Shown: piece by piece, positions 1 through 64,000 of the stretch
Layout of the letters: each line of letters starts with the position of its first letter
Position numbering within the stretch: position 1 is the stretch's first letter
Source: Fundidesulfovibrio putealis DSM 16056
GTDB taxonomy: Bacteria; Desulfobacterota; Desulfovibrionia; Desulfovibrionales; Desulfovibrionaceae
Assembly: GCF_000429325.1 (NCBI RefSeq)
Contig: NZ_KE386885.1
Location: 585,958 to 649,957 of the forward strand
Length of the DNA: 64,000 bases
Reading direction: 5' to 3'
The notes under the pieces: model-generated
What the model was told of the DNA's origin: nothing
The model's input: the letters and a program-made list of their open reading frames with translations, nothing else
The model's database searches: none
Position numbers and translations under genes: made by a program

Positions 1-990
1 AAGCTGCGCACCACGTTCAAGATGCTGGCCGTGGGCGACCTGCGCAACCGCCTGATGGCGCTGGCCGACCGCTCCCTGCACGGAAATCACGAGATTTATA
101 ACCTGTTCGCCCACCGGCTGCCCAAGGACCTGGGGCACGACGAACTCATGGCGCTGCTGGCGGCCATGATCGAGGGCCGCGACCCCCTGGTGGCGGACGT
201 GCCCGACCCCATGCGCAAGATCATCCGCTCGCACCTCAAGTTCTTCCGCAAGGCCATGGCCGCTACGGACTTCGACCTGCGCGGCGCGAGCATCGGCAAC
301 CTGATCCTGGCTGGCGGGTTCTTCAACTACAACAGGCAGATCGACCCGGTGATCTACATGTTCACCATGCTGGTGAAGGCGCGCGGCACGGTGCGTCCCA
401 TCATCAACAAGGACCTGACCCTGGTGGCGGAGATGGCCGACGGCACGCTGCTGGCGGGCCAGCACCTGCTCACGGGCAAAGAGGGCGGGCCTATCGCCCA
501 GCCGGTGAAGCGCGTGTACCTGAGCGAGAATCAGCAGAACCTGCGCCCGGTGGCAGTGAACGTGCGGCGCAAGGTGAAGGAGCAGATCCGTTCGGCGGAG
601 CTCATCTGCTACCCCATCGGCAGCTTCTATTCGAGCCTGGTGGCCAACCTGCTGCCCATGGGGGTGGGGGACGCCATATCCAAAGCCCAGTGCCCCAAGG
701 TGTTCATCCCGAACCCTGCGGGCGATCCGGAGCAGTTCGGCCTGGGCCTGGGCGACAGCGTCCGGCGTCTGATGGAGTATTTGCGGGCCAGCTGCACCAA
801 GCCGCGCCCCACGCAGTCGCTTCTGAATTTCGTGCTGCTGGACAGGAGCAAGCACTACCAGACGCCCTTGAACCTCAAGCAGATCGAGGCCATGGGCATA
901 AGCGTCATCGAGGCCGACCTGCGCAGCCTGGAGAAGCCGCCGTATTTCGACGAGCAGGCCGTGATCGAACACCTGCTCTCTCTTGCCTGA
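1..990 (+). CDS. CofD-like (YvcK/CofD fold) protein, 5'-truncated by window edge
   Basis: The reading frame is open from base 1, and the residues before the first ATG (at 22) continue the family pattern, so the true start lies upstream of the window. The motif GDLRNRLMALAD near the start matches the PPGDLRNCL-type segment of YvcK/CofD proteins. A later GLGDSVRRL stretch and an Asn/Pro-rich loop (FIPNPAGDPEQ) fit the same fold. CofD transfers phospholactate in F420 synthesis; YvcK relatives bind UDP-sugars and affect cell-wall metabolism. The divergent form here resembles the CofD-related member of the so-called GAK gene set (ATP-grasp and HprK-like partners), but those partners would lie off the left edge. 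The family call is fairly sure; the substrate is unknown. Confidence 0.75.
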   Translation, partial: KLRTTFKMLAVGDLRNRLMALADRSLHGNHEIYNLFAHRLPKDLGHDELMALLAAMIEGRDPLVADVPDPMRKIIRSHLKFFRKAMAATDFDLRGASIGNLILAGGFFNYNRQIDPVIYMFTMLVKARGTVRPIINKDLTLVAEMADGTLLAGQHLLTGKEGGPIAQPVKRVYLSENQQNLRPVAVNVRRKVKEQIRSAELICYPIGSFYSSLVANLLPMGVGDAISKAQCPKVFIPNPAGDPEQFGLGLGDSVRRLMEYLRASCTKPRPTQSLLNFVLLDRSKHYQTPLNLKQIEAMGISVIEADLRSLEKPPYFDEQAVIEHLLSLA

Positions 991-1055
991 TATCCCCTGA
1001 AGCCCTCCCCACGATACGACACCTGAACATTGCGCGTCGCGAAGCGGAGAGGGTG

Positions 1056-1104
1056 TGCAGAGGGCGAAGCCCTTTGCCCGCCGGAGGCTTCTCCAACAAA
1101 ACTC
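1056..1104. repeat. Dispersed palindromic intergenic repeat, copy 1
   Basis: GCAGAGGGC at 1057-1065 pairs with GCCCTTTGC at 1069-1077 around a GAA loop, and CCGCCGGAGGC follows at 1078-1088. The same design (hairpin plus CCGCCGGAGGC) recurs near 34980 and 39722. This copy lies between the converging ends of the CofD-like gene and the GGDEF-EAL gene, where it may act as a bidirectional terminator or 3'-end stabiliser. The role is inferred. Confidence 0.6.
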
Positions 1105-1134
1105 CAACAAACCCCCAACTGGAAGGCGGCTGTC

Positions 1135-3492
1135 TCAGCAGGGGGTGACGGTCTTCTTCCTGTCCGTGGAGCAGGCCACCATGCCCACGGGGCCGCGCCG
1201 GTCGCGCACCCAGACGTTGCCGGGCTGGCTCTTGGCGTACTTCTTCATTTCGGCGGAGCGCTGGCTGATTGACTCCAGCGAGCAGTGCCCGTGGCAGTCC
1301 ACGATGGCAAGCGACAAAGACACGAACCCGAAGCGTCCTTCCTTGCCGGTGCGGTCCTTGCCGACGATGAACCCGGCTGCGCGGTCGGCTTCGTGGTAGC
1401 AGCGGTGCACAAGCCTGGCAAAGCAGCGGGTGATGGCCTTGCAGACGCGCTCGGCCTTGTCCGGGGTGCTGCACAGCACGAAATCATCGCCGCCCACGTG
1501 CCCCAGGAAGTCCGAGGGCGAGCCGTGGCGCCTGAGCGCCCAGCCCAGGATGCGGGCGGTGAGCATGATGATCTCGTCGCCGGCCTTGAAGCCGTAGGAG
1601 TCGTTGTAGACCTTGAAGTTGTCCAGGTCGGCGTAGATGAAGCTGACGGGGCTGCCGGAGCTGACGCGCTTTTCCAGCTCGCGCTCGATGGCCACGTTGC
1701 CGGGCAGGCCGGAGAGGGGGTTTGCCCCTTTGGCCAGCTCCATCTGCACCTGGGCCAGGGCGTCCAGGATCTTCTGCACCGAGGCAAGCCCCGCCAGGCG
1801 TCCTTCCCTGGTGACCAAAACGTGGTCGTAGAGCTTGTAGCCGTCGCGGTTCATGGCGGCCTGGGCCACCACCTCCAGGGGTGTGCCCCAGTCCACGATG
1901 AGCGGCTGGCTGTCCATAATCTTGGTGACGGGCTTGTTGGTGTAGAGCGCAAGCCCGTACTGGGAGGCCAAGGCCCGGTCCATCTGGTGGCGGGTGACCA
2001 GCCCCACGGGCCGTTTGCCCGAGACCACGGCCACGGAGCTGACCTGCGGGTGGGTGTCGAAATAGGCCTTGAGCTCGCCCACGTGCGATCCGGCCTTGAT
2101 CTGGAAGGCCTGGTCGGCCTGTACGCCGATGGGGGAGGAGCACATGAAGTCCGCGTTGGTGCGGCGCTTGTGCCCGAGGATCAGCTGGGCGGACTCGGGC
2201 GAGATGTCAGGGCGCGGGGAGGCCGGGCGCGCCAGATAGTAGCCCTGGCCGTAATGGACGCCCATGGACACCAGCGAGGACAGCTCGGTGGCGGTCTCGA
2301 TGCCCTCCGCCACGATCTTGCAGCCAACTTTGTCGGAGAAGGTCAGGAAGGTCTCGATGAGGGCGCGTTTTACCGGATTGGCGTCGATGCCCCGGATGAG
2401 CGACATGTCCAGCTTGATGAAATCCGGCCTGATCTCCGCGATGGACCACAGCCCGGAGTAGCCGGTACCCACGTCGTCCACGGCCACTTTGTAGCCCTCG
2501 CCCCGGTAGTGGTCCAGGGTGCGGTGGAACAGGGAAAAATCTTTTGTGGAGTGGCGCTCGGTGATCTCCAGCACCACGTCGTGGGGTTCGAGCCCGAGCT
2601 TCTCAAGGTGCCGGAGCGTCTCGCCGGGGCTGAAGGACGGGTCCAGCAGGGTGCGCGGGTGCACGTTCAGGAACAGCTTGCGGCCCCCGCCCGCCTCGCC
2701 GAAGCCGTCCAGGGCGGCGGTGCGGCAGGCGCGCTCCAGGGGGAACACCAGGTCGTGCTCTTCGGCGAAACCAAACAGCATGGCCGGGTTCTCGAAGGTG
2801 CTCCCGGCGGGTCCCCTGGCCAGGGCCTCCCAGGCGAAGATGCCGCCGCCGCTCAGGTCCACGATGGGCTGGAAATGGGCGCGGATATCCTGCCCCTGGA
2901 GGATGGAGCGGAACTCCTTGAGCAGGACGGCGCTCGATGGGTCCAGGCTCCCCCGGATCATGCGGTGTGCGTCGGCCAGGGCGGCGTGGAAGGCCTGCTC
3001 CAGGTTCTTGCGGCCGGCCGGCGGCAGCTGCGAGGCTCCCACCGCGACCTCCATGTCCTGGCCGGTCAGGTTCAGGGCCTCGCGCTTGAGCCGGGCGCGC
3101 AGGTTCAGGCGCAGGATGGAGCCGGTGTGCAGAAGCGGAGCCAGCTCGGTTCCGGGTGCGCCCATGGCCAGGAGGAACTTGTCGTTGTCCATGCGTTCCA
3201 GGGCCACCAGGGGCAGGCCCTGGACGCGTTCCCGGACCAGGGCGGCGAGCTCCGATTCAGCGGCGCTGCTCAGGGCGTCGGCGATTTCCTTGCCGTAGAT
3301 CTTGGCGAAGATGTAGAAGTCCTGAATCTCGAAGAGGAGCAGGCTGACGGAGCCGCCCTTTTTGAGCAGGTTCTCCACTATCTCACGCTGACTGCCCGTC
3401 AGCAGGGAAAGGGTTCTGTCGCCGGAAACGTTTCCGGGGCGTGAGCCCGACTGCATGAAGCGCGGCTTGAAGTCCATGATGCTGATGAGCAT
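1135..3492 (-). CDS. Cyclic-di-GMP turnover protein, degenerate GGDEF - EAL - CBS - GGDEF
   Basis: The predicted protein has 785 residues and no membrane segment. Residues 40-190 look like a degenerate GGDEF fold (MDNDKF replaces the signature). Residues 200-435 form an EAL phosphodiesterase domain with the usual catalytic set: E222, N276, E309, D339-D340, K360, E396 and Q416. Residues 460-580 resemble a CBS pair, and the C-terminus is a GGDEF domain with an intact GGDDF at 667-671. No RxxD inhibitory site is visible before it. It could therefore both make and degrade c-di-GMP under control of a ligand bound at the CBS pair. No strong ribosome-binding site precedes either M1 or M6, so the start is uncertain. 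Confidence 0.9.
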   Translation of the reverse strand: MLISIMDFKPRFMQSGSRPGNVSGDRTLSLLTGSQREIVENLLKKGGSVSLLLFEIQDFYIFAKIYGKEIADALSSAAESELAALVRERVQGLPLVALERMDNDKFLLAMGAPGTELAPLLHTGSILRLNLRARLKREALNLTGQDMEVAVGASQLPPAGRKNLEQAFHAALADAHRMIRGSLDPSSAVLLKEFRSILQGQDIRAHFQPIVDLSGGGIFAWEALARGPAGSTFENPAMLFGFAEEHDLVFPLERACRTAALDGFGEAGGGRKLFLNVHPRTLLDPSFSPGETLRHLEKLGLEPHDVVLEITERHSTKDFSLFHRTLDHYRGEGYKVAVDDVGTGYSGLWSIAEIRPDFIKLDMSLIRGIDANPVKRALIETFLTFSDKVGCKIVAEGIETATELSSLVSMGVHYGQGYYLARPASPRPDISPESAQLILGHKRRTNADFMCSSPIGVQADQAFQIKAGSHVGELKAYFDTHPQVSSVAVVSGKRPVGLVTRHQMDRALASQYGLALYTNKPVTKIMDSQPLIVDWGTPLEVVAQAAMNRDGYKLYDHVLVTREGRLAGLASVQKILDALAQVQMELAKGANPLSGLPGNVAIERELEKRVSSGSPVSFIYADLDNFKVYNDSYGFKAGDEIIMLTARILGWALRRHGSPSDFLGHVGGDDFVLCSTPDKAERVCKAITRCFARLVHRCYHEADRAAGFIVGKDRTGKEGRFGFVSLSLAIVDCHGHCSLESISQRSAEMKKYAKSQPGNVWVRDRRGPVGMVACSTDRKKTVTPC

Positions 3493-3655
3493 GGACGGGC
3501 AATAGCCCGAACCGCGCCTGAGGGGTGCCGAATGGGTGAAAGGAATGTTAAGAAACGGTTACGGGCGAAAAATCTTGGAATTCCATTAGGATGACTGAGC
3601 TTGCCAAGTGCCCGGATGGCCCTTACAAAGGTGAGATGGATCAAGGGAGCCGTTG

Positions 3656-4432
3656 ATGCCGGAGCACAGGGACTTTTTTGACGATTTCTATACGGAGACC
3701 ATGTCCGAGATGGCCGGAAACTTCTTTTCCCGGCGAAAAGACATGGAAGCCCGCCTGGATGGGTTCTCCCGGCTGGCCGACGAGGTCCGGCATGCGGCGG
3801 TCCGGGCGCTTCGGCGCTGGGGGACCTTTTTCACGCTGCTGGTGGACGAGGAAAGGGCGCTCGTGTTCCTGGAGTCCTTCGGGGTGGAGGCGCGCGCCGT
3901 CCCTGGGCTGGCCGCTGCTGCCGGGGACCCCTGGCGCTTCAACCTCCCCTTCGCCTTCACCGAGGCGGGCCGCTACCGCAAGAGCGTGCGCTACGCCTAC
4001 CGGGCCTTGAGGCAGGCCACCCTGGACTACCGCGAAGGCAGCTACTCCTCGGACCCCAAGAACCCCAGGAAAAAGATCCTGCTCCCGCACTACGACTCCC
4101 TGATGGAGCAGGCGGCCTCCATCAACAACGAGGTGCTGAAGATCAACTCCGCGCAGTCGCCGTCCTCCATTCTGGCATACATCAAGTCGCTCGATCCGGC
4201 GGCGCAGGAACGCGAGTTCATCGCGGGCGGCCCGGCTGGGGCGGACATGGGAAAACTGGACCGGGACATGGCCTTCACGCCGGTGAATTTCGCGGGGCTT
4301 GGCCTGCCGGAGCTGGCCATACCGCCCGCGCTGGACACGGTGCAGGACGCGCTGGACGACTTGAGCTGCGAGATATTCGCGGCGAGGCGCGAGGACGCCA
4401 GGCGAGCCCTGGCCTACGTCCGCGCCAGGTAG
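3656..4432 (+). CDS. Conserved-looking hypothetical protein
   Basis: This encodes a protein of about 258 residues with no recognisable domain, signal peptide or membrane span. I chose the ATG at 3656 because AAGGGAG lies about 7 bases upstream; a TTG immediately before it is less likely. The composition is mixed alpha-helical, with Arg/Glu-rich helices at both ends and a central lysine-containing segment (residues ~120-150). It stands alone between two minus-strand genes, so context says nothing about its job. It is divergent from the c-di-GMP gene to its left, with the likely promoter in 3493-3655. Confidence 0.7.
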   Translation: MPEHRDFFDDFYTETMSEMAGNFFSRRKDMEARLDGFSRLADEVRHAAVRALRRWGTFFTLLVDEERALVFLESFGVEARAVPGLAAAAGDPWRFNLPFAFTEAGRYRKSVRYAYRALRQATLDYREGSYSSDPKNPRKKILLPHYDSLMEQAASINNEVLKINSAQSPSSILAYIKSLDPAAQEREFIAGGPAGADMGKLDRDMAFTPVNFAGLGLPELAIPPALDTVQDALDDLSCEIFAARREDARRALAYVRAR

Positions 4433-4685
4433 CCTTCTCCGGCCAGCCGCTTCATACGCGTCGAAGGCACCAAACTCATCAAGCGGGCCTGTGGAGTTGT
4501 CAGGGCACTGGCTCCCGCCACGGCTGCCGGAAGACGGTTTGTCACAGTGTGGCGGATTGAAGGCGGCATCGTCACATTGAAAGGCGACCAAAGCGTCATA
4601 CGGAATGGACGATCAATGCCTGGGCGGAGCGTTTACGTTTCGTCCGGCGTGCGCAAACGTCACACCCGAGCGCCACACCCGAACG

Positions 4686-6584
4686 TTAGGCCGTAACGTC
4701 GAAGCGGCGCAGCCACAGCTCCAGGGCCGCCAAGGCCCACAGCCGCTTGCCGTGGTCCACGCGGCCCCGCGCGTGCTCATCCAGGATCGCCCCCAGGGCT
4801 TCCGGCCGCAGGAGGCTTTTTGCGGCCAGCCCCCCCAGCAGCAGTTCCCGCAGCCAGCCTGACAAGTCTTCACGCAGCCACTTGCCCACCGGGATGCCGA
4901 ATCCCTGCTTGCCCTGTGCCGTGACCGCCGGGGGCAGCAGGTCCGCAAACGCCGTGCGCAGCAGGTATTTGCCGGTGCGCCGGCGCATTTTGAGGTTCAC
5001 GGGAAGCCGCGCGGCCCACTCGGCCAGGGTGTGGTCCAGGAGCGGGGAGCGCCCCTCCAGGCCGTGGGCCATGGCCATGCGGTCGGCCTTCACCAGCAGG
5101 TCGCCGGGAAGGTAGGAGCCGAGGTCCGTGGCCAGGGTGCGGTCCAGGAAGGTTTTGGCGCGGGCGGCGTCGAAGAGCGCAGAGAGCAGCGCCTGCGCGT
5201 CGGCCTGGGGGACCAGCAGGGCACGCTGCTCGGGCCGCCACAGGTTCAGGGCCTGCTCGGGCGTGAAGTACGACCCCCAGCGCAGGATGCTGGCCTTGGG
5301 GCTTATGCCCGCCACCTGGGCCAGGCGCTTCAGGCCCGCCACCCAGTTGGTCTCGATGGGGCGGTCCTGCGGTTCGGGAATCAGGTCCAGGAGCGCGGGG
5401 ATCAGGCGCTGGGTCATAAGGCGCGGCAGGGCTGCGTAGGGCGCGGCCAGGGGGTCCAGCCAGTAGCGCTGGTAGCCCGCGAACAGCTCGTCGCCGCCGT
5501 CGCCGTTCAGGGCCACGGTGACCTTGGTGCGGGTCTCTCGCGCCAGAAAGTACGAGGGCAGGGCCGAGGGGTCCGCGAAGGGCTCGCCCACGTGGGCCAC
5601 CACCTGGGCCAGGGTGTCCGGCACGTGACCGAACTCCACCAGGAACTCGTGATGGTCTGTTCCGTAACGCCCGGCCACGGCGCGGGCCTTGTGCAGCTCG
5701 GAGAAAGCAGCTTCCCGGAAGCCGATGGAGAAGGTCTTAACAGGGGTGTCGCACAGCCCGGCCATGAGGGCGGTGATAATGCTCGAGTCTATGCCGCCGG
5801 ACAGATGCGCGCCCAGGGGCACCTCGGACATCAGGCGGATTCTGACAGATTCCGTCAGCCGCTCGCGCAGCTCCTGGGCCAGATCTTCTTCAGACGCCTG
5901 CCACTTGGGTTCGAACTCCAGCTGCCAGTAGCGCTGCGTGGCGAGCGCGTCGTCCTTCCAGAAGAGTGTGTGCGCCGGAGGGAGCTTTCGCACGTCCCTG
6001 AAGGCGCTTTGCGGATCAGGCACGTATTGCAGGCTGAGATAGTGGTGCAGGGCCAGGAGGTCCGGCTCGCGCGATAGTCCGGGATAGGCCAGCAAGGCGG
6101 CAGGCTCGGAGGCGAACAGGAAATGGCCTTCGTGCAGGGCGTAATAGAAGGGCTTCTTGCCCATGGGGTCGCGCGCGGCGAACAGGCTCCCGGAGCGCTG
6201 ATCCCAGATGGCGAAGGCGAACATGCCGCGCAGGCGCGCCACGCACTGGGGGCCGTATTCCTCGTAGGCGTGCAGGATGGCCTCGGTGTCCGAGGTGGTG
6301 GCGAAGGTGTGGCCCTTGGCGAGAAGTTCCTGGCGCAACGCAAGATGGTTGTAGATCTCGCCGTTGAACACGATCCACAGAGTGCCGTCCTCGTTGCGCA
6401 TGGGCTGGTCGCCGGTGGCCAGGTCGATGATGGCCAGGCGGCAGTGGGCCAGCCCTGCCCGCTCGTGCAGGTGGAAGCCCTGCCCGTCCGGCCCGCGATG
6501 GGCCACGGCCCCGGCCATGGCGGCCAGGGTGTCGCGGCTTGGGCGCTGGCCTTCGGGCGCGATGATTCCGGCGATGCCGCACAT
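4686..6584 (-). CDS. asnB: Asparagine synthetase-type glutamine amidotransferase (copy 1)
   Basis: The 632-residue protein has the full class II amidotransferase layout. Cys2 after the initiator Met (MCGIAGI) is the glutaminase nucleophile, with NGEIYN at 74-79. The synthetase half has the PP-loop SGGIDSS at 262-268 and GDGGDELFAGY further on. Such proteins make asparagine from aspartate, or amidate sugar carboxylates in surface-polysaccharide clusters. The gene is the last of a long minus-strand run, 3 bases after a GT4 glycosyltransferase, and a second copy lies two genes upstream. That context favours a glycan-modifying role over housekeeping asparagine synthesis, but the sequence cannot decide this. 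Confidence 0.9.
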   Translation of the reverse strand: MCGIAGIIAPEGQRPSRDTLAAMAGAVAHRGPDGQGFHLHERAGLAHCRLAIIDLATGDQPMRNEDGTLWIVFNGEIYNHLALRQELLAKGHTFATTSDTEAILHAYEEYGPQCVARLRGMFAFAIWDQRSGSLFAARDPMGKKPFYYALHEGHFLFASEPAALLAYPGLSREPDLLALHHYLSLQYVPDPQSAFRDVRKLPPAHTLFWKDDALATQRYWQLEFEPKWQASEEDLAQELRERLTESVRIRLMSEVPLGAHLSGGIDSSIITALMAGLCDTPVKTFSIGFREAAFSELHKARAVAGRYGTDHHEFLVEFGHVPDTLAQVVAHVGEPFADPSALPSYFLARETRTKVTVALNGDGGDELFAGYQRYWLDPLAAPYAALPRLMTQRLIPALLDLIPEPQDRPIETNWVAGLKRLAQVAGISPKASILRWGSYFTPEQALNLWRPEQRALLVPQADAQALLSALFDAARAKTFLDRTLATDLGSYLPGDLLVKADRMAMAHGLEGRSPLLDHTLAEWAARLPVNLKMRRRTGKYLLRTAFADLLPPAVTAQGKQGFGIPVGKWLREDLSGWLRELLLGGLAAKSLLRPEALGAILDEHARGRVDHGKRLWALAALELWLRRFDVTA

Positions 6585-6587
6585 GTC

Positions 6588-7736
6588 CTAGCCCGCCTTT
6601 CCGAGGCTGCGGCACAGCTCCAGGTAGCGTGCGGCCACCGAGGCCCAGGAGTATTCGCGTTCCACGCGCTGGCGACCGGCGCGGCCCATGGCCTCGCGGG
6701 TCTGTGCGTCCCCGACGAGGCGCGAGATGGCCTGGGCCAGCTCCGTGGCGGACTGCGGCGCGGCCAGCAGCCCGGTCACTTCCGGGACAACCAGCTCCTC
6801 GCTCCCGGCGATGCGCGTGGCCACCACGGGAAGTCCTGAGGCCATGGCCTCCAGCACCGCGTTGGGCATGCCTTCGTCGCGCGAGGGGAACACGTACAGG
6901 TCCATGTCCCGCAGCACGCGGGAAAGCTCCGGGCGGCGCATCCAGCCCCGGAAGACCACCCGGTCGGCGATGCCGAGCGTCGCGGCCTGGGCTTCAAGCG
7001 CAGGGCGCTGGGGGCCGTCGCCCGCGATATGCAACTCCCACGCAATATCCGGCGCAATCTGGCCAAGCGCGGCCAGCAGCGTGTCCAACCCCTTCTGAAA
7101 GACCACGCGGCCGTGGAAGAACAGGCGCACCGGGCCGGGCGTACGCTCGCCGATCCTGGGAGAGAATAGGTCCGTGTCGGCCCCGTTGGGGATGATGGGG
7201 TAGACGAGCTTCGGCTCGAATGCTCTCGCCAGCGCGGCCAGCCCTTCACTGTTGGGGACCACGGCCCCGGCGCGCCGCCACAAAAATCTGATGAGCCAGC
7301 CGGTGAGGCGGTGCATGCGGGCCAGGTCGTAGGGCTGGAAGCCCGGCACGTCGCCGCCGCGAAGCGAGACCACGTAGGGCGTCTTGTGCAGCGCATGGGT
7401 GATCCAGGCCGACGGCCCGGAGGGGATGCCGAAAAAGGCCACCACAGCATCCGGCTTGAAGGAGCGAGCCAGCAGCGGCACGTGCAGGCAGGCGCTCAAC
7501 ATGAACACGCCCATTTCCCAGGCGGCGCATTTTTCCTCGTTGCGCCGGATGGTGGGGATGCGCCGGATGGTGATGCCGTTCGATTCCTCGTGCGCGGGCA
7601 TGCCGCGAAAGGCCGAGGTGACAACCAGCACCTGCGCGCCCTGGCGGGCCATCTCGCGGGCGATGTTGGCCGTGGCGTTGCCTGCGCCGCCGCCCAGCGG
7701 AGGGTACTCGTAGTTGACCAGGAGAATCCGGCTCAC
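6588..7736 (-). CDS. GT4-family glycosyltransferase
   Basis: The 382-residue GT-B glycosyltransferase begins with a glycine-rich N-terminal loop (YEYPPLGGGAGN). Its C-terminal donor domain contains HGRVVFQKG, followed by the E-x7-E element in DEGMPNAVLEAM. The GTG start at 7736 was chosen because it overlaps the stop of the upstream methyltransferase as GTGA (7733-7736), a standard coupled junction; the open frame continues upstream but only inside that gene. It probably adds a hexose to a lipid-linked or surface glycan built by this operon. Donor and acceptor are unknown. Confidence 0.9.
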   Translation of the reverse strand: MSRILLVNYEYPPLGGGAGNATANIAREMARQGAQVLVVTSAFRGMPAHEESNGITIRRIPTIRRNEEKCAAWEMGVFMLSACLHVPLLARSFKPDAVVAFFGIPSGPSAWITHALHKTPYVVSLRGGDVPGFQPYDLARMHRLTGWLIRFLWRRAGAVVPNSEGLAALARAFEPKLVYPIIPNGADTDLFSPRIGERTPGPVRLFFHGRVVFQKGLDTLLAALGQIAPDIAWELHIAGDGPQRPALEAQAATLGIADRVVFRGWMRRPELSRVLRDMDLYVFPSRDEGMPNAVLEAMASGLPVVATRIAGSEELVVPEVTGLLAAPQSATELAQAISRLVGDAQTREAMGRAGRQRVEREYSWASVAARYLELCRSLGKAG

Positions 7737-8539
7737 AGGGGTTTCCGGCAGAAGATGGCGGCGGTGGTGGTGGCCAGCATGTCCCTGTCGCGGCGGGCGA
7801 AGGCCGGGTCCAGGAAGGGAGCCACGGCGGCCAGGGCTCTGGGGTCGCTCTGGCGCTCCAGCACGCGGGCTTCGAAGCCTGCGCGGGCCAGATCGTCCAG
7901 GTGGTCGTCCAGGCGGTGTCGCGGCAGGTCGCCTGGGTCCAGCAGGTTGTCCCACATGGCCTGGGAGAACGTCAGGAAGTGAAAGGGATATTTGAAGAAG
8001 TGGTCGCGATAATCCACCTGGTGCAGCATGACGCCGCCCGGAGCCAGTACGCGCCAGCACTGACGGAAAGCGTCGAGCGGGTTGCGGACGTGCTCCAGCA
8101 CCGAGTTGGACACGACGACATCCACGGAGCCGGTCTCCAGCGCGTCCAGGCTCGCCACGCGCGACACGGTCATGCGCGAGGCTCCGGGAAAGCGCCAGCA
8201 GACCTGCTGGAACACCCGCTCGTCCAGGTCCGCATCGAAGCGGGCGAAGGGCTCCACTCCGATCCAGCGTCCGCCCAGGCGCGCGGTCCACTCGTAGCCG
8301 GTGCCGTTGGCCGCGCCGCAGCCAAGCTCGGCCACGCGTTTGCCGCGCAGGTCCGGACATTCCGGCCCGGCCTCGCGGGCCAGCCGCTGCCAGGCAGTGA
8401 CGATGGGCTCCGGGTCCAGAAGTCCCTGGTTCACGCGCCAGTAGGGCATCCAGCCGCCAAGCTTGTCCAGCATCTGCCCGGAGAAGAAAAAGCGGCGGAT
8501 GATGCGCAGCGTCACGTATTCCATGTTGGACCAGATCAT
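7733..8539 (-). CDS. Class I SAM-dependent methyltransferase
   Basis: The 268-residue protein has the SAM-binding motif ELGCGAANG at 71-79, an acidic strand end (GVEPF), and the Methyltransf_11-type SNSVLEHV segment. The ATG at 8539 is preceded by AGGAGGG and overlaps the stop of the upstream amidotransferase (ATGA, 8536-8539). A longer open frame to 8659 would run into that gene and is rejected. It lies between an amidotransferase and a GT4 gene and probably methylates a sugar of the same glycan. The methylated position is unknown. Confidence 0.88.
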   Translation of the reverse strand: MIWSNMEYVTLRIIRRFFFSGQMLDKLGGWMPYWRVNQGLLDPEPIVTAWQRLAREAGPECPDLRGKRVAELGCGAANGTGYEWTARLGGRWIGVEPFARFDADLDERVFQQVCWRFPGASRMTVSRVASLDALETGSVDVVVSNSVLEHVRNPLDAFRQCWRVLAPGGVMLHQVDYRDHFFKYPFHFLTFSQAMWDNLLDPGDLPRHRLDDHLDDLARAGFEARVLERQSDPRALAAVAPFLDPAFARRDRDMLATTTAAIFCRKPL

Positions 8540-10395
8540 GCGGCCCTCCTGCCGGTATGGCGTCCCAGCACCCACAGGTTCCACAGCAGCAGGCGGTGGT
8601 CCGCTGCGCCGTCTCGATGTTCGCGCCAAACCCGCTCGACCACGGAGCGGTCGATGCACTGGGGAAGGCTCAACCCGTCGAGATCAAGCCTGCCTTCCTG
8701 GAACCACAGCCCCACGGGCGCGCCGAACCCCTTCTTCTTGCGGTGCAGGATGTCCGCAGGCAGGAGCGGCTCCAGGGCCTTTTTCAGGATGTACTTGCCC
8801 TGTCCGTCCCGGAACTTAAAGCGGTGCGGGATGCGCCGGACCAGGTCCACCAGCTCCAGGTCCAGGAAGGGGGCGCGCACCTCCAGAGAATTCAACATGC
8901 TGGCGCGGTCCACCTTCACCAGGATTGCGTCCTGGAGATACAGCTTGGCGTAGAATTCCAGGGTCTTGTCCACGAGGTCCGGGGCCACGCAGTCGTCCCA
9001 GGCCTCGATGGCCTCGGAGTAGACCTCCTCCGGGTCGCAGGGCTCGGCGAACAGCTCGGCCAGCAGTGCGGGCTCCACGGGGCCGAGCCACACCGGGTTC
9101 CACAGGCGCTTGTCCTGCGACAGTCCGGCCAGGAACCGGTTCACCTTGAAGGAGAAGTGCATGTTGGAGTGGCCCACGGGCAGGCGCGCCGCGAGAAGTC
9201 GCAGGGCCTGATGCACGGGCCTGGGGCACAGGGCGGCGTAGCCCTCGGCAGCGCGCAGGGCCTTGAAGGGGTCGTAGCCAGCGAAGAGTTCGTCCGCGCC
9301 GTCGCCGCCCAGGGCCACGGTGACGTGTTTTCGCGTCTCGCGGCAGAGTAGGTACGTGGGCAGAAGAGAGCTGTCGCCCATGGGCTCGTCCAGGCGGGCA
9401 GCGATGTCCGGCAGGATGCCGAGCGCCGTGGAGAGGCTCAGGACCTCCTGGCTGTGCGCCGTGCCGAAGAGCGCAGCCGCGCGGCTGCTGTAGGCGGATT
9501 CGTCGAAGCTCGCTTCGGTGAAGCCGATGGAGAAGGTGCGAAGCCCGGCGACGCGTCTGGCCGCCAGGGCGGTGATGGCCGAAGAATCGATGCCGCCGGA
9601 CAGGAACACGCCCAGGGGCACGTCGCTCATGAGGCGGCGCGCCACGGCCTTGTCCAGAAGCTCGCGGATCTGTTCGCCCCATTGGGCCTCGGGATCGGCG
9701 GGCAGGGTGTCGAACGGCTCGATGCGATAGGTCCAGTAGCGCGACAGGCGAGACGAGAAATCATCCAGGTTCACCAGCAGGTTGCATCCGCCGGGGAGCT
9801 TGCGCACTCCGGCGTACAGGCTGCCAGGGGCCGGGATGAAGCCGTAGGCGAAGTATTTCCTGAGTGCGCCGTGATCCAGCCCGGTCGGCACCTCGAGGTG
9901 TTCCAGCAGGGCGGAGAGCTCCGAGGCGAAGGCCAGGAATCCGGGGCGCAGGTGGTAATACAGGGGTTTCTTGCCGAAGCGGTCGCGCGAAAGAAGCAGC
10001 TCGCTGCGCTCGGCGTCGTAGAGGGCGAAGGCCCACATGCCGCTCAAGCGTTCGGTCAGGTCCTGGCCCCACTCCCGGTAGCCGTGCAGGAGCACTTCCG
10101 TGTCGCAGTGGCTGGTCTGGAAGCGGTGGCCTTTGGCTTCAAGCTCGCGGCGCAGCTCCTGGTGGTTATAGATTTCGCCGTTGAAGGTGACGCACAACCC
10201 TTCGTCCAGCGTGGCCATGGGCTGGGCTCCGCTCACGATGTCCACGATGGCCAGCCTGCGGTGCCCCAGGTGCAGCCCGTGGCGCGGATGGAAGCTGGTT
10301 CCCTGGCCGTCCGGCCCGCGATAGGCCATCCGGGCGTTCATGGCCGCGAGTACGGCCTCGTCGCCCGGGCCAGCGAAACCGCAGATGCCGCACAT
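8536..10395 (-). CDS. asnB: Asparagine synthetase-type glutamine amidotransferase (copy 2)
   Basis: The 619-residue protein has Cys2 (MCGICGF), NGEIYN at 72-77, the PP-loop SGGIDSS at 266-272 and GDGADELFAGY in the synthetase domain, so both half-reactions should be intact. It differs clearly from copy 1 in length and sequence (for example RRLMSDVPLGVFL against RIRLMSEVPLGAHL), so this is not a recent tandem duplication. It is translationally coupled to the downstream methyltransferase and lies 7 bases after a GT2 gene. The likely role is amidation of a sugar acid or amino-acid substituent on the glycan, or asparagine synthesis. Confidence 0.9.
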   Translation of the reverse strand: MCGICGFAGPGDEAVLAAMNARMAYRGPDGQGTSFHPRHGLHLGHRRLAIVDIVSGAQPMATLDEGLCVTFNGEIYNHQELRRELEAKGHRFQTSHCDTEVLLHGYREWGQDLTERLSGMWAFALYDAERSELLLSRDRFGKKPLYYHLRPGFLAFASELSALLEHLEVPTGLDHGALRKYFAYGFIPAPGSLYAGVRKLPGGCNLLVNLDDFSSRLSRYWTYRIEPFDTLPADPEAQWGEQIRELLDKAVARRLMSDVPLGVFLSGGIDSSAITALAARRVAGLRTFSIGFTEASFDESAYSSRAAALFGTAHSQEVLSLSTALGILPDIAARLDEPMGDSSLLPTYLLCRETRKHVTVALGGDGADELFAGYDPFKALRAAEGYAALCPRPVHQALRLLAARLPVGHSNMHFSFKVNRFLAGLSQDKRLWNPVWLGPVEPALLAELFAEPCDPEEVYSEAIEAWDDCVAPDLVDKTLEFYAKLYLQDAILVKVDRASMLNSLEVRAPFLDLELVDLVRRIPHRFKFRDGQGKYILKKALEPLLPADILHRKKKGFGAPVGLWFQEGRLDLDGLSLPQCIDRSVVERVWREHRDGAADHRLLLWNLWVLGRHTGRRAA

Positions 10396-10402
10396 GAGAG
10401 GG

Positions 10403-11365
10403 TCAGTCCCCGTTTTCGCAGTTGCGGGTGCGGTCCACGATGTATGTCGGCTTGTTCTGCGACTCGTGGTAGGTCCGCATCAGAATCTCCGCGATCAGCC
10501 CCATGAAGATGGACATGAAGCCCATCAGCGTGAACAGGGTCACGGCCATGGGCAGGGGCGTCTCGATGAAGCTCTTGTTGGCGAAGATCTTCAGGTACAG
10601 CATGAGGCCGAACAGCAGAAACGAGATGAGGAACGTGACCAGCCCGAACCCGCCGAACAGGTACATGGGCTTGTGCGCAAACTTGTCCAGGAATTTGACG
10701 ACGATAAGGTCCAGGATGACCTTTATGGTGCGGTCGAACCCGTACTTGGAGACCCCGTGCACGCGCGGATAGTGGGTGACGCCCACCTCGGTGACCTTGG
10801 CTCCCTGCCAGGCCGCGTAGATGGGCACGAAGCGGTGCATCTCGCCGTAGAGCTTCACGTTCTTGATGATGGCCTTGCGATAGGCTTTCAGCGAACAGCC
10901 GTAGTCGTGCAGATGCACCCCTGAGATGAAGGAGATCAGGCGGTTGGCCATGCGGCTGGGAAGGTTGCGCTTCAGGGGGTGGTCCTGGCGGTCTTTGCGC
11001 CAGCCGGAGACCACGTCGTAGCCCTCGGCCAGCTTGGCCAGGAGCTTGGGGATGTCGTGGGGGTCGTTCTGGAGGTCGCCGTCCATGGGGATGAGGATGT
11101 CCCCGGTGGCTGCGTCGATCCCCGCCATCATGGCCGGGGTCTGGCCGAAGTTGCGGCGCAGGTGGATGACCTTCAGGCGGTTGTCGGACTTGGCCAGCTC
11201 CTTCAGGCGCTGGGCCGTGTTGTCGGTGGAGCCGTCGTCCACGATGATCACCTCGTAGGGCTGGCCCATGGAGTCCAGGGCTTCGGTGATCTTCTGGTGC
11301 AGGGGGAGGACGTTGTCCTCCTCGTTGTACACGGGGATGATGATGGAGAGTGATTGTTCTTTCAT
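10403..11365 (-). CDS. GT2 glycosyltransferase, DPM1/ArnC type with two C-terminal membrane spans
   Basis: The 320-residue protein has an N-terminal GT-A domain with IIPVYNEEDN, VDDGSTDNT and the metal-binding MDGDLQNDP. Two hydrophobic spans follow at roughly 230-255 and 265-290. This is the layout of dolichol/undecaprenyl-phosphate sugar transferases such as ArnC and GtrB, which load a sugar onto a polyprenyl carrier. The membrane protein encoded immediately upstream (11401-13452) could use that lipid-linked sugar as donor. The pairing is inferred from order and from the known GtrB/ArnT logic. Confidence 0.88.
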   Translation of the reverse strand: MKEQSLSIIIPVYNEEDNVLPLHQKITEALDSMGQPYEVIIVDDGSTDNTAQRLKELAKSDNRLKVIHLRRNFGQTPAMMAGIDAATGDILIPMDGDLQNDPHDIPKLLAKLAEGYDVVSGWRKDRQDHPLKRNLPSRMANRLISFISGVHLHDYGCSLKAYRKAIIKNVKLYGEMHRFVPIYAAWQGAKVTEVGVTHYPRVHGVSKYGFDRTIKVILDLIVVKFLDKFAHKPMYLFGGFGLVTFLISFLLFGLMLYLKIFANKSFIETPLPMAVTLFTLMGFMSIFMGLIAEILMRTYHESQNKPTYIVDRTRNCENGD

Positions 11366-11400
11366 GCTGGGCTCGGACTACACCACAAGTGCTTTGGGCA

Positions 11401-13452
11401 TCAACCCTCACCGGCCTGGGAGGAATTGCCGATGCGGGCGGGACGAAGGTCGATGAGGAAGGCGCCGGGACGCAGGGGGATGCGCGGGAAACGGGACGCG
11501 TCCAGGACGGCGAACCCGCCCGTCAGAAGATCACGGCCTTGGGTCAGGGCCTTGATTGCTGCGCCGAAAGGCTCGAAGAACGGTTTTGCGGCGAGAAACT
11601 CTTTCGTGAAATGCGCCTCGTCCACCACCAGGAAGTCCACGCCGAACTCGCGCGCGAACCGGACCACAGCGTCCGCGTCGCTGGCGTAATAGGCGGCGAA
11701 GAAGCCGTCCAGGCGCGGGGACAGCTGCGCCCAGAAGCCCCGGCTCCAGGGGTGGGCCAGTTCGAAGGTGGCCAGGGCGTTTCTCCGGGCGAAAGTCATC
11801 ACGTTGTCCATGAGCTCCGGGTGTCCGGCCAGCATGGCGTTCTTGGGCGTGGCTGCCTCCACGGCGGCGTAGAGGGGCGCGTCAGCCGAATAGTCGTACA
11901 GGGCCACGTTTTTCAGGCGCAGTGCGCCGAGCGCCGCCACGGCCAGGATCAGGCACACTGCGGCGGTTCTGCCGGGCTTGAGGCGAGTCACCGCCCCGGC
12001 CAGACAGGCCGAGAGGAGGATCGCGTAGAGCAGGTTGACCGGGTACTGCATGTAGCGGTCCGGCACGAAGAGCGTGAAGGCCATGAGCCGCGCCGCGATG
12101 TAGAAGGCCAGGAAGGACCCGCCCAGCACGGCCAGGGGCTTGAGGGAAGAGGCGAGGGCGCGCCAGTTCACGGCGCGCGCGCCGAAATACAGCAGCGGGG
12201 CCAGCACCACGAGGCTCAGGATTCCGGGGATGAGGCCGTACTCCTTGAACAGGCCGATGCGCTCGAAGGGGTAGTACACCACGTCCAGGAAGGGATTCGG
12301 AAGCGGGACGAGGTCCAGGCGTCCCTCCGGGCCGAACTCCGGCCTTCCGGTCGCCTCGGCCAGGGAGACCAGGGGGCCGAAGCCCTGGTCCTGGGGCTTG
12401 ATACCGTTCAGGTAGGCCATGCCTGTTGCCAGGAGCAGGACCAGCAGCGTGACACCCAGCTTGAGCTTTGCCGAACCTTCCAAGCCGACGCGCAAGCGCT
12501 GGATGGCCGAGAGGAAGATCGCCGGGGCGCAGGGCAGGTAGATGTACGGGATGCAGCCGCCCAAGGCCAGGGTGGAGACGCTCCCCGGCCTGCGCCTGAG
12601 AAGCCCGAGCACAGCCAGGGCCAGCAGGGGGCTTGCGAAGGCGCGGGCCAGCCCGCCAGAGATGTTCTCCAGGAAAAACGGCATGAGCCAGGCCATGGCC
12701 GCCATGGCCCAGGCCTGGGAGCGGCCGCCGAACACGCGCCCCAGCGCGAACATGGCCAGGCACTGGCACAGGAAGAGAATGCCGCTGAGGATCTTGGTGA
12801 ACTGCACCGGGTTGAAGAAATTGACCGTCTGTCCGGAAGACGGGTACGTCGGCGCACCCGGCGAAGCGCTCGATAGGGAACCCGGCGGGGAGCCGGGTGA
12901 AGAGCCGATCTGCGGCGCGGCCCCGGATGAGCCCGAAGCCCCGGAAGCACCTGAACTGCCAGATGCTCCAAGCTTCGTCCCGACCCAGGACCCGAACTCG
13001 TAGCACATGTTGACGCCCATGGTCACATAGGCCTCGGCGTAGTCGTTCAGCAGGGTCTTGGGGTACAGGTCCGGCTCGGCGTAGCGCTGCATCCAGTAGA
13101 CCTGTTGGCGCACGTCGTCGTTTATGGCGTAGGGGTTCACGAACCCCTGCCAGTGGGCGAAGAGAAATACCGCCAGGGACAAGAGCGCCACCGCGAGCCA
13201 GTCCGCGCGGGTGACGGCCCCCTTGCCGGACAGGGCCGGATCCCTTGGGAGGGCGGATGCCAGCCCCTGCCCGCCATCTGCGCCCGGTGTCCGGGCCTGA
13301 ATGGCCTGAGTCGGCGGAAGTTGCTGGCCGTGCGGCATCGTATTGAGGTCCGGCGTCACGTGCGAACGGGAGAGTGTGAATAGTTGGTCGGGCCGCCCTT
13401 GTCCTGGAGGGCAGGGACGGCCTGGGGCACGGATATCCGGGCGTCCGGGCAT
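11401..13452 (-). CDS. Polytopic membrane protein, possible lipid-linked-sugar transferase, with a Gly/Ser-rich insert
   Basis: This encodes up to 683 residues with about ten hydrophobic spans after residue 85 and a soluble C-terminal domain (about 530-683). A first-loop Asp pair (AINDDVRQQ, about 110-114) resembles the acidic catalytic motif of GT-C enzymes. Residues 162-207 (bases 12832-12969) are an unusual Gly/Ser/Ala/Pro run between the first loop and the next span. The start is doubtful: the first 38 residues are Pro/Arg-rich and look non-coding, and M39 (ATG at 13338) is an alternative; neither has a clear ribosome-binding site. It lies between the bCerS-like gene and the GT2 gene. The specific function is unknown. 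Confidence 0.75.
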   Translation of the reverse strand: MPGRPDIRAPGRPCPPGQGRPDQLFTLSRSHVTPDLNTMPHGQQLPPTQAIQARTPGADGGQGLASALPRDPALSGKGAVTRADWLAVALLSLAVFLFAHWQGFVNPYAINDDVRQQVYWMQRYAEPDLYPKTLLNDYAEAYVTMGVNMCYEFGSWVGTKLGASGSSGASGASGSSGAAPQIGSSPGSPPGSLSSASPGAPTYPSSGQTVNFFNPVQFTKILSGILFLCQCLAMFALGRVFGGRSQAWAMAAMAWLMPFFLENISGGLARAFASPLLALAVLGLLRRRPGSVSTLALGGCIPYIYLPCAPAIFLSAIQRLRVGLEGSAKLKLGVTLLVLLLATGMAYLNGIKPQDQGFGPLVSLAEATGRPEFGPEGRLDLVPLPNPFLDVVYYPFERIGLFKEYGLIPGILSLVVLAPLLYFGARAVNWRALASSLKPLAVLGGSFLAFYIAARLMAFTLFVPDRYMQYPVNLLYAILLSACLAGAVTRLKPGRTAAVCLILAVAALGALRLKNVALYDYSADAPLYAAVEAATPKNAMLAGHPELMDNVMTFARRNALATFELAHPWSRGFWAQLSPRLDGFFAAYYASDADAVVRFAREFGVDFLVVDEAHFTKEFLAAKPFFEPFGAAIKALTQGRDLLTGGFAVLDASRFPRIPLRPGAFLIDLRPARIGNSSQAGEG

Positions 13453-13485
13453 GCGCCGGAGCCGGAGCCTGGGGCAGGTCCCGGC

Positions 13486-14613
13486 TCAGATCTCGCGGTC
13501 ATAGAGACGGAATGTCCGCCACTTCCTGCCGCCGAACATCTGGAGGGTCTTGTTCCACTTGATGAGCGACTCGGGAATCAGCGAGCAGTCGCACCAGATG
13601 CCGTTCTTCTTCCACTTGCTGAGCGTTATCATGATGTTCATGATGAGCGCGTAGTGGAGCTTGCGCCACTGGTGGGACTTCTTCACGCCGATGATGATGG
13701 CGCGCGAAGCCTTGAGCGGCGCGATGCGGCAGTCGTACAGCAGGCGCAGCATGCCCAGCCAGTCGAGCTTGCCACGGGTCTTGTGCAGGGTGTGGTTGAT
13801 GTCGGGCGCGACCACGCTGAAGGCCAGGATCTCGCCGTTCTCCTCCACGAAGCTGACAAGCTCGGGGCGCAGGATGGGCTTTAATTGCAGGAAGATGTCG
13901 TTGAACTGACGTTCTGTCAGGGGGACGTGGCCCCAGTTCTTGTCCCAGAGGGTGTTGAACATGTCCAGCACTTCCGGGGCGCGCCGTATGAACTCGCTGG
14001 TCTTGCCCTGGGTGATGGTCAGTCCGGCGGCGTTCATGATGTCGTCGCGGCGTTTGACCAGCTCTTCGTAGGGCATGGGCATCTCGTCGATGATGTAGCC
14101 GAACCAGTCGAAGGCCTTCCTGAATCCCCAGTTTTCCACGAGCTTCTCGTAGTACGGGGGATTGTAGCTGTGAAACATGACCGGCCGCTCGCCGTAGCCC
14201 TGGATGAGAAGCCCCACCTCGTCGTAGATGCCAAACGACAGCGGCCCGTGCAGCTTGGTCTTGCCCCTGGCGCGCACCCAGTCCGCAGCGGTCGTAAACA
14301 GCGTGTCGGCAATGTCCTGGTCATCGATGCACTCGAAGAACCCGAAGAAGCCGGTGTCCTTGTCGTGGTGCTTCTCGTAGGCGAAGTTCAGGTGGGCGCT
14401 GATGCGCCCCACGATCCTGTCACCGTCCTTGGCCAGGAACAGCTGGACCTCGCCCACTTCATAGAAGGGTCCGGTCTTGGGGTCCAGGAAGGAGCGCAGG
14501 TGGGGAATGACGGGGGGGACCCAATAGGGGTCCCCCTCATAGATGGAAAACGGAAACTGGATGAAGTCTTCCATGTCCTTGGCGCTGGACACGGGGACGA
14601 TGCGTGCGGGCAT
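13486..14613 (-). CDS. GNAT-fold acyltransferase of the YghO / bacterial ceramide synthase-like family
   Basis: The 375-residue protein opens with the family signature FIQFPFSIYEGDPYWVPP, followed by the DRIVGRISAHLN strand of a GNAT fold and a second GNAT-like half. E. coli YghO and the GNAT-type bacterial ceramide synthase (bCerS) of Caulobacter, which N-acylates a sphingoid base, belong to this family from memory. Its stop is one base from the HlyD gene start, and an alpha-oxoamine synthase lies in the same transcription unit. N-acylation of a long-chain amine is therefore the leading hypothesis. The family call is good; the substrate is inferred. Confidence 0.75.
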   Translation of the reverse strand: MPARIVPVSSAKDMEDFIQFPFSIYEGDPYWVPPVIPHLRSFLDPKTGPFYEVGEVQLFLAKDGDRIVGRISAHLNFAYEKHHDKDTGFFGFFECIDDQDIADTLFTTAADWVRARGKTKLHGPLSFGIYDEVGLLIQGYGERPVMFHSYNPPYYEKLVENWGFRKAFDWFGYIIDEMPMPYEELVKRRDDIMNAAGLTITQGKTSEFIRRAPEVLDMFNTLWDKNWGHVPLTERQFNDIFLQLKPILRPELVSFVEENGEILAFSVVAPDINHTLHKTRGKLDWLGMLRLLYDCRIAPLKASRAIIIGVKKSHQWRKLHYALIMNIMITLSKWKKNGIWCDCSLIPESLIKWNKTLQMFGGRKWRTFRLYDREI

Positions 14614-14614
14614 A

Positions 14615-15562
14615 TTATTTCTTCGGTATGATGGTGACCTGCGCCTTGAGACCTTCCTTCAGGGAATAGTCGGCGTTGGGCAGGGTGAGCTCGATTTCAT
14701 AGTAGGAAGGCTGCTGCAGGGCCGTGGGCAGCGGAGCCCAGGGGATGCGGCTGACCGTGGCCACGAACTCCTTGCCGGGGATGGAGTCGAAGCTGACCTT
14801 GGCCTGGTCGCCCAGCTTCAGGCGCAGGGCCTCGATCTCGTGCACCTGGGCGCGGATGAGGATGGGGTCCAGGAGGCCCACCTGGAAGAGCTCCACGTCG
14901 CGCGCCAGCTTCACGCCCTTGCGAAGCTCCGGGTTGATCCACAGGATGTACCCATCGGTGGGAGACTTCACGATGCCTTCGTTGGGCAGCACACCGAAGT
15001 TGGCCTTGGGGCCGAAGCGTTCGCGGGTGAGCTCCAGGCGCTGCTGGGCCTGCTCCCTCTCCGAGGCGAGCTTTTCCTGAAGGGCCACGCGCTGCTTCTC
15101 CAGCACGTCGATCTCCTGGGCGTTCTGCACCAGCGCCTGGGAGGTGGCCATGTTCTGCTTCTCCATGACCTCCAGCTCTTTGCGCTTCATGCGGAGCTTG
15201 TCGATGTCCTTGCCGGCGGTGGCCAGCTGGTGCTCCATGTCCTTGACGCTGGCCAGGGACAGGGCGCGCTTTTCAGACATGCGGGTTTCCAGCGGGATTT
15301 CGAAGGTGGCCAGGATTTCGTCCTTTTTCACCTTCTGGCCGATGGCCATGGGCATGGACATGATCTGCGAGGTGTAGGGCAGCTGCACGGTCAGCTTGAG
15401 CGGGCTGTAGAGCTTGCCGGAGAAGATGATCTCCTGGGCCAGGGGCGAGGGCTCGGCTGCCTTGGCGGCCGGAGCCGGGGCAGGAGCGGCCTGCTGGGCC
15501 AGGGCCGCGCCAGTGGCGGCCAGGCTAAGGACAAGGGCGATGAAGAGGGTGCGCATGGTCAT
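14615..15562 (-). CDS. HlyD/MFP-type periplasmic adaptor of a tripartite exporter
   Basis: The 315-residue protein has an N-terminal signal sequence ending near an ALAQQ site and an Ala/Pro-rich linker. Lipoyl-like half-motifs (GQKVKKDEIL, then SPTDGYILW) flank a long alpha-helical hairpin rich in Lys, Glu and Gln (about 95-180). Beta-barrel and membrane-proximal segments follow. Such adaptors bridge an inner-membrane ABC permease to a TolC channel. GGGAGA stands about 8 bases before the ATG at 15562, and the TolC-like gene ends 3 bases upstream. With the three genes upstream it forms a complete ABC-adaptor-channel set. Confidence 0.88.
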   Translation of the reverse strand: MTMRTLFIALVLSLAATGAALAQQAAPAPAPAAKAAEPSPLAQEIIFSGKLYSPLKLTVQLPYTSQIMSMPMAIGQKVKKDEILATFEIPLETRMSEKRALSLASVKDMEHQLATAGKDIDKLRMKRKELEVMEKQNMATSQALVQNAQEIDVLEKQRVALQEKLASEREQAQQRLELTRERFGPKANFGVLPNEGIVKSPTDGYILWINPELRKGVKLARDVELFQVGLLDPILIRAQVHEIEALRLKLGDQAKVSFDSIPGKEFVATVSRIPWAPLPTALQQPSYYEIELTLPNADYSLKEGLKAQVTIIPKK

Positions 15563-15565
15563 GCG

Positions 15566-17233
15566 TTATTTCTCCCAGGCGGCGACGTCGATGTACTGAC
15601 CCTGGAGGTCGCCGGAAAGGTGCTTGAGGGACAAGAGCGCGATGTCGCGCTTGACCTGTTGGAGAAGCTGCTGCTGCTTTGCGTCGTAGAAGGCGTTGCG
15701 GTCGGTGACCAGCTTGTCGAAGTCCAGCTGACCGGTTTTGTAGCGGTATTCGGCCTGCTCATCCTGAAGCTTGGCCAGATCGGCCTTGGAGCTGGCCAGC
15801 AGCAGATCGGAGCTGGTGGTCTGGTATTCGGACATGGCCTTCTGCACCAGCACGATGACCTCGAACTCCTTGGCCTTGGCGGCGGCCTGGAGCTGATCGA
15901 GCTTCTTGTACTGGCGCGATATCTCGCGGCCCTTGGTCCAGTAGTCCAGCGGCATGCTGATGTTGATGCCGGGATAGAACGGGAAGCCGTTGTTCTGGGC
16001 GTTGGAGGAGGTGTTGTTGAAGGCGTCCACGGTCTGGAAGGTGAAGCCGAAGGAGGGCAGAAGCTTCACGTAGGACAGGCCGATGTTCTTCTTCTGGAGG
16101 CTCTTTTCGTATTCCTGCATGCGCAGGTCGAAGGAGTAGGCGCGCACCTTCTCGTCGGTCACGTCGGCGGGGCTGAACTTGCCCAGGATCTGCTGCTTGG
16201 CGGCGGCCACGTCGAGCTCAAGCTTGTTGGTGAAGGGCACGCCCAGCAGGAACTTGATGTCGTCCATGACCATGGCGCGCATGGCGTTGATCTTGTCGTC
16301 CTCGGCCTTGGCCATCTGGATGCGGGTCTCGGCGATGCGGATGTCCAGCTGGGTAGCCTGGCCCAGGCCGAGCCTGGCCTTGAAGAAGTCCAGGTTCTGC
16401 TTGGCGAGGTCCTGGCGCTTCTTGACCATTTCCTTCTGCTCCGCGATGGCGGAAAGCTGGAGGAAGTCGCTGGCCAAGCGCTTGAGGCCCTCGGCAATGA
16501 CCTTGAGGTGGCCAAGGATGGCGATGTTGGTCATCTCCTTGCGAGCCTGGACCTCGAAGCCGGAGAGCAGCGGGTTCCATTGGCCGGAGGAGAAACTGAT
16601 GGTGTAGGGCTTGTCCGTGGTTCCGTCGGTCTTGGTGGGCATGCGGAACCAGTATGTGGTGTTGATGGCGACTGTGGGCACGAAGGACGACCATGCGTCC
16701 TGCACGTCCAGGCGCTTGGTTTCGATCTCCAGCGCGGACTTCACCAGCATGGGCGACTGCACCAGGGCCACGCGCACGGCTTCGTTGAAGTCGGCGGGCT
16801 GCTTGATGGTGGTGGACATCTCCCGCATGGCGCCCGGAGGAGGCGTAGCGCCGTCGGTCTGGGCCGGAGCCTGGGCCTTCGCCTGGGTATCGCCCTTGGC
16901 GGCGTTCTTGTCGGCGGCGGGCTTCTTGGCAGAGACAGTGTCGCTGGTGTCGTTGGTTACGGGCGTGCCGGGCTGGGCCGCCTGGGTTACTGGAGCGGAG
17001 GGAAGCACCTCGGCCTGGTACTGGCGTATCTCACCGGGCTTGGCGGCGGGTTTGGTGTATACCTCGCCGGATGCCTGGGCGGTCTGCACCTGTTTTGTCT
17101 TGGTCGATTTGGCGTCGGCCTGGGTCTTCTGCTGGGCCATTGCCGCTCCCGCGAAGGCCAGCAGGAAACAGAGAAGGACGGCCAGGGCCGCTGCTGCGCG
17201 GCGGTGCTTATGCGGACCGAAAGTGCGATGCAT
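15566..17233 (-). CDS. TolC-family outer-membrane channel with a long N-terminal linker
   Basis: The 555-residue protein has a signal peptide (hydrophobic core LAVLLCFLLAFAGAAMA). A roughly 120-residue Ala/Gln/Thr/Lys-rich linker precedes two TolC repeats made of long amphipathic helices, for example around LGLGQATQLDIRIAETRIQ. TolC proteins are usually about 450-500 residues, and the linker explains the extra length. The channel would carry substrate across the outer membrane from the HlyD/MacB-like machinery encoded on either side. The gene starts 16 bases after the ABC ATPase stop. Confidence 0.88.
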   Translation of the reverse strand: MHRTFGPHKHRRAAAALAVLLCFLLAFAGAAMAQQKTQADAKSTKTKQVQTAQASGEVYTKPAAKPGEIRQYQAEVLPSAPVTQAAQPGTPVTNDTSDTVSAKKPAADKNAAKGDTQAKAQAPAQTDGATPPPGAMREMSTTIKQPADFNEAVRVALVQSPMLVKSALEIETKRLDVQDAWSSFVPTVAINTTYWFRMPTKTDGTTDKPYTISFSSGQWNPLLSGFEVQARKEMTNIAILGHLKVIAEGLKRLASDFLQLSAIAEQKEMVKKRQDLAKQNLDFFKARLGLGQATQLDIRIAETRIQMAKAEDDKINAMRAMVMDDIKFLLGVPFTNKLELDVAAAKQQILGKFSPADVTDEKVRAYSFDLRMQEYEKSLQKKNIGLSYVKLLPSFGFTFQTVDAFNNTSSNAQNNGFPFYPGINISMPLDYWTKGREISRQYKKLDQLQAAAKAKEFEVIVLVQKAMSEYQTTSSDLLLASSKADLAKLQDEQAEYRYKTGQLDFDKLVTDRNAFYDAKQQQLLQQVKRDIALLSLKHLSGDLQGQYIDVAAWEK

Positions 17234-17249
17234 CGGGATCTCCCCTGGG

Positions 17250-17948
17250 CTAGTACGTCTTGAGCATGCCTTCGGACAGAAGGCTCCTGCGGGAACAGCG
17301 GGCTGCCGTGGCTGCGTCGTGCGTGACGATGACCATGGCCACCCTGGCCTCTTCGGTGATTTTCACGAAATAATCCATGACCCTCTCGGAGTTGGCCTGG
17401 TCGAGCTGGCCGGTGGGTTCGTCGGCCAGGATGAACTCGGGCTCGTTGACCAGGGCCCTGGCGATGGACACGCGTTGGCGTTCGCCGCCGGACAGGCGGT
17501 TGGAGGGCTGGCGCACCCGGTGTTCCAGGTTGACGCGCTGCAAGGCCTCCATGATCTTGTCCGGCCTCTCCCGGCGCTTCACGCCGGTGTAGATGAGCGG
17601 CAACTCCAGGTTTTCATACACGGTGGAGTTTTCGAGCAGGTCACAGCTCTGGAACACGAAGCCCATCTTCTCGCGGCGAAAGATGGCCTGCGCGTCTCTC
17701 GAGAGCTTCAGCACGTCGATCCCGGCCACGTTGTACACGCCGCCGGTGGGCGGCTGGAAGATGCCCAGGATGAAGAGCAGCGTGGACTTGCCGGAGCCGG
17801 AGGGGCCCATGATGGCCATCATCTCGCCCCGGCGGACTTCCAGGTTTATGTCCTTTAGCACCGAGATCTTCTCCGTGCCGGAGATGTAGTCCTTGGTGAG
17901 GTGCTGGATGTCGATGACCAGCTCCTTGTCTTTCTTGACGTTATTCAT
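17250..17948 (-). CDS. MacB/LolD-type ABC transporter ATP-binding protein
   Basis: The 232-residue protein has Walker A GPSGSGKST at about 48-56, the signature LSGGERQRVSIARAL, Walker B FILADEPTGQLD and a switch His (VIVTHD). I chose the ATG at 17948 because the N-terminus (MNNVKKDKE) then matches LolD/MacB-type ATPases and overlaps the permease stop by 8 bases. The longer open frame to 18029 lies inside the permease gene. It powers the separate MacB-like permease encoded upstream, so ATPase and permease are split here, whereas in MacB they are fused. Confidence 0.92.
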   Translation of the reverse strand: MNNVKKDKELVIDIQHLTKDYISGTEKISVLKDINLEVRRGEMMAIMGPSGSGKSTLLFILGIFQPPTGGVYNVAGIDVLKLSRDAQAIFRREKMGFVFQSCDLLENSTVYENLELPLIYTGVKRRERPDKIMEALQRVNLEHRVRQPSNRLSGGERQRVSIARALVNEPEFILADEPTGQLDQANSERVMDYFVKITEEARVAMVIVTHDAATAARCSRRSLLSEGMLKTY

Positions 17949-19191
17949 AGCGCATGGCGTCCACGACCTGCATCCGGCTGGCCCGGATGGAGGGATAGAG
18001 TCCCGCGCCGATTCCCAGTACGGCGGCAAAGGCCAGACCAGCGGCGAGGCACAGCATGAAAAGTCCTTCCGGCGGGCTGGAGCCGAGCATGCGGCTCATG
18101 TATTCGATGCCCACGCGTCCCATCAGCACGCCAAGGAAGGCAGACGTGAAGGTGACTGTGAGCGCCTCGAACAGGAACTGCCAGAGAATGTCGGAGTCTT
18201 CCGCGCCCATGGCTTTTTTCAGGCCGATCTCGCGGGTGCGCGCCGAAACCGCCGCCATCATGATGTTCCAGATGCCGAAGCCGCCAAGCACCAGGGTGGC
18301 GCCGATGGAGGCGTAGATGAACAGGCTCACCCACCAGAACATGCGCTGCACCTGCTTCAAAGGCTCCCAGCCCACCTGGACTCGCAGGCCCTTGTCGGTC
18401 TGGTTGGCCTTTATGACCTCGGGAAGGGCGGCGGCCACGGGGGCCACGTCGTCCCAGGTGTTGCAGCGGATGTAGAGGCTCGATACCTCGGAGATGTTGG
18501 GGATGCGGGACTGGGCGGTGGTGATGGGCAGAAACGCCATGAGGGTCTTGTCCGCCGCGCGCACGCCGCCGATGATGCCAACGACCTGGTAGAGGTTGTT
18601 GTCCATGTTCAGGATCTGCCCGATGGCCGCCTCGGGGGAGCCGAAGATGGTCTTGGCGAGATCCTGGCCCAGCACCGCGACTTTGCGCCCCTCGGCGATG
18701 TCGGACGCGTTGAAGAGCCTGCCGTGCTGGGGCGAGAACGAGAACAGCGACCAGTAGTTTTCATCCACGCCGACCAGGTTGAAGCCGAAGACTTTCTCCT
18801 GGTAGGTGGTGGTGGCTCCGGAGCGAAGGCGGCTCTTGGTGACGTCGCGCACCCCGGGGATGGTCTCGATGGCCGCGACGGTCTTGTTGCGGAACCACTC
18901 CTGGCGGTCGTACATCTGGGGGTCGAAGTGCGCGGCGATGATGGTCGCGCCGCCCAGCAGGTCCAGGTCGTTGTTGAAGTTCGCCTTGAGGTCGCGCCCC
19001 ATGGTCACGATGGTGATGAATCCGGCGGTCCCCAGTGCGATGGAGGCCATGACGCCGATATAGCGGCGTCGCTTGCGCAGCACTTCCCGGAAGCTGATGC
19101 GCAATAGGTCTCCGAATCGCAGGAGTCGTGTACCCCGGTCCGGCGGGAGGAATCCCGCCGCCCGGAGGGTCTGAAGAGTCTTGTTGGCCAT
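17941..19191 (-). CDS. MacB-type ABC transporter permease
   Basis: The 416-residue protein begins with a short cytoplasmic segment and TM1 near residues 40-60 (VMASIALGTAGFITIV). A large periplasmic MacB-PCD domain spans about 65-290. Three C-terminal TM helices carry the FtsX-type signature (RTREIGLKKAMGA before TM3). MacB-type proteins use mechanotransmission to push periplasmic substrate into a TolC conduit rather than transporting across the inner membrane. Together with the ATPase, adaptor and TolC genes this makes a complete exporter. The substrate is not known; the lipid-like product of the flanking oxoamine synthase and N-acyltransferase is a candidate. Confidence 0.9.
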   Translation of the reverse strand: MANKTLQTLRAAGFLPPDRGTRLLRFGDLLRISFREVLRKRRRYIGVMASIALGTAGFITIVTMGRDLKANFNNDLDLLGGATIIAAHFDPQMYDRQEWFRNKTVAAIETIPGVRDVTKSRLRSGATTTYQEKVFGFNLVGVDENYWSLFSFSPQHGRLFNASDIAEGRKVAVLGQDLAKTIFGSPEAAIGQILNMDNNLYQVVGIIGGVRAADKTLMAFLPITTAQSRIPNISEVSSLYIRCNTWDDVAPVAAALPEVIKANQTDKGLRVQVGWEPLKQVQRMFWWVSLFIYASIGATLVLGGFGIWNIMMAAVSARTREIGLKKAMGAEDSDILWQFLFEALTVTFTSAFLGVLMGRVGIEYMSRMLGSSPPEGLFMLCLAAGLAFAAVLGIGAGLYPSIRASRMQVVDAMRYE

Positions 19192-19253
19192 GCTTCTCGT
19201 AGGGAGGTGTGAAATACCCGGTCCCTGTTTAGTCTATCTGAACCGCTGTTCGG

Positions 19254-20540
19254 TTACAAGAGAGACTGACTTGAGCGCGCGCCAGCGATGGAAGACGCGC
19301 CGACCGCCTCTTCCCCGCCGGAATCCTCGTCCTGGTCCTGCACGCGGATGCGGTACTTGCGGGCCATTTCGTCCATGACGTCCAGCACGTACTCCAGCTG
19401 GCGGTCTTCATGGGTGGACATGCACGCGGTGCGGATGAGCGCCTGTCCGCGCGGCACGGCCGGATAGATGGCCGGGAGGGCGAAGATGCCGCGCTCGAAG
19501 AGTTCCTGGGCGAACATGAAGGCTTTTTCGTCCGTCCCGATGGTGATGGGGATGATGGGCGAGAGCGATTCCGTGATGCGAAGTCCCATGTCCCGGTACG
19601 CGTTGCGCATGCGGGTGGTGATGGCGTGCAGGCGCTCCACGCGCTCGGGTTCGGCCTCCAGAATGTCGATGCAGGCCAGGGCGGCCATGGTGCTGGCGGC
19701 GGGAAGGGCCGCCGAGAAAATCTGGGTGCGCGACTGGTGCTGGATGTATTCGAGCACGTCGATGTGGTCGGAGGCGATGAAGCCGCCGATGGAGGCGAAG
19801 GCCTTGGAGAAGGTGCCCATGATGAAGTCGCACTGCTCCACCACGCCGAAGTGGTTGGCCGTGCCGCGCCCGCTCTGGCCCAGCACGCCCAGGCCGTGGG
19901 CGTCGTCCAGGTAGATGAGAAGCTCGGGGAACTGCTTCTTCAGCGCGCCCAACTCGTCCATCACAGCCACGTCGCCGGACATGGAGAAGATGCCCTCGGT
20001 GATGAGCAGCACCTGGCCGTCGAAGTCCGGCTTGGCCATTTCCGAGGCGATCTTGCGGGAGGCGGAACCGGCGTCGTTGTGCACGAAGGTGCCCATCTTC
20101 TTGGTGCCGCCAAGGCCCGCGAAGATGGAGGCGTGGTTCTCGCGGTCGCACAGGACGTAGTCGCTGGGGGTCAGCAGGCAGCCCAGCACGCCCATGTTGG
20201 TGGAAAATCCGGTGACGTGCAGCACGGCGCGCTTCTTGCCCACGAAGGCGGCGAGGCGCTCCTCCAGGTTCTGGTGGATGGCCATGTTGCCGGAGAGGAA
20301 ACGGGAACCGCCGGGGCCGGTGCCCATGGAGTATATGGCCTGGGCGGCGGCTTCCTTGACGCGGGCGTCATGGGCCAGACCCAGGTAGTCGTTGGAGCCG
20401 ATCATCACCAGACGTTTCCCGGCAACCTCGACCTCGGTCCCCCAGGAGCGACTGATGGGGCGGAAGTAGGGGTAAATGCCCGCATCTTTCAGATTGCGGG
20501 TGATCCCGGAAACTTTCTGGCAGCGTTCATGCAATTTCAT
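19254..20540 (-). CDS. Alpha-oxoamine synthase, serine palmitoyltransferase-like (PLP-dependent)
   Basis: The 428-residue fold-type I PLP enzyme belongs to the oxoamine synthase group (Spt, BioF, Kbl, HemA, CqsA). It shows SNDYLGL (49-55), GTGPGGSRFLSGN, H136 (ring stacking), the D212-x2-H215 pair, and the internal-aldimine lysine K246 in GTFSKAF. I chose the ATG at 20540 because AAGGA lies about 9 bases upstream; the open frame runs on to 20600 without support. The family condenses an amino acid with an acyl-CoA/ACP. GIYPYFRPI near the N-terminus resembles serine palmitoyltransferase, and the bCerS-like gene in the same operon supports this. Kbl- or CqsA-like activity is not excluded. Confidence 0.82.
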   Translation of the reverse strand: MKLHERCQKVSGITRNLKDAGIYPYFRPISRSWGTEVEVAGKRLVMIGSNDYLGLAHDARVKEAAAQAIYSMGTGPGGSRFLSGNMAIHQNLEERLAAFVGKKRAVLHVTGFSTNMGVLGCLLTPSDYVLCDRENHASIFAGLGGTKKMGTFVHNDAGSASRKIASEMAKPDFDGQVLLITEGIFSMSGDVAVMDELGALKKQFPELLIYLDDAHGLGVLGQSGRGTANHFGVVEQCDFIMGTFSKAFASIGGFIASDHIDVLEYIQHQSRTQIFSAALPAASTMAALACIDILEAEPERVERLHAITTRMRNAYRDMGLRITESLSPIIPITIGTDEKAFMFAQELFERGIFALPAIYPAVPRGQALIRTACMSTHEDRQLEYVLDVMDEMARKYRIRVQDQDEDSGGEEAVGASSIAGARSSQSLL

Positions 20541-20652
20541 CGGCTGGTGTTCCTTGAGAGTGGATTTGCCGAAAAGGCAAGGCAGGCGCTTTTGCGCCAT
20601 TTTAGGAAGGGGGCTCTACATCAAATACCACGCCCGTGCAACCCTTCGGGCT

Positions 20653-21132
20653 TCAAGGGGTCTTGAGGCTAAAGTACTCGCGAACGTGGCGGGCGTTTTC
20701 CTTCATTATTTTGGACAGCGCCGTGGCGGCGCGGCGATACTGTCCGGGGAAGGTGGGAGTGTAGTAGACCTCGTCATCGTCATCGGCCAGCACAAGGCTG
20801 TAGTTGCGTGTCCAGAGGTGGCGCTTGGTGGACCACTCCATGTAGATCCAGACCAGACGCTCGCGCCCTTCGCGGTTCAGGCAGCGGGCCACGCCCCAGG
20901 AGTAGGCTTCGTCTCCGGCCTCCACCACGCGGTGCTTGAGGAAGTCCGGACGCACATAGGACAGATCCGAGGAGTCGCAGAACCCCCTGGCGGCGATCTC
21001 CCAGGCCTGGGCGTACTGGTCCTTGGAGAGGTGCGTGAGCCCGGCGGGGGGGTAGATGTAGCCGTTGAAGAAGGCGAAGCTGCCGATGGCCAGCCCCAGG
21101 GCGGCCAGCACGGCGATCAGGAGGCCCCTCAT
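20653..21132 (-). CDS. Hypothetical protein with one N-terminal membrane anchor
   Basis: The 159-residue protein has a hydrophobic N-terminus (LLIAVLAALGLAIGSFAFF, about 4-22). A mixed extracytoplasmic domain follows, rich in aromatics and Arg, with an acidic DDDDE patch. The ATG at 21132 has GGGAGG upstream and overlaps the upstream stop (ATGA, 21129-21132). The two small proteins and the ArnT-like enzyme are therefore translationally coupled and probably made in fixed ratio. I do not recognise the family. Periplasmic partner or regulator of the membrane glycosyltransferase is an inference. Confidence 0.72.
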   Translation of the reverse strand: MRGLLIAVLAALGLAIGSFAFFNGYIYPPAGLTHLSKDQYAQAWEIAARGFCDSSDLSYVRPDFLKHRVVEAGDEAYSWGVARCLNREGRERLVWIYMEWSTKRHLWTRNYSLVLADDDDEVYYTPTFPGQYRRAATALSKIMKENARHVREYFSLKTP

Positions 21133-21575
21133 TTCGCGCCTCCCGTTCCCGGCGCGAGCGGATCGCACACGCCCCATCCCAGGCTCCAGCTTTCGGCCTG
21201 CATGCGTCTGGCGCGGGCCAGCTTCTCTTCAGCCAGCACCAGGGAGTCGGCGTTGCGCTCGTCCTTGGCCAGGGTCTTCTTGATGGCGCGCTCCACGCGG
21301 TCACGGGTCACCAGGGCGTCGTCCGGCGGCGTCTCGCCCAGGGCGTCCATCTCCCGCAGGCGCAGCTCCAGGGCCTTGCCGGTCTGGTAGTTGAAGTCGA
21401 AGTGGCGCTCCTTCATGATGAGGGAGTTCTCCCCGTCGTTCACCTGCCCCCGGTAGAAGCGCTCGGGCTCCAGCACAGGATAGATCTCGGGCAGCTTCAT
21501 GAAGCCCTTGTAGAAGGTCAGGGCCAGGCAGAAGAAGAGTCCGGCCTTCACGGCGCGCGTCAGGTTACTGCGCAC
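21129..21575 (-). CDS. Hypothetical membrane-anchored protein
   Basis: The 148-residue protein has one hydrophobic segment near the N-terminus (AGLFFCLALTFYKGFM, about 11-27). The rest is charged and helical, including a long Lys/Glu/Arg stretch (about 90-130). The gene overlaps the upstream ArnT-like gene by about 10 bases and the downstream 159-residue gene by 4. No family was recognised. Like its neighbour it would sit in the inner membrane with its bulk most likely in the periplasm; orientation cannot be fixed from sequence alone. Confidence 0.72.
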   Translation of the reverse strand: MRSNLTRAVKAGLFFCLALTFYKGFMKLPEIYPVLEPERFYRGQVNDGENSLIMKERHFDFNYQTGKALELRLREMDALGETPPDDALVTRDRVERAIKKTLAKDERNADSLVLAEEKLARARRMQAESWSLGWGVCDPLAPGTGGAK

Positions 21576-23205
21576 GGGCGGACTCCTTGCGCTTGTAGAT
21601 CACCAGGGCGCTCTGGGGCGGGCCTGCCGGGACGAAATAGTGGAAGTAGGGGTCGGCCCGGTTGCCGAAGGTCTCGTCCGGATTGGGCAGCTCGATGCGC
21701 TCATAGTCGCGGGCCAGATCGAGCTTTGTGGTGATGAACTCGCGCGGGGCGAACAGGAAGCCGTCGCGGTTGACGCGCACGTCGCGGCGCATGCTCACCC
21801 AGTCGGGCTTCTCGGTGTCCGGGATGGGGCCTTGCAGGCCGCCGATTACCCGGAACGGGGTATGGAACTGGAGCACCATGTCGCCGTATTCGGCCAGGAT
21901 GGTCTGGCCGGGTTTGGCGTTGGCCTTGAAAAAGTCGATGAGGGGCTGGTTCACGTCCGGGTAGCCGCAGAAGAGCTCCGTCAGGTGCAGCTTCAGGGGG
22001 ATGTTCACCGAGGTGAGCATGCGCAGGTCGTTCTGCCAGGGGCGGTTGACGATCTTCAGGCGCTCCATGGGGATGAGGTTCAGCCAGTTGGTCAGGCCCA
22101 CCAGCACCAGGAACAGCACCGCCGAGGGTTTTGAGAAGCGCCACAGGGCGAGGCCCGCCCAGGCCAGCAGGATGGCGCAGGCCGGGTAGAAGTGCACGAT
22201 GTAGCGGTGGAAGCGCTGGGGGAACAGGGCCAGGATGACGAAACTGCCGATCATCAGCAGCACCATGAACAGGCAGAAGCGCTCTTTCGGATCCGACGGC
22301 CCGCCGCGCCCCGCGAAGTATCCCTTCCAGCGCCAGGCCAGCGCGGCCAGGAGCGGCAGGGGAACCATGAACATCACCCAGTCCGAGAAGTAGAGCATGA
22401 CGTTCTCGGGAATGAGCATGACGTTGAACAGCGTGGACTGCCTGCCCAGCCGGTACAGGAAGATGCCCGGCACGATCAGCACGCAGGAGTACGCCACCAC
22501 CAGGGCCATGCGCGTCCAGGCGAACTGCCTGCGGTAGAGCGTGAGCGCCGCCAGCAGCATGGGCGGCGCAAGCGAGAGCAGCAGCAGGTAGTTGGCGTGG
22601 AACAGGAGCCCAAGGCCCAGGCCGATGGCCAGCATGGGCTTGGCGCGGTGTTTCCAGTCGCCCAGGAACCCCCAGAAGATCATCAGCATGATGAGTCCTC
22701 CGGCGGAATAGTAGCGGCCCTGGCGCGCGAACAGCAAAAACGGCACGGAGCAGGTGAGCAGCGCCGCAGAGAGCCTGGCCCAGGCCAGATCGCCGAAGCG
22801 CCGCAGGATGAGCAGGTACGTGCCCGCGATGCAGGCAAGGCCCGTGAGCGCAAAGAAGAACCTGGCCCAGAAGGTGCTCGCGGGGTCGATCAGCTGTCCG
22901 GCGGCGGACATGTAGATCTGCATCCAGGGGGACCAGCGCCAGATCATGTCCGTGTCGAACTCGCGGCGCTCCTCCTGGGAGACGATGTTCACCCCGTCGG
23001 TGACAAGGGGGATGCCGGTGGTGAGGACGTTGCGGGCCAGGTTGGCGGTCTCGGCCTCGTCCTGCCACAGGGGGCGGTCACCGAGTCCTTTGAATATAAG
23101 GAAGGCGCCCAGGGCCAGGATGGCCAGGAACACGGGGTCGCGCCAGGGACGCAATGGCGTGGGGGTATGTGTGTGCATGGTAAAGCGGCGGCTTTGTACC
23201 CGCAT
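21565..23205 (-). CDS. ArnT/GT39-like polytopic membrane glycosyltransferase
   Basis: The protein has up to 546 residues and about eleven membrane spans. The first periplasmic loop carries PLWQDEAETA, the acidic DE motif of ArnT/PMT-type GT-C enzymes, and the C-terminal soluble domain contains ILAEYGDMVL. These enzymes move a sugar from a polyprenyl phosphate to a surface acceptor. A second in-frame ATG at 23178 (MHTHTP) is equally plausible, and neither start has a clear ribosome-binding site. It is the first gene of the 18.5-kb minus-strand cluster, divergent from a GT2 gene. Confidence 0.87.
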   Translation of the reverse strand: MRVQSRRFTMHTHTPTPLRPWRDPVFLAILALGAFLIFKGLGDRPLWQDEAETANLARNVLTTGIPLVTDGVNIVSQEERREFDTDMIWRWSPWMQIYMSAAGQLIDPASTFWARFFFALTGLACIAGTYLLILRRFGDLAWARLSAALLTCSVPFLLFARQGRYYSAGGLIMLMIFWGFLGDWKHRAKPMLAIGLGLGLLFHANYLLLLSLAPPMLLAALTLYRRQFAWTRMALVVAYSCVLIVPGIFLYRLGRQSTLFNVMLIPENVMLYFSDWVMFMVPLPLLAALAWRWKGYFAGRGGPSDPKERFCLFMVLLMIGSFVILALFPQRFHRYIVHFYPACAILLAWAGLALWRFSKPSAVLFLVLVGLTNWLNLIPMERLKIVNRPWQNDLRMLTSVNIPLKLHLTELFCGYPDVNQPLIDFFKANAKPGQTILAEYGDMVLQFHTPFRVIGGLQGPIPDTEKPDWVSMRRDVRVNRDGFLFAPREFITTKLDLARDYERIELPNPDETFGNRADPYFHYFVPAGPPQSALVIYKRKESARAQ

Positions 23206-23239
23206 TCGGAACGAATTACAAGGCGGAGCTTTTTCAGGC

Positions 23240-23268
23240 TTGACAGGGACCGGGGTTTGGGGATTAAT
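23240..23268 (+). promoter_or_regulatory. Sigma-70-type promoter of the GT2 gene
   Basis: A perfect -35 box TTGACA (23240-23245) is separated by 17 bases from ATTAAT (23263-23268). Transcription would begin near 23275, some 44 bases before the GT2 start. It sits in the divergent intergenic region shared with the minus-strand cluster. Confidence 0.6.
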
Positions 23269-23318
23269 CCCGCGTTCCTGATTTATTCGCTATCGATTCC
23301 ATTCGGAGGAACCCCCCG

Positions 23319-24128
23319 ATGATGAACGGCAAGAAAGTGGTGGTCGTCATGCCCGCGTACAACGCGGCAGCCACCCTGGAGCGCACCCTCGCCGAGGTGC
23401 CGCGCGATATCGTCGACGACGTCATTCTCGTGGACGACGCCAGCCGCGACAACACCATAGAACACGCCCGCTCGCTCGGCATCAAATGTTTCCTGCACGA
23501 GCGCAACTGGGGCTATGGGCGCAACCAGAAGACCTGCTACACCGAGGCCCTGAAGCTCGGGGCCGACGTGGCCATCATGGTGCATCCCGACTACCAGTAC
23601 ACCCCGCTGATCATCCCGGCCATGGCCAACCTGGCCACCTCCGGGCTCTACGACGTGGTGCTGGCCTCGCGCATCCTGGGCGGCACGGCCCTCAAGGGCG
23701 GCATGCCCGGCTATAAATACGTCGCCAACCGCTTCCTGACCGCCGCGCAGAACGCGCTCATGGGCGCGAAGCTCTCCGAGTACCACACCGGCTACCGGGC
23801 CTTCACCCGCGAAGTGCTGGAGAAGCTCCCTCTGTGGGAAAACTCCGACGACTTCGTGTTCGACAACCAGATGCTGGCCCAGTCCCTGTACTTCGGGTTC
23901 AACATCGGCGAAGTGAGCTGCCCCACCAAGTACTTCGACGAGGCCAGCTCCATCAACTTCAAGCGCAGCTGCATCTACGGCCTGGGCTGCCTGAAGACCG
24001 CCTGGGACTTCCGCATGCAGAAATGGGGCAAGGCCAAGCACGCCATCTTCGATCCCAACGGGCGCACCCTGAAGGACCCCCAGTCCGGCTACTACTCCGA
24101 CGAGACCGCTGGCTGCGCTTCGGAATAA
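23319..24128 (+). CDS. GT2-family glycosyltransferase, polyprenol-phosphate sugar transferase-like
   Basis: The 269-residue soluble GT-A enzyme has [21 protein letters not shown] and [10 protein letters not shown] at the metal site, where His replaces the usual acidic lead residue of DxD-like motifs. The acceptor-side [12 protein letters not shown] segment is typical of DPM1-like enzymes without membrane spans. GGAGGA stands upstream of ATGATG at 23319; the second ATG (23322) could also serve. It has its own promoter and a strong terminator, so it looks monocistronic, unlike the operon genes around it. The sugar is unknown. Confidence 0.9.
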
Positions 24129-24154
24129 GCGACCGCATCACCGCGATGAACCTA

Positions 24155-24187
24155 AAGCCCCCGGCCGCATGGCCGGGGGCTTTTTTG
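24155..24187 (+). terminator. Rho-independent terminator after the GT2 gene
   Basis: AAGCCCCCGGCC and GGCCGGGGGCTT pair perfectly around a GCAT loop, followed by a run of six T residues ending at 24186. It could work on both strands because the left side starts with AAA. Confidence 0.88.
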
Positions 24188-24730
24188 TTGCTTGCAGGCG
24201 CGGCGCCTGGCTGAGTCTGTTTCGTGCGGGTGCTGGCCGGAGGCGGGGCTGTCGCTTGGATGCTTCCGGGCGGTAAATAGTGGCCGCGGTATGCATGGGG
24301 GCGAACCGCGAGCTGCGTCGTGCCGTCCGGACTGTGCGCGCAGGTTGCTTTGTCTCGCACGGGCGTATTCGGATTTATTCGTACATACGTGGCCGCCTGT
24401 TCGAGAGGCGTTGCGCGCCTGGGTTTTCGCGGGGGCGATATGCTGCCGCCTGGAAACAATGGTGCCGCGCAGGGCGTCTTGCATGTCTGTGCGCAGGATA
24501 ATCAAGCGCAGAGTCTGGGCAAAGCCCGTGAAATGGGGGGCGACAGGGCTCGTCTGACAAAACTGTGTGTCGGAAAGACAAATCATCCCGCGACTGGCGG
24601 AATTCGTGATAATATAAGCCTTGCGAGATTTTGTAAAACGGTGCTAGGCAGGCCGCTCTTGTTCGAATTTTCCCAATGTGGTGGTTGGGGACCGGTTGAA
24701 GGTCGTGCACTTGAACCGAAAGGGGTGGGT
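24188..24730. other. 543-bp gap upstream of the chemoreceptor, no supported gene
   Basis: Open frames here have implausible composition and overlap one another. The stretch probably holds the leader and promoter of the chemoreceptor. I saw no convincing promoter boxes or riboswitch consensus. Confidence 0.4.
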
Positions 24731-27082
24731 ATGTTCGCATTTTTTGACAGGGTGAAGTTCCAGACCAAGCTTCAGTTCGCAGTGATGGGGATCGTGACGT
24801 TCGCAGTGCTGTTGTCTGGCGGGTTGTCTGTCTACAGCATCTATTCCAAGGCGTTGTCCCTGGGCCAGTCGCTTGCCGAAACCGCCTCCACGCAGGTCGC
24901 CGGAGTGATGGACCTGTATCACAAATCAAGCATGCACAGGCTCCAGGCCGTGATGGACATTCTGGAGTCCAGCGTGGACATGGCGGCCTTTTCCCCCGAG
25001 TACGACAAGGATTTTGCCGTTACCGACAACATCCGTAAGCGCTACGACACCAGCGCCACCATCTTTTATCTCACGGACAAGGGATTCGTGCGCATCTCCA
25101 CCAACCTGGTGCAGGACGGCAAGCGCATGGTCGGCACGGTGATAGATTCAGGCCCGGCGTACGACGCCCTCAAGTCCGGGCGCAATTATGAAGGCATGGC
25201 CAACCTGGGCGGCATCTACCGCATCGTGGAGTATCGGCCCCTGAAGAAGGACGGCAAGGTGGTGGGGGCGGTGTACGCCGGAAAGCGCATCTTCACCCCG
25301 GAATTTCTTGAATACCTGAAGAACGTCAGTGTGGACGGCAAGGGCTATCCCTACATCCTGGACGCCCAGGGCTTCTTCGCCTACCACCCGGACCCGGCCT
25401 GGGTCGGCAAGGACTCCCGCCAGATGCCCGGCGTGGGCGCTCTGCTGGCGGACAACCGGCAAAAATACCTGACCTACGAGACGACGGGAGGGGCCAAGGT
25501 CGCGGCCATGACGGAGTTCCCGGAGTACAAGTGGAAGACCTTCTTCGGCATGACCATGCAGGAGACCCTGCACGGCCTGGACTGGACGGTGTACAAGGCC
25601 TCGCTGGCCGGGCTGGGCATCGCCATGCTGCTGTCCTTCCTGGCGCTGCTGGTGATGGTGTCCCGGGTGCTGCTGGTCCCTGTCAGGCGGATAGCCCGCG
25701 CCTCCGAGCAGATCGCGCAGGGCGAGTACAACGTCTCCATCGAGTATCCGGCGCAGGACGCCCTGGGCGAAACCGCAGCCAGCGTCCGCCATCTGGCGGC
25801 TACCGTGAAGGAGAAGATCGGCTTCATCCAGGGCGTGCTCGACTCCATCAAATCCCCCAACATCATCTGCGACAAGAACGGCAAGATCCTTCGCGTCAAC
25901 CAGGAGTTCATCGACTTCCTGGAGACCGGGGGCACGCCTGAAAGCTGGGTGGGCAAGGCGGCGGGCGAATTCATCTTCGGCGATCCGTCCCGTGAAGCCG
26001 TCATCCAGCAGGTCATCGCCTCGCAGACCGCCAGTATCGGCACACAGAACGAGGCCCGCACAAGGAAGGGAGAGGTCAGGCACGTGCGCGTCGATTCCGT
26101 GCCGCTCTACAACCTGGACGGCGAGCTCATCGGCGGCTGCTCGGTGTGGACCGACATGACCGAGATCGTGCGCGGCCACCAGGAAGTGCAGGAGAACCAG
26201 GAAAAGCTCCTGCAGGTGGCCCGCGACATCGACGCATTCACCCAGCACGTGGCCGCAGCCTCCGAAGAGCTGGCCGCCCAGATCGAGGAGGCCTCGCGCG
26301 GCACCGAGAACCAGCGCGACCGTACGGCATCCACGGCCACGGCCATGGAGCAGATGAACGCCACGGTGCTCGAGGTGGCCCGCCACGCTGGGGAGGCCGC
26401 CAGCGGATCAAAGGCCGTGCAGGAGAAATCCGCGCACGGGGCTGCCGTGGTGGCCCAGGTCGTCGAGGCCATGGGCCGCGTGAACACCATGTCCACGGAA
26501 CTCTCCACTGAGATCAACGAGCTGGGCCGCCAGGCGGCGGACATAAGCTCCATCATCAACGTGATCCAGGACATAGCGGACCAGACCAATCTGCTGGCCC
26601 TGAACGCGGCCATCGAAGCGGCCCGCGCTGGCGAGGCCGGCCGAGGCTTCGCCGTGGTGGCAGACGAGGTGCGCAAGCTCGCGGAGCGCACCATGACCGC
26701 CACTGCGGAAGTCACCGGCTCCATCCAGAACATCACCAGCACCGTGGACAAGAACGTGCGCAGTGTGGCCCAGGCCGTCGCCGGGATCGAGGCGTCCAAC
26801 CGCCTGGCGGTCCAGGCCGGGGAGTCGCTGGGCGAGATACTTGAAATAGCGGGCAAGGCCGTGGACCAGATCACCTCCATCGCCACCGCCGCCGAGGAGC
26901 AGTCAGCCACTTCCGAAGAGATCAACCGCAGCGTGGACGAAATCAACGCCATCGCCTCGGAGACCGCCCAGGGCATGAACCAGTCCGCCCAGGCCATATC
27001 CGACCTTGCGCGTCAGGTTTCCGACTTGAAGGAACTGGTGACCCGCATGGGCGGCGACGGCGCGCAAAAGAGACTGGCGTAG
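24731..27082 (+). CDS. Methyl-accepting chemotaxis protein: Cache - HAMP - PAS - MCP signalling domain
   Basis: The 783-residue protein has TM1 at about 15-38 and an extracellular single-Cache-type domain ([18 protein letters not shown] is typical). TM2 lies at about 290-315, then HAMP, a PAS domain (about 366-485), and the MCP hairpin tip [20 protein letters not shown] near 617-636. The ATG at 24731 follows AAAGGGGTGGG and starts directly before TM1; the open frame to 24320 has no coding character. It would sense a small ligand outside and a redox or other cue through the cytoplasmic PAS domain, signalling to CheA. No che genes adjoin it. Confidence 0.95.
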
Positions 27083-27101
27083 CGGCCGCTCCAGCATTCA
27101 G

Positions 27102-27132
27102 CCGCCCTCCGGCCTCGGGGGGCGGTTTTTTT
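27102..27132 (+). terminator. Rho-independent terminator after the chemoreceptor gene
   Basis: CCGCCC (27102-27107) pairs with GGGCGG (27120-27125) and is followed by a seven-T run. It is placed about 20 bases after the stop codon. Confidence 0.8.
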
Positions 27133-27179
27133 ATGGATGCCTGCCTGGGCGGGCCGGGCCTCTGGACAGGCGGCGAGCC

Positions 27180-27740
27180 TCACGCCGAATGGAGATGTTC
27201 CGTATCGGGGGAAGTGGTTGCCTGGGCAGGACGCCCCCCGTTCTCCGCAAGGCGGCTCAGAAGCTCGCCGTTCTCCTGGAGCAGTTCCCGTATCGTTCCT
27301 GTCAGGGCTCTGATTTCCTGACGCATGTCTTTGTTTTCATTTCGCAGTTCGCGCAGGTCCTGGCGCAGTTCCATGTTGTCTCGCCGCAGGCTTTCCAGTT
27401 CGCCAATCAGGGAGAATCTGCCTGGAAATGGGCCGGCAGGGTTTTGGCGGCCCGGGACTCCGGCGTCGGATGGTTCCGTGTCGGACCCGAACAGCAGCCA
27501 ATGGGGCTGAACACCAAAAAGTGTGCACAGCTGTCTCGCAATTTTGGTGTCCGGCTCGGATTCCCCCCGCTCGTATCTGCCAAGTGTGTTTTTATGGATT
27601 CCCAGCTTGTGGGCGAATTCCGCCTGTGTGAGAGTGCCACGTATGGCTCTGAGTCTCTGTGCCATCGTGGTGTTGGTGTCCAAAGCGGGCCTCGGATTTT
27701 CTCGTACGTTACAGATGGCCGCCCTGAGGTGGTGCGGCAT
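27180..27740 (-). CDS. XRE-family regulator with C-terminal coiled coil
   Basis: This encodes up to 186 residues. An HTH_3/cI-type DNA-binding domain is clear (AQRLRAIRG, TQAEFAHKLGIHKNTLGRYERGE, KIARQLCTLFGVQPHWLLFG). After a Pro/Gly-rich linker, about 55 residues form a Leu/Arg/Glu heptad helix (from ELESLRRDNMELRQDL onward), a probable dimerisation coiled coil. The start is unclear: ATG 27740, an internal TTG (LDTNTT) or ATG 27665 are all possible, and no strong ribosome-binding site distinguishes them. Phage-repressor-like proteins of this kind often control mobile or surface genes, but nothing here shows its target. Confidence 0.85.
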   Translation of the reverse strand: MPHHLRAAICNVRENPRPALDTNTTMAQRLRAIRGTLTQAEFAHKLGIHKNTLGRYERGESEPDTKIARQLCTLFGVQPHWLLFGSDTEPSDAGVPGRQNPAGPFPGRFSLIGELESLRRDNMELRQDLRELRNENKDMRQEIRALTGTIRELLQENGELLSRLAENGGRPAQATTSPDTEHLHSA

Positions 27741-28277
27741 TAAAAATGGAACCGCAGGTCCATTTCGCGGTGCTTTTTAAACCAATAGTTGTTGACCGCG
27801 AACAAAAAATAGGAGAACACAAGTTCCTTGTTTGGTGTGCGCTAACGTACTCCCTGGGAGTCTTGTATCTGGCCTGTCGGAAGGGGTCAATCTTCGTTGA
27901 CGCCGTCTAGCCGTATTGCGTTCAGTCTGTTGCCCGTGCGTAGCCCGCTTAGTCCCGGTTCGCCATATTGGTGCCTTTGCTCTTGTTACAGCGTGGCAGG
28001 GTGTGTCATGCCACAAATCAACGGCTTGAAAATTTCGTTGTTTGAAGAGAGCGCTCCTTGGCGGGGACTGCATTCCGTGGCGTCGGGCTCCCGGCACTCC
28101 CGAAATGACCGGTCGGATCGTTTGCGCGGAGGCTTCAGGCGTAATCAGGCGACGCGCCATTCTGCCGGAAACACGTGGTGTTTTGTGCCCTACATGTCGC
28201 GTTCTGTGGAGCGCGCCGGTGTCGGGTGTTTCACTTGCTGAGAATGGACATGGGGACGGGCGGCAAAGCGGTGTGTT
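27741..28277. other. 537-bp gap between the XRE gene and the Cys-rich gene, no supported gene
   Basis: Base composition is slightly lower in GC than the surroundings. Short open frames exist on both strands but lack coding character and ribosome-binding sites. It likely contains the divergent promoters of the regulator and the Cys-rich gene; I could not fix any boxes. Confidence 0.4.
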
Positions 28278-28931
28278 ATGCTTATCACTCTGAAGTCAGC
28301 CGATAAATTCGCACTAAGCGTTGAGCTCGGGCGGACGCAGGCCGAAGCGCTCGCGGCGGGCTACGTCTTGAACCAGCTGGAGTGGAATGACATACGGTGC
28401 GGCACGTGCCGCTTCGGGACGCGCTTCGAGCACTGCGTGGCAGTGCGCTCCTGTGCGGGAATCTTCGGGTACTTCTGCGACATCGTATCCTACGGCCAGG
28501 CGGAGGCGATACTGGTGCGCGGCGAGGACCGCCTGGAATTTTCCGGGTCAGCCCAGTGCGTGGCGGCGTTCGCTATCCTGGCCTGCATGGTCTACTCGGA
28601 GTGCGGCCGGGCAGCCCCCTATTCGTTTCTGCTGGAGCATTTCTGCCGCGTTCAGGGGCAGATGGGAAACCCGGCTTTCTTCAGAAACTCCCGGAACTGG
28701 CTTGAACGGCAGGGCGTGGAAAGAACGGTAAAGCCAGACAGGCAGTCCTGGAACGAACTGTTCGACATGCTGCTGCGCAGGAAGGTCGTCTCGGTGCTTG
28801 GCATCTACGACAACGGCGGCCTGAACGACACGCTGCGCAACGCCTGCCAGATCCTCTACTCCATCAGCAGCCTGGCGCTGGACGAGCTCCACGCGGACCA
28901 GGACGCATCCGGAAAACCCGGCCTCATCTGA
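28278..28931 (+). CDS. Unrecognised Cys-rich cytoplasmic protein
   Basis: The 217-residue protein has Cys at 41, 44, 53, 59 and 67. CGTCRFGTRFEHC is a C-x2-C-x8-C arrangement that could bind zinc or an Fe-S cluster. There is no signal peptide; one hydrophobic stretch (about 95-110) looks like a buried helix. The ATG at 28278 lacks an obvious ribosome-binding site. Its end overlaps the convergent alcohol dehydrogenase gene by 8 bases. It is divergent from the XRE gene across a 540-bp gap, so co-regulation is possible. The function is unknown. Confidence 0.65.
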   Translation: MLITLKSADKFALSVELGRTQAEALAAGYVLNQLEWNDIRCGTCRFGTRFEHCVAVRSCAGIFGYFCDIVSYGQAEAILVRGEDRLEFSGSAQCVAAFAILACMVYSECGRAAPYSFLLEHFCRVQGQMGNPAFFRNSRNWLERQGVERTVKPDRQSWNELFDMLLRRKVVSVLGIYDNGGLNDTLRNACQILYSISSLALDELHADQDASGKPGLI

Positions 28932-30129
28932 AATCGAAGGCTGCCTTCATGGAGCCGCTTCCGGCCTTGTCGAAGCTGGACTGGAAGGCCTCTTTCCACT
29001 GATCCAGCCGGAAAAGCCCGGTCAAAAGGCCCGTGGTCGGGTAGCCGCCCGAGGCCAGAAGATCCAGGCATAGCTGATAGGTGCGCACCCTCTCTCCCCG
29101 CCACAGGGCCGTGGCGTAGCTGGCCGACCCCGTCACCTGGAGCTGGCGCAGCCACAGGCTGGACACGTCCACCTTGCCCAGCTCCCCTGCCGTGCCGATC
29201 ATCACGTAGCGGCCCCTGGCCCGCAGCGCCAGCAGCGCCTCCTGGAACGTTCCGGACGAGGCCACGCAATCGAACACCATGTCCGCGCCGCCCTCCACGT
29301 TGCCCCCGCCCATGGTGGTGGGGATGAAGCGTCCGCCGCAGGCCTTGGCCAACTCCTGGCGTGAGGGCGAGCGCAGCACCTCGTCCGCGCCTCCGGCGCG
29401 GGCCAGATCCGCCTGAAAGGTGTGGCGAGCGATCACCAGGATGCGCCCCTCGAACCCCATGGCCCGCAGACAGCGCACCGCGTGTTGGCCGAGCACTCCT
29501 GCGCCCCAGATCAGCACCGTCTCGCCGGGGGCCGGGAAATTTTCCAGGATGGGCTGCATCACCGAGGCCATGGAATCGATCAGTACGGCGTCCTCGTCAC
29601 TCAGGCATTCCGGCACGGGCAGCACCTTGGAAGGATGCGCGGCGGTCATCTCGGCCATGCCGCCAGAGGCCTTGGCGTTGAAGCCCAGCACCGTGCTCGG
29701 CGGCAGCGCGCCGTCCAGGAAGTTTTCGCACAGGTTGTATTCGCCCCTGGCGCAGAAGCGGCAGGGAGGCAGCTCCCGGCAGGCGCAGTCCAGCATGGGC
29801 TCCACCACCACGCGCTGGCCGGGCGCAAAGCCGCTGCCCGGCGGCGCGGAGTCCACCACGCCGAGTATCTCGTGGCCTATGATCATGGGCAGCGAGGCAT
29901 ACGGCTCCAGCAGCATGGATTCTGCACCCTTGAGGAGATTCAGGTCCGAGCCGCAGATGCCGCACAGGAGCGTCCTGATGCTCACCCAGTTGGGGCGCGC
30001 GGGCTGGAAGGCCACGTCCTCGAGTTTCAGCGGCGTCACCAGATGGTGGAAGCGCTTGCGCTGGATTTTGTTGAAGAACGCGGACAACAGATAGCGCGGA
30101 ATGGAGCGGTGGTAGACGAGGGCTTTCAT
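28924..30129 (-). CDS. Zinc-dependent medium-chain alcohol/sorbitol dehydrogenase
   Basis: The 401-residue MDR enzyme has a catalytic-zinc Cys in LLCGICGSDLN and IIGHEILG (His-Glu). A structural-zinc Cys cluster is slightly unusual in spacing (CACRELPPCRFCARGEYNLC). The Rossmann motif reads WGAGVLGQHAVRCL. The first 45 residues are longer than in most family members. The ATG at 30129 (MKALVYHR) is chosen over a longer frame because it matches the family start. It is divergent from a radical SAM gene in a glycan cluster, so the substrate may be a sugar or polyol derivative, by inference only. Confidence 0.88.
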   Translation of the reverse strand: MKALVYHRSIPRYLLSAFFNKIQRKRFHHLVTPLKLEDVAFQPARPNWVSIRTLLCGICGSDLNLLKGAESMLLEPYASLPMIIGHEILGVVDSAPPGSGFAPGQRVVVEPMLDCACRELPPCRFCARGEYNLCENFLDGALPPSTVLGFNAKASGGMAEMTAAHPSKVLPVPECLSDEDAVLIDSMASVMQPILENFPAPGETVLIWGAGVLGQHAVRCLRAMGFEGRILVIARHTFQADLARAGGADEVLRSPSRQELAKACGGRFIPTTMGGGNVEGGADMVFDCVASSGTFQEALLALRARGRYVMIGTAGELGKVDVSSLWLRQLQVTGSASYATALWRGERVRTYQLCLDLLASGGYPTTGLLTGLFRLDQWKEAFQSSFDKAGSGSMKAAFDFR

Positions 30130-30159
30130 GCGCGTGGTTCTGCGGCAGCGATGCGCGGC

Positions 30160-30196
30160 TGTCAAGGTTGACTCGCGCTGTGACGGGAGGTAGACA
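30160..30196 (+). promoter_or_regulatory. Candidate promoter of the radical SAM gene, overlapping a divergent -35 box
   Basis: TTGACT (30168-30173), 17 bases, then TAGACA (30191-30196) points right toward the radical SAM gene. A TTGACA on the minus strand (30160-30165) abuts it, making a palindromic TGTCAA-GG-TTGACT. The rightward -10 match is only moderate, so this could also be an operator. Confidence 0.38.
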
Positions 30197-30272
30197 GCAG
30201 CGGCTTCGGCAGGGTCATCTCTGCCGGAATATTCCTATTGCTCCACGCCGACGCATCGGCCCGTGAGGTTCC

Positions 30273-31487
30273 ATGTCCAAACGCTCCAGTATCGCTCTGG
30301 GAACGATTCTCAAGAATTTCGCACGCGTATCGCGCCATCCCTGGATCGCGTCGCGCCTTGTGGCCCTTGAAAAGGAGAAGTTCCTCTTCAAGTGGCTGAA
30401 CCCCAAGGCAGACGAGGGATACGCCCGTTCCATCCGTCAGGTGTCCATCCGCATAACGGACATCTGCAACCTGCGCTGCCATACCTGCGGCCAGTGGGGC
30501 GACCAGGGCTTTCTGCACTGCGCCGACCTGAAATCGCTCAAGAAGAGCGAGGTCAGCCCGGAACGCTACCACCTGCTGCTGGCCGACCTGGCCACGCACG
30601 GGCATTTCCCGTCCGTGTACCTGTGGGGCGGCGAGCCCACCATGTACAAGGGCTGGCTGGAGATCATCGAGCACGCCACGGTTCTGGGCATGCCCACCTC
30701 CATCGCCACCAACGCCACGGGCATCGCCAAGGCCGCCGAGCGCCTGGTGGCCGCGCCCATGTTCCTGCTTCAGATGTCCATCGACGGCCCCGACCCGGAC
30801 ACCCACAACGCCGCGCGTCCGTCGGCTGGCGGGGGCAACAACTTCCAGGACATCCTGGATTCGCTGGAAGCCGTGAACGAGGCCAAGCGCCGCACCGGCA
30901 AGAAGCTGCCCCTCACCGCCTCGCTGACCACCATCTCCCAGGCCAACGTGCACCGGCTGGTGGACATCTACGAGACCTTCAAGGACAAGGTGGACCTGTT
31001 CGTGTTCTACCTCTCCTGGTGGATCGACGAAAAGAGCGCCGACGCCCACGAGGTGGACTTCCAGCGCCGCTTCGGGTTCGCGCCCAAGCTGCACCGGGGC
31101 TGGGTGGGCGACTGGACCATCAAGGAGTACGCCGTTCTGGACCAGCAGCTGAAGGAAGTGCTGCGCCGCTCCAAGAACTGGGACTCGCCCGCCGTGAACA
31201 TCATCCCCAACATCACCGGGGAGGACAACCTGCGCGAGTACTACTCCGACCACTCCACCACCTACGGCTACAACCAGTGCATCTCCATCTATCAGGCGGT
31301 GGAGATCGACTCCGGCGGCGACATGTCGCCGTGCCGCGACTACCATGACTACGTGGTGGGCAACGTCAAGAAGAACACCATCACGGAGATCTGGAACAAC
31401 GAGGCCTACCGCAAGTTCCGTGGAAGCCTCAACAAGGAAGGCCTGATGCCCGTCTGCACCCGCTGCTGCGGACTGATGGGGTACTAG
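30273..31487 (+). CDS. Radical SAM protein with SPASM-like C-terminal cysteines
   Basis: The 404-residue protein carries the [4Fe-4S]/SAM triad C65-x3-C69-x2-C72 (CNLRCHTC) and the WGGEPT motif that contacts SAM. A C-terminal auxiliary-cluster region has Cys in DMSPCRDYHDY and VCTRCCG. SPASM-type enzymes usually modify peptides or sugars. Here the neighbours are glycosyltransferases, with no precursor-peptide-like gene. A role in making an unusual sugar, or in processing an amino-sugar donor, is plausible but unproven. A strong terminator follows. Confidence 0.87.
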   Translation: MSKRSSIALGTILKNFARVSRHPWIASRLVALEKEKFLFKWLNPKADEGYARSIRQVSIRITDICNLRCHTCGQWGDQGFLHCADLKSLKKSEVSPERYHLLLADLATHGHFPSVYLWGGEPTMYKGWLEIIEHATVLGMPTSIATNATGIAKAAERLVAAPMFLLQMSIDGPDPDTHNAARPSAGGGNNFQDILDSLEAVNEAKRRTGKKLPLTASLTTISQANVHRLVDIYETFKDKVDLFVFYLSWWIDEKSADAHEVDFQRRFGFAPKLHRGWVGDWTIKEYAVLDQQLKEVLRRSKNWDSPAVNIIPNITGEDNLREYYSDHSTTYGYNQCISIYQAVEIDSGGDMSPCRDYHDYVVGNVKKNTITEIWNNEAYRKFRGSLNKEGLMPVCTRCCGLMGY

Positions 31488-31514
31488 GCCCGGCTCGTCC
31501 CTGCGATTCATGAC

Positions 31515-31557
31515 GGCAGGTCCGGCCGCCGCCAGACGGCGACCGGACCTGCCTTTT
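31515..31557 (+). terminator. Rho-independent terminator after the radical SAM gene
   Basis: GGCAGGTCCGG (31515-31525) pairs perfectly with CCGGACCTGCC (31543-31553), with an inner GCCGCC/GGCG extension, followed by TTTT. It lies only 27 bases before the next start codon, so partial read-through into the GT4 gene is possible. Confidence 0.85.
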
Positions 31558-31583
31558 CATCTCTTCTTGGCCAGGATGACCTC

Positions 31584-32678
31584 ATGACCAAGCCCAAACG
31601 TCTCGTCCTCGTCCTTCAGGACCTGCTCTACGGCGGGACCCAGCGGCACGCTTTGGAGCTGGCCCGGCGCATCGACCGCTCCCGCTTCGCCCCGGAGTTC
31701 TGGATGCTCTGCGCAGGGGGCGATTTCGCCCCACAGGCCCGCGAGGCGAACATCCCCATGCGCTGGATTTCCGATAAGCGCACGGTAACTTTCTCCGCGA
31801 TTCGCGAGCTGCGCCGGGCCATTGCGAGCGAGCGCCCGGACATCCTCATGCCGCTGACCGCCGTGCCCAACATCTGGGCGCGCATCTTCGGACGCCTGCA
31901 CAAGACCCCTTGCATCGTGGCCACCTGCCGGGGCGGGGGCAACATCAAGCGCCAGCACGAGCGCTTCCTGGCCGGTCTGGCGCATCATCACATCGCCAAC
32001 ACCCAGGCCCTGAAGAACGCCCTGGTGACGCTTGGCCGCCCGGATGGCCACGTGACGGTGATCCCCAACGGTGTGGACACCGACCTCTTCAGCCCCGACC
32101 CCGACGGCATGCGCCCGTGGCGCAAGGTCATCCTGTGCGTTGCCCGCTTCGTGCCGGACAAGGACCACCAGACCCTGGTGCGCGCCTTCGACCTGGCCTT
32201 CGCCAAGGTGCCGGACGCGGAACTCTGGCTGGTGGGAGACGGGCCGCTCAAGGCCCGCGTGGAGTTCGGGCTCAGGCGTCTGGCCTGCGAGAACCGCGTC
32301 AGGATTTTCCCAGGCGGGCCGGACCTGCTGCCCTTCTACCGGCAGGCCAGCGTGCTGGCGCTTTCTTCGCTGCGCGAGGGGCTGCCCAACGTGGTGCTGG
32401 AGGGCATGGCCTGCGGCGTGCCCGTGGCCGCCACGGCTGTTGGCGGCATCCCCGAAGTGGTGGAGGAGGGGCGCACCGGGTTTTTGAGCCCGGCGAGCGA
32501 CCCCCAGGCCCTGGCAGCCAGTTTCGTGCGCCTGCTCGCAGACGACGATCTTCAGGAGCGCATGGCTGGTGAAGCCCGCGCCGTGGCCCTTGAGAAGTAT
32601 TCCATGGCCGCCATGGTGGCCCGGCACGAGGAGTTGCTTGCGCGAGCGTGCGGCGCTGGTTTGGCGTCGGGCCTGTAA
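31584..32678 (+). CDS. GT4-family glycosyltransferase
   Basis: The 364-residue GT-B enzyme has an N-terminal QDLLYGGTQRHALELA glycine-rich acceptor loop. The donor site contains NGVDTDLFSP, VARFVPDKDHQTLV and the E-x7-E of REGLPNVVLEGMA. AGGA lies about 8 bases before the ATG. It follows the radical SAM gene's terminator closely and precedes a secreted small protein. It presumably adds one sugar of the glycan assembled by this second locus. The donor is not deducible. Confidence 0.9.
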   Translation: MTKPKRLVLVLQDLLYGGTQRHALELARRIDRSRFAPEFWMLCAGGDFAPQAREANIPMRWISDKRTVTFSAIRELRRAIASERPDILMPLTAVPNIWARIFGRLHKTPCIVATCRGGGNIKRQHERFLAGLAHHHIANTQALKNALVTLGRPDGHVTVIPNGVDTDLFSPDPDGMRPWRKVILCVARFVPDKDHQTLVRAFDLAFAKVPDAELWLVGDGPLKARVEFGLRRLACENRVRIFPGGPDLLPFYRQASVLALSSLREGLPNVVLEGMACGVPVAATAVGGIPEVVEEGRTGFLSPASDPQALAASFVRLLADDDLQERMAGEARAVALEKYSMAAMVARHEELLARACGAGLASGL

Positions 32679-32828
32679 CGAGGCGCGCCACCGGAATGTC
32701 TCAACCAGGGGCTGTTCAAGCCGGGGCTGAGTGTTTATAAGCGCCGCGACGCCCATGTTTCAAAATTCCTGTCGCGCCATGCTCCACAAGAGGGCGTTCA
32801 CTGTTTTCCATGGCCTCTGGAGGCCCTT

Positions 32829-33257
32829 ATGAAGCCGTTGGTTCTTGCATTTCTGGTTTTTCTGGCAGCCGTCGTTCCGGCTGGGGTTCCTGCCGGCGCG
32901 CAGGCCAGCGCTCCGGCGGACATCACCGGCCTGTGGGTCGCCGACTTCTTCGGCAACCGGGTGGAATGCCACCTGGAGCAGCGCGGGCAGTTCCTGTACG
33001 GCGTGGCCTATGTGCTGACCCGCACCGGGGAGCGCAACACCTACCACGTCGCCGGGCTGGTGCTGGACAACACCATCCGCGCCATGCACGGCAGCGGCAA
33101 CACCTTCGTGGGGACCGTGCAGGGCGAGAACGTCGTGGCCGGGACCTTCGCCTTCAAGGACGGTCCTTCCTTCGCCATGCAGGCCGAGCGCACCATGCGC
33201 GGCAAGACCGCTCCCGGTGGCCTGGAATGGCCCGCCGGGTATCCGCCGACTCCGTAG
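32829..33257 (+). CDS. Small secreted protein, unknown
   Basis: The 142-residue precursor has a clear signal peptide (LVLAFLVFLAAVVPAGVPAGAQA, processing near residue 25). The mature part of about 115 residues is rich in beta-type pattern and Gly, beginning ITGLWVADFFGNRVECHLEQ. It resembles small lipocalin-like or beta-barrel periplasmic domains in style, but I cannot assign a family. It lies 22 bases before a GTG-started glycosyltransferase gene and probably forms a unit with it and the DUF2867-like gene. Confidence 0.75.
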   Translation: MKPLVLAFLVFLAAVVPAGVPAGAQASAPADITGLWVADFFGNRVECHLEQRGQFLYGVAYVLTRTGERNTYHVAGLVLDNTIRAMHGSGNTFVGTVQGENVVAGTFAFKDGPSFAMQAERTMRGKTAPGGLEWPAGYPPTP

Positions 33258-33279
33258 TGAGCCGTGCAAGGACTATGAT

Positions 33280-34452
33280 GTGAAGACACTGTTCGTACTG
33301 TCGGCCCTGGCCGAAATCCTGGCATTGCTGGCCCTGTTCTTCACTGGGCGCACCCACGTGCTGGGCAGCCTGCGCCGCCCCTATGCCGGACCGAAGCGTC
33401 TGCCCAAGGAACCCTCCGCCGCCATGATCGTCCCCATCACCGGGGACACCCCGGCGGTGCGCGGCGGGCTTAACAGCCTGCTCAGGCAGGACTATCCCGG
33501 CCTGCGCTACGTGCTGGTCACCCGCGACGAATCAGACCCGGCCACTGCGCTGGCGCGCTCCCTGGTCGAGGGGCGCGAAGACGCCACGCACGTGCTGAGC
33601 GGCACGGCGAAGACCTGCGGGCAGAAGAACCACGGCCTGCTGGCCGGGTTGGCCTCCCTTGAGGACAAGCCGGAAATCTACATCTTCTGCGACTCCACCC
33701 ACGTGGCCCGGCCCGATCTGGCCCGCCAGCTCATCGCGCCCATCGCCTCGGGCAAGGCGCCCATGTCCGGCGGATTCCACCGCGTGGTGCCCCGCGACGG
33801 CAAAATCCCCACCCTGGGCATGCTGAACGTGTGCATGGTGCTGCACTGCCTGCAATCCATCAAGCTGATCACCCAGCCCTGGGGCGGGGCCATGGCCGTG
33901 TCCCGCGAGACCTTCGAGGAGCACGGCGTGGCCGCCGTATGGGCCACCAACATCGTGGACGACTTCTCCCTGGGGCCTCTTCTGGCCAAGCGCCGCATCC
34001 GCATCTGCGCCGTGCCTGACGCCTGTCTGGAAACGCCGCTCAAGAACGTGCCCCTGGCCATCTGGGAGGACTGGCTCACCCGTCAGCTCCTCTACCTAAA
34101 GTTCTGCACCCCGGAGATGTGGATCGGGGCGCTGCCTGTGGTCTGGCTGTTCGCCGCGCCGCCGCTCATGGCCGCGTTCGGGGTGCTCGGCGCGCTCACC
34201 GGCTGCGCCGACGGCTGGTGGATAGGGGCTGCGCTCATCTATCTCGCAGGCTTCGTCATGGTGGGCCTGGCCTTCCGGACGTTGGCCCCCAGGCCCGTCC
34301 TGTTCTGGGACTGGACCCGCTGCTTCCTGGTGACGCCCTTCATGACCGTGTGGTGCTACCTGCGCACCTGGACCACCTTCACCATGCGCTGGCGCGGCAT
34401 CGCCTATAAAGTCACCTGGGGCGGACGAGTGGTGGAAGTGCTCAAGTCGTGA
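33280..34452 (+). CDS. GT21/HpnI-like (ceramide glucosyltransferase-like) membrane glycosyltransferase
   Basis: The 390-residue protein has an N-terminal TM (1-22), a GT-A domain and C-terminal spans (about 282-345). The motif set fits ceramide glucosyltransferase/HpnI relatives: D138-S139 (FCDST), D227-D228 (NIVDDFSLG), and R268-Q269 in WLTRQLLYLK, where the family has (Q/R)xxRW. The GTG at 33280 is favoured over the longer frame because AAGGA lies about 8 bases upstream and the protein then begins with its TM. It would glycosylate a lipid at the inner membrane. The next gene overlaps by GTGA. Confidence 0.78.
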   Translation: MKTLFVLSALAEILALLALFFTGRTHVLGSLRRPYAGPKRLPKEPSAAMIVPITGDTPAVRGGLNSLLRQDYPGLRYVLVTRDESDPATALARSLVEGREDATHVLSGTAKTCGQKNHGLLAGLASLEDKPEIYIFCDSTHVARPDLARQLIAPIASGKAPMSGGFHRVVPRDGKIPTLGMLNVCMVLHCLQSIKLITQPWGGAMAVSRETFEEHGVAAVWATNIVDDFSLGPLLAKRRIRICAVPDACLETPLKNVPLAIWEDWLTRQLLYLKFCTPEMWIGALPVVWLFAAPPLMAAFGVLGALTGCADGWWIGAALIYLAGFVMVGLAFRTLAPRPVLFWDWTRCFLVTPFMTVWCYLRTWTTFTMRWRGIAYKVTWGGRVVEVLKS

Positions 34453-34958
34453 CGGGCCTGCCTGCCGGGTTGGTCTTGCCGCCGCCAGTTGCGCGGCTCA
34501 AAGACGGGAGCGACTTCGCAGATCATTTCGCCGTTGAGGGCGCAAAGGAAATCCGTCAGTTCCTGGCGGATTTCTTTTCGTACAGGCCTTCTTGGATGCG
34601 TGCTTTGTTTGCGCTGAGAGGCCCCCTGGCCAGGGCGCTCGGCGTGGGCCACTCGTTCCAAGCGGACAGGGCATACGGGGCGCATCAAGTGCCGTTCCAG
34701 GCTGGCGGGCAGATATTCGTGTTTCAGGTGGCTGCGGCCAGCGAGGGCGAGTACTGGGCGGGCCTGAGCGAAGACGGGCCGCTGCGGGCGGTGCTGGCCG
34801 TGGTGAGCGAGAAGCTGGAGGGTGCGGGAGGAGTGCGCTACCGGCATCACGTGATGACTTTCGTCACCTTCAAGAACTGGCGCGGGCGCGCGTATTTCAC
34901 AGCGGTGAAGCCGTTTCACTGGCTGGTGGTCAAGGCCATGGCCGAAGCGGCCAAGTGA
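34449..34958 (+). CDS. DUF2867-like protein
   Basis: The 169-residue protein has the closing pattern FKNWRGRAYFTAVKPFHWLVV that is typical of DUF2867, a family often fused to or next to NAD-dependent epimerases. GTG at 34449 overlaps the glycosyltransferase stop (GTGA), and GGAAG lies upstream. No catalytic residues are known to me. The coupling suggests it acts on, or stabilises, the same lipid-glycosylation step. The palindromic repeat lies about 20 bases after its stop. Confidence 0.75.
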   Translation: MTGLPAGLVLPPPVARLKDGSDFADHFAVEGAKEIRQFLADFFSYRPSWMRALFALRGPLARALGVGHSFQADRAYGAHQVPFQAGGQIFVFQVAAASEGEYWAGLSEDGPLRAVLAVVSEKLEGAGGVRYRHHVMTFVTFKNWRGRAYFTAVKPFHWLVVKAMAEAAK

Positions 34959-34979
34959 GAAGAGAAGAGTAAGAGAATA

Positions 34980-35025
34980 TGCCTCCGGCGGCCAAAGGAA
35001 CAAGTTCCTTTGGAATCCTCTATAG
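34980..35025. repeat. Dispersed palindromic intergenic repeat, copy 2
   Basis: CCAAAGGAAC (34992-35001) and GTTCCTTTGG (35004-35013) form a perfect 10-bp hairpin, preceded by GCCTCCGGCGG, the reverse of the flank seen in copies 1 and 3. The repeat lies between convergent genes (DUF2867-like and the flippase). Confidence 0.7.
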
Positions 35026-35107
35026 CTTCGCGGGATGGCAGGGTGAGTTGTGGAATGTCGAAGGCGCGGGCGATGCGGGCCATATCCCGCCAGAACGACG
35101 AGAGTTC

Positions 35108-36562
35108 TTAAGCCGCCTTCGGTAGCGCCTGCACCTTCATCTCCCGCCACCATTTCAGCCCCAGCACCACGAACGGAAGCAGCGCGCCGACTTCCGCGAC
35201 TTCCCGGATTCCCAGGAAGCCCAACCCGTAATACAGCACCGCGCCGACGCACGTCGCCAGCAGCACCGGCGACACCGCCCGCCATTTGATCAATCCCATG
35301 GTGCGCTGGCAATAGAGCGTGGTACAGCAGGCCACCGCCCCCTTGGTGATCACGATGGACAGCCCCGCGCCCAGGAGCGGGTTGCCGGGAATAAGCAGCG
35401 AGCACAGCAGGATGTTCAGCGCCAGTCCCGCGCCGTAGATCACGAACAGAACGTTCTGGCGGTGCTGGCTCATCATCAGGTACGCGGCCAGGTTGTGGAT
35501 GAAGCTGAAGATCACCGACGGCACCAGCCATTTCTGCAGCCACATGGCGTCCACGTAGGTCTTGCCGTAAATAAGCCCGATTATCCGGTCGGACTCCACC
35601 GCCAGCACGAACATCACCGGGATGGACGCCCCAAGCAGCCATTTGACGGACTTGTCCTTCAGGAGGTCGAACCCTTCCTTGTCGTGGCGCCACAGGCCAA
35701 CGAACAGCGGGAACAGCACGCTCTTCATCAGCAGGCTGGAAATGGGAATCTGGACCGCGTCTACCACCTCCCAGGTGGCGGAATACTGCGCGATGGCGTG
35801 CGGGCCGGAGAACTTCTGCAAAAAGAACAGGTTGGCCTTGTTGTACAGGATTGAACAGAAGGCCAGCAGCACGAACACCAGCCCGCCCTTGGCGGTGTTC
35901 CAGGTGCGAGACATCGCCTTGCCCTTGAGGGTCAGGCCCTGGATGTCGGTCTTGTTGATGGTGGCCCACGCGCCGCCGATCAGGTTGATGCCGTTCTCGA
36001 TGATCTTGAACAGCGCGATCCAGTGCGGCGCAAACCCCAAGGCCAGCGTGCCCAGCGCCCAGCCGTAGCCCACGATGGCTCCCACCGACTTGATGCGCGC
36101 CTCCAGGTCCTGGCGTCCCTGCACCCGGCAGGCCACGAAGAATGAACTGGCCAGCGCCTCCAGGCCAACGCCGGCGGTGATCACCTGCACCAGGTTGGTC
36201 AGGCCGCCGGTGTAGCGCTGCTGCATGACGAACACCGATACCCCGATCCAGCCCAGCATCAGGATCACGCCCTTGATGATGGTGTACTGCACGAGGATGT
36301 CGCCCTTGTGGCCGTACTTCTTGGACAACGAGGACACCAGCGGCTGGTTCAGGCCGAATTCGCCCAGAAACAGCACGATCATGGCCGTATTGAAGGCCAG
36401 CTGGAATTCGCCGTAATGGCTCTGGTCCACGCGGGCCAGATAAATGAAGAAACAGGTGTGCAGGATGTCGCGGATGGTCTGGGCCGAGGCCAGATGCAGG
36501 AATTTGCCGATGATGCCGTGCGACGCGGCGCCCGCCTGCGGTATGGTGGCGGGTGTCGTCAT
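35108..36562 (-). CDS. Wzx/RfbX-type polysaccharide flippase (MATE/MOP superfamily)
   Basis: The 484-residue protein has about 12-14 hydrophobic spans and no large soluble domain. The overall pattern (paired spans, polar Asn/Arg in the first helix, QVITAGVG and YNKANLFFLQKFSG segments) matches oligosaccharide flippases that turn undecaprenyl-PP-linked repeat units to the periplasm. It is the last gene of a minus-strand unit that begins with a GT4 gene at 42915 and includes two further glycan genes. No Wzy polymerase was recognised nearby. Confidence 0.82.
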   Translation of the reverse strand: MTTPATIPQAGAASHGIIGKFLHLASAQTIRDILHTCFFIYLARVDQSHYGEFQLAFNTAMIVLFLGEFGLNQPLVSSLSKKYGHKGDILVQYTIIKGVILMLGWIGVSVFVMQQRYTGGLTNLVQVITAGVGLEALASSFFVACRVQGRQDLEARIKSVGAIVGYGWALGTLALGFAPHWIALFKIIENGINLIGGAWATINKTDIQGLTLKGKAMSRTWNTAKGGLVFVLLAFCSILYNKANLFFLQKFSGPHAIAQYSATWEVVDAVQIPISSLLMKSVLFPLFVGLWRHDKEGFDLLKDKSVKWLLGASIPVMFVLAVESDRIIGLIYGKTYVDAMWLQKWLVPSVIFSFIHNLAAYLMMSQHRQNVLFVIYGAGLALNILLCSLLIPGNPLLGAGLSIVITKGAVACCTTLYCQRTMGLIKWRAVSPVLLATCVGAVLYYGLGFLGIREVAEVGALLPFVVLGLKWWREMKVQALPKAA

Positions 36563-36640
36563 GCTGGCCGGCTGATTCTTGGGGTGTTCATGGTGTGAAA
36601 GGAAAGGGCGGGCTGTGCGCCCGCCCCCTGGTTACTTCAG

Positions 36641-38245
36641 TTACTTCTTGCCTTTGCCTTTGGCAGCCTTGCTCTTGCCTGACTTCGTCTTGGCTGCCGG
36701 AGCCTTGGCCTCGGCCTTCGGCGCTGCCGCCTTGGGCGCCGGTGCGGCTTCGGGTGCTTGCGCTGCGGGTCCTGCCGCGATGGGCTCGGCCGGTGCGGGC
36801 TCAACTGGAGCGGGCTTGGCGGCGGGCGCGACCGGAGCCTTCTTCTCCACCACCTGCACGGAGGCGTCAGCTTTCACCGCCGGGGCGGCTGCCGGAGGCC
36901 GCACGGCCACAGGGGCTTCGGGCTTGGGCGTGGGCAGCTTCTCGCCGTTGGCGGCGGGCAGGTTGTCCGTGCCAGAGGCGGCCGGAGCCGGTTCCGGGGC
37001 GGGGGTGCCTGCGGCGTTGGCGCAGCATCCGCCGCGAGGCGTGCAGGTGATGTACGCGCCGTACTTCTCCAGTTCGTCCACGCGGCAGCTCCAGACCATG
37101 CGTCCCTTGTGCAGGATGGCGTCCGGGCAGCCGTCGCACATGTTCTGGCGACCGTCCTCGAACAGGTCGCAGGGCTGGATGATCATGATGGACTGGATGT
37201 GCAGGCACTCCGTCCACTTGTCCGGCTTCTTGAGCCATTCCCAGAAGATCTTGCGCACGCTCTTGTTGAAGGGCGCGAAGGGGAACAGGCCGTGGGCGTT
37301 GTTGGTCAGCCAGGGGCGTCCGTAGGCCAGGTAGGTGTCCCAGAACAGGTGGTGCAGCACCTGGACGGCTTCGGCGAATTTGGGGCTCAGGTAGCCCAGG
37401 GTGCGGTCCTTGGCGCCCACCTTGAGGGTGAGCAGCCACTTCATGGAGCGTGGGTCCTCGGTGCCGTTCAGGAAGGCGCAGGGCTCGAAATCCGGGTCGA
37501 TCTCGCGGATCTTGTCCGCGACCTCCTGGGCCACGATGTCCTTGTGCTGCTCCATGTGGTCCAGCTGGTAGACCAGCTCGCCCACGTTTACGGGCTTGCC
37601 CCCGGCGTGGCAGTCGAAATTGGCCTGGCGCTTCACGGAGCGGAACAGGATGAAGACCATGGTCTGCACCCGGTCCATATGGTCCTGCGCCCAGCGGGTG
37701 AGCATGGGCACGTCGTCCAGGGTGTCGCGGTAGATGGTCGCGTTGAACGCGCAGGCCACCTTGCCCTGGCCGTGCTCGAAGATCATGTTGGCCAGCTTCT
37801 CGCGCAGCTCGCACAGCTCGGCTTCGGTCTTGCCGGACCAGCCGGGGCGCTTCTGGTGCGAGTCCACGTGCATGGTGAAGCCCACCAGCCCGGCCTTGGT
37901 CAGGTCGCGCACCAGGGAGGGGGTCAGGGCCTGCCCGTTGGAGTTGATGATGGGTTTCCAGCCCTGCGAGGCCACGTAGCGCACCAGCTCCACGATGTGC
38001 GGATAGATGAGAGGCTCGCCCCCGGCGATGGAGATGCCGTCGGTGCGGCGCATGGTCCGCACGCTCTCCAGTTCGCGGATGACGTCCTCCAGGGGCCTGT
38101 GGCCCTGGGGGTCGTTCTCGCGGTAGCAGCCCTCGCAATACAGGTTGCACTTGGTGGTGGGCTCAAGCCAGGTGATGGCGTTGTCTGCCAGGTTCCAGGG
38201 GAGTCTGTAGTACGTCTCGGGCGTGAGTGGGCGTATGGGGTTCAT
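36641..38245 (-). CDS. Radical SAM protein with a ~120-residue Ala/Pro/Lys tail
   Basis: The 534-residue protein has the SAM cluster triad C33-x3-C37-x2-C40 (CNLYCEGC) and ISIAGGEPLIYP for SAM contact. Further Cys sit in the C-terminal third (for example CDGCPDAI and CTPRGGCC), suggesting auxiliary clusters. Residues 413-534 (bases 36644-37009) are a low-complexity Ala/Pro/Lys run ending in a Lys/Gly-rich cluster, like histone H1-type or SPOR-linker tails. The catalytic core matches radical SAM proteins found in glycan loci, with unknown substrate. The tail may bind an acidic polymer or the cell surface; that is inference. Confidence 0.82.
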   Translation of the reverse strand: MNPIRPLTPETYYRLPWNLADNAITWLEPTTKCNLYCEGCYRENDPQGHRPLEDVIRELESVRTMRRTDGISIAGGEPLIYPHIVELVRYVASQGWKPIINSNGQALTPSLVRDLTKAGLVGFTMHVDSHQKRPGWSGKTEAELCELREKLANMIFEHGQGKVACAFNATIYRDTLDDVPMLTRWAQDHMDRVQTMVFILFRSVKRQANFDCHAGGKPVNVGELVYQLDHMEQHKDIVAQEVADKIREIDPDFEPCAFLNGTEDPRSMKWLLTLKVGAKDRTLGYLSPKFAEAVQVLHHLFWDTYLAYGRPWLTNNAHGLFPFAPFNKSVRKIFWEWLKKPDKWTECLHIQSIMIIQPCDLFEDGRQNMCDGCPDAILHKGRMVWSCRVDELEKYGAYITCTPRGGCCANAAGTPAPEPAPAASGTDNLPAANGEKLPTPKPEAPVAVRPPAAAPAVKADASVQVVEKKAPVAPAAKPAPVEPAPAEPIAAGPAAQAPEAAPAPKAAAPKAEAKAPAAKTKSGKSKAAKGKGKK

Positions 38246-38313
38246 GGCTGGTCCGTATGCTTGATATTATCAGGAGGAAATACGGCTAAATCGGACAATC
38301 AGTAGCGCAATCA

Positions 38314-39378
38314 TCAGGGGTTGGCAACGTCCGGGAGCCTGCCCGCACGGATGAAGGATTCCACCTGCATGAACGCAAACTCGTTGCCGCGAAAGTCAAC
38401 GGCACGCACGCGCTCGCGGCAGGCCTCCACCTGGGATTCGAACCCGGCCACGGCGGATTCGTCCAGGTGGTGCATGTCCAGGTGCAGGCCGTAGCCGAGC
38501 TTTTGCAGGTAGTGGGCGTTCAGCCACTGCTCGAAGGCCCCGCGCACCGGCAGCGAGATGATGGGCTTGCCGTAGTACAGGGCCTCGCTCATCAGGGTGT
38601 GGCCGCCGCCGCAGATCACGAAGTTGGCCGAGGCCATGTCGCGCAGCAGGCCGTCCTCACTGAAGCTCTTGAAGGTAAGGTTTCCGTCGGTTTCGTCCTT
38701 TCCGTACCCATAGACGATCACCGGGCGGCCCAGGGTTTTGAGCAGGGGGACGAAATTGTCGCAGATGGAGCAGCTCTGGTACACCAGGATGTGTTCGCCG
38801 ATGCTGGCCTCGTGCTCGAAGACCTTCTCCCGGTGGATGGGCGGCGAGATGGCGCGCTGCGGGCCGGGTTTGAGCGGCGGCTGGTAGAAGCTGATGATCA
38901 GGTGTGCCGTGGAGTTGGAGAAGAGCCTGTTCACCGAGAACGAGGTGGAGGTGAGGTCCCACCAGACCGAGCCGGGCAGCTGGTGCTCGCACAGGGTGAT
39001 GACGTGCTGGTGGTCCAGCGACAGGCAGGGGATGCCTGCCCGTTTGGCCGCGATGGGCACGAAGTATTCGTAGTCGGACAGGCACACGTCCGGCTTGAAG
39101 CGCTCGATGACCTTGGAAAGGCGTGTGAGTTCGCTCTCGCGCTGGATGAGCGTTTTTGCGCCGAGCTTCACCGTCTCGATAAGATCGAGCGAGTAGTTCT
39201 TGTAGCGCGTGCCTGGGTTCAGGGCGATCTCCACCGGGTAGTGGGCGCGCAGGATGCCTGCGGCCTCCTCGCTGGTGACGAACAGGAACTCGTGCTCGGA
39301 GAAACGCCGGGCCAGGGTCAGGGCGCGGATGGCGTGGCCGTGCTGGGAGCCGTGAACGCCGTAGAGGATGCGTGCCAT
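38314..39378 (-). CDS. MurG/GT28-like glycosyltransferase
   Basis: The 354-residue GT-B protein starts ARILYGVHGSQHGHAIRALTLA, the glycine/His-rich opening of the VC2487/MJ1255-like family. The UDP-sugar site shows ICGGGHTLMSEALYYGKPIISLP (GGG-x4-E). It lies between the asparagine synthetase (copy 3) and the tailed radical SAM gene in a minus-strand run. A nucleotide-sugar transferase acting on a lipid-linked intermediate is likely. The donor is unknown. Confidence 0.8.
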   Translation of the reverse strand: MARILYGVHGSQHGHAIRALTLARRFSEHEFLFVTSEEAAGILRAHYPVEIALNPGTRYKNYSLDLIETVKLGAKTLIQRESELTRLSKVIERFKPDVCLSDYEYFVPIAAKRAGIPCLSLDHQHVITLCEHQLPGSVWWDLTSTSFSVNRLFSNSTAHLIISFYQPPLKPGPQRAISPPIHREKVFEHEASIGEHILVYQSCSICDNFVPLLKTLGRPVIVYGYGKDETDGNLTFKSFSEDGLLRDMASANFVICGGGHTLMSEALYYGKPIISLPVRGAFEQWLNAHYLQKLGYGLHLDMHHLDESAVAGFESQVEACRERVRAVDFRGNEFAFMQVESFIRAGRLPDVANP

Positions 39379-39462
39379 GTGGTGTGTCCGTTGTCGCGAT
39401 ATGTGAGATGCGGCTAAGAGCGCATCAGTGCGCGTCCGGGCCGTCCGGTGCGCGTCAGGCCC

Positions 39463-39528
39463 CCGGCGCGGGGAGCCGAAACATTACTCGTCGCAAAGCC
39501 TCCTGCGGGTTTCGACTCCCCGCGCCGG
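39463..39528. repeat. 20-bp near-perfect inverted repeat in a 393-bp gap
   Basis: CCGGCGCGGGGAGCCGAAAC (39463-39482) and GTTTCGACTCCCCGCGCCGG (39509-39528) match at 19 of 20 positions around a 26-base loop. The gap 39379-39771 has no gene I can support; apart from this and the palindromic repeat I see nothing in it. The strong stem lacks a T run, so a protein-binding or RNA-structural role is as likely as termination. Confidence 0.6.
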
Positions 39529-39721
39529 AGTCCCGCCTCGCCCCGGACCGCCCCGTCCGCCGGGTGACGCCCAAGATGGGCGTCGGGATCGGTACGGGAA
39601 GAACAGGGCTGCCAGAGCCAGTACGTATCGACTCTGTGTGCCGGAGTTTCATTCCCCGTGGGCAGCTCCTTCCGTCCGGTAACGCAAACATGAGCGTGAA
39701 GGCCGGGACGGGTAGCCCAAA

Positions 39722-39763
39722 TAGGGGATTCCAAAGGGACTTGTCCCTTTGGCCGCCGGAGGC
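39722..39763. repeat. Dispersed palindromic intergenic repeat, copy 3
   Basis: CCAAAGGGAC (39731-39740) and GTCCCTTTGG (39743-39752) pair perfectly and are followed by CCGCCGGAGGC (39753-39763). It sits 9 bases past the end of the asparagine synthetase gene, downstream in its direction of transcription. Confidence 0.75.
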
Positions 39764-39771
39764 TGTGTTTA

Positions 39772-41670
39772 CTAAGATATGCTCGGGTTATTGTGTTTCA
39801 ACCAGAGTTGCAGCACCAAAAGCGTCCACAGCTCCTTGCGCCGGTCAATTTTCCCGGTGCCGTGCTCATCGATAAGCGCCCGCACTGCCTTGGGGTCGAA
39901 CAGGCCCTGCTGGCGCAGGTGCGTTTCGCCCAGCAGGTCCTCGACGAGGGGCTTCAGCTTGTCGCGCAGCCAGCGGGCCACGGGGATCAGGAACCCGCGC
40001 TTGTTGCGGGTGAGGATCTCCGGCGGCAGCACGTCGGCCATGGCCTTCTTCAGCAGAAATTTCCGGGTCAGGCCGCGCAGCTTGTAGTGCGTGGGCAGGC
40101 GGCTGGCGAACTCGGCGAAATCCCGATCCAGGAAGGGCGCGCGGGCCTCCAGCGAGTGCATCATGGTGCAGCGGTCCACCTTCACCAGGATGTAGTCCAG
40201 CAGGAACTGGCGCGCGTAGGCGTGGAAGGTGCGTTCCATGTCGGTTGAGGCGCTGGAGCGGTCGAAGGTGCGGCGCGTGGAGGAGTAAAGCGTATTGCGC
40301 GAAAGGAAGGAGTGGTCGGGCGTGAGCCACAGCTTCTCCTGCTGCTCCGGGTGCAGCGCTGAGAGCCAGGTCTGGATGCGCAGCCAGCGCGGCTGGCGCG
40401 CTCCGGCCAGGAAGGTGGCAGCGCCCAGGCGCAGGTTCACGTAGCCCTCTGAGGCCGGGAGCACCGCGCAGATGGGGTCGATGACGCCCCGGCGCAGAAG
40501 CGAGGGTAAGGCGTTGTAGAATCCGGCAGCCTTGAAGCCCAGGAAGTGCTCGTAGCCCGCGAACAGTTCGTCCGCCCCGTCGCCGCCCAGGGCCACGGTG
40601 ACCTTCTCGCGGGTCACGCGCGAGAGCAGGTAGGTGGGCGCGATGGACGGGTCGGCCATGGGCTCGTCGAAGCGGGTGACGATCTCGGGCAGCAGGTCCG
40701 CGCAGTCCTCGGCGCACAGGATGTGCTCGTGATGCTCGGTGTTCCACATTTTGGCCACGGAGCGGGCGTAGGCCGACTCGTCGTAGCTGGCCTCCTGGAA
40801 GCCGATGGAGAAGGTCTTGATGCGCGGGGCGAGCCCGGCCATGAGCCCGGCCACGATGGAGGAATCTATGCCGCCGGACAGGAACACGCCAAGCGGCACG
40901 TCGGAGATCATGCGGCGCTTCACGGCCTGGGTGAGCAGGCGGCGCAGCTCCTCGCAGAGTTCCTGTTCGCTTGCGCGCGTGGGCTCGGGCGCGGGCAGGT
41001 CCCAGTAGGAGCCCAGTGTGATGTTGCCGCCCTGGAGAATGAGCCAGTGCGAGGGTGGGAGCTTTCGCACTTCCCGGTAGATGGAGTCAGGCGTGGGCAC
41101 GTACTCGTAGGCCAGGAAGCGCGCCAGGGTGCGCGGGTCCACCGAGAGCGACACGCCCGGCAGGTGGCTGAGCGCCGAGAGCTCCGAGGCGAAGGCGAAC
41201 CTGCCGTTCTGGAGCGTGTAGAAGAAGGGCTTCTTGCCGAAGCGGTCGCGGGCGCAGAAGAGCGTGCGGGTGGTGCGATCCCACAGGGCGAAGGCGAACA
41301 TGCCCTCGAAGCGCTCCAGGCAGCGCGGCCCCCACTCCAGCCATCCGGCCAGGATGACCTCCGTGTCGGAGTGGGTGGCGAAGGAGTGCCCCTTGGCCTC
41401 GAGTTCGGCCCTGATGTCCTGGTAGTTGTAGATCTCGCCGTTGAACGTGACCACGCAGCGCCCGGAGACGTGCTCCATGGGCTGTCCGCCCGTGGACAGG
41501 TCGATGATGGACAGGCGGCGGTGCCCCAGGGCCACGGGGCCTTCCACCAGCAGGCCCTGTCCGTCCGGGCCGCGATGGGCCAGGCAGCCGGTCATGGCCG
41601 AGAGCCAGCCGGTCGCCTCGGCGGGCAGGGATTCACCGCTGGCCTGGACGAAACCCGCGATGCCGCACAT
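39772..41670 (-). CDS. asnB: Asparagine synthetase-type glutamine amidotransferase (copy 3)
   Basis: The 632-residue protein has Cys2 (MCGIAGF), NGEIYN at 77-82, the PP-loop SGGIDSS at 265-271 and GDGADELFAGY. All residues expected for glutaminase and beta-aspartyl-AMP chemistry are present. It is the third such gene in 36 kb and is also embedded among glycosyltransferases, 4 bases after the GT4 gene. Repeated recruitment suggests that amidated sugars are a theme of this surface glycan. Plain asparagine synthesis remains possible for one copy. Confidence 0.9.
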   Translation of the reverse strand: MCGIAGFVQASGESLPAEATGWLSAMTGCLAHRGPDGQGLLVEGPVALGHRRLSIIDLSTGGQPMEHVSGRCVVTFNGEIYNYQDIRAELEAKGHSFATHSDTEVILAGWLEWGPRCLERFEGMFAFALWDRTTRTLFCARDRFGKKPFFYTLQNGRFAFASELSALSHLPGVSLSVDPRTLARFLAYEYVPTPDSIYREVRKLPPSHWLILQGGNITLGSYWDLPAPEPTRASEQELCEELRRLLTQAVKRRMISDVPLGVFLSGGIDSSIVAGLMAGLAPRIKTFSIGFQEASYDESAYARSVAKMWNTEHHEHILCAEDCADLLPEIVTRFDEPMADPSIAPTYLLSRVTREKVTVALGGDGADELFAGYEHFLGFKAAGFYNALPSLLRRGVIDPICAVLPASEGYVNLRLGAATFLAGARQPRWLRIQTWLSALHPEQQEKLWLTPDHSFLSRNTLYSSTRRTFDRSSASTDMERTFHAYARQFLLDYILVKVDRCTMMHSLEARAPFLDRDFAEFASRLPTHYKLRGLTRKFLLKKAMADVLPPEILTRNKRGFLIPVARWLRDKLKPLVEDLLGETHLRQQGLFDPKAVRALIDEHGTGKIDRRKELWTLLVLQLWLKHNNPSIS

Positions 41671-41673
41671 GGG

Positions 41674-42915
41674 CTAGTCCTTGTCCCTGTCCGCTATGGG
41701 CAGGTGACGCTTGAACAGTTCGAACAGGGCGCGGCCATTGGCCTCGGGGTTGAACATGGCCCGCACCAGCTCGCATCCTGCGGCGGCCATGGAGACGGCC
41801 CGTTCCCGGTCGGAGGCCATGTCCATGATGGCGGCGGCCAGGGCCTCGGGGTCCTTCTGGCACACCACCAGGCCGGTCTCGCCGTGGCGGATGACCTCGG
41901 GGATGCCGCACACGTCCGTGGCCACCACCGGGAGCTTGTGGGACAGCGCTTCCATGATGACGTTGGGGATGCCGTCCCGGTCGCCCGTTGCATGCACGAC
42001 GCTCGGCACCACCAGCATGTCGTGGCCTTTGAGCAGGTAGGTGAGCTGGTCGTGGGGGAGGAAGCCCGGCATGTCCACGCAGTCCTCCAGGCCCAGGCGC
42101 TTGCGCAGGCGCAGGAGCATGGGGCCCTGGAATCCCGCGCCCACCAGGGTGAGCTTGAAGGAGATTCCACGGTCCTTGAGGATCTTGCAGGCCCTCATCA
42201 GCACGTCGAACCCCTTGGTGCGAGCGAACCGGCCCACGGCCATGAGCTTGAGCGGCGGGGTCATGGCCACGGCGGCTTCGCCGTTCTCGCGCAGGGTGAG
42301 GCTGTTGTAGACCAGGTTGATCTTCCCGGCGTGCTGCGGAGCCTGGAAGGACAGATAGTCCACGTTGGCCCGGTTGTTGACGCGCACGAAGGCGCTCTCG
42401 GCGATCTTCTCGGCCAGCGCGCCGTCGGGGGGGTAGATGTCGCCCGCGCGTCCGGCCATGGAGAACGGGATGCCCGTCAGGCGCGAGGCCACCCAGGCCG
42501 CAGTGGCCGGGCCGCCCGCCCAGGGGGCGTGGATGTGGGACACTCCGTCGCGCTCCAGGAGTCGGGCCAGCCTGAAGCCCGCGAAAAAGGCCCACCAGCT
42601 CTCGCCGGTGATCTCGATGCTGCACCAGCGCCGCCAGGCGATCTCCTTGGCGAGTTCCATCAGGCAGCCGGGGACGCGCTTGTTCCAGTACAGGATGTCA
42701 CGGATCATGAGCGGAACGGCGTAGAGCCCCATGCGGCGCACGCCGTAGGAAAAATCGAGCATCTCGGGAGAGCAGTTCTTGAGTTTCTTGCCGTAGAGGC
42801 TGTACACGAGAACGTGCAGCCCCTGGCGCCTGAGCGCCTGCACCTCGCGGAAGATGAACGTCTCCGAGGAAAGGGGAAACCACAAAAGAACATAGGCGAT
42901 TTTAGGAAGATTCAA
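41674..42915 (-). CDS. GT4-family glycosyltransferase
   Basis: The 413-residue GT-B enzyme has an N-terminal WFPLSSETFIFREVQAL segment typical of colanic-acid/exopolysaccharide GT4 enzymes. It also has HAPWAGGPATAAW, AVGRFARTKGFDVLM, and E-x7-E as DGIPNVIMEALS. It heads the minus-strand unit of amidotransferase, GT28-like enzyme, radical SAM protein and flippase. It likely adds one sugar of an exported repeat unit. The start at 42915 is the family-typical one. Confidence 0.9.
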   Translation of the reverse strand: MNLPKIAYVLLWFPLSSETFIFREVQALRRQGLHVLVYSLYGKKLKNCSPEMLDFSYGVRRMGLYAVPLMIRDILYWNKRVPGCLMELAKEIAWRRWCSIEITGESWWAFFAGFRLARLLERDGVSHIHAPWAGGPATAAWVASRLTGIPFSMAGRAGDIYPPDGALAEKIAESAFVRVNNRANVDYLSFQAPQHAGKINLVYNSLTLRENGEAAVAMTPPLKLMAVGRFARTKGFDVLMRACKILKDRGISFKLTLVGAGFQGPMLLRLRKRLGLEDCVDMPGFLPHDQLTYLLKGHDMLVVPSVVHATGDRDGIPNVIMEALSHKLPVVATDVCGIPEVIRHGETGLVVCQKDPEALAAAIMDMASDRERAVSMAAAGCELVRAMFNPEANGRALFELFKRHLPIADRDKD

Positions 42916-43110
42916 GGGACGGCCTCTGGTTTTGGAATCTGACGGCGTGGCGGTTTTCTAGTCCACGCTGGGCCTCGTGTAAAGCACGCCGGGCATTCCG
43001 GTGGAAAAACTTGACATCAACAAGATTGTAACACAAGCGAAGTGAGGGAGAAGCCGACAGGCTGTATCCGTCCCTTTCCAGCACGCATCAAGAGCCAGGA
43101 TGACCCCACC

Positions 43111-44079
43111 ATGAGCAATACCAACATACTCCTCGAGTCCGGCACCAACGAGCTTGAAATAGTCGAGTTCTACATCGACGAGGAGTCCGACGACGGCAGC
43201 GTCTACCGGAGCTACTTCGGCGTGAACGTGGCCAAGGTGCTGGAGATCATCCGCAAGCCCAAGGTGACCGAGATGCCCAATACGCCTCATGCGGCGGTGA
43301 AAGGCACGTTCAACCTGCGCTCGCGCATCATCCCGCTCATCGACCTCTCCATCTGGCTTGGCAAGACCATGGTCAAGAACGAGGCTCCGAAGGTCATCGT
43401 CAGCGAATTCAACAACATCACCAATGCGTTTTTGGTGTCGGGCGTCACGCGCATCCACCGCCTGAGCTGGGAGCAGGTGGAGCCGCCCAGCGGCTACGTG
43501 GCCAGCTTCTCCGGCAACAGCTTCACCGGCGTCGTGAAGTTCGAGGACCGCATCGTCCTGCTCCTGGACATGGAGAAGATCATCTGGGACCTGAACCCGA
43601 GCCTGGCCATGCGCGAGGAACCGGGACGCGAGACAAAGGTCCAGGCCACCGAGGACGTCTTCTACCGCGCCCTGGTGGTGGACGATTCGGCCTCCATCCG
43701 CAAGCTGATCGTCAACACCCTGCTGCGCGACGGCTACGAGGTGGAACAGGACATCAACGGCCAGAAGGCCTGGGAGCGCCTGCTGGAGATCAAGCAGCGG
43801 GCCGCCGAAGAGGGGCGCGACATCCTGGAGATGGTGAACCTCGTGGTCTCGGACATCGAGATGCCCGCCATGGACGGCCACAACCTGTGCAAGCGCATAA
43901 AGGACGACCCCATCCTGCGCGACATCCCGGTCATCCTGTTCTCGTCGCTCATAAACGAGAAGCTCTTCCACAAGGGGTTGTCCGTGGGCGCGGACGACCA
44001 GATCACCAAGCCCGAGATTTCCACGCTGACCGAGCGCTCCAAGGCCTTGATCGAGGAAAAGGGGCGGCCCCGCAAATAA
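43111..44079 (+). CDS. cheV: CheV-type chemotaxis coupling protein (CheW-REC)
   Basis: The 322-residue protein has an N-terminal CheW domain (about 15-160). Its receiver domain has acidic D191-D192, phospho-acceptor D248 (SDIEMPAMDG) and K300 (ITKPE). CheV couples chemoreceptors to CheA, and phosphorylation adjusts the coupling during adaptation. ATG 43111 is preceded by AGGA about 10 bases upstream; the open frame from 43042 adds residues that do not fit the family start. It is divergent from the GT4 gene at 42915 and followed by a PilZ gene. Confidence 0.93.
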   Translation: MSNTNILLESGTNELEIVEFYIDEESDDGSVYRSYFGVNVAKVLEIIRKPKVTEMPNTPHAAVKGTFNLRSRIIPLIDLSIWLGKTMVKNEAPKVIVSEFNNITNAFLVSGVTRIHRLSWEQVEPPSGYVASFSGNSFTGVVKFEDRIVLLLDMEKIIWDLNPSLAMREEPGRETKVQATEDVFYRALVVDDSASIRKLIVNTLLRDGYEVEQDINGQKAWERLLEIKQRAAEEGRDILEMVNLVVSDIEMPAMDGHNLCKRIKDDPILRDIPVILFSSLINEKLFHKGLSVGADDQITKPEISTLTERSKALIEEKGRPRK

Positions 44080-44125
44080 AGGCCAGCCAGCGGCTCTGGC
44101 CCGGCAGCGCCGCGTCCGGGGCCTT

Positions 44126-44704
44126 GTGCTCGACACCCCCACGCTCATCCGCGACAAGTCCTTCGACAGGCACATCCTGACTCAGCTGGAAGGGGTATTC
44201 CTCGTCATTCGCCTGCGCTACGACCATCAGGCCGGGGGCATCTGCGGCGTCTCCGGGCAGCAGGGATCAAGCCCGGACGAACCCTTGAGCTGCTTCATCC
44301 GGTCCACATGCAGCCAGTTCCGCCCGCGCTCCCTGCGGGGGATGGAGCGGACGGCCCTGTCGCTTCCGGTGTATTTGTGCGAGTTCATCCCGGACAGGCC
44401 GTGCGGCTGCCTGGATGGGTGCGAGAAGACCGCGACGCTCAATCTTTCCTTGCGGGGCTGCTTCGTCTTCAGCGTCACGGCCTGCGAGCAGGGGACGCCG
44501 TTGTGGCTGGTGTTCGCCGACCTGGAAGACCAGGCCCCCGTGCCGTCGCGGGTAAGCTGGAGCTGCGCATGGGGAGCGGCGCGCAAAATCCCTGGGCTCG
44601 GGCTGGAGTTTCTGTCGCTCACTGCGGCGCAGGCAGGTCAGCTGACTTCGCTTGGCCTTCGCCCCGAATGCGCGACTCTTGCCCCCGCCGCCCGGGCCGT
44701 GTAG
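44126..44704 (+). CDS. PilZ-domain protein (probable c-di-GMP receptor)
   Basis: The protein has about 192 residues with both PilZ signature parts: RxxxR at 71-75 (RGMER) and NxSxxG at 106-111 (NLSLRG). A closing strand GLGLEFLSLTAAQ follows. A Cys-rich patch (CEFIPDRPCGCLDGC, 85-99) lies between them and is unusual. The start is a GTG at 44126 with no clear ribosome-binding site. It follows cheV by 46 bases, linking c-di-GMP sensing to chemotaxis or motility by position. Its 3' end overlaps the probable tRNA-Ser promoter. Confidence 0.78.
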   Translation: MLDTPTLIRDKSFDRHILTQLEGVFLVIRLRYDHQAGGICGVSGQQGSSPDEPLSCFIRSTCSQFRPRSLRGMERTALSLPVYLCEFIPDRPCGCLDGCEKTATLNLSLRGCFVFSVTACEQGTPLWLVFADLEDQAPVPSRVSWSCAWGAARKIPGLGLEFLSLTAAQAGQLTSLGLRPECATLAPAARAV

Positions 44705-44707
44705 AGA
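44679..44707 (+). promoter_or_regulatory. Candidate promoter of tRNA-Ser
   Basis: TTGCCC (44679-44684), 17 bases, then TAGAGA (44702-44707), 15 bases before the tRNA. It lies within the last codons of the PilZ gene. The -10 match is moderate. Confidence 0.4.
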
Positions 44708-44722
44708 TATTCGCCCGCGCGC

Positions 44723-44812
44723 GGAGGGATGGCCGAGTGGTTTAAGGCGGTGGTCTTGAAAACCATTGACGGGGTGACTCGTCCGGGGGTTCAAATCCCT
44801 CTCCCTCCGCCA
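44723..44812 (+). tRNA. tRNA-Ser (anticodon UGA)
   Basis: The 90-nt class II tRNA has a GGAGGGA acceptor stem (44723-44729) pairing with TCCCTCC (44802-44808), G73 and an encoded CCA (44810-44812). The D arm GGCCGAGTGG, anticodon loop CTTGAAAAC (TGA), long variable arm and T loop GGTTCAAATCC are all regular. The last 17 bases are duplicated at 52633-52649, marking this gene as an integration site that stayed intact after insertion. Confidence 0.97.
44796..44812. repeat. Attachment-site copy within the tRNA-Ser 3' end
   Basis: TCCCTCTCCCTCCGCCA occurs here and again, identically and in the same orientation, at 52633-52649. Direct repeats of a tRNA 3' end are the usual mark left by tyrosine-integrase insertion. 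Confidence 0.75.
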
Positions 44813-45308
44813 CTTTGCGGGTTTTTCGAGTTTTTGACCCAGCAGGCGTACCCAGCACTATACCCAGCATGCTCCCTTAATTCTGACGGCTGCCCGCCCC
44901 CGTTGCTTTTTTTCCTGTCCTGGACTCCCGCGCCGCCTTGGTGACATGTTCCGATCTACGCACCCGACCTAGAGGGGAGAGGAGAGAGGGGAGGCACTAC
45001 CCTGATATGGATCTGGCGACTCGCTAACTTTCGAATCAAAGTTAACGAATGAGTGGATTTGAACGATCATTCGTGTGGGTGAGGATTTCTGCGTGGAGAA
45101 ATCGTTGTTTACCAACTTGCGAAATTTAAGTACTTGACCACTTGCCCTGTGGCCAGTGCTCGAACTTCTGATCATCTAGCGGACTAGCCGCAGAATTAAT
45201 TCCCCTTGAGGGCAGGCTGGTTTTGGAGCAGGAGGGGGCGTAACGTTATCTTGCCTCAGGCCAAAGACTCCAATCCTGTACCAAAGATAGATTCTTATTT
45301 CCGATTTC
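44813..45308. other. 496-bp gap after tRNA-Ser with three ACCCAGCA repeats
   Basis: ACCCAGCA occurs at 44837-44844, 44850-44857 and 44862-44869, spaced 12-13 bases. The spacing and position beside the attachment site resemble integrase arm-binding sites. The rest of the gap is of mixed composition with no supported gene; the short minus-strand frame near 45.0-45.2 kb has no coding character. Confidence 0.5.
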
Positions 45309-46550
45309 ATGCATACCCAAATTAACTCATGCCGTATCTGCGGCGACACTGGCCTGGAGGGACTTCTGTCCCTTGGCGAGCAGTACCTTACCGGGATATT
45401 CCCCAGGGATCCTGACGCCTCTTTGAGTTGTGGCCCTCTGGAACTCGTGCTTTGCAGTGAGTGTGGCCTGGTACAGCTCAGCCATTCCTTTCAGCCCGAA
45501 GAGATGTACGGACAGGGCTACGGCTACCGTTCCAGCCTTAACCGGTCCATGGTGGAGCACCTCAAGGCAAAGATTGAAGGACTCAAGGCTCTCGTCCCAC
45601 TTGTGGTGGACGATTTCGTGCTGGACATCGGCTCTAACGATGGCACTTCCTTGTCCTTCTATGCCCAAGGCGGTCCGACCCTGTGCGGTATGGACCCCTC
45701 GGCGGAAAAATTTCGTCGGCACTACCGTCAGGACATAAGGCTGATAGTGGATTTCTTCTCCGCCTCCCGCTTTCGCCTGGAGTTCGGCCAGGACGCAAGA
45801 CCCAAGATCATAACCTCCATCGCCATGTTCTACGATCTGGAGGACCCTCAGGAGTTCGTCCGCCAGATCAAGGAAATCCTGCATCCCCAGGGTGTCTGGC
45901 ATTTCGAGCAGAGCTACCTGCCCTCAATGCTCGCGTCCAACGCATACGACACCATCTGCCATGAACACCTGGAATATTACGGGCTCAAGCAGATCAAGCG
46001 CATGACCGACCAAGCCGGACTCGAAATCCTTAGCGTACAGCTGAACGACGTCAACGGGGGCAGCTTCGCCGTTACTGTTGCCAATCGGGGCGCAGGGTAC
46101 CCGCGCGACAGGTCCACTATTCTGAAGCTTCTCGAGGCGGAGGAGCGCATGGGAACGCATACCCCAGCCCCTTACGAATCCTTCGCCCAGGCGATACAGG
46201 AACACCGGACTGGGCTTGTAAGCCTGCTTGTCGATCTCAAGGCCCAGGGTAAGACTGTGCTCGGGTATGGGGCGTCAACCAAGGGTAACGTCATCCTGCA
46301 ATACTGTGGGTTGACTCCCGAACTTTTGCCAGCAATCGCCGAGGTCAACGAATCCAAGTTCGGGGCCTACACCCCGGGTACACGCATCCCCATCATCTCC
46401 GAGCATGAAGCCCGGGCCATGAGGCCAGACTACTTTCTGGTCCTGCCCTGGCACTTCAGGAAAAACATCATTGCAAGGGAGCAGGAGTTCTTGGCACAAG
46501 GAGGCAAGTTCATCTTTCCACTGCCGCGCATTGAGATCGTGTCAATATGA
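45309..46550 (+). CDS. C-methyltransferase-like SAM enzyme (TylCIII/NovU type)
   Basis: The 413-residue protein has an N-terminal zinc-binding Cys set (C8, C11 and C49, C52) and the SAM motif DIGSNDGTS at 106-114. Its C-terminal domain contains GYGASTKGNVILQYCGL, the hallmark of sugar C-methyltransferases with Methyltransf_13/14 parts. Such enzymes add a branch methyl group to a keto nucleotide sugar. The next gene, an SDR resembling GDP-mannose dehydratase, could supply that keto sugar; the two overlap as ATGA. It is the first gene of the island. Confidence 0.88.
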   Translation: MHTQINSCRICGDTGLEGLLSLGEQYLTGIFPRDPDASLSCGPLELVLCSECGLVQLSHSFQPEEMYGQGYGYRSSLNRSMVEHLKAKIEGLKALVPLVVDDFVLDIGSNDGTSLSFYAQGGPTLCGMDPSAEKFRRHYRQDIRLIVDFFSASRFRLEFGQDARPKIITSIAMFYDLEDPQEFVRQIKEILHPQGVWHFEQSYLPSMLASNAYDTICHEHLEYYGLKQIKRMTDQAGLEILSVQLNDVNGGSFAVTVANRGAGYPRDRSTILKLLEAEERMGTHTPAPYESFAQAIQEHRTGLVSLLVDLKAQGKTVLGYGASTKGNVILQYCGLTPELLPAIAEVNESKFGAYTPGTRIPIISEHEARAMRPDYFLVLPWHFRKNIIAREQEFLAQGGKFIFPLPRIEIVSI

Positions 46551-47488
46551 AGTGTGCCCTAATCGTGGGTTGCCAGGGCCAGGATGGGAGTCTGCTGCGT
46601 GATTTGTTGATCGGGCGTGATTACGCGGTCACCGGGCTCTCTAGGCAGTCGGTCCACATGCCTGACGGCGGTCAGAGCCCACCTGTGGACGTGGCTGACC
46701 CGTCCGCCGTCGCCGAGACCATCAGGGAAGCACGGCCGGACGAAATCTACTACTTGGCCGCCTTCCATCACTCCTCACAGCAGACTGCGGTCAACGATAC
46801 TCGGGCTACCTGGGCGGCCAGCATGGCGGTTAACGCTTCCGGACCAGTCAACTTCCTGGAGGCTGTCCGCCAACATGCCCCTGACGCCCGCTTCTTCTAT
46901 GCCGGCAGCTGTTTGGCCTATGGCACGCCCGGTGAGACCCCGCAAACGGAAGAAACCTGCTTCAGGCCCGCCTGCGTTTACGGCATATCCAAGGCCACTG
47001 GAGCCCACGCCGTCAGGCACTACCGGGAAAAGCACGGCCTGTTCGCCGTGACCGGTATCCTCTTCAACCACGAGTCGCACCTGAGGCCTGATCATTTCCT
47101 CTCCCGCAAGATAGTCCGCGCGGCCTGGCGCATCATGCGCGGAGAAAAACGGGAATTGCTGCTTGGCGATCTTTCGGCCCGCGCGGACTGGGGCTACGCT
47201 CCGGACTTCGTGGAGGCCTTCTGGGCGACGCTTCAGGCCGAAAACCCGGACGACTACGTGGTGGCCACCGGGAAACTCCATGGCGTGCGCGACTGGGTGG
47301 AAAAAACCTTTGCGCTCGCGGGCCTTGATTGGCAAAACCACGTGCGCGAAGAACCAGGCTTGGCCGTTCGTGGACGCGCGCCATTGGTCGGTGACGCGAC
47401 CCGTATCCGTGAGCGTTGCGGCTGGACCCCCGCGACCGATTTCGACCACATGGTGGAGCTCATGTTCGAGCACGAGGGATGGCACTAG
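46547..47488 (+). CDS. Extended SDR, GDP-mannose 4,6-dehydratase-like
   Basis: The 313-residue protein begins with an unusually GMD-like cofactor motif, GCQGQDGS (8-15), and has S121, Y145 and K149 (YGISK). GMD enzymes convert GDP-mannose to the 4-keto-6-deoxy sugar. The protein is somewhat shorter than typical GMDs (about 350-370), so a related reductase or epimerase is possible. It is coupled by ATGA overlap to the C-methyltransferase-like gene and directly followed by the GT2-methyltransferase fusion, making a plausible branched-deoxysugar route. Confidence 0.85.
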   Translation: MKCALIVGCQGQDGSLLRDLLIGRDYAVTGLSRQSVHMPDGGQSPPVDVADPSAVAETIREARPDEIYYLAAFHHSSQQTAVNDTRATWAASMAVNASGPVNFLEAVRQHAPDARFFYAGSCLAYGTPGETPQTEETCFRPACVYGISKATGAHAVRHYREKHGLFAVTGILFNHESHLRPDHFLSRKIVRAAWRIMRGEKRELLLGDLSARADWGYAPDFVEAFWATLQAENPDDYVVATGKLHGVRDWVEKTFALAGLDWQNHVREEPGLAVRGRAPLVGDATRIRERCGWTPATDFDHMVELMFEHEGWH

Positions 47489-48907
47489 GTGAAACAGATA
47501 CGAATCCTCATTTTCATCCCTACGTACAACGAGTCCGGCAACGTGGAGCGCATGGCCCGAGAACTCGCCGCCCTGAACCTGGACGCGGACATCCTTTTCC
47601 TGGACGACAACTCCCCAGACGGAACGGGCCCGGTGCTGGACGATCTGGCCTGCCGGATCCCGCGCATGTCCGTGGTGCACCGGCAGGGCAAGCAGGGCAT
47701 CGGCTCGGCCCATCAGATGGGCATCGCCCGAGGCTACTCGGGCGGTTACGACGTGTTGGTCACCCTGGACTGCGACTTCACCCACGACCCCAAGGATATT
47801 CCCAGGATGCTCGCCGCGCTCGACGGGTACGACGTGTCCGTGGGGTCCCGCTACATGGAGGCGGGCAGCCTGCCGGGCTGGAACCTCATGCGCCGCGGCC
47901 TTACAAAGTTCGGCCACTTCCTGACCTCGACGCTTCTCGGCTTGCCCCAGGATGCCAGCGGAGCGTTCCGGGCCTACGACCTCCGGCGGGTCCCCCAGGA
48001 ACTCTTCGGGCTGGTCACCTCCAGGAGCTATTCCTTCTTCTTTGAAAGCCTCTTCGTGCTGGTGCGCAATGGCCTGAAGGTCAAGGAAATTCCCATTGTG
48101 CTGCCGGCACGCACATACGGCCACTCCAAGTTGACCCTTACGGAGGCCTTGCGCGGCGGGACCTACCTGCTTCGCCTTTGGTTGGAGAACCTATCCCATC
48201 CGGAGCGTTTCCGACAGGGGCGTCCAGTGGACTGCGTCTTGGAGCAATGTCCGGCCACTGACTGGGACGCCTACTGGGCAAAGAAACAGTCCGCCGGAGC
48301 GCTGGCCTACGAGGTGATCGCGGCCTTATACCGCAAGCTTTTCATCCGGCCGAATCTGGTGAAGGCTCTCGGAGAAAACTTCGGCAAGGACGCCCGGGTC
48401 TTGCACGCTGGCTGCGGCTCAGGCCAGGCGGACAGGGACCTGCATGAACATTTCAGGGTGACGGCAGTGGATATCTCCCTTGAGGCTCTCGCCCTCTACG
48501 GCCGCAACAACCCCCAAGTGCAGGCAGCCCGGCAGGCCGACATCTTCCGCCTCCCTTTCGAGTCCGGAACTTTCGATGGAGTCTTCAATCTGGGAGTCAT
48601 GGAGCATTTCGACGAGGTCCAGATACAGGCGTTGCTCGTGGAATTCAGGCGCGTCCTCAAGCCCGAGGGCAAGATTGTGCTCTTTTGGCCGCATGCCAGG
48701 GCCACGAGTGTGTTTGTGCTTGGCGCGGTGCATTTTGTGATGAACAGGGTGCTCGGCAAAAAGACCCGACTCCATCCGGACGAGATCACCCGCCTGAACG
48801 GCAAGGAACAGGCCAGGAAGTTGTTGGAGCGTGCTGGATGGAAGCTCCTCGACTATCGTTTCGGCTGGCAGGATATGTTCGTGCAGGCGGTGATCGTCGG
48901 CGAGTAA
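47489..48907 (+). CDS. GT2 glycosyltransferase fused to a SAM methyltransferase
   Basis: The 472-residue protein comprises two enzymes in one chain. Residues 1-240 are a DPM1-like GT-A domain (IFIPTYNESGN, LDDNSPDGTG, LDCDFTHDP). Residues about 255-472 are a class I methyltransferase (VLHAGCGSGQADRD, then NLGVMEHF and LKPEGKIVL). The start is GTG at 47489, one base after the SDR stop. No membrane span is present. The fusion implies that one product is both glycosylated and methylated in sequence. The junction lacks a frameshift, so the fusion seems real. Confidence 0.88.
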   Translation: MKQIRILIFIPTYNESGNVERMARELAALNLDADILFLDDNSPDGTGPVLDDLACRIPRMSVVHRQGKQGIGSAHQMGIARGYSGGYDVLVTLDCDFTHDPKDIPRMLAALDGYDVSVGSRYMEAGSLPGWNLMRRGLTKFGHFLTSTLLGLPQDASGAFRAYDLRRVPQELFGLVTSRSYSFFFESLFVLVRNGLKVKEIPIVLPARTYGHSKLTLTEALRGGTYLLRLWLENLSHPERFRQGRPVDCVLEQCPATDWDAYWAKKQSAGALAYEVIAALYRKLFIRPNLVKALGENFGKDARVLHAGCGSGQADRDLHEHFRVTAVDISLEALALYGRNNPQVQAARQADIFRLPFESGTFDGVFNLGVMEHFDEVQIQALLVEFRRVLKPEGKIVLFWPHARATSVFVLGAVHFVMNRVLGKKTRLHPDEITRLNGKEQARKLLERAGWKLLDYRFGWQDMFVQAVIVGE

Positions 48908-49158
48908 GTCTCCATCAGGGTATTGTGAAAATGCACCTGTGCTCCGCAACAGACCTTACTGAGCTGTCGGGCGTGCGGTGCTTCCATCTGTTGACATCCT
49001 GGATTCATATAGCAGTGGTCCATCTTAGCGTGTCTTTGGTCTAAACCGCCGGAGCGCCAGCGCTTTTGTTTAGCGAAATGTCAGCATTTCCATGGCCAGC
49101 CGTGTCCTCCCTTGTGTTTATTATAACATCTTAACTCGATGTATAGGCATTGCGAAAA

Positions 49159-50028
49159 ATGAAAATTACAAAACACGCAGTAAGTTGTTGCATCTGTGGT
49201 TCGCCTGAGTACAGATCTCTCTACGCCGATGAACTGGGAGATTCCAGCCCAGCGGTGGAGTATGATTTTACTGCGGAAACCAGGAAAACATTTGCAATTG
49301 TCTCATGTATTGCGTGTGGGCATATTTATACTAACCCAATGCCAATGATTGACGACGTTTACGCCGAAAGTGAGGATGAAGTTTATCAGTCTACAAGAAA
49401 GCAGCGCATTAAATGCTTCGAGAAAATTTTTGATCTAATCCAGAATTATCACAAGTCTGGAAATTTGTTGGATGTAGGCTGTGCCACGGGCTTGCTTCTG
49501 GATGTAGTCTCGTCAAAGTTCAAAACATATGGAGTCGAGCCTTCAAGATGGTCAAGAGGGGCGTGCAGTAAGAAACACAAGGTTTATTCATCGTTGGAGG
49601 AAGTCGATAACATTCGATTTGATGTCATTACCATGCTTGGGGTTATAGAGCATATCACCGATCCGGATGCCCTCATGAGGATGATTGTAAAGAAGCTTAA
49701 TCCGGGGGGCGTTTTTGTGGTTTACACTGGGGATGTTGAGGCTTTTCTCCCCAGATTGTTAAAGAAGCGTTGGTGGTGGTATCAAGGCATGCACTTACAT
49801 TATTTTTCGCTAAGAACGTTGGTCATGCTTATGAATAAGCATGGTATGAGCATGGTTCACTCTGGAAATATGCCGTTATACTTCGCGATGAGTTCATTGA
49901 GCACGAGCTTGAAACGCTATCCCGTATTACATAGAATGGCGTCACCTTTGTTGGAGTTGCCTATTGTTCGCGACGTTCACCTGCCAATGCCTTTGAGCGG
50001 CGAGATGTTGCTCGTGGCAAGGCGCTAG
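49159..50028 (+). CDS. SAM-dependent methyltransferase with N-terminal Cys motifs (AT-rich)
   Basis: The 289-residue protein has N-terminal zinc-type cysteines (C10, C11, C13 and C50, C53), the SAM motif LDVGCATG (104-111), and MLGVIEHITDPD of the Methyltransf_11/23 type. I start it at ATG 49159; a TTG at 49150 is possible. The DNA is clearly more AT-rich than the left half of the island, and codon use differs (AAA, ATT and TTT preferred), which suggests separate acquisition. It probably methylates a sugar or other small surface moiety. The substrate is unknown. Confidence 0.85.
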   Translation: MKITKHAVSCCICGSPEYRSLYADELGDSSPAVEYDFTAETRKTFAIVSCIACGHIYTNPMPMIDDVYAESEDEVYQSTRKQRIKCFEKIFDLIQNYHKSGNLLDVGCATGLLLDVVSSKFKTYGVEPSRWSRGACSKKHKVYSSLEEVDNIRFDVITMLGVIEHITDPDALMRMIVKKLNPGGVFVVYTGDVEAFLPRLLKKRWWWYQGMHLHYFSLRTLVMLMNKHGMSMVHSGNMPLYFAMSSLSTSLKRYPVLHRMASPLLELPIVRDVHLPMPLSGEMLLVARR

Positions 50029-50113
50029 TAACGATAATGGGAAGTTCATGGTTGATGAGCAACGCTACTCTAGGGCTGGTTAGAATGTTATCTTCTTTGA
50101 CGATGGAGTGGCT

Positions 50114-52492
50114 ATGACTGGAGCCGTTAAGGATCTAGCGGGGGGGGCAAGGGCATGGGAAGGCATATTGTTCAAGGGCGGGGTGGTGCTCGTCGTTTCT
50201 GTTGGTTTTTTCTTGCGGTTTTACCAGCTTGACACGCCAACCCTTTGGTTCGATGAAATGTTCAGCGCGCTTTCGTCGCGCGCCCCCGTAACGTCCCTTT
50301 TGGATTATGCCTACAACTCGGGCTTGCACTCCCCGTACTTTTATTTATTTCTCAAACTCATTTCTGCCGGAGGCAATTCCGATTTCTCTATGCGGTGGCC
50401 TTTGGCAGCTGCAGGAAGCGTCAGCGTCTATCTGGTATATCGCCTCTTCAGGGGTCATGTCGGGTGTGGTCCTGCTCTTGTCGCTGCGGCGTTTATCGCT
50501 GTAAACCCCATACATATTTGGGCTTCTCGTCAGATTCGTCCATATGCTTTCCTTTTTTTGTTTTTCTGTTTGGCTGCGGGTTTTTTATTACGTTTCATTA
50601 TGAATAAGCAGCGTCGGGATTTTTGGGCGTTGCTATTGGCGAACCTTGCCTTTCTTTCGACACATTACACCGCGTTTGTTGTCGTGTTTGTTGAGTGGGT
50701 TGTGATTTTTTCTCTGGCCATGCGCGATTGGAAGTCTATGAGAAAAGGAGTGATCGAGTTCACCGCAGCTTGCTTTCTCGCTGCTATCCCGTCGATACCT
50801 TTTATGTTTGGTTTGTTCTTTAAAAATCAGATGTACGCGGTTGGGCGACAAACTTTCTCGGGTGGTTTTGAAAGAACAGTTCTGTCGGTTTACGAGGTTT
50901 TGTTTCTTTATTTGCCTCAGTTCGTGGTCGTTGCATTGATTTTACTGTCGATAATGGGTGCCGTCACGATCTATAAAGTGAGCAGAAACACATGTTATGC
51001 ATTGATTCTCATGTTCTTTCTGCCGCCAATGATATTCATATCAGTCCGTTTGAATACTCCTGTTTTGCCCGTATACGTTCTTTTTACGGCTCTCCCGTTC
51101 AGCCTAGTTCTTGGTGCAGCCTTTATGACAATGCGCAAGGCTTATGTCGTTGGGGTACTCTCCGGTCTATTCGTGCTCGTATATGGAATTAATTACACAA
51201 AGATTCACCATCATGATTTTTATGACGCAAGCAATTCATTTGCTTCCGCAATCTTTACGACTGGAGATTTCAAGGCTATTGCTCAATCCTTGCCTGCCGT
51301 TGTCGAAGATGACAGTGTTACGTCTGCGTCGGACTCTTTTCTTCATGAGTCAATCTCATGGTACTTGGACCAATTTTCGAAACCAAATCCATTGAGACAT
51401 CAACGAATAGGCATCATTGATCCAGTTGCCCATTACCGTTTTTTGAGCGTTGGTAACAATTTTGGGCACTTTGCTAAAGATATTGGCGATTTCGAAAAGT
51501 TTATGGGGCAGTCTGCAAGAGTTAATTCTGTGGGGGGGGCTAATCTCTATTCTTTTGATATCAAACGAACTCCGATTATAGAATTGAAATCGCTACCAAT
51601 GACAATTGAGTTGCATCCAATTCCCAATGATTTTTATAGGTATGTTTCCCGGCTTGAGGATGTGACACTAAACCCCCACTGGGGCGGCGGTGTCATGGTC
51701 ACAGAAAACAACCGAATTGGAACAGTTGAGTATACCTTCGACAATGTTGAAAACCTTGATGGAGTCTCTTTTCTGGTTTGGTTCAGATATCACAATGTCG
51801 GGCAGGATAACACCCTGGAGTTTCTTTATAGTTTTGATGACGAAGAGTTCATTTCTGGATTTGTGAGCAAGGGCAAGGATGTACGTAACGTTTTCAGCAT
51901 GCCTATTCGTCGTGATACACCCTTCAAAAGGCTGACTTTGCGCTTCATATTAAATTGTACCAAAGTTACACCGCAGGGATTGTTCGTAAACCTTGATACT
52001 TTAACAATGCGCGATTTCAAGCTGGTTGCGTGCACTCCTGCACATGAAAACTATTGTTTTATGAAAATGTCATCATTGACTTTGCCCAGTGGGGTAGAAG
52101 TTATATCAATACCTGGGCAAATTGTCGAAAAAGTATCGGGAATTGTGAATACTTTGGATGATGATTCAGGTTGGAATGTCTATAGATCTGAGAATCCGGA
52201 TGTCCCGGGTATTGTGACCGTAAATCCTGGCAAGTCCGCCACTGGGGCAATATTCTATCCGCGCGTCTCTGGGAAGTCTTCCCAGGTTTTGGTGTACCGA
52301 AAAGTAAATATGCAACGAAAACTTGTCGCGGCCTACCAAGGAATTGACGACAAGTGGACAGATATTTTTCAGCAATGGCCTTTGGATCCCAGTTGCTTTG
52401 TATCTGATGAGGGTACGCTGGAAATTGAGCTTTATAAATCAGAACTATGGCATAAAGACGGAAAGATTTTCTTTAACCTGCCCAAGGATTGA
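50114..52492 (+). CDS. ArnT/GT39-like membrane glycosyltransferase with a large C-terminal domain (AT-rich)
   Basis: The protein has about 792 residues. Roughly the first 420 contain about ten membrane spans with the GT-C acidic motif in PTLWFDEMFSALSSRAP in the first loop. The last ~330 residues are soluble, beta-rich and Asn/Asp-rich, and may be a carbohydrate-binding domain. ATG 50114 has GGAG upstream. It is the last gene of the island and, like the preceding methyltransferase gene, AT-rich. It would transfer a lipid-linked sugar to a periplasmic acceptor; the extra domain may bind that acceptor. Confidence 0.82.
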   Translation: MTGAVKDLAGGARAWEGILFKGGVVLVVSVGFFLRFYQLDTPTLWFDEMFSALSSRAPVTSLLDYAYNSGLHSPYFYLFLKLISAGGNSDFSMRWPLAAAGSVSVYLVYRLFRGHVGCGPALVAAAFIAVNPIHIWASRQIRPYAFLFLFFCLAAGFLLRFIMNKQRRDFWALLLANLAFLSTHYTAFVVVFVEWVVIFSLAMRDWKSMRKGVIEFTAACFLAAIPSIPFMFGLFFKNQMYAVGRQTFSGGFERTVLSVYEVLFLYLPQFVVVALILLSIMGAVTIYKVSRNTCYALILMFFLPPMIFISVRLNTPVLPVYVLFTALPFSLVLGAAFMTMRKAYVVGVLSGLFVLVYGINYTKIHHHDFYDASNSFASAIFTTGDFKAIAQSLPAVVEDDSVTSASDSFLHESISWYLDQFSKPNPLRHQRIGIIDPVAHYRFLSVGNNFGHFAKDIGDFEKFMGQSARVNSVGGANLYSFDIKRTPIIELKSLPMTIELHPIPNDFYRYVSRLEDVTLNPHWGGGVMVTENNRIGTVEYTFDNVENLDGVSFLVWFRYHNVGQDNTLEFLYSFDDEEFISGFVSKGKDVRNVFSMPIRRDTPFKRLTLRFILNCTKVTPQGLFVNLDTLTMRDFKLVACTPAHENYCFMKMSSLTLPSGVEVISIPGQIVEKVSGIVNTLDDDSGWNVYRSENPDVPGIVTVNPGKSATGAIFYPRVSGKSSQVLVYRKVNMQRKLVAAYQGIDDKWTDIFQQWPLDPSCFVSDEGTLEIELYKSELWHKDGKIFFNLPKD

Positions 52493-52545
52493 CATCTCCT
52501 TGAATATACAGATCAATGCTTGGAGTGGCTCATGATGTATTTCTG

Positions 52546-52609
52546 ATAGGGGCTGTCCTAGCTAAGCACCCTAGCATCAGCCAGCGTGCTTAGCTAGGAC
52601 AGCCCCTAT
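52546..52609. repeat. 24-bp perfect inverted repeat at the right end of the island
   Basis: The left arm at 52546-52569 starts ATAGGGGCTGTCC and ends TAGCTAAGCAC. The right arm at 52586-52609 is its exact reverse complement, with a 16-base loop. It lies 54 bases after the last island gene and 24 bases before the attachment repeat. It could be a terminator, the ends of a deleted insertion sequence (arms begin GGGGCTGTCC), or a recombinase site. Confidence 0.7.
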
Positions 52610-52632
52610 TCCCCGGCCTCGGGGCGGACGGC

Positions 52633-52649
52633 TCCCTCTCCCTCCGCCA
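52633..52649. repeat. Attachment-site copy, right island boundary
   Basis: TCCCTCTCCCTCCGCCA is identical to the tRNA-Ser 3' end (44796-44812) and in the same orientation. No other part of a tRNA precedes it, so it is a fragment left by insertion rather than a gene. Confidence 0.75.
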
Positions 52650-52709
52650 AACGACGCTTCAGGGTGATTGCGCCTGAAGCCGTGGGATTGATTCGCGAAC
52701 AAGCAGAAC

Positions 52710-52746
52710 AAAAGCGCCGCTGGTATTGTCCAGGGGCGCTTTTTCG
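52710..52746 (+). terminator. Rho-independent terminator right of the island
   Basis: AAAAGCGCC (52710-52718) pairs with GGCGCTTTT (52735-52743), followed by further T residues. It lies 61 bases past the right attachment copy, so it may be the original terminator of tRNA-Ser before the island came in. An additional hairpin (CTTCAGG/CCTGAAG) precedes it near 52658-52681. Confidence 0.75.
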
Positions 52747-52796
52747 TTTGGCGGCAGATCGGCCAGCCGCGCCTGGAGGCGCGAGTAGTCCGGCGC

Positions 52797-53060
52797 TTAC
52801 GGGGCTATCTGGATCAGCAGTTTCAAAACACCGGCAGAGGCCGCGATTTCCGTCGCGATCACCAGAAATTCCACCCACCTGCCCGCCTTGGGCGGAAAGA
52901 TGGTGGCGATAACCAGAAAGATCATGAAACTGAGGATTGTCGCCGCGATAAGCCCGCAGAAGAACAGCCCGAACTGGAGCGGGATACGAATGTGGTCCAT
53001 GGTTCCCAAAAGGTAAAACACCGCGAACGTCACCGCGTATGCGATAATCCGACGACCCAT
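52797..53060 (-). CDS. Small membrane protein with three spans
   Basis: The protein has 87 residues if started at ATG 53060, which has AAAGG about 8 bases upstream; ATGs at 53087 and 53093 would add up to 11 residues. Three hydrophobic spans occupy most of it (for example AYAVTFAVFYLLGTM and ATILSFMIFLVIATIF). No family was recognised. It is just right of the island and is divergently oriented to the CbrX/CbrA-like pair across a ~330-bp gap. Confidence 0.55.
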   Translation of the reverse strand: MGRRIIAYAVTFAVFYLLGTMDHIRIPLQFGLFFCGLIAATILSFMIFLVIATIFPPKAGRWVEFLVIATEIAASAGVLKLLIQIAP

Positions 53061-53318
53061 GAGCACGCCTTTCGTGGTGTTTTCCATGCTCATACCCGTA
53101 CCACCGGAAGCCGGGAAGTCAACCCTGAGGCGGATCGCGTCCACTCTGTCGGCGCGGGTGCCGCAGGTTTGGGGCAAAACCGCGTGGCGCGGTGATGGAC
53201 GCCACTCCGGGGTCGGCACGCCGCGCCTTCCCGGAACGCCCCTCCAGACACCGCAGAAAGCGCCGGACTTGTCAGTAGTGATTGAGCGCGCGAGCGTGAC
53301 ACTCCTTCGCATCGAGTC

Positions 53319-53348
53319 TTGGCAGGCCGGGCAAGATATGTGTATCCT
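53319..53348 (+). promoter_or_regulatory. Candidate promoter of the CbrX/CbrA-like operon
   Basis: TTGGCA (53319-53324), 18 bases, then TATCCT (53343-53348), 79 bases before the start of the small gene. The rest of the gap between the divergent genes (53061-53426) shows no other feature I can support. Confidence 0.4.
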
Positions 53349-53426
53349 GTCTGTTAGTGGCAGGGGGCCTTTCTGCCTGCGCTGATCGGGAAGGGTGCGC
53401 TCAAGAGCTTCGGTCGTGAGGGAGTT

Positions 53427-53699
53427 ATGCACAGGCGAGCCCGGGAAATACTGTCGTCTTCCGCTTTTCTTGCGTCGCTGGCCGTCGTCGGCCTGCTTCT
53501 GTTGTCCTGGCCCATGGTGACCGTGCTGGCCTCCATCGATTCCTTCGGGCAACTGCTCTCCCTGTTCATCGTATGGCTGGCGCTGGTGGTGGGCGGTTTC
53601 GTGTGGTCCCGTGCGCAGGGAAACAGCCGCGAATGTCCGGGTGAAGGGTCCGAAAACCCCGCCTGCGTCTGGCCTGCGCGCAAACGGGAAGGCCGGTGA
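53427..53699 (+). CDS. Small two-span membrane protein, CbrX-like position
   Basis: The 90-residue protein has two hydrophobic spans (about 12-34 and 42-60). Its stop overlaps the following kinase ATG by one base (TGATG). In Pseudomonas a small gene, cbrX, stands in the same place before cbrA. Similarity in position and size is visible; sequence homology is not established here. It may modulate transport or kinase activity of the symporter domain. Confidence 0.6.
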   Translation: MHRRAREILSSSAFLASLAVVGLLLLSWPMVTVLASIDSFGQLLSLFIVWLALVVGGFVWSRAQGNSRECPGEGSENPACVWPARKREGR

Positions 53700-56600
53700 T
53701 GTCCTTCTGGCTGGCGGTCTCGCTCCTGGGGGCCTACGCCCTGTGCATGCTTGGCGTGGCCCAGTGGGTGGAGCGCAGCCCGGCCCTGAAGGGCAGGGTG
53801 GCAGCCAGCCCCCTGGTCTACTCGCTGTCGCTTACCGTCTACATGACCGCCTGGACCTACTACGGCATCGTGGGGCAGGCGGCCAACAGCGGGCTGATCT
53901 TCCTGACGTCCTACCTGGGGCCAACGCTCCTGGTGCTCCTCTGGCCCATGATCCTGGGCCGCATCCTGAGGCTCAAGAAAGCGACCCGCATAACCAGCAT
54001 CGCGGACTATCTGGGGGCGCGCTACGGGCGGTCGCACCTGGTGGCGGGAATCGCGGCGTCCCTGGCCCTCATGGGGTCGCTTCCCTACATCGCGCTCCAG
54101 ATCAAGGCCGTGCTCTCCAGCCTCGCGGTGCTGACCGGGCAGGGCCAGCCAGATTCAGCCGGAGCGTCCTGGGCGGGGCCTGGCCTCATGGTTTTCATGA
54201 TGGCCTTCACCATAGTGGCCGGCGTGCGGCGGATAGACCCCACGGAGCGCCATCAGGGCGTGATCGCGGTCATCGCCCTGGAATCACTGGTCAAGCTCGT
54301 GGGTTTTTTGGCCGTGGGCGGCTTCGTCTGCTACGTCATGTTCAACAGCCCCTGGGAGATATTCCACCGGGCCCAGGCCGCGTCGCTGGGGCATCTGCTC
54401 ACCGTCGGAGGCGGCGAACAGGACTATCAGGACTGGGTGGGCCGGATGCTGCTCTTCATGCCGGTAATCCTCCTGCTACCCAGGCAGTTTCACGTGGCCG
54501 TGGTGGAGAACTCCGAGCCCCGGCACCTGCGCACTGCGGTCTGGCTGTTTCCCCTGTACATGCTGCTGATAAGCCTCTTCGTGATGCCCATAGCCCTGGG
54601 CGGGCGGCTGTTGGGCTTCGAGGCCCAGGCCGGGGACACCTTCGTCCTGCTGCTGCCGCGCCTGGGGGGCAACGCCTGGTTGTCCTTCCTGGTGTTTCTG
54701 GGCGGATTCTCCGCCGCCATGAGCATGATCGCCGTGAACACCATGACCATGGCCACCATGGTCACCAACGACCTGATCCTGCCCGTGGCGGCGCGGATTC
54801 CCCGCGCGGACTGGGTCCGGCGCAGCCTCCTGCCCCTGCGCTGGGCCGTGGTGGCTGTCTACCTTGGCTGCGGCTACCTGGTGCATCTGGCCATCGGCGA
54901 GGGGGCCATGCTGGCCAGCCTGGGCATCATGTCCATGGCTGCCGCCGCCCAGTTCACCCCGGCGGCCATGTTCGGCCTGTTCTGGCGCGGCGGCACCAGG
55001 GCCGGTGCGGTGGTCGGGCTCGGCGCGGGCTTTGCGGTCTGGCTGTACACCCTGGCGCTGCCGGCCCTGGCCAGAAGCGGCGTCATCGCACCCTCCTTCC
55101 TGGACGGACCCTTCGGCATATCCTGGCTGGCCCCGGAGAGCCTGCTGGGGCTCACGGCGCTGACCCCCCTCAACCACTCGCTGTTCTGGGCCATGCTCCT
55201 GAACACCGGCGGCTACGTCCTGGTTTCCCTGCTGAGCAGGCCCCGCCCGGAGGAGACGGAGATGACCCTCCTCTTGTTCGGGGCAGCCGACGGCGCGAGG
55301 AACGTGCGGGCCGGAGGAGAGTCGCCCCGGCACGTGCTCCTTGCGCCGCGCGTGGACGTGCTGGAGCAGCTGTTCCGGAGCTACCTCCCCCCGCAGGCCG
55401 CCAGTGAATACGTGGAAGCCTGCGCGAAGAGGGCCGGATGCTCAGGGCTGGAACTTGTGTCCGTCCTGGAACTGGCCGCGCTGTACGCCGAGGCGGAGAA
55501 AAGCCTGGGGGGCATTGTGGGCGCGGCCACGGCCCACAAGGCCCTGCTGGACGGCAGGCTCTACACCGCCCGCGACAGGGAGGAGCTCTCTTCGATCTAT
55601 GGCCGGGTGCTGGCGGACATGAAGGTGTCGCCCGATGAGCTGCGAAAACGGGTGGACTACTACCAGGAGCGCGAAGCGCTGCTTCTTGAGAGCGCCCAGG
55701 CCCTGACCGCCGCCAACCAGGCCCTGGAGGCCGAGGTGCTGGTGCGCAGGCAGTTCGAGCAGGAGGCGCGCAAGGCCGAGGAGAAATACCGCTCCATCTT
55801 CGACAACGCGGTGGAGGGCATCTTCCAGACCTCTCCGGACGGGCGCATCCTGGAGGCGAACCCCGCCTGCGCGCGCATCCTGGGGTACGAATCCCCGGCG
55901 GAGCTCATGGCCCACGTGTCCGACGTCAGGACCGGCATCTACGCCAAGCCCGAGGACCGCGAGCAGTTTCTGGCGTATTTGCGGACCAACGGGGTCGTCT
56001 CCAATTTCGAGACGCATTTTGTGCGCAAGGACGGCATGCAGGTGTGGATCACCATGCACGCCAAGGCGATACGCGGCGAAGACGGCAGTCTGGCGCGCAT
56101 CGAGGGCATCCTGGAGGACATCTCCGAGCGCAAGCTGGCGGAGGAGCGCATGCGCCAGGCCAACCAGACCGTGCGCGGCATCATCGACTCCATGCCCTCG
56201 GCCATGATCGCCCTGTCCGAAACGGGCCGGGTGGTCCACCTCAACCGGGAGGCTGCGGCGCGCTTCGGCAAATCCACCATCGAGGCGGAGGGGAAGCCTC
56301 TGGGGGAGCTGGTTCCGGGGCTCGCCTGGACCCTGGACCTGGTCGGCAAGGCCCTTGATTCGGGCGAAGCCCAGTTCAAGGGGCGCGTGGCGGATGATTC
56401 CGGGGTCGCGCGCCGCTACGTGGACGTGATGGCCTATCCGCTGGCCGGGCGCGGCGACGTGGTGCTGCGCATCGACGACGTGACCGAACGGGCGCGCGTG
56501 GAAGACATGATGGTGCAGACCGAGAAGATGTTCTCCGTGGGGGGGCTGGCGGCGGGCATGGCGCACGAGATCAACAACCCCCTGGGGGCCATCCTCGGGT

Positions 56601-57307
56601 CCGCCCAGAACATGGAGCGCAGGCTGGAACCCGGCCGCCCCCGCAACGAGGAGGCCGCCGCCCGCTGCGGCGTGACCGTGGAGAACGTGCGCTGCTACCT
56701 TCAGGACCGGGGCGTCCTGGAGATGGTGGGGCTGGTGCGCGAGGCCGGATTCCGGGCTTCCGAGATCGTCCGCAACATGCTGGAGTTCAGCCGCAAGAGC
56801 GAGGGGCGCATGGCCCTCGAGGACATCCCGGCGCTCTTGGAGAAGTCCGTGGAGCTTGCCGGGCAGGATTACGACCTGAAGAAGAAATTCGATTTCCGCC
56901 AGATCCATGTGGTCCGGGAGTTCGAGCCCGGCCTGCCCAGGGTGGAGTGCCGCGCCACGGAGATGACCCAGGTGTTCCTCAACCTGCTGCGAAACGCCGC
57001 CCAGGCCATCAAGGACGCGGACGTGGCTGGCGGCGTGCCGGAGATACGCCTCAAGGCGGCGCGGGAGGGGGAGATGCTGCGCATCGAGGTGGCGGACAAC
57101 GGCCCCGGCATGGACGAAGCCACCCGCAAGCGGGTGTTCGAGCCGTTCTACACCACCAAGCCCGTGGGAATCGGCACGGGGCTTGGCCTGTCGGTGTCCT
57201 ACTTCATCGTCACGGACAACCACGGCGGGCAGTTCAGCGTGGAGTCGAGCCCCGGCAAGGGGGCCAGATTCATAGTCAGGCTGCCGCTGACCCAGGCGGC
57301 CCGGTAA
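53699..57307 (+). CDS. CbrA-like hybrid: sodium/solute symporter fused to PAS histidine kinase
   Basis: The 1202-residue protein has an SSS transporter domain (about 1-520) with 12-13 spans and YMTAWTYYGIVGQA in TM2/3. A soluble linker region and two PAS-like domains (about 690-815 and 825-930) precede the kinase. HisKA carries H956 in MAHEINNPLGA, and the ATPase domain carries DNGPGMD, TGLGLS and GKGARF. The layout matches CbrA, which governs carbon/nitrogen use with CbrB. No CbrB gene follows; the nearest response regulator is at 63655. Whether it transports as well as senses is unknown. Confidence 0.9.
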   Translation: MSFWLAVSLLGAYALCMLGVAQWVERSPALKGRVAASPLVYSLSLTVYMTAWTYYGIVGQAANSGLIFLTSYLGPTLLVLLWPMILGRILRLKKATRITSIADYLGARYGRSHLVAGIAASLALMGSLPYIALQIKAVLSSLAVLTGQGQPDSAGASWAGPGLMVFMMAFTIVAGVRRIDPTERHQGVIAVIALESLVKLVGFLAVGGFVCYVMFNSPWEIFHRAQAASLGHLLTVGGGEQDYQDWVGRMLLFMPVILLLPRQFHVAVVENSEPRHLRTAVWLFPLYMLLISLFVMPIALGGRLLGFEAQAGDTFVLLLPRLGGNAWLSFLVFLGGFSAAMSMIAVNTMTMATMVTNDLILPVAARIPRADWVRRSLLPLRWAVVAVYLGCGYLVHLAIGEGAMLASLGIMSMAAAAQFTPAAMFGLFWRGGTRAGAVVGLGAGFAVWLYTLALPALARSGVIAPSFLDGPFGISWLAPESLLGLTALTPLNHSLFWAMLLNTGGYVLVSLLSRPRPEETEMTLLLFGAADGARNVRAGGESPRHVLLAPRVDVLEQLFRSYLPPQAASEYVEACAKRAGCSGLELVSVLELAALYAEAEKSLGGIVGAATAHKALLDGRLYTARDREELSSIYGRVLADMKVSPDELRKRVDYYQEREALLLESAQALTAANQALEAEVLVRRQFEQEARKAEEKYRSIFDNAVEGIFQTSPDGRILEANPACARILGYESPAELMAHVSDVRTGIYAKPEDREQFLAYLRTNGVVSNFETHFVRKDGMQVWITMHAKAIRGEDGSLARIEGILEDISERKLAEERMRQANQTVRGIIDSMPSAMIALSETGRVVHLNREAAARFGKSTIEAEGKPLGELVPGLAWTLDLVGKALDSGEAQFKGRVADDSGVARRYVDVMAYPLAGRGDVVLRIDDVTERARVEDMMVQTEKMFSVGGLAAGMAHEINNPLGAILGSAQNMERRLEPGRPRNEEAAARCGVTVENVRCYLQDRGVLEMVGLVREAGFRASEIVRNMLEFSRKSEGRMALEDIPALLEKSVELAGQDYDLKKKFDFRQIHVVREFEPGLPRVECRATEMTQVFLNLLRNAAQAIKDADVAGGVPEIRLKAAREGEMLRIEVADNGPGMDEATRKRVFEPFYTTKPVGIGTGLGLSVSYFIVTDNHGGQFSVESSPGKGARFIVRLPLTQAAR

Positions 57308-57478
57308 GTCCCGGCAACGGGCGGGGGGCAGACAGGAACCGCGTGGCCCAGCCCGGTCCGGGGATCGTCGCGGCTTTCGTGTCGCGTCCCTGGAAACATG
57401 GATCGATAGTCAAGTGTAAGTCAACTATTTCAGATTCTTGTGTTCGGCAGGCGATGTGTTGGTTTTGAAGAAGCCATA

Positions 57479-58921
57479 CTAGAGAATCGCTATGACGCTC
57501 ATGTTGCCGAAGGTCGTGGTTCCGAATCCGATGCCTTTGTCCTTCAGGATTTTCGTGATTTTCGTGATTTTTCCGAACACGACCAGCTTGCAGCCGGGCC
57601 TCAGAACCTCGGGGCGCGCGCCGAGTTCGTCGTATCTCGCCAGGGACGCCGATTCATACCCATAATAGAGAAGACCCCTGTGGATGGGATTTGCGTAGTG
57701 CGTGCCGTACGGTGAGTACGGAACGAAAACGCAACCCGGCTTTTCCGTGTTCAGGAGCGCGACGGTGCTGGTGAAATCGTGGCGCGTGGAAAATAACTCC
57801 CGCGACGAGCTATGGATTTGTACGAAAAACAGGGCGCATGACACGAGAATGGCCGCTTTTCTGGGGAGCCTGCTGATGCCGAAGAACAGGAGCGCGACGG
57901 CTGGAGCAAGAATGAACACAAAGTGCCTGGCCGTGTAGATCGGCTTCACGACGATGGTTATGAGCAGGATGGAATAGAAGCCCAACACGGTCCACAGCAG
58001 CAGTGCGACGAGGTCCGTCCTGGCGACGGGGAAGTGCCTGTCGCCCTCCGCCGGCTTGGGCAGGAGCTTTTGCGAGAACAGCGCGAGAAGGGAGATGACA
58101 AAGGCCGCACAGACGAGGGCCCCGATTTTGCCGTTGTGAAACAGGTCGCCCAGATACCATGAATACGGCGCGGGTCTGTCCATCCAACTGGCGGCGGGAG
58201 CGCCCTCAAGCAGGTATCTGAGGGGCAGGGCGAGCGCGATCGTCGCCAGCGCGATGGCAAGCGCAAAGAATCTGGTGAAGGGTGTTTTCCAGCTTTTGTT
58301 CAGGATCGAGAGATACGCGAAGTGGAAGAACTGCGACGCGAGAACAAGATAGCCATAGTAATGGCTGATCACCATGGCGAATGATGACAGGGTGTAGAGT
58401 GCTCCGCGCAACGTGCCTGGCGATTTCGTGCTCAGGAGATAGTAATAGTAGGATGCGCACGTGGTGCAGAACAAAAGGGTGTAGGGCCTGGCTTCCGCCG
58501 CGTTGTGGATGAAAAGGGGATTGACCGCGATAAGCGCGGTGGCGAAGCATGCCGTTTCAAAGTCGAACAGGTCCTTCATGAGCGCGAGGAAATACATGAG
58601 GCCTATGATGGAAAACACCATGGCCGGGAGCCTGAGCGCTAGGTGGCCGGTGCCTGCGGATGCGACGATCGGCTTGAGCACCAATTGATAGAGCGGGGCC
58701 GAGTAATCCGTTGTCTGGGCGAGGGATTTGAGGAAATCCATCTCGGAGACGATGAGCATGTAGAATTCATCAGCCCACAAGCTGTTGCTGATAGTTTTGT
58801 TGATTGCAAAGAAAAGGAAAAAAAGCAGTGATGCCGCCAGGATGCCTGGCGTAAAGTAAGTGTGGCATTTCACGGAGGGACTCCGGTGTGTATGAAGATG
58901 TCTTAGCTTATGTCGGGCCAA
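57479..58921 (-). CDS. GT39-like polytopic membrane glycosyltransferase
   Basis: The 480-residue protein has about ten to twelve spans. The first periplasmic loop ends NSLWADEFYMLIVSE, with D51-E52 as the acidic GT-C motif, and NAAEARPYTL is also typical of ArnT/PMT-like proteins. The C-terminal soluble domain is short. Codon use is a little less GC-biased than in its flanks. It stands alone between a convergent kinase gene and an HDOD gene. It would use a polyprenyl-linked sugar; no matching GT2 gene adjoins it. Confidence 0.82.
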   Translation of the reverse strand: MARHKLRHLHTHRSPSVKCHTYFTPGILAASLLFFLFFAINKTISNSLWADEFYMLIVSEMDFLKSLAQTTDYSAPLYQLVLKPIVASAGTGHLALRLPAMVFSIIGLMYFLALMKDLFDFETACFATALIAVNPLFIHNAAEARPYTLLFCTTCASYYYYLLSTKSPGTLRGALYTLSSFAMVISHYYGYLVLASQFFHFAYLSILNKSWKTPFTRFFALAIALATIALALPLRYLLEGAPAASWMDRPAPYSWYLGDLFHNGKIGALVCAAFVISLLALFSQKLLPKPAEGDRHFPVARTDLVALLLWTVLGFYSILLITIVVKPIYTARHFVFILAPAVALLFFGISRLPRKAAILVSCALFFVQIHSSSRELFSTRHDFTSTVALLNTEKPGCVFVPYSPYGTHYANPIHRGLLYYGYESASLARYDELGARPEVLRPGCKLVVFGKITKITKILKDKGIGFGTTTFGNMSVIAIL

Positions 58922-59173
58922 GACATTTCAATAACCGTGCCCGGAGCGCGAAGGCGTAAAAATGCTGAAATTACTCAGCTTGTTCTGTTAAATATTCGCG
59001 CAAATGGTGCAATTATCATTTAGTGATAGTTGAAGCATGATACATTCTTCCGGAGTGAGAGTTTCCTGTCGGCAGAGAAGGGAGGAAGTGGGAGGCACGC
59101 CATTTAGGAAGAGCAGATGGGAGGATGGCCGCGCAACGTACGAATTGCCCGGTCCTGTCGTTCGCGGTCTGGC

Positions 59174-60388
59174 TCAGCCCGGCGCGTCGAAGTTGCGCAG
59201 GGCCATCTCCTGCGCCTTCTTGATGTCTCGCGCCAGAGACGGGTGCAGCACGATCTTTTCGAGCCGCTGTCTGTCCACCAGGGAGTGGAAGGAGACGTGC
59301 AGCGGGTCCACCGGTTCCTCCGCCCCGCAGCTGAACACTCCCGCCAGTTTGTCCGCCAGAAACAGCGCCGCCAGATATTTCTGGGCCGATAGGTCCAGGC
59401 CGAGCGCGCTGCGGTCGGTCCAGGCCGCCGCGTGGTGGTGCTCCACGGCCATGGCGATGCGCGGCGGGAAACGCAGCTGGCCTGCTACCAGTCTGCCTGC
59501 TTCGGCGTGGTTGATCCCGAACAGGTCGTTCTCGTCTTCGATGGAGAAGCACAGGTCGTAGGCCAGGGTCTGGTCTTCGTCCCGGTCCACCAGGGGGGAG
59601 GTGGCGATGACGAACCGGCCGATGTCGTGCAGCAGGCCCATGGTGAAGAGCGTGGTGGGGTTCACCTCGTCGAAGGCCCTGGCCACGTGGGAGCAGCACA
59701 CGCTGGTGAAGGTCAGGTGTTCCCAGACCTGATTGAAGAACTGCTTGAGGCGCGGGTCCTCGATGTCCACCAGTTTGACCATGTGGTCGCGGTAGACCAC
59801 GTTGCGCAGGTTCACCAGCCCCAGGATCAGGATGGCCGTGGGGATGGAGCTGACCTCCCCGCGCAGGCCGAAATAGGGGGAGTTCACGCATTTGAGCAGC
59901 ATGGCCGTGAGGTGCTTGTTCTCGGTGATGATGTGCGAGAGCTCCGAGAGCCGGATGTTGGGGTCGCCCAGGGAGGCCAGGGTGGCGTAGCCGGTCTCGA
60001 AGTCCTTGAAGGTATTGTTGCGCCGGGCCAGGAGCTTGAGCAGCGCGGGCGGGACGACATGAGAGGGGGGAGCGTCCGCGCCGCCGAACTGCGGCGTTGC
60101 GCTGAAAAGAATCTCCAGGCGCTCTTTCAGGCCGGTGCGCCAGGCCTGCACCTGCTCTTCCAGGCCCTGCCGGGCCACGATGGCGGCCCCTTCTCCATGG
60201 AAATACTCGGCCCACAGGTCGGAGTGCCCGGCGTCCACGTCCTTGAGGGACATGTCCCCCCATTCGACGGAGTCCAGCGAAAGCTCGCCCGTATTCGGCT
60301 GGCGCGAGGCGGCCAGACGGTCCAGCGCGTTTTTGACGGCGAGCACCAGCCCCTTGAGGCCGATCATGGCGGCCAGATTATCCCACAT
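59174..60388 (-). CDS. HDOD-domain signalling protein
   Basis: The 404-residue cytoplasmic protein has a central HDOD (HD-related output) domain of about 200 residues. Motifs include SIPTAILILGLVNLRN, TMGLLHDIGRFVI and AVEHHHAA. HDOD proteins act as regulatory output modules, often in motility and c-di-GMP networks, and typically lack phosphodiesterase activity. About 110 residues at the N-terminus are of unknown fold. It is a single gene on the minus strand with a presumptive promoter in 60389-60582; the gap beside it (58922-59173) shows nothing. Confidence 0.87.
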   Translation of the reverse strand: MWDNLAAMIGLKGLVLAVKNALDRLAASRQPNTGELSLDSVEWGDMSLKDVDAGHSDLWAEYFHGEGAAIVARQGLEEQVQAWRTGLKERLEILFSATPQFGGADAPPSHVVPPALLKLLARRNNTFKDFETGYATLASLGDPNIRLSELSHIITENKHLTAMLLKCVNSPYFGLRGEVSSIPTAILILGLVNLRNVVYRDHMVKLVDIEDPRLKQFFNQVWEHLTFTSVCCSHVARAFDEVNPTTLFTMGLLHDIGRFVIATSPLVDRDEDQTLAYDLCFSIEDENDLFGINHAEAGRLVAGQLRFPPRIAMAVEHHHAAAWTDRSALGLDLSAQKYLAALFLADKLAGVFSCGAEEPVDPLHVSFHSLVDRQRLEKIVLHPSLARDIKKAQEMALRNFDAPG

Positions 60389-60582
60389 GCGCAGCGCTCC
60401 TGGGACGAGTGTGGCTTACAAGCGGCCGGATAAGCCTGGGAGTCGCGGCCAATGCACAGTCAATATCGGCGCGGCTTGAGGAAAAGTAAATCGAAATCCG
60501 CGATCGATCTATTGGCAGGCCGCGCCTCCAGGAGTGGAATAGAGTGGTTGTGCAAGGGACAGCCGAGTTCGTCAGGCTCGCG

Positions 60583-60798
60583 TCACTCCCAGAAGCGCCA
60601 CCAGGGCGTGCCGACGGGACGCTCGTCTCTCATCCAGTTGCGCCCGCCCTTGAAATTGATCTCGTGGCAGACAACGCCCGGCAGGCCCTGGGGCAGCGCC
60701 TCGCAGCGGGCCGTGGCGTCATGGTTCACGGCGAGGCCGCGCCAGCGGGGGTCTTCCAGGATGGATTCGATGTCGGCGTGGGTGAGAAAGTCGGACAT
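60583..60798 (-). CDS. Small Trp-rich hypothetical protein
   Basis: The 71-residue protein has a strong start: AGGAGG stands 6 bases before the ATG at 60798, so this rather than the longer frame to 60858 is the gene. It has no signal or membrane span. The C-terminus is unusually rich in Trp and Arg (RNWMRDERPVGTPWWRFW). Cys appears once in each half. No family was recognised. It is probably real because of its ribosome-binding site and codon pattern. Confidence 0.6.
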   Translation of the reverse strand: MSDFLTHADIESILEDPRWRGLAVNHDATARCEALPQGLPGVVCHEINFKGGRNWMRDERPVGTPWWRFWE

Positions 60799-60895
60799 GC
60801 TGTCCTCCTGCAATGAAGTTGTCATGTGAAACTTCAATCGGCAGAAGGTTCGGAACACTTTACGGTCGTGTGGCGAACAATCGGTGGGGGACGGT

Positions 60896-62011
60896 TCAGG
60901 GCGCGGCGAACAGGGCGTGCTGGTAGCGCTCCACGGCCTCGAAGATCACCACGTCGGGCTTTTCCGCCTCCACGATGTGGGGCTGGAAGCGGTGCTCCCA
61001 CAGGAACACGGACCGCTGGAATCGCTCCGCCAGGAAGGGGATGGCCGCCGAGGAGAACGAATCGCGGAACACCACCGCCTTGGGCAGCGTTGGGTCGCCG
61101 GTTTCGCGGATGATCATGTCCCGGCCCTTGAGCGTGGCCGGGTCCTTGTAGCCTTTGGGCTCGGCGGGTCTGGCGCGGTTGGGGGCCAGGGGGACCATGT
61201 CCAGGGCCTGCTCTCGCATGGTGGCTTCCAGCAGGAGCATCTCGGCCAGGTCGCCGCCGGGGATGTCGGATTCGCTCACCCGGTAGTCCTGGGGGCGAAG
61301 CGGGGGCATGGCCGGGAAGCGCTGGCGCAGGGCCTCCACGATGGCCGCGCTGCCCATGAACGCGCCCCAGCCGTTCCAGTGGGTGTCGGTCTTCCAGTAG
61401 GCCCGGCGCACGGCCTTGGCGTCGTCCAGGGCTTTGCGCAGATCAAGGAACGGGACGCCCGCCTGCCGCAGGGCATCGCCCAGCTGGTCCAGGCGCGTCC
61501 CGGGGGAGAGCTTGTGCAGCGACGCAGGCAGGAAGTCGCCGTAGACGCTGGCCTTGTTGGGGGCGATCACCACCAGCATGGCCGCGCCGCGCTCAGCCAG
61601 CCAGTCGCGGCGCTCACGCATCAGGGCCACGATGCGGGCCAGTTCCTCGGGCGGATAGTGCCCAAGCCCCAGCCAGTCCTCCAGGGCCATCTCCTTGGGG
61701 AAGAACAGCCAGCCGTCGCGGCCCAGGATCACGCTTGACGAGGGCGACTCCCGGAACAGGGCCAGCTTGATGATGTTGGCCGTGCGGATCATGGAGTCGC
61801 GGAAGGGAAAGGTCTCGCCGTAGGCGCTGGTGAGCTGCTTGGCGAATGCCTTGAAGTTCTCTCCTGCCAGGGAGAGCGGCGGCAGCGGGGTCTTGAGCCG
61901 GTTCTCCACCGCGCCCGGCCCCTCGGACACGCCAAGGAGCGCCAGCCCCTGCGGCAGCACCAGGGGCAGCAGCAGGAGCGTCACGGACAAGATGGCGAGG
62001 GCGCGTTTCAT
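60896..62011 (-). CDS. AlgJ/AlgX-like O-acetyltransferase (SGNH-type)
   Basis: The 371-residue protein has an N-terminal signal/anchor (ILSVTLLLLPLVLP). Its SGNH-like core has D209-x-H211 (KTDTHWN) and the nucleophile S318 (FRDSFS), the catalytic residues of AlgX/AlgJ. These proteins take acetyl from the MBOAT partner and place it on a periplasmic polysaccharide. Its stop is followed downstream by the 71-residue gene, and the MBOAT gene lies 5 bases upstream. Start ATG 62011 matches the family. Confidence 0.85.
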   Translation of the reverse strand: MKRALAILSVTLLLLPLVLPQGLALLGVSEGPGAVENRLKTPLPPLSLAGENFKAFAKQLTSAYGETFPFRDSMIRTANIIKLALFRESPSSSVILGRDGWLFFPKEMALEDWLGLGHYPPEELARIVALMRERRDWLAERGAAMLVVIAPNKASVYGDFLPASLHKLSPGTRLDQLGDALRQAGVPFLDLRKALDDAKAVRRAYWKTDTHWNGWGAFMGSAAIVEALRQRFPAMPPLRPQDYRVSESDIPGGDLAEMLLLEATMREQALDMVPLAPNRARPAEPKGYKDPATLKGRDMIIRETGDPTLPKAVVFRDSFSSAAIPFLAERFQRSVFLWEHRFQPHIVEAEKPDVVIFEAVERYQHALFAAP

Positions 62012-62016
62012 GACGT

Positions 62017-63435
62017 TTAAAATTGCGCGTAGATGAAAGGTGAGTGGGTCCCTGCGGCCAGTTGCAGCAGGGCGGCGGCCAAAAGCGCCGGAGGCAGCAG
62101 GCGCGCAAGAACGGGACGCAGCGCAAGCGTTGCCGCGTCCAGGCGCGAAGCCAGCCAGGGCACGGCAGGGACGCTGCCGATAAGCGCCAGGGCCAGCATG
62201 GTCAGCGTGGCGCGGTTCACCCGAACCATCCAGGTGTAGTCGAAGCCCTCCCAGTGGAAGCTGAACAGGGCCTGCATGTAGGCAAGCGCCGAGGTCAGGT
62301 CGGCGGCGCGGAAGAACACCCACCCAAGGCCCACGGCCAGCAGGGCGTAGGCGTGGCGGGCCGGTCGCGGCAGGGCGTCCAGCACGCGGCCCACGCGCGT
62401 GCGCTCCATGGCCAGGAACAGCCCGTGCCACAGCCCCCAGATCACGAAGCTCCAGCTTGCCCCGTGCCACAGGCCGCACAGCGCGAACACGATCAGCAGG
62501 TTGCGCTGCACCTTCCAGGGGGCCACGCGTCCGCCGCCCAGCGGGATGTACAGGTAGTCGCGGAACCAGCTGGAGAGCGTCATGTGCCAGCGCCGCCAGA
62601 ACTCGCGCACGGACTGGGCGCTGTAGGGATAGTTGAAGTTCTCGGGCAGATGGTAGCCGAACATGCGTCCAAGGCCTACGGCCATGTCCGTGTAGCCGGA
62701 GAAGTCGAAATAGAGCTGGAGCGAATAGCAGACAAGCCCCAGCCAGGCCGTGCCCATGTCCAGCTCGCCTGCGGGCAGCCCGAAGGCCGCGTCAGCCATG
62801 GGGCCGAGGGACCCGGCCAGCAGCACCTTCTTGGCCAGTCCCACGCCCAGGCGGGACAGGCCCTCCCGCAGGTCCTCGAGACACGGACGGCCCGGCCCGG
62901 AAGCGCTCTGGGGGAACATGTCCTGGATGCGGGCGATGGGACCGGCGGTGATCTTCGGGAAGAAGGCCATGAACAGGCCGAAGCGGACCGGGTTGGTCTC
63001 GGGCGCGGCCTTGTCCCTGGCGATGTCCACCAGATAGGCGATGGCCGAGAAGGTGAAGAAGGAGACGCCAAGCGGCATGCCCGAGGGAGCCAGGGGCCTT
63101 AGTATCTCCAGTGCCGGAGCCGCAGTCTGGGGCAGCTGGGCCAGGGCGAAGAGGTAGTACTTCGACCAGGCCAGAAGCCCAAGGTTGGCGGCCACGCCGA
63201 TCGCCAGCGCCGCACGCCGGGACGCGCCGGAAGATCTCCCGATGCCCAGACCAAGCACCATGTTCATGGCAATGGACGCCGTGAACACAGGCAGCGACGA
63301 CACGTCGCTCAAGGCGTAGAAGAGCAGGCTGGCCGCCAGCAGCAGGAGCGCGCGGAAGCTCGCGGGCGTCATGGCGTTCAGGGCCAGCAGCGCGGGCAGG
63401 AAGGCCAGCAGGAACAGCGGCGAATCGACAGGCAT
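62017..63435 (-). CDS. MBOAT-family acyltransferase, AlgI-like
   Basis: The 472-residue protein has about eleven spans. It shows the AlgI/DltB motif set: FDFSGYTDMAVGLG, EFWRRWHMTLSSWFRDYLYI with H284, and GLWHGASW with the presumed catalytic H324. AlgI-type proteins pass acetyl from cytosolic acetyl-CoA across the membrane to an AlgJ/AlgX partner, here the next gene downstream. The pair implies O-acetylation of a surface polysaccharide; no alginate polymerase genes are present, so the target is another glycan. The upstream gap (63436-63598) shows nothing. Confidence 0.92.
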   Translation of the reverse strand: MPVDSPLFLLAFLPALLALNAMTPASFRALLLLAASLLFYALSDVSSLPVFTASIAMNMVLGLGIGRSSGASRRAALAIGVAANLGLLAWSKYYLFALAQLPQTAAPALEILRPLAPSGMPLGVSFFTFSAIAYLVDIARDKAAPETNPVRFGLFMAFFPKITAGPIARIQDMFPQSASGPGRPCLEDLREGLSRLGVGLAKKVLLAGSLGPMADAAFGLPAGELDMGTAWLGLVCYSLQLYFDFSGYTDMAVGLGRMFGYHLPENFNYPYSAQSVREFWRRWHMTLSSWFRDYLYIPLGGGRVAPWKVQRNLLIVFALCGLWHGASWSFVIWGLWHGLFLAMERTRVGRVLDALPRPARHAYALLAVGLGWVFFRAADLTSALAYMQALFSFHWEGFDYTWMVRVNRATLTMLALALIGSVPAVPWLASRLDAATLALRPVLARLLPPALLAAALLQLAAGTHSPFIYAQF

Positions 63436-63598
63436 GAGGAGTGGTAATCGGCCAAGCGTTTGGAATCAAGACAAAACGCGTGCGCACCGGGCCCATACAG
63501 CTCCGGAAGCCTGTCGGGGCAGTGCCCGCCGTATGCCTTGGGCTGGCATGCCCGCGCCGCAAGTTCCTGAAAGGCCACGCGCATCAATCATCGCGTCA

Positions 63599-63627
63599 TT
63601 GCCATCCCCAACCCATGTTGCTACAGT
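63599..63627 (+). promoter_or_regulatory. Candidate promoter of the response regulator
   Basis: TTGCCA (63599-63604), 17 bases, then TACAGT (63622-63627), 28 bases before the start codon. Good spacing and fair box matches. Confidence 0.5.
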
Positions 63628-63654
63628 TTTTCAAACGCCAGGAGTCACGCGTCC

Positions 63655-64000
63655 ATGCTTCGCTTTCTTATTACCGATGACGACGATGTCACACACGCCT
63701 TCCTGCGCCACGTTCTGGTGGGGCTGGGGGACGTGGGGCACGCCTTTTCCGGCGTCGAGTCGGTGGAGCGCTGCCGCGACGCCCTGAAGCGGGGCACGCC
63801 CTTCACCTGCCTGTTCATGGATGTGCTGATGCCCGGCATGAACGGCCTGGAGGCCGTGCGCCGGATCCGCCAGCTGTACGCCGAGGAGGGGGTGCCCGCT
63901 CCCCTGTGCGTCCTGGTCAGCTGCGTGTCCTATGCGGAATGCCTCGCGGGGGGCTTGGTCCCCGGCTCCGTGGACCGCTACATCGCCAAGCCTTTCGAGC
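63655..64000 (+). CDS. Response regulator, 3'-truncated by window edge
   Basis: At least 115 residues are visible and the frame is open to the last base. They form a receiver domain with an acidic N-terminal patch (D8-D11), phospho-acceptor D56 in FMDVLMPGMNG, and K112 in IAKPF. AGGAG lies 10 bases before ATG 63655 and a promoter-like sequence precedes it. The output domain lies beyond the window. It could be a partner of the CbrA-like kinase, although 6 kb of unrelated genes lie between them. Confidence 0.9.
   Translation, partial: MLRFLITDDDDVTHAFLRHVLVGLGDVGHAFSGVESVERCRDALKRGTPFTCLFMDVLMPGMNGLEAVRRIRQLYAEEGVPAPLCVLVSCVSYAECLAGGLVPGSVDRYIAKPFE

Follow-up and report, generated by a model that had tools for sequence, protein, structure and literature searches.

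A candidate pathway for a sphingolipid-type lipid and its putative MacB-type tripartite exporter in Desulfovibrionaceae and relatives

The transporters of bacterial sphingolipids, and the way these lipids cross the envelope, are called unidentified in the accessible parts of two 2024 papers (PMC11087976, PMC11324152). A locus in the 64-kb stretch of DNA analysed here (the window) raises the question of whether lipid synthesis and export could be encoded side by side: six minus-strand genes at 13486-20540, with coordinates re-checked, encode in order an Spt-like synthase, a MacB permease, an ATPase, a TolC-like channel, an HlyD/MacA-type adaptor and a GNAT protein (Table 1), at intergenic distances of 62, -8, 16, 3 and 1 bases, the ATPase start codon (ATG) overlapping the MacB stop by 8 nt. 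A sequence-only reading had described this gene set as tightly spaced (1-62 bases or overlaps), with a complete tripartite exporter between two enzyme genes; both descriptions held on re-examination, with MacB_PCD and FtsX permease, ABC ATPase, adaptor and OEP channel all found. A scan for promoters and terminators returned 1 promoter-like and 10 terminator-like sites, compared to 1.8 and 11.3 in shuffles, a background level at which the scan lends no support to the operon ends. The small protein listed in Table 1 is kept in the Fundidesulfovibrio and Solidesulfovibrio loci. We consider it probable that the locus encodes a sphingolipid-type pathway that lacks CerR and is served by a tripartite exporter of its own, of MacB type, which would work like DevBCA-HgdD.

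Table 1. Features of the locus and the evidence used to assign them.
Feature	Coordinates	Strand	Basis
PMT/ArnT-like membrane glycosyltransferase	21565..23205	-	no Pfam match itself; homolog L101:7319-8878 matches PMT_2, 44 bits; synteny
Small conserved protein; by eye, an apparent membrane or signal segment at the N-terminus	20653..21177	-	Pfam: none
Spt-like alpha-oxoamine synthase	19254..20540	-	Pfam Aminotran_1_2, PDB ranking, tree, catalytic columns
MacB-like permease, MacB_PCD + FtsX	17941..19191	-	Pfam; PDB 5xu1 (ABC permease), MacB 5gko/5nik/5lil
Exporter ABC ATPase	17250..17948	-	Pfam ABC_tran
TolC-like outer-membrane channel	15566..17233	-	Pfam OEP 4.5e-27
HlyD/MacA-type periplasmic adaptor	14615..15562	-	Pfam HlyD_D23; NCBIfam MacA 41 bits, cut-off missed
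bCerS/YghO-family tandem GNAT, variant subfamily	13486..14613	-	blastp to YghO, motif table, tree, AF2 + Foldseek
Polytopic GT-C-fold glycosyltransferase	11401..13452	-	AF2 + Foldseek; matches no Pfam family; actual start probably more internal
GT2, ArnC-like polyprenyl-phosphate sugar transferase	10403..11365	-	NCBIfam PRK10714 (ArnC) 223 bits, cut-off 529 missed
Glutamine-dependent amidotransferase, asparagine-synthase type	8536..10395	-	Pfam; XrtA-type TIGR03108 below cut-off; pathway membership putative
GT4 glycosyltransferase	6588..8360	-	Pfam, NCBIfam, synteny in relatives; pathway membership putative
Second amidotransferase, asparagine-synthase type	4686..6584	-	Pfam, NCBIfam, synteny in relatives; pathway membership putative

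The synthase comprises 428 residues from a conserved MKL start (448 from an in-frame upstream ATG), and its best NCBIfam score, 405 bits against the SPT (CFB) model NF047600, falls below the cut-off of 640, as does the 308 bits against NF047599 (cut-off 500); the bioF and Kbl models give 319 and 303 bits. Its best PDB match is the S. multivorum SPT (8guh/3a2b, 321 bits), the next protein scoring 242 bits. In a quick tree which, like that of the GNAT protein below, carries SH-aLRT support only and long-branch warnings, the window Spt falls in a deep clade of its own (support 100) to which the remaining Spt-like rows together are sister (SH-aLRT 88); these include CerR/bCerS-linked Spts, a homolog from Parabacteroides and the Spt of E. 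coli BL21, with Kbl, BioF and HemA apart. The phylogeny thus sets the enzyme on the Spt side, as the sequence-only reading had supposed. The columns of the PLP Lys246, His136 and Arg370 (428-residue numbering) are invariant in 50/50 exporter-clade and 18/18 canonical rows, and we take these residues to be catalytic by the roles known from SPT structures. Relative to canonical Spts, the exporter clade carries the fixed changes S372A and N355L near the carboxylate-binding Arg, making a different substrate possible. A special case of our preferred explanation, which we regard as possible but lean against, is that the product is a sphingoid analogue built from another amino acid, either 1-deoxy (alanine, glycine) or sulfono (cysteate, capnine-like), and exported likewise. 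The fixed changes beside Arg370 and the presence in the same family of a solved cysteate acyltransferase (206 bits) are consistent with it, as is a Black Sea lipidomics study which, in its available part, tentatively links Desulfobacterota and/or Bacteroidota to 1-deoxy and sulfono-1-deoxy ceramides; the much closer match to the S. multivorum SPT argues against it. Separately, an Spt homolog in genus g40 has long open frames, which were rejected, the sole one tested (L180) being a BioW-BioF fusion.

Conservation of gene order bears directly on whether the exporter belongs with the synthase. All four exporter genes occur at 43 of 44 distinct sister loci (Spt at least 50% identical, at least 7 kb downstream, exporter-clade loci being picked by identity to the window Spt), while a permease lies nearby at none of 65 control loci, among which are oxoamine synthases other than Spt and some contigs of short length; this contrast puts the linkage beyond chance, rules out a chance operon and bears out the earlier suggestion of a dedicated exporter insofar as the cassette travels with the window Spt subfamily. 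The gene set is conserved across several orders, with the linkage seen also in Fundidesulfovibrio agrisoli SG106, Solidesulfovibrio alcoholivorans DSM 5433 and S. aerotolerans DSM 16695, and in one genome (G020) PKS, PPTase, canonical bCerS, CerR, Spt and exporter genes lie within about 20 kb. Near the Spt of the sister loci, GNAT is found within 8 kb in 27/44 and a GT-C gene in 29/44. The association has exceptions: genome G028 holds a complete exporter (MacB 43%) with neither exporter-type Spt nor GNAT, G014 has MacB followed by HlyD with ATPase and TolC not seen within the 12 kb examined, and at L128 the exporter is not beside Spt and GNAT. In three further genomes (G040, G026, G030) MacB relatives of 36-37% identity occur without exporter-type Spt and with GT4 matches nearby. 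Together with G028 and with the XrtA-like amidotransferases and GT4 gene downstream in the window, these relatives would fit an exporter whose cargo is something else (an exopolysaccharide-linked lipid, a lipoprotein or a drug), spt and the GNAT gene being mere operon-mates; the 43/44 versus 0/65 linkage, and the two MAGs of Syntrophobacteraceae (L123, L125) in which Spt separates the permease gene from that of the ATPase, make this unlikely. As to transporter type, the ATPase scores 219 bits against LolD, 214 against MacB and 160 against DevA (TIGR02982, cut-off 296), missing every cut-off, which rules out DevA membership.

The second enzyme of our preferred explanation, the GNAT protein, matches nothing in Pfam or NCBIfam and nothing significantly in a PDB sequence search, but aligns over its full length with E. 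coli YghO (blastp, 28% identity, E 2e-56), and its AlphaFold2 model (pLDDT 89) retrieves tandem GNATs in Foldseek at TM of about 0.55-0.6. Exporter-type proteins carry [QR]xxx[LI]H at the acyl-CoA loop in 28 of the 29 rows where the loop is visible (L055 has LN; L050, cut off there, was left out of the count), in place of the [QR]xxG of 27/27 other rows, two Rhodobacterial references that also lack the Gly being set aside. They form their own clade (99) adjoining canonical bCerS, with the diverged canonical rows L065 and L069 joining at its base. The window protein belongs to a subfamily that is sister to canonical bCerS and altered at the acyl-CoA loop; of its earlier designation as bCerS-like, the YghO-family homology and fold stand, and membership of the canonical clade, which it lies beside, does not. 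Homologs of about 40% or more identity are present in 12/59 family genomes, all 12 with exporter-Spt (Fisher 1e-11, the Fisher values and the 1-in-2600 figure of the analysis overstating independence and being too strong because the rows are related by descent). GNAT is absent near Spt in six phylum-draw genomes and present elsewhere in 6/6, four of exporter type and two canonical.

As the sequence-only reading had noted, CerR is missing nearby: the 64-kb window holds no CerR match (best E 0.8) and no AcpR- or AasR-like gene (best E 0.8), and a whole-genome CerR search gave no clear match; its best-scoring proteins are an epimerase resembling TviC and, encoded on contig C6, a distantly related SDR (27% to E. 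coli CerR, E 1.7e-20) for which a tree gave no placement. Across 26 exporter-Spt genomes, 23 pair the variant GNAT with no recognised CerR and 3 pair canonical bCerS with CerR, so that the variant bCerS type and a recognised CerR exclude one another. CerR-like matches in family f7 (32-36%) were discarded, since all five that were tested score as HpnA over the curated threshold and two more fall in the HpnA clade; those of G247, G333, G373 and G312, and weaker SDR matches in Desulfovibrionaceae genomes (e.g. G031, G005, G332), lie outside this typing. The identity of the genes, their conserved linkage, the clades in which the proteins fall, their folds and the bCerS-type/CerR exclusivity are all directly computed.

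The AlphaFold2 model of the GT-C-fold protein (pLDDT 78) matches OST, DPY19 and AftA in Foldseek (E 6e-6 to 1e-4, TM about 0.4) and ArnT more weakly (E 1.5e-3). Glycosylation of the product had been proposed from these neighbours and would suit the glycosyltransferases of periplasm-facing type, which are part of the syntenic block in close relatives; the amidotransferase/GT4 tail is weakly linked to the lipid, because it resembles XrtA-type exopolysaccharide genes by score, with curated cut-offs missed. We find it improbable that the locus makes instead a secreted aminoketone or N-acyl amino-ketone (a signal or antibiotic-like amphiphile in the style of CAI-1/LAI-1) exported by MacB-TolC. Alpha-oxoamine synthases also make CAI-1-type signals, MacB pumps are reported, in the part of the source available, to export lipopeptides and polypeptides, and CerR is not recognised here, but the CAI-1 synthase match is far weaker than that to SPT (93 vs 321 bits), a bCerS-family partner with GT-C and ArnC-like genes fits a membrane lipid, and the set is kept across several orders. 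A primary-metabolism Kbl or BioF in this neighbourhood by chance is highly improbable, for although the fold family is shared and the bioF and Kbl models score as given above, the tree and PDB ranking rule out such an origin, and a separate paralog on contig C29 of the same genome groups with E. coli Kbl.

For the CerR-less sphingolipid-type pathway that we favour, the catalytic steps, substrate, flipping, glycosylation and export are what we infer from these data. In the cytoplasm, the Spt-like enzyme would join serine or a relative to a fatty acyl thioester, yielding a 3-keto long-chain base that the variant bCerS would then N-acylate. As CerR is not recognised, the ceramide-like lipid may remain 3-oxo, or another enzyme may reduce it. 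Once at the periplasmic leaflet, it would be glycosylated by GT-C enzymes supplied by the ArnC-like GT2, and the split MacB-type ABC transporter would extract it and hand it on, via the adaptor and the TolC-like channel, to the outer membrane or the exterior. Tentatively, we propose a dedicated sphingolipid exporter in Desulfovibrionaceae and relatives, a MacB-type ABC-adaptor-TolC conduit that may have evolved together with a deep subfamily of Spt and a variant bCerS working without CerR, the whole set making and exporting a glycosylated ceramide-like lipid that is 3-oxo or non-canonical in some other way. The lipid-pathway interpretation first put forward for the locus survives in part, through the Spt-side synthase, GNAT homology, exporter linkage and syntenic glycosyltransferases. 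Of the two outcomes named beforehand as refuting it, a synthase clustering with Kbl/BioF is not seen, and for a GNAT outside the bCerS clade the picture is mixed, the protein lying outside the canonical clade but beside it. Counted against the explanation favoured here are the missed SPT cut-offs, the fixed Spt substitutions, the incomplete GNAT (27/44) and GT-C (29/44) linkage, the lone exporter of G028, the G014 and L128 loci, the 36-37% MacB relatives and the lack of AcpR/AasR.

Among the matches listed in a search of the open-access literature, no report links Spt to a MacB/TolC exporter. Here a complete exporter spanning two membranes is genetically bound to a lipid-type synthase, in named strains among others, which makes bacterial sphingolipid transport testable by gene deletion; if the proposal is true, a CerR-less ceramide-type route would be defined, and it could bear on the sphingolipid diversity tentatively assigned to Desulfobacterota in the Black Sea work, as far as that source was available. 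Like the Caulobacter/Rhodobacterial ceramide pathway (Spt, bCerS/YghO, CerR, AcpR, AasR), the window pairs an Spt-type synthase with a bCerS-family GNAT; unlike it, the window has no match to the last three enzymes, a variant bCerS loop and an added MacB-TolC cassette. That cassette stands in place of the LptF and LptG paralogs beside spt in E. coli BL21, and of LptF and another ABC protein in the Pseudomonas BYT-5 plasmid cluster. The pairing of PKS with exporter-clade Spt in G020 recalls PKS-Spt clusters (SgaAB, Pseudomonas MYb115), but SgaAB of MYb115 is, in the accessible part of its description, a two-gene cluster, and a search of the window operon proteins found no PKS. ArnC/ArnT periplasmic lipid glycosylation is echoed in the ArnC-like GT2 and GT-C-fold proteins, although the GT2 misses the ArnC cut-off and OST/DPY19 are better fold matches than ArnT. 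With MacAB-TolC the window shares a permease matching MacB structures and an adaptor weakly matching MacA, but its ATPase and permease are separate genes and all equivalog cut-offs are missed. DevBCA-HgdD is reported in the available part of the literature to export heterocyst glycolipids in Anabaena, and stimulation of the DevBCA ATPase by lipid is likewise reported. It resembles the window system in that a MacB-type permease and its ATPase are split and work with an MFP adaptor and a channel of the TolC family, and in a lipid cargo (putative in the window), and differs in that the window ATPase scores higher against LolD and MacB than DevA and that the window operon includes both channel and synthase.

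The Spt-exporter locus is real, conserved and out of the ordinary; its parts are themselves known, and what is new is their lineage-wide arrangement. Its lipid product, amino acid substrate, exporter cargo, chemistry and transport are predicted from sequence. The six genes and spacings proposed in the sequence-only reading, from a serine-palmitoyltransferase-like oxoamine synthase (Spt) through a MacB-type exporter to a GNAT acyltransferase, were all recovered, and the remark that no CerR-like gene lies nearby also held, as the window yielded no CerR-, AcpR- or AasR-like sequence (best E 0.8). In its scores, the operon tail (amidotransferases and GT4) resembles XrtA-type polysaccharide genes. 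Elsewhere in the window, a tRNA-Ser (44723-44812) shortly precedes an AT-rich stretch (GC 0.45-0.52 at 48001-52000, against ~0.65 across much of the window), a pattern (44723-52000) as for a genomic island.

Genes of the Spt-exporter locus and its flanks, in window coordinates
Gene	Position	Strand	Remark
PMT/ArnT-like gene	21565-23205	minus	homolog matches PMT_2
Small conserved protein	20653-21177	minus	
Spt	19254-20540	minus	
MacB permease	17941-19191	minus	
ATPase	17250-17948	minus	
TolC	15566-17233	minus	
HlyD/MacA-type adaptor	14615-15562	minus	
GNAT	13486-14613	minus	YghO homology, tandem GNAT model
GT-C membrane protein	11401-13452	minus	predicted GT-C fold
ArnC-like GT2	10403-11365	minus	best match ArnC, 223 bits, under cut-off
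Amidotransferase	8536-10395	minus	
GT4	6588-8360	minus	
Amidotransferase	4686-6584	minus	

To survey the linkage, fetched loci were searched with the window proteins by tblastn and counted after deduplication. This gave 52 distinct loci with an Spt at 50% or above, 44 of which retain 7 kb or more of downstream sequence. The complete set of four exporter genes is present in 43 of these 44, GNAT lies within 8 kb of Spt in 27, and the GT-C gene is found in 29. CerR occurs in 1/44, as opposed to 26/65 control loci carrying a weaker Spt or oxoamine synthase, and none of the 65 controls has MacB near the synthase. Carriers include Desulfovibrionaceae, Desulfobacca-type and Syntrophobacterales MAGs, and Verrucomicrobia/Kiritimatiellae MAGs; gene order varies, with Spt located between the permease and ATPase genes at L123 and L125 and the permease gene downstream of HlyD at L133. 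The sole miss is L128, a Lentisphaerae MAG. There, an exporter-clade Spt adjoins a variant bCerS without the cassette, and just a weak MacB/ATPase pair lies ~6 kb off on the opposite strand.

The window comes from a Fundidesulfovibrio-like genome, its Spt being 100% identical in one Desulfovibrionaceae MAG and 85% in F. agrisoli. Among solved structures, Sphingobacterium multivorum SPT is closest to this Spt (321 bits, against 242 for the next protein), other solved relatives being cysteate acyltransferase (206 bits) and CAI-1 synthase (93 bits); the NCBIfam SPT model ranked top, yet its curated cut-offs were not reached. In a 123-row quick tree, exporter-linked Spts form a single clade (50 rows, SH-aLRT 100) whose sister (SH-aLRT 88) comprises CerR/bCerS-linked Spts, the E. 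coli BL21 Spt and a Parabacteroides homolog. Kbl, BioF and HemA fall outside these clades together with the two own-genome paralogs, which speaks against such an affiliation and supports the placement on the Spt side. Active-site His, Lys and Arg are kept in all 50 exporter-clade and all 18 canonical rows, while by the criterion applied 24 positions show a consistent difference, among them S372A (beside Arg370) and N355L. Together with the clade placement, these features therefore define an Spt-like subfamily of its own, whose substrate may differ from the canonical one.

The GNAT protein matched no Pfam family, aligns end to end with YghO (28% identity), and has a predicted model (pLDDT 89) matching tandem GNATs. 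Its description as YghO/bCerS-like is thereby upheld as to YghO homology, but not as to membership of canonical bCerS: a 58-row tree gathers the exporter-type GNATs, whether linked or not, in a single clade (99) next to the canonical group, with two diverged canonical rows attached at the base of that clade. The acyl-CoA loop reads [QR]xxG in 27/27 canonical rows and [QR]xxx[LI]H in 28 of the 29 exporter-type rows where it is visible (L055 ends LN). E. coli YghO and its Pseudomonas counterpart, left out of the 27 and counted separately, also lack Gly at that place, so the changed loop by itself does not prove a new acyl donor.

Across 59 family genomes, a GNAT at ~40% or more occurs in 12, all with exporter-Spt (Fisher 1e-11, with G014 counted as without both). 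In G014, Spt fragments and a MacB-HlyD pair lie on separate contigs, and the 12 kb of sequence retrieved shows neither ATPase nor TolC. The only other intact exporter-Spt locus, in G020, accompanies a canonical GNAT. Among 26 exporter-Spt genomes with both CerR and GNAT results at hand, strong full-length CerR (E <= 9e-64) is found in three (G020, G331 and G391), all with canonical GNATs; the remaining 23 carry exporter-type GNATs (in 22 the loop is visible, 21 times as [LI]H and once as LN; L050, the 23rd, is interrupted by a contig end) and no recognised CerR (best hits E 2e-35 or weaker). Such a match has a chance of 1 in 2600 if the three CerR genomes are a random draw, kinship ignored. 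CerR-like hits in family f7 proved to be HpnA in 5/5 tested.

G020 (L036/L124) ties the exporter to a complete ceramide gene set: PKS, phosphopantetheinyl transferase, canonical bCerS and CerR come first, and ~2.5 kb further on, beyond an opposite-strand radical SAM gene, lies Spt-MacB-ATPase-TolC-HlyD-GT-C. Against a lipid-export reading stand G028, with a complete exporter and no window-type Spt or GNAT, and G040, G026 and G030, with MacB at 36-37% and GT4 hits close by. The unreached SPT cut-offs and the XrtA-like operon tail weigh on the same side.

Related genes also occur in other settings. G040, a relative that lacks the window-type Spt, has a different cluster (L183, C1:386001-402000) in which TolC and HlyD accompany an oxoamine synthase (28%) and an acyltransferase/ACP PKS-type protein; an amidotransferase and GT4 hits are close by, and the bCerS-CerR pair (L037) and a MacB-ATPase (L174) of this genome lie elsewhere. 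Canonical-type bCerS adjoins CerR in four Desulfovibrionaceae genomes (L037-L040), where no exporter-clade Spt was found; in L037, L038 and L040 an ATP-binding protein gene follows, which we take to be ABC-F-like. A BioW-BioF fusion (L180:9183-11150) occurs in a Desulfovibrionaceae genome of genus g40, and a Bacteroides plasmid predicted to be conjugative (L092) has a TetR regulator next to an oxoamine synthase that matches the window Spt at 35%.

The model of the GT-C membrane protein (pLDDT 78) adopts a GT-C fold, with OST, DPY19 and AftA as top matches (TM ~0.4) and ArnT weaker. The ArnC-plus-GT-C arrangement would suit sugar addition at the periplasmic face by enzymes of these types, after which the MacB-type pump would extract the glycosylated lipid. 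A precedent is DevBCA-HgdD, described as a split pump of MacB-like type that works with a TolC homolog to export heterocyst glycolipids and whose activity in vitro peaked with these lipids (PMC6161253, PMC8277102). Accounts of Caulobacter place Spt and bCerS in the cytoplasm and CerR in the periplasm, and state that the sphingolipid flippase or transporter is not known (PMC11087976, PMC11324152). In contrast to the MacB-TolC cassette of the window, LptF and LptG paralogs adjoin spt in E. coli BL21 (L047:9921-12067), and a Pseudomonas plasmid cluster carries LptF and an ABC protein (L093:1-774); these are candidates for the transport components of sphingolipid clusters of the Rhodobacterial type, and other lineages may therefore have solved the same transport problem with LPS-type parts.
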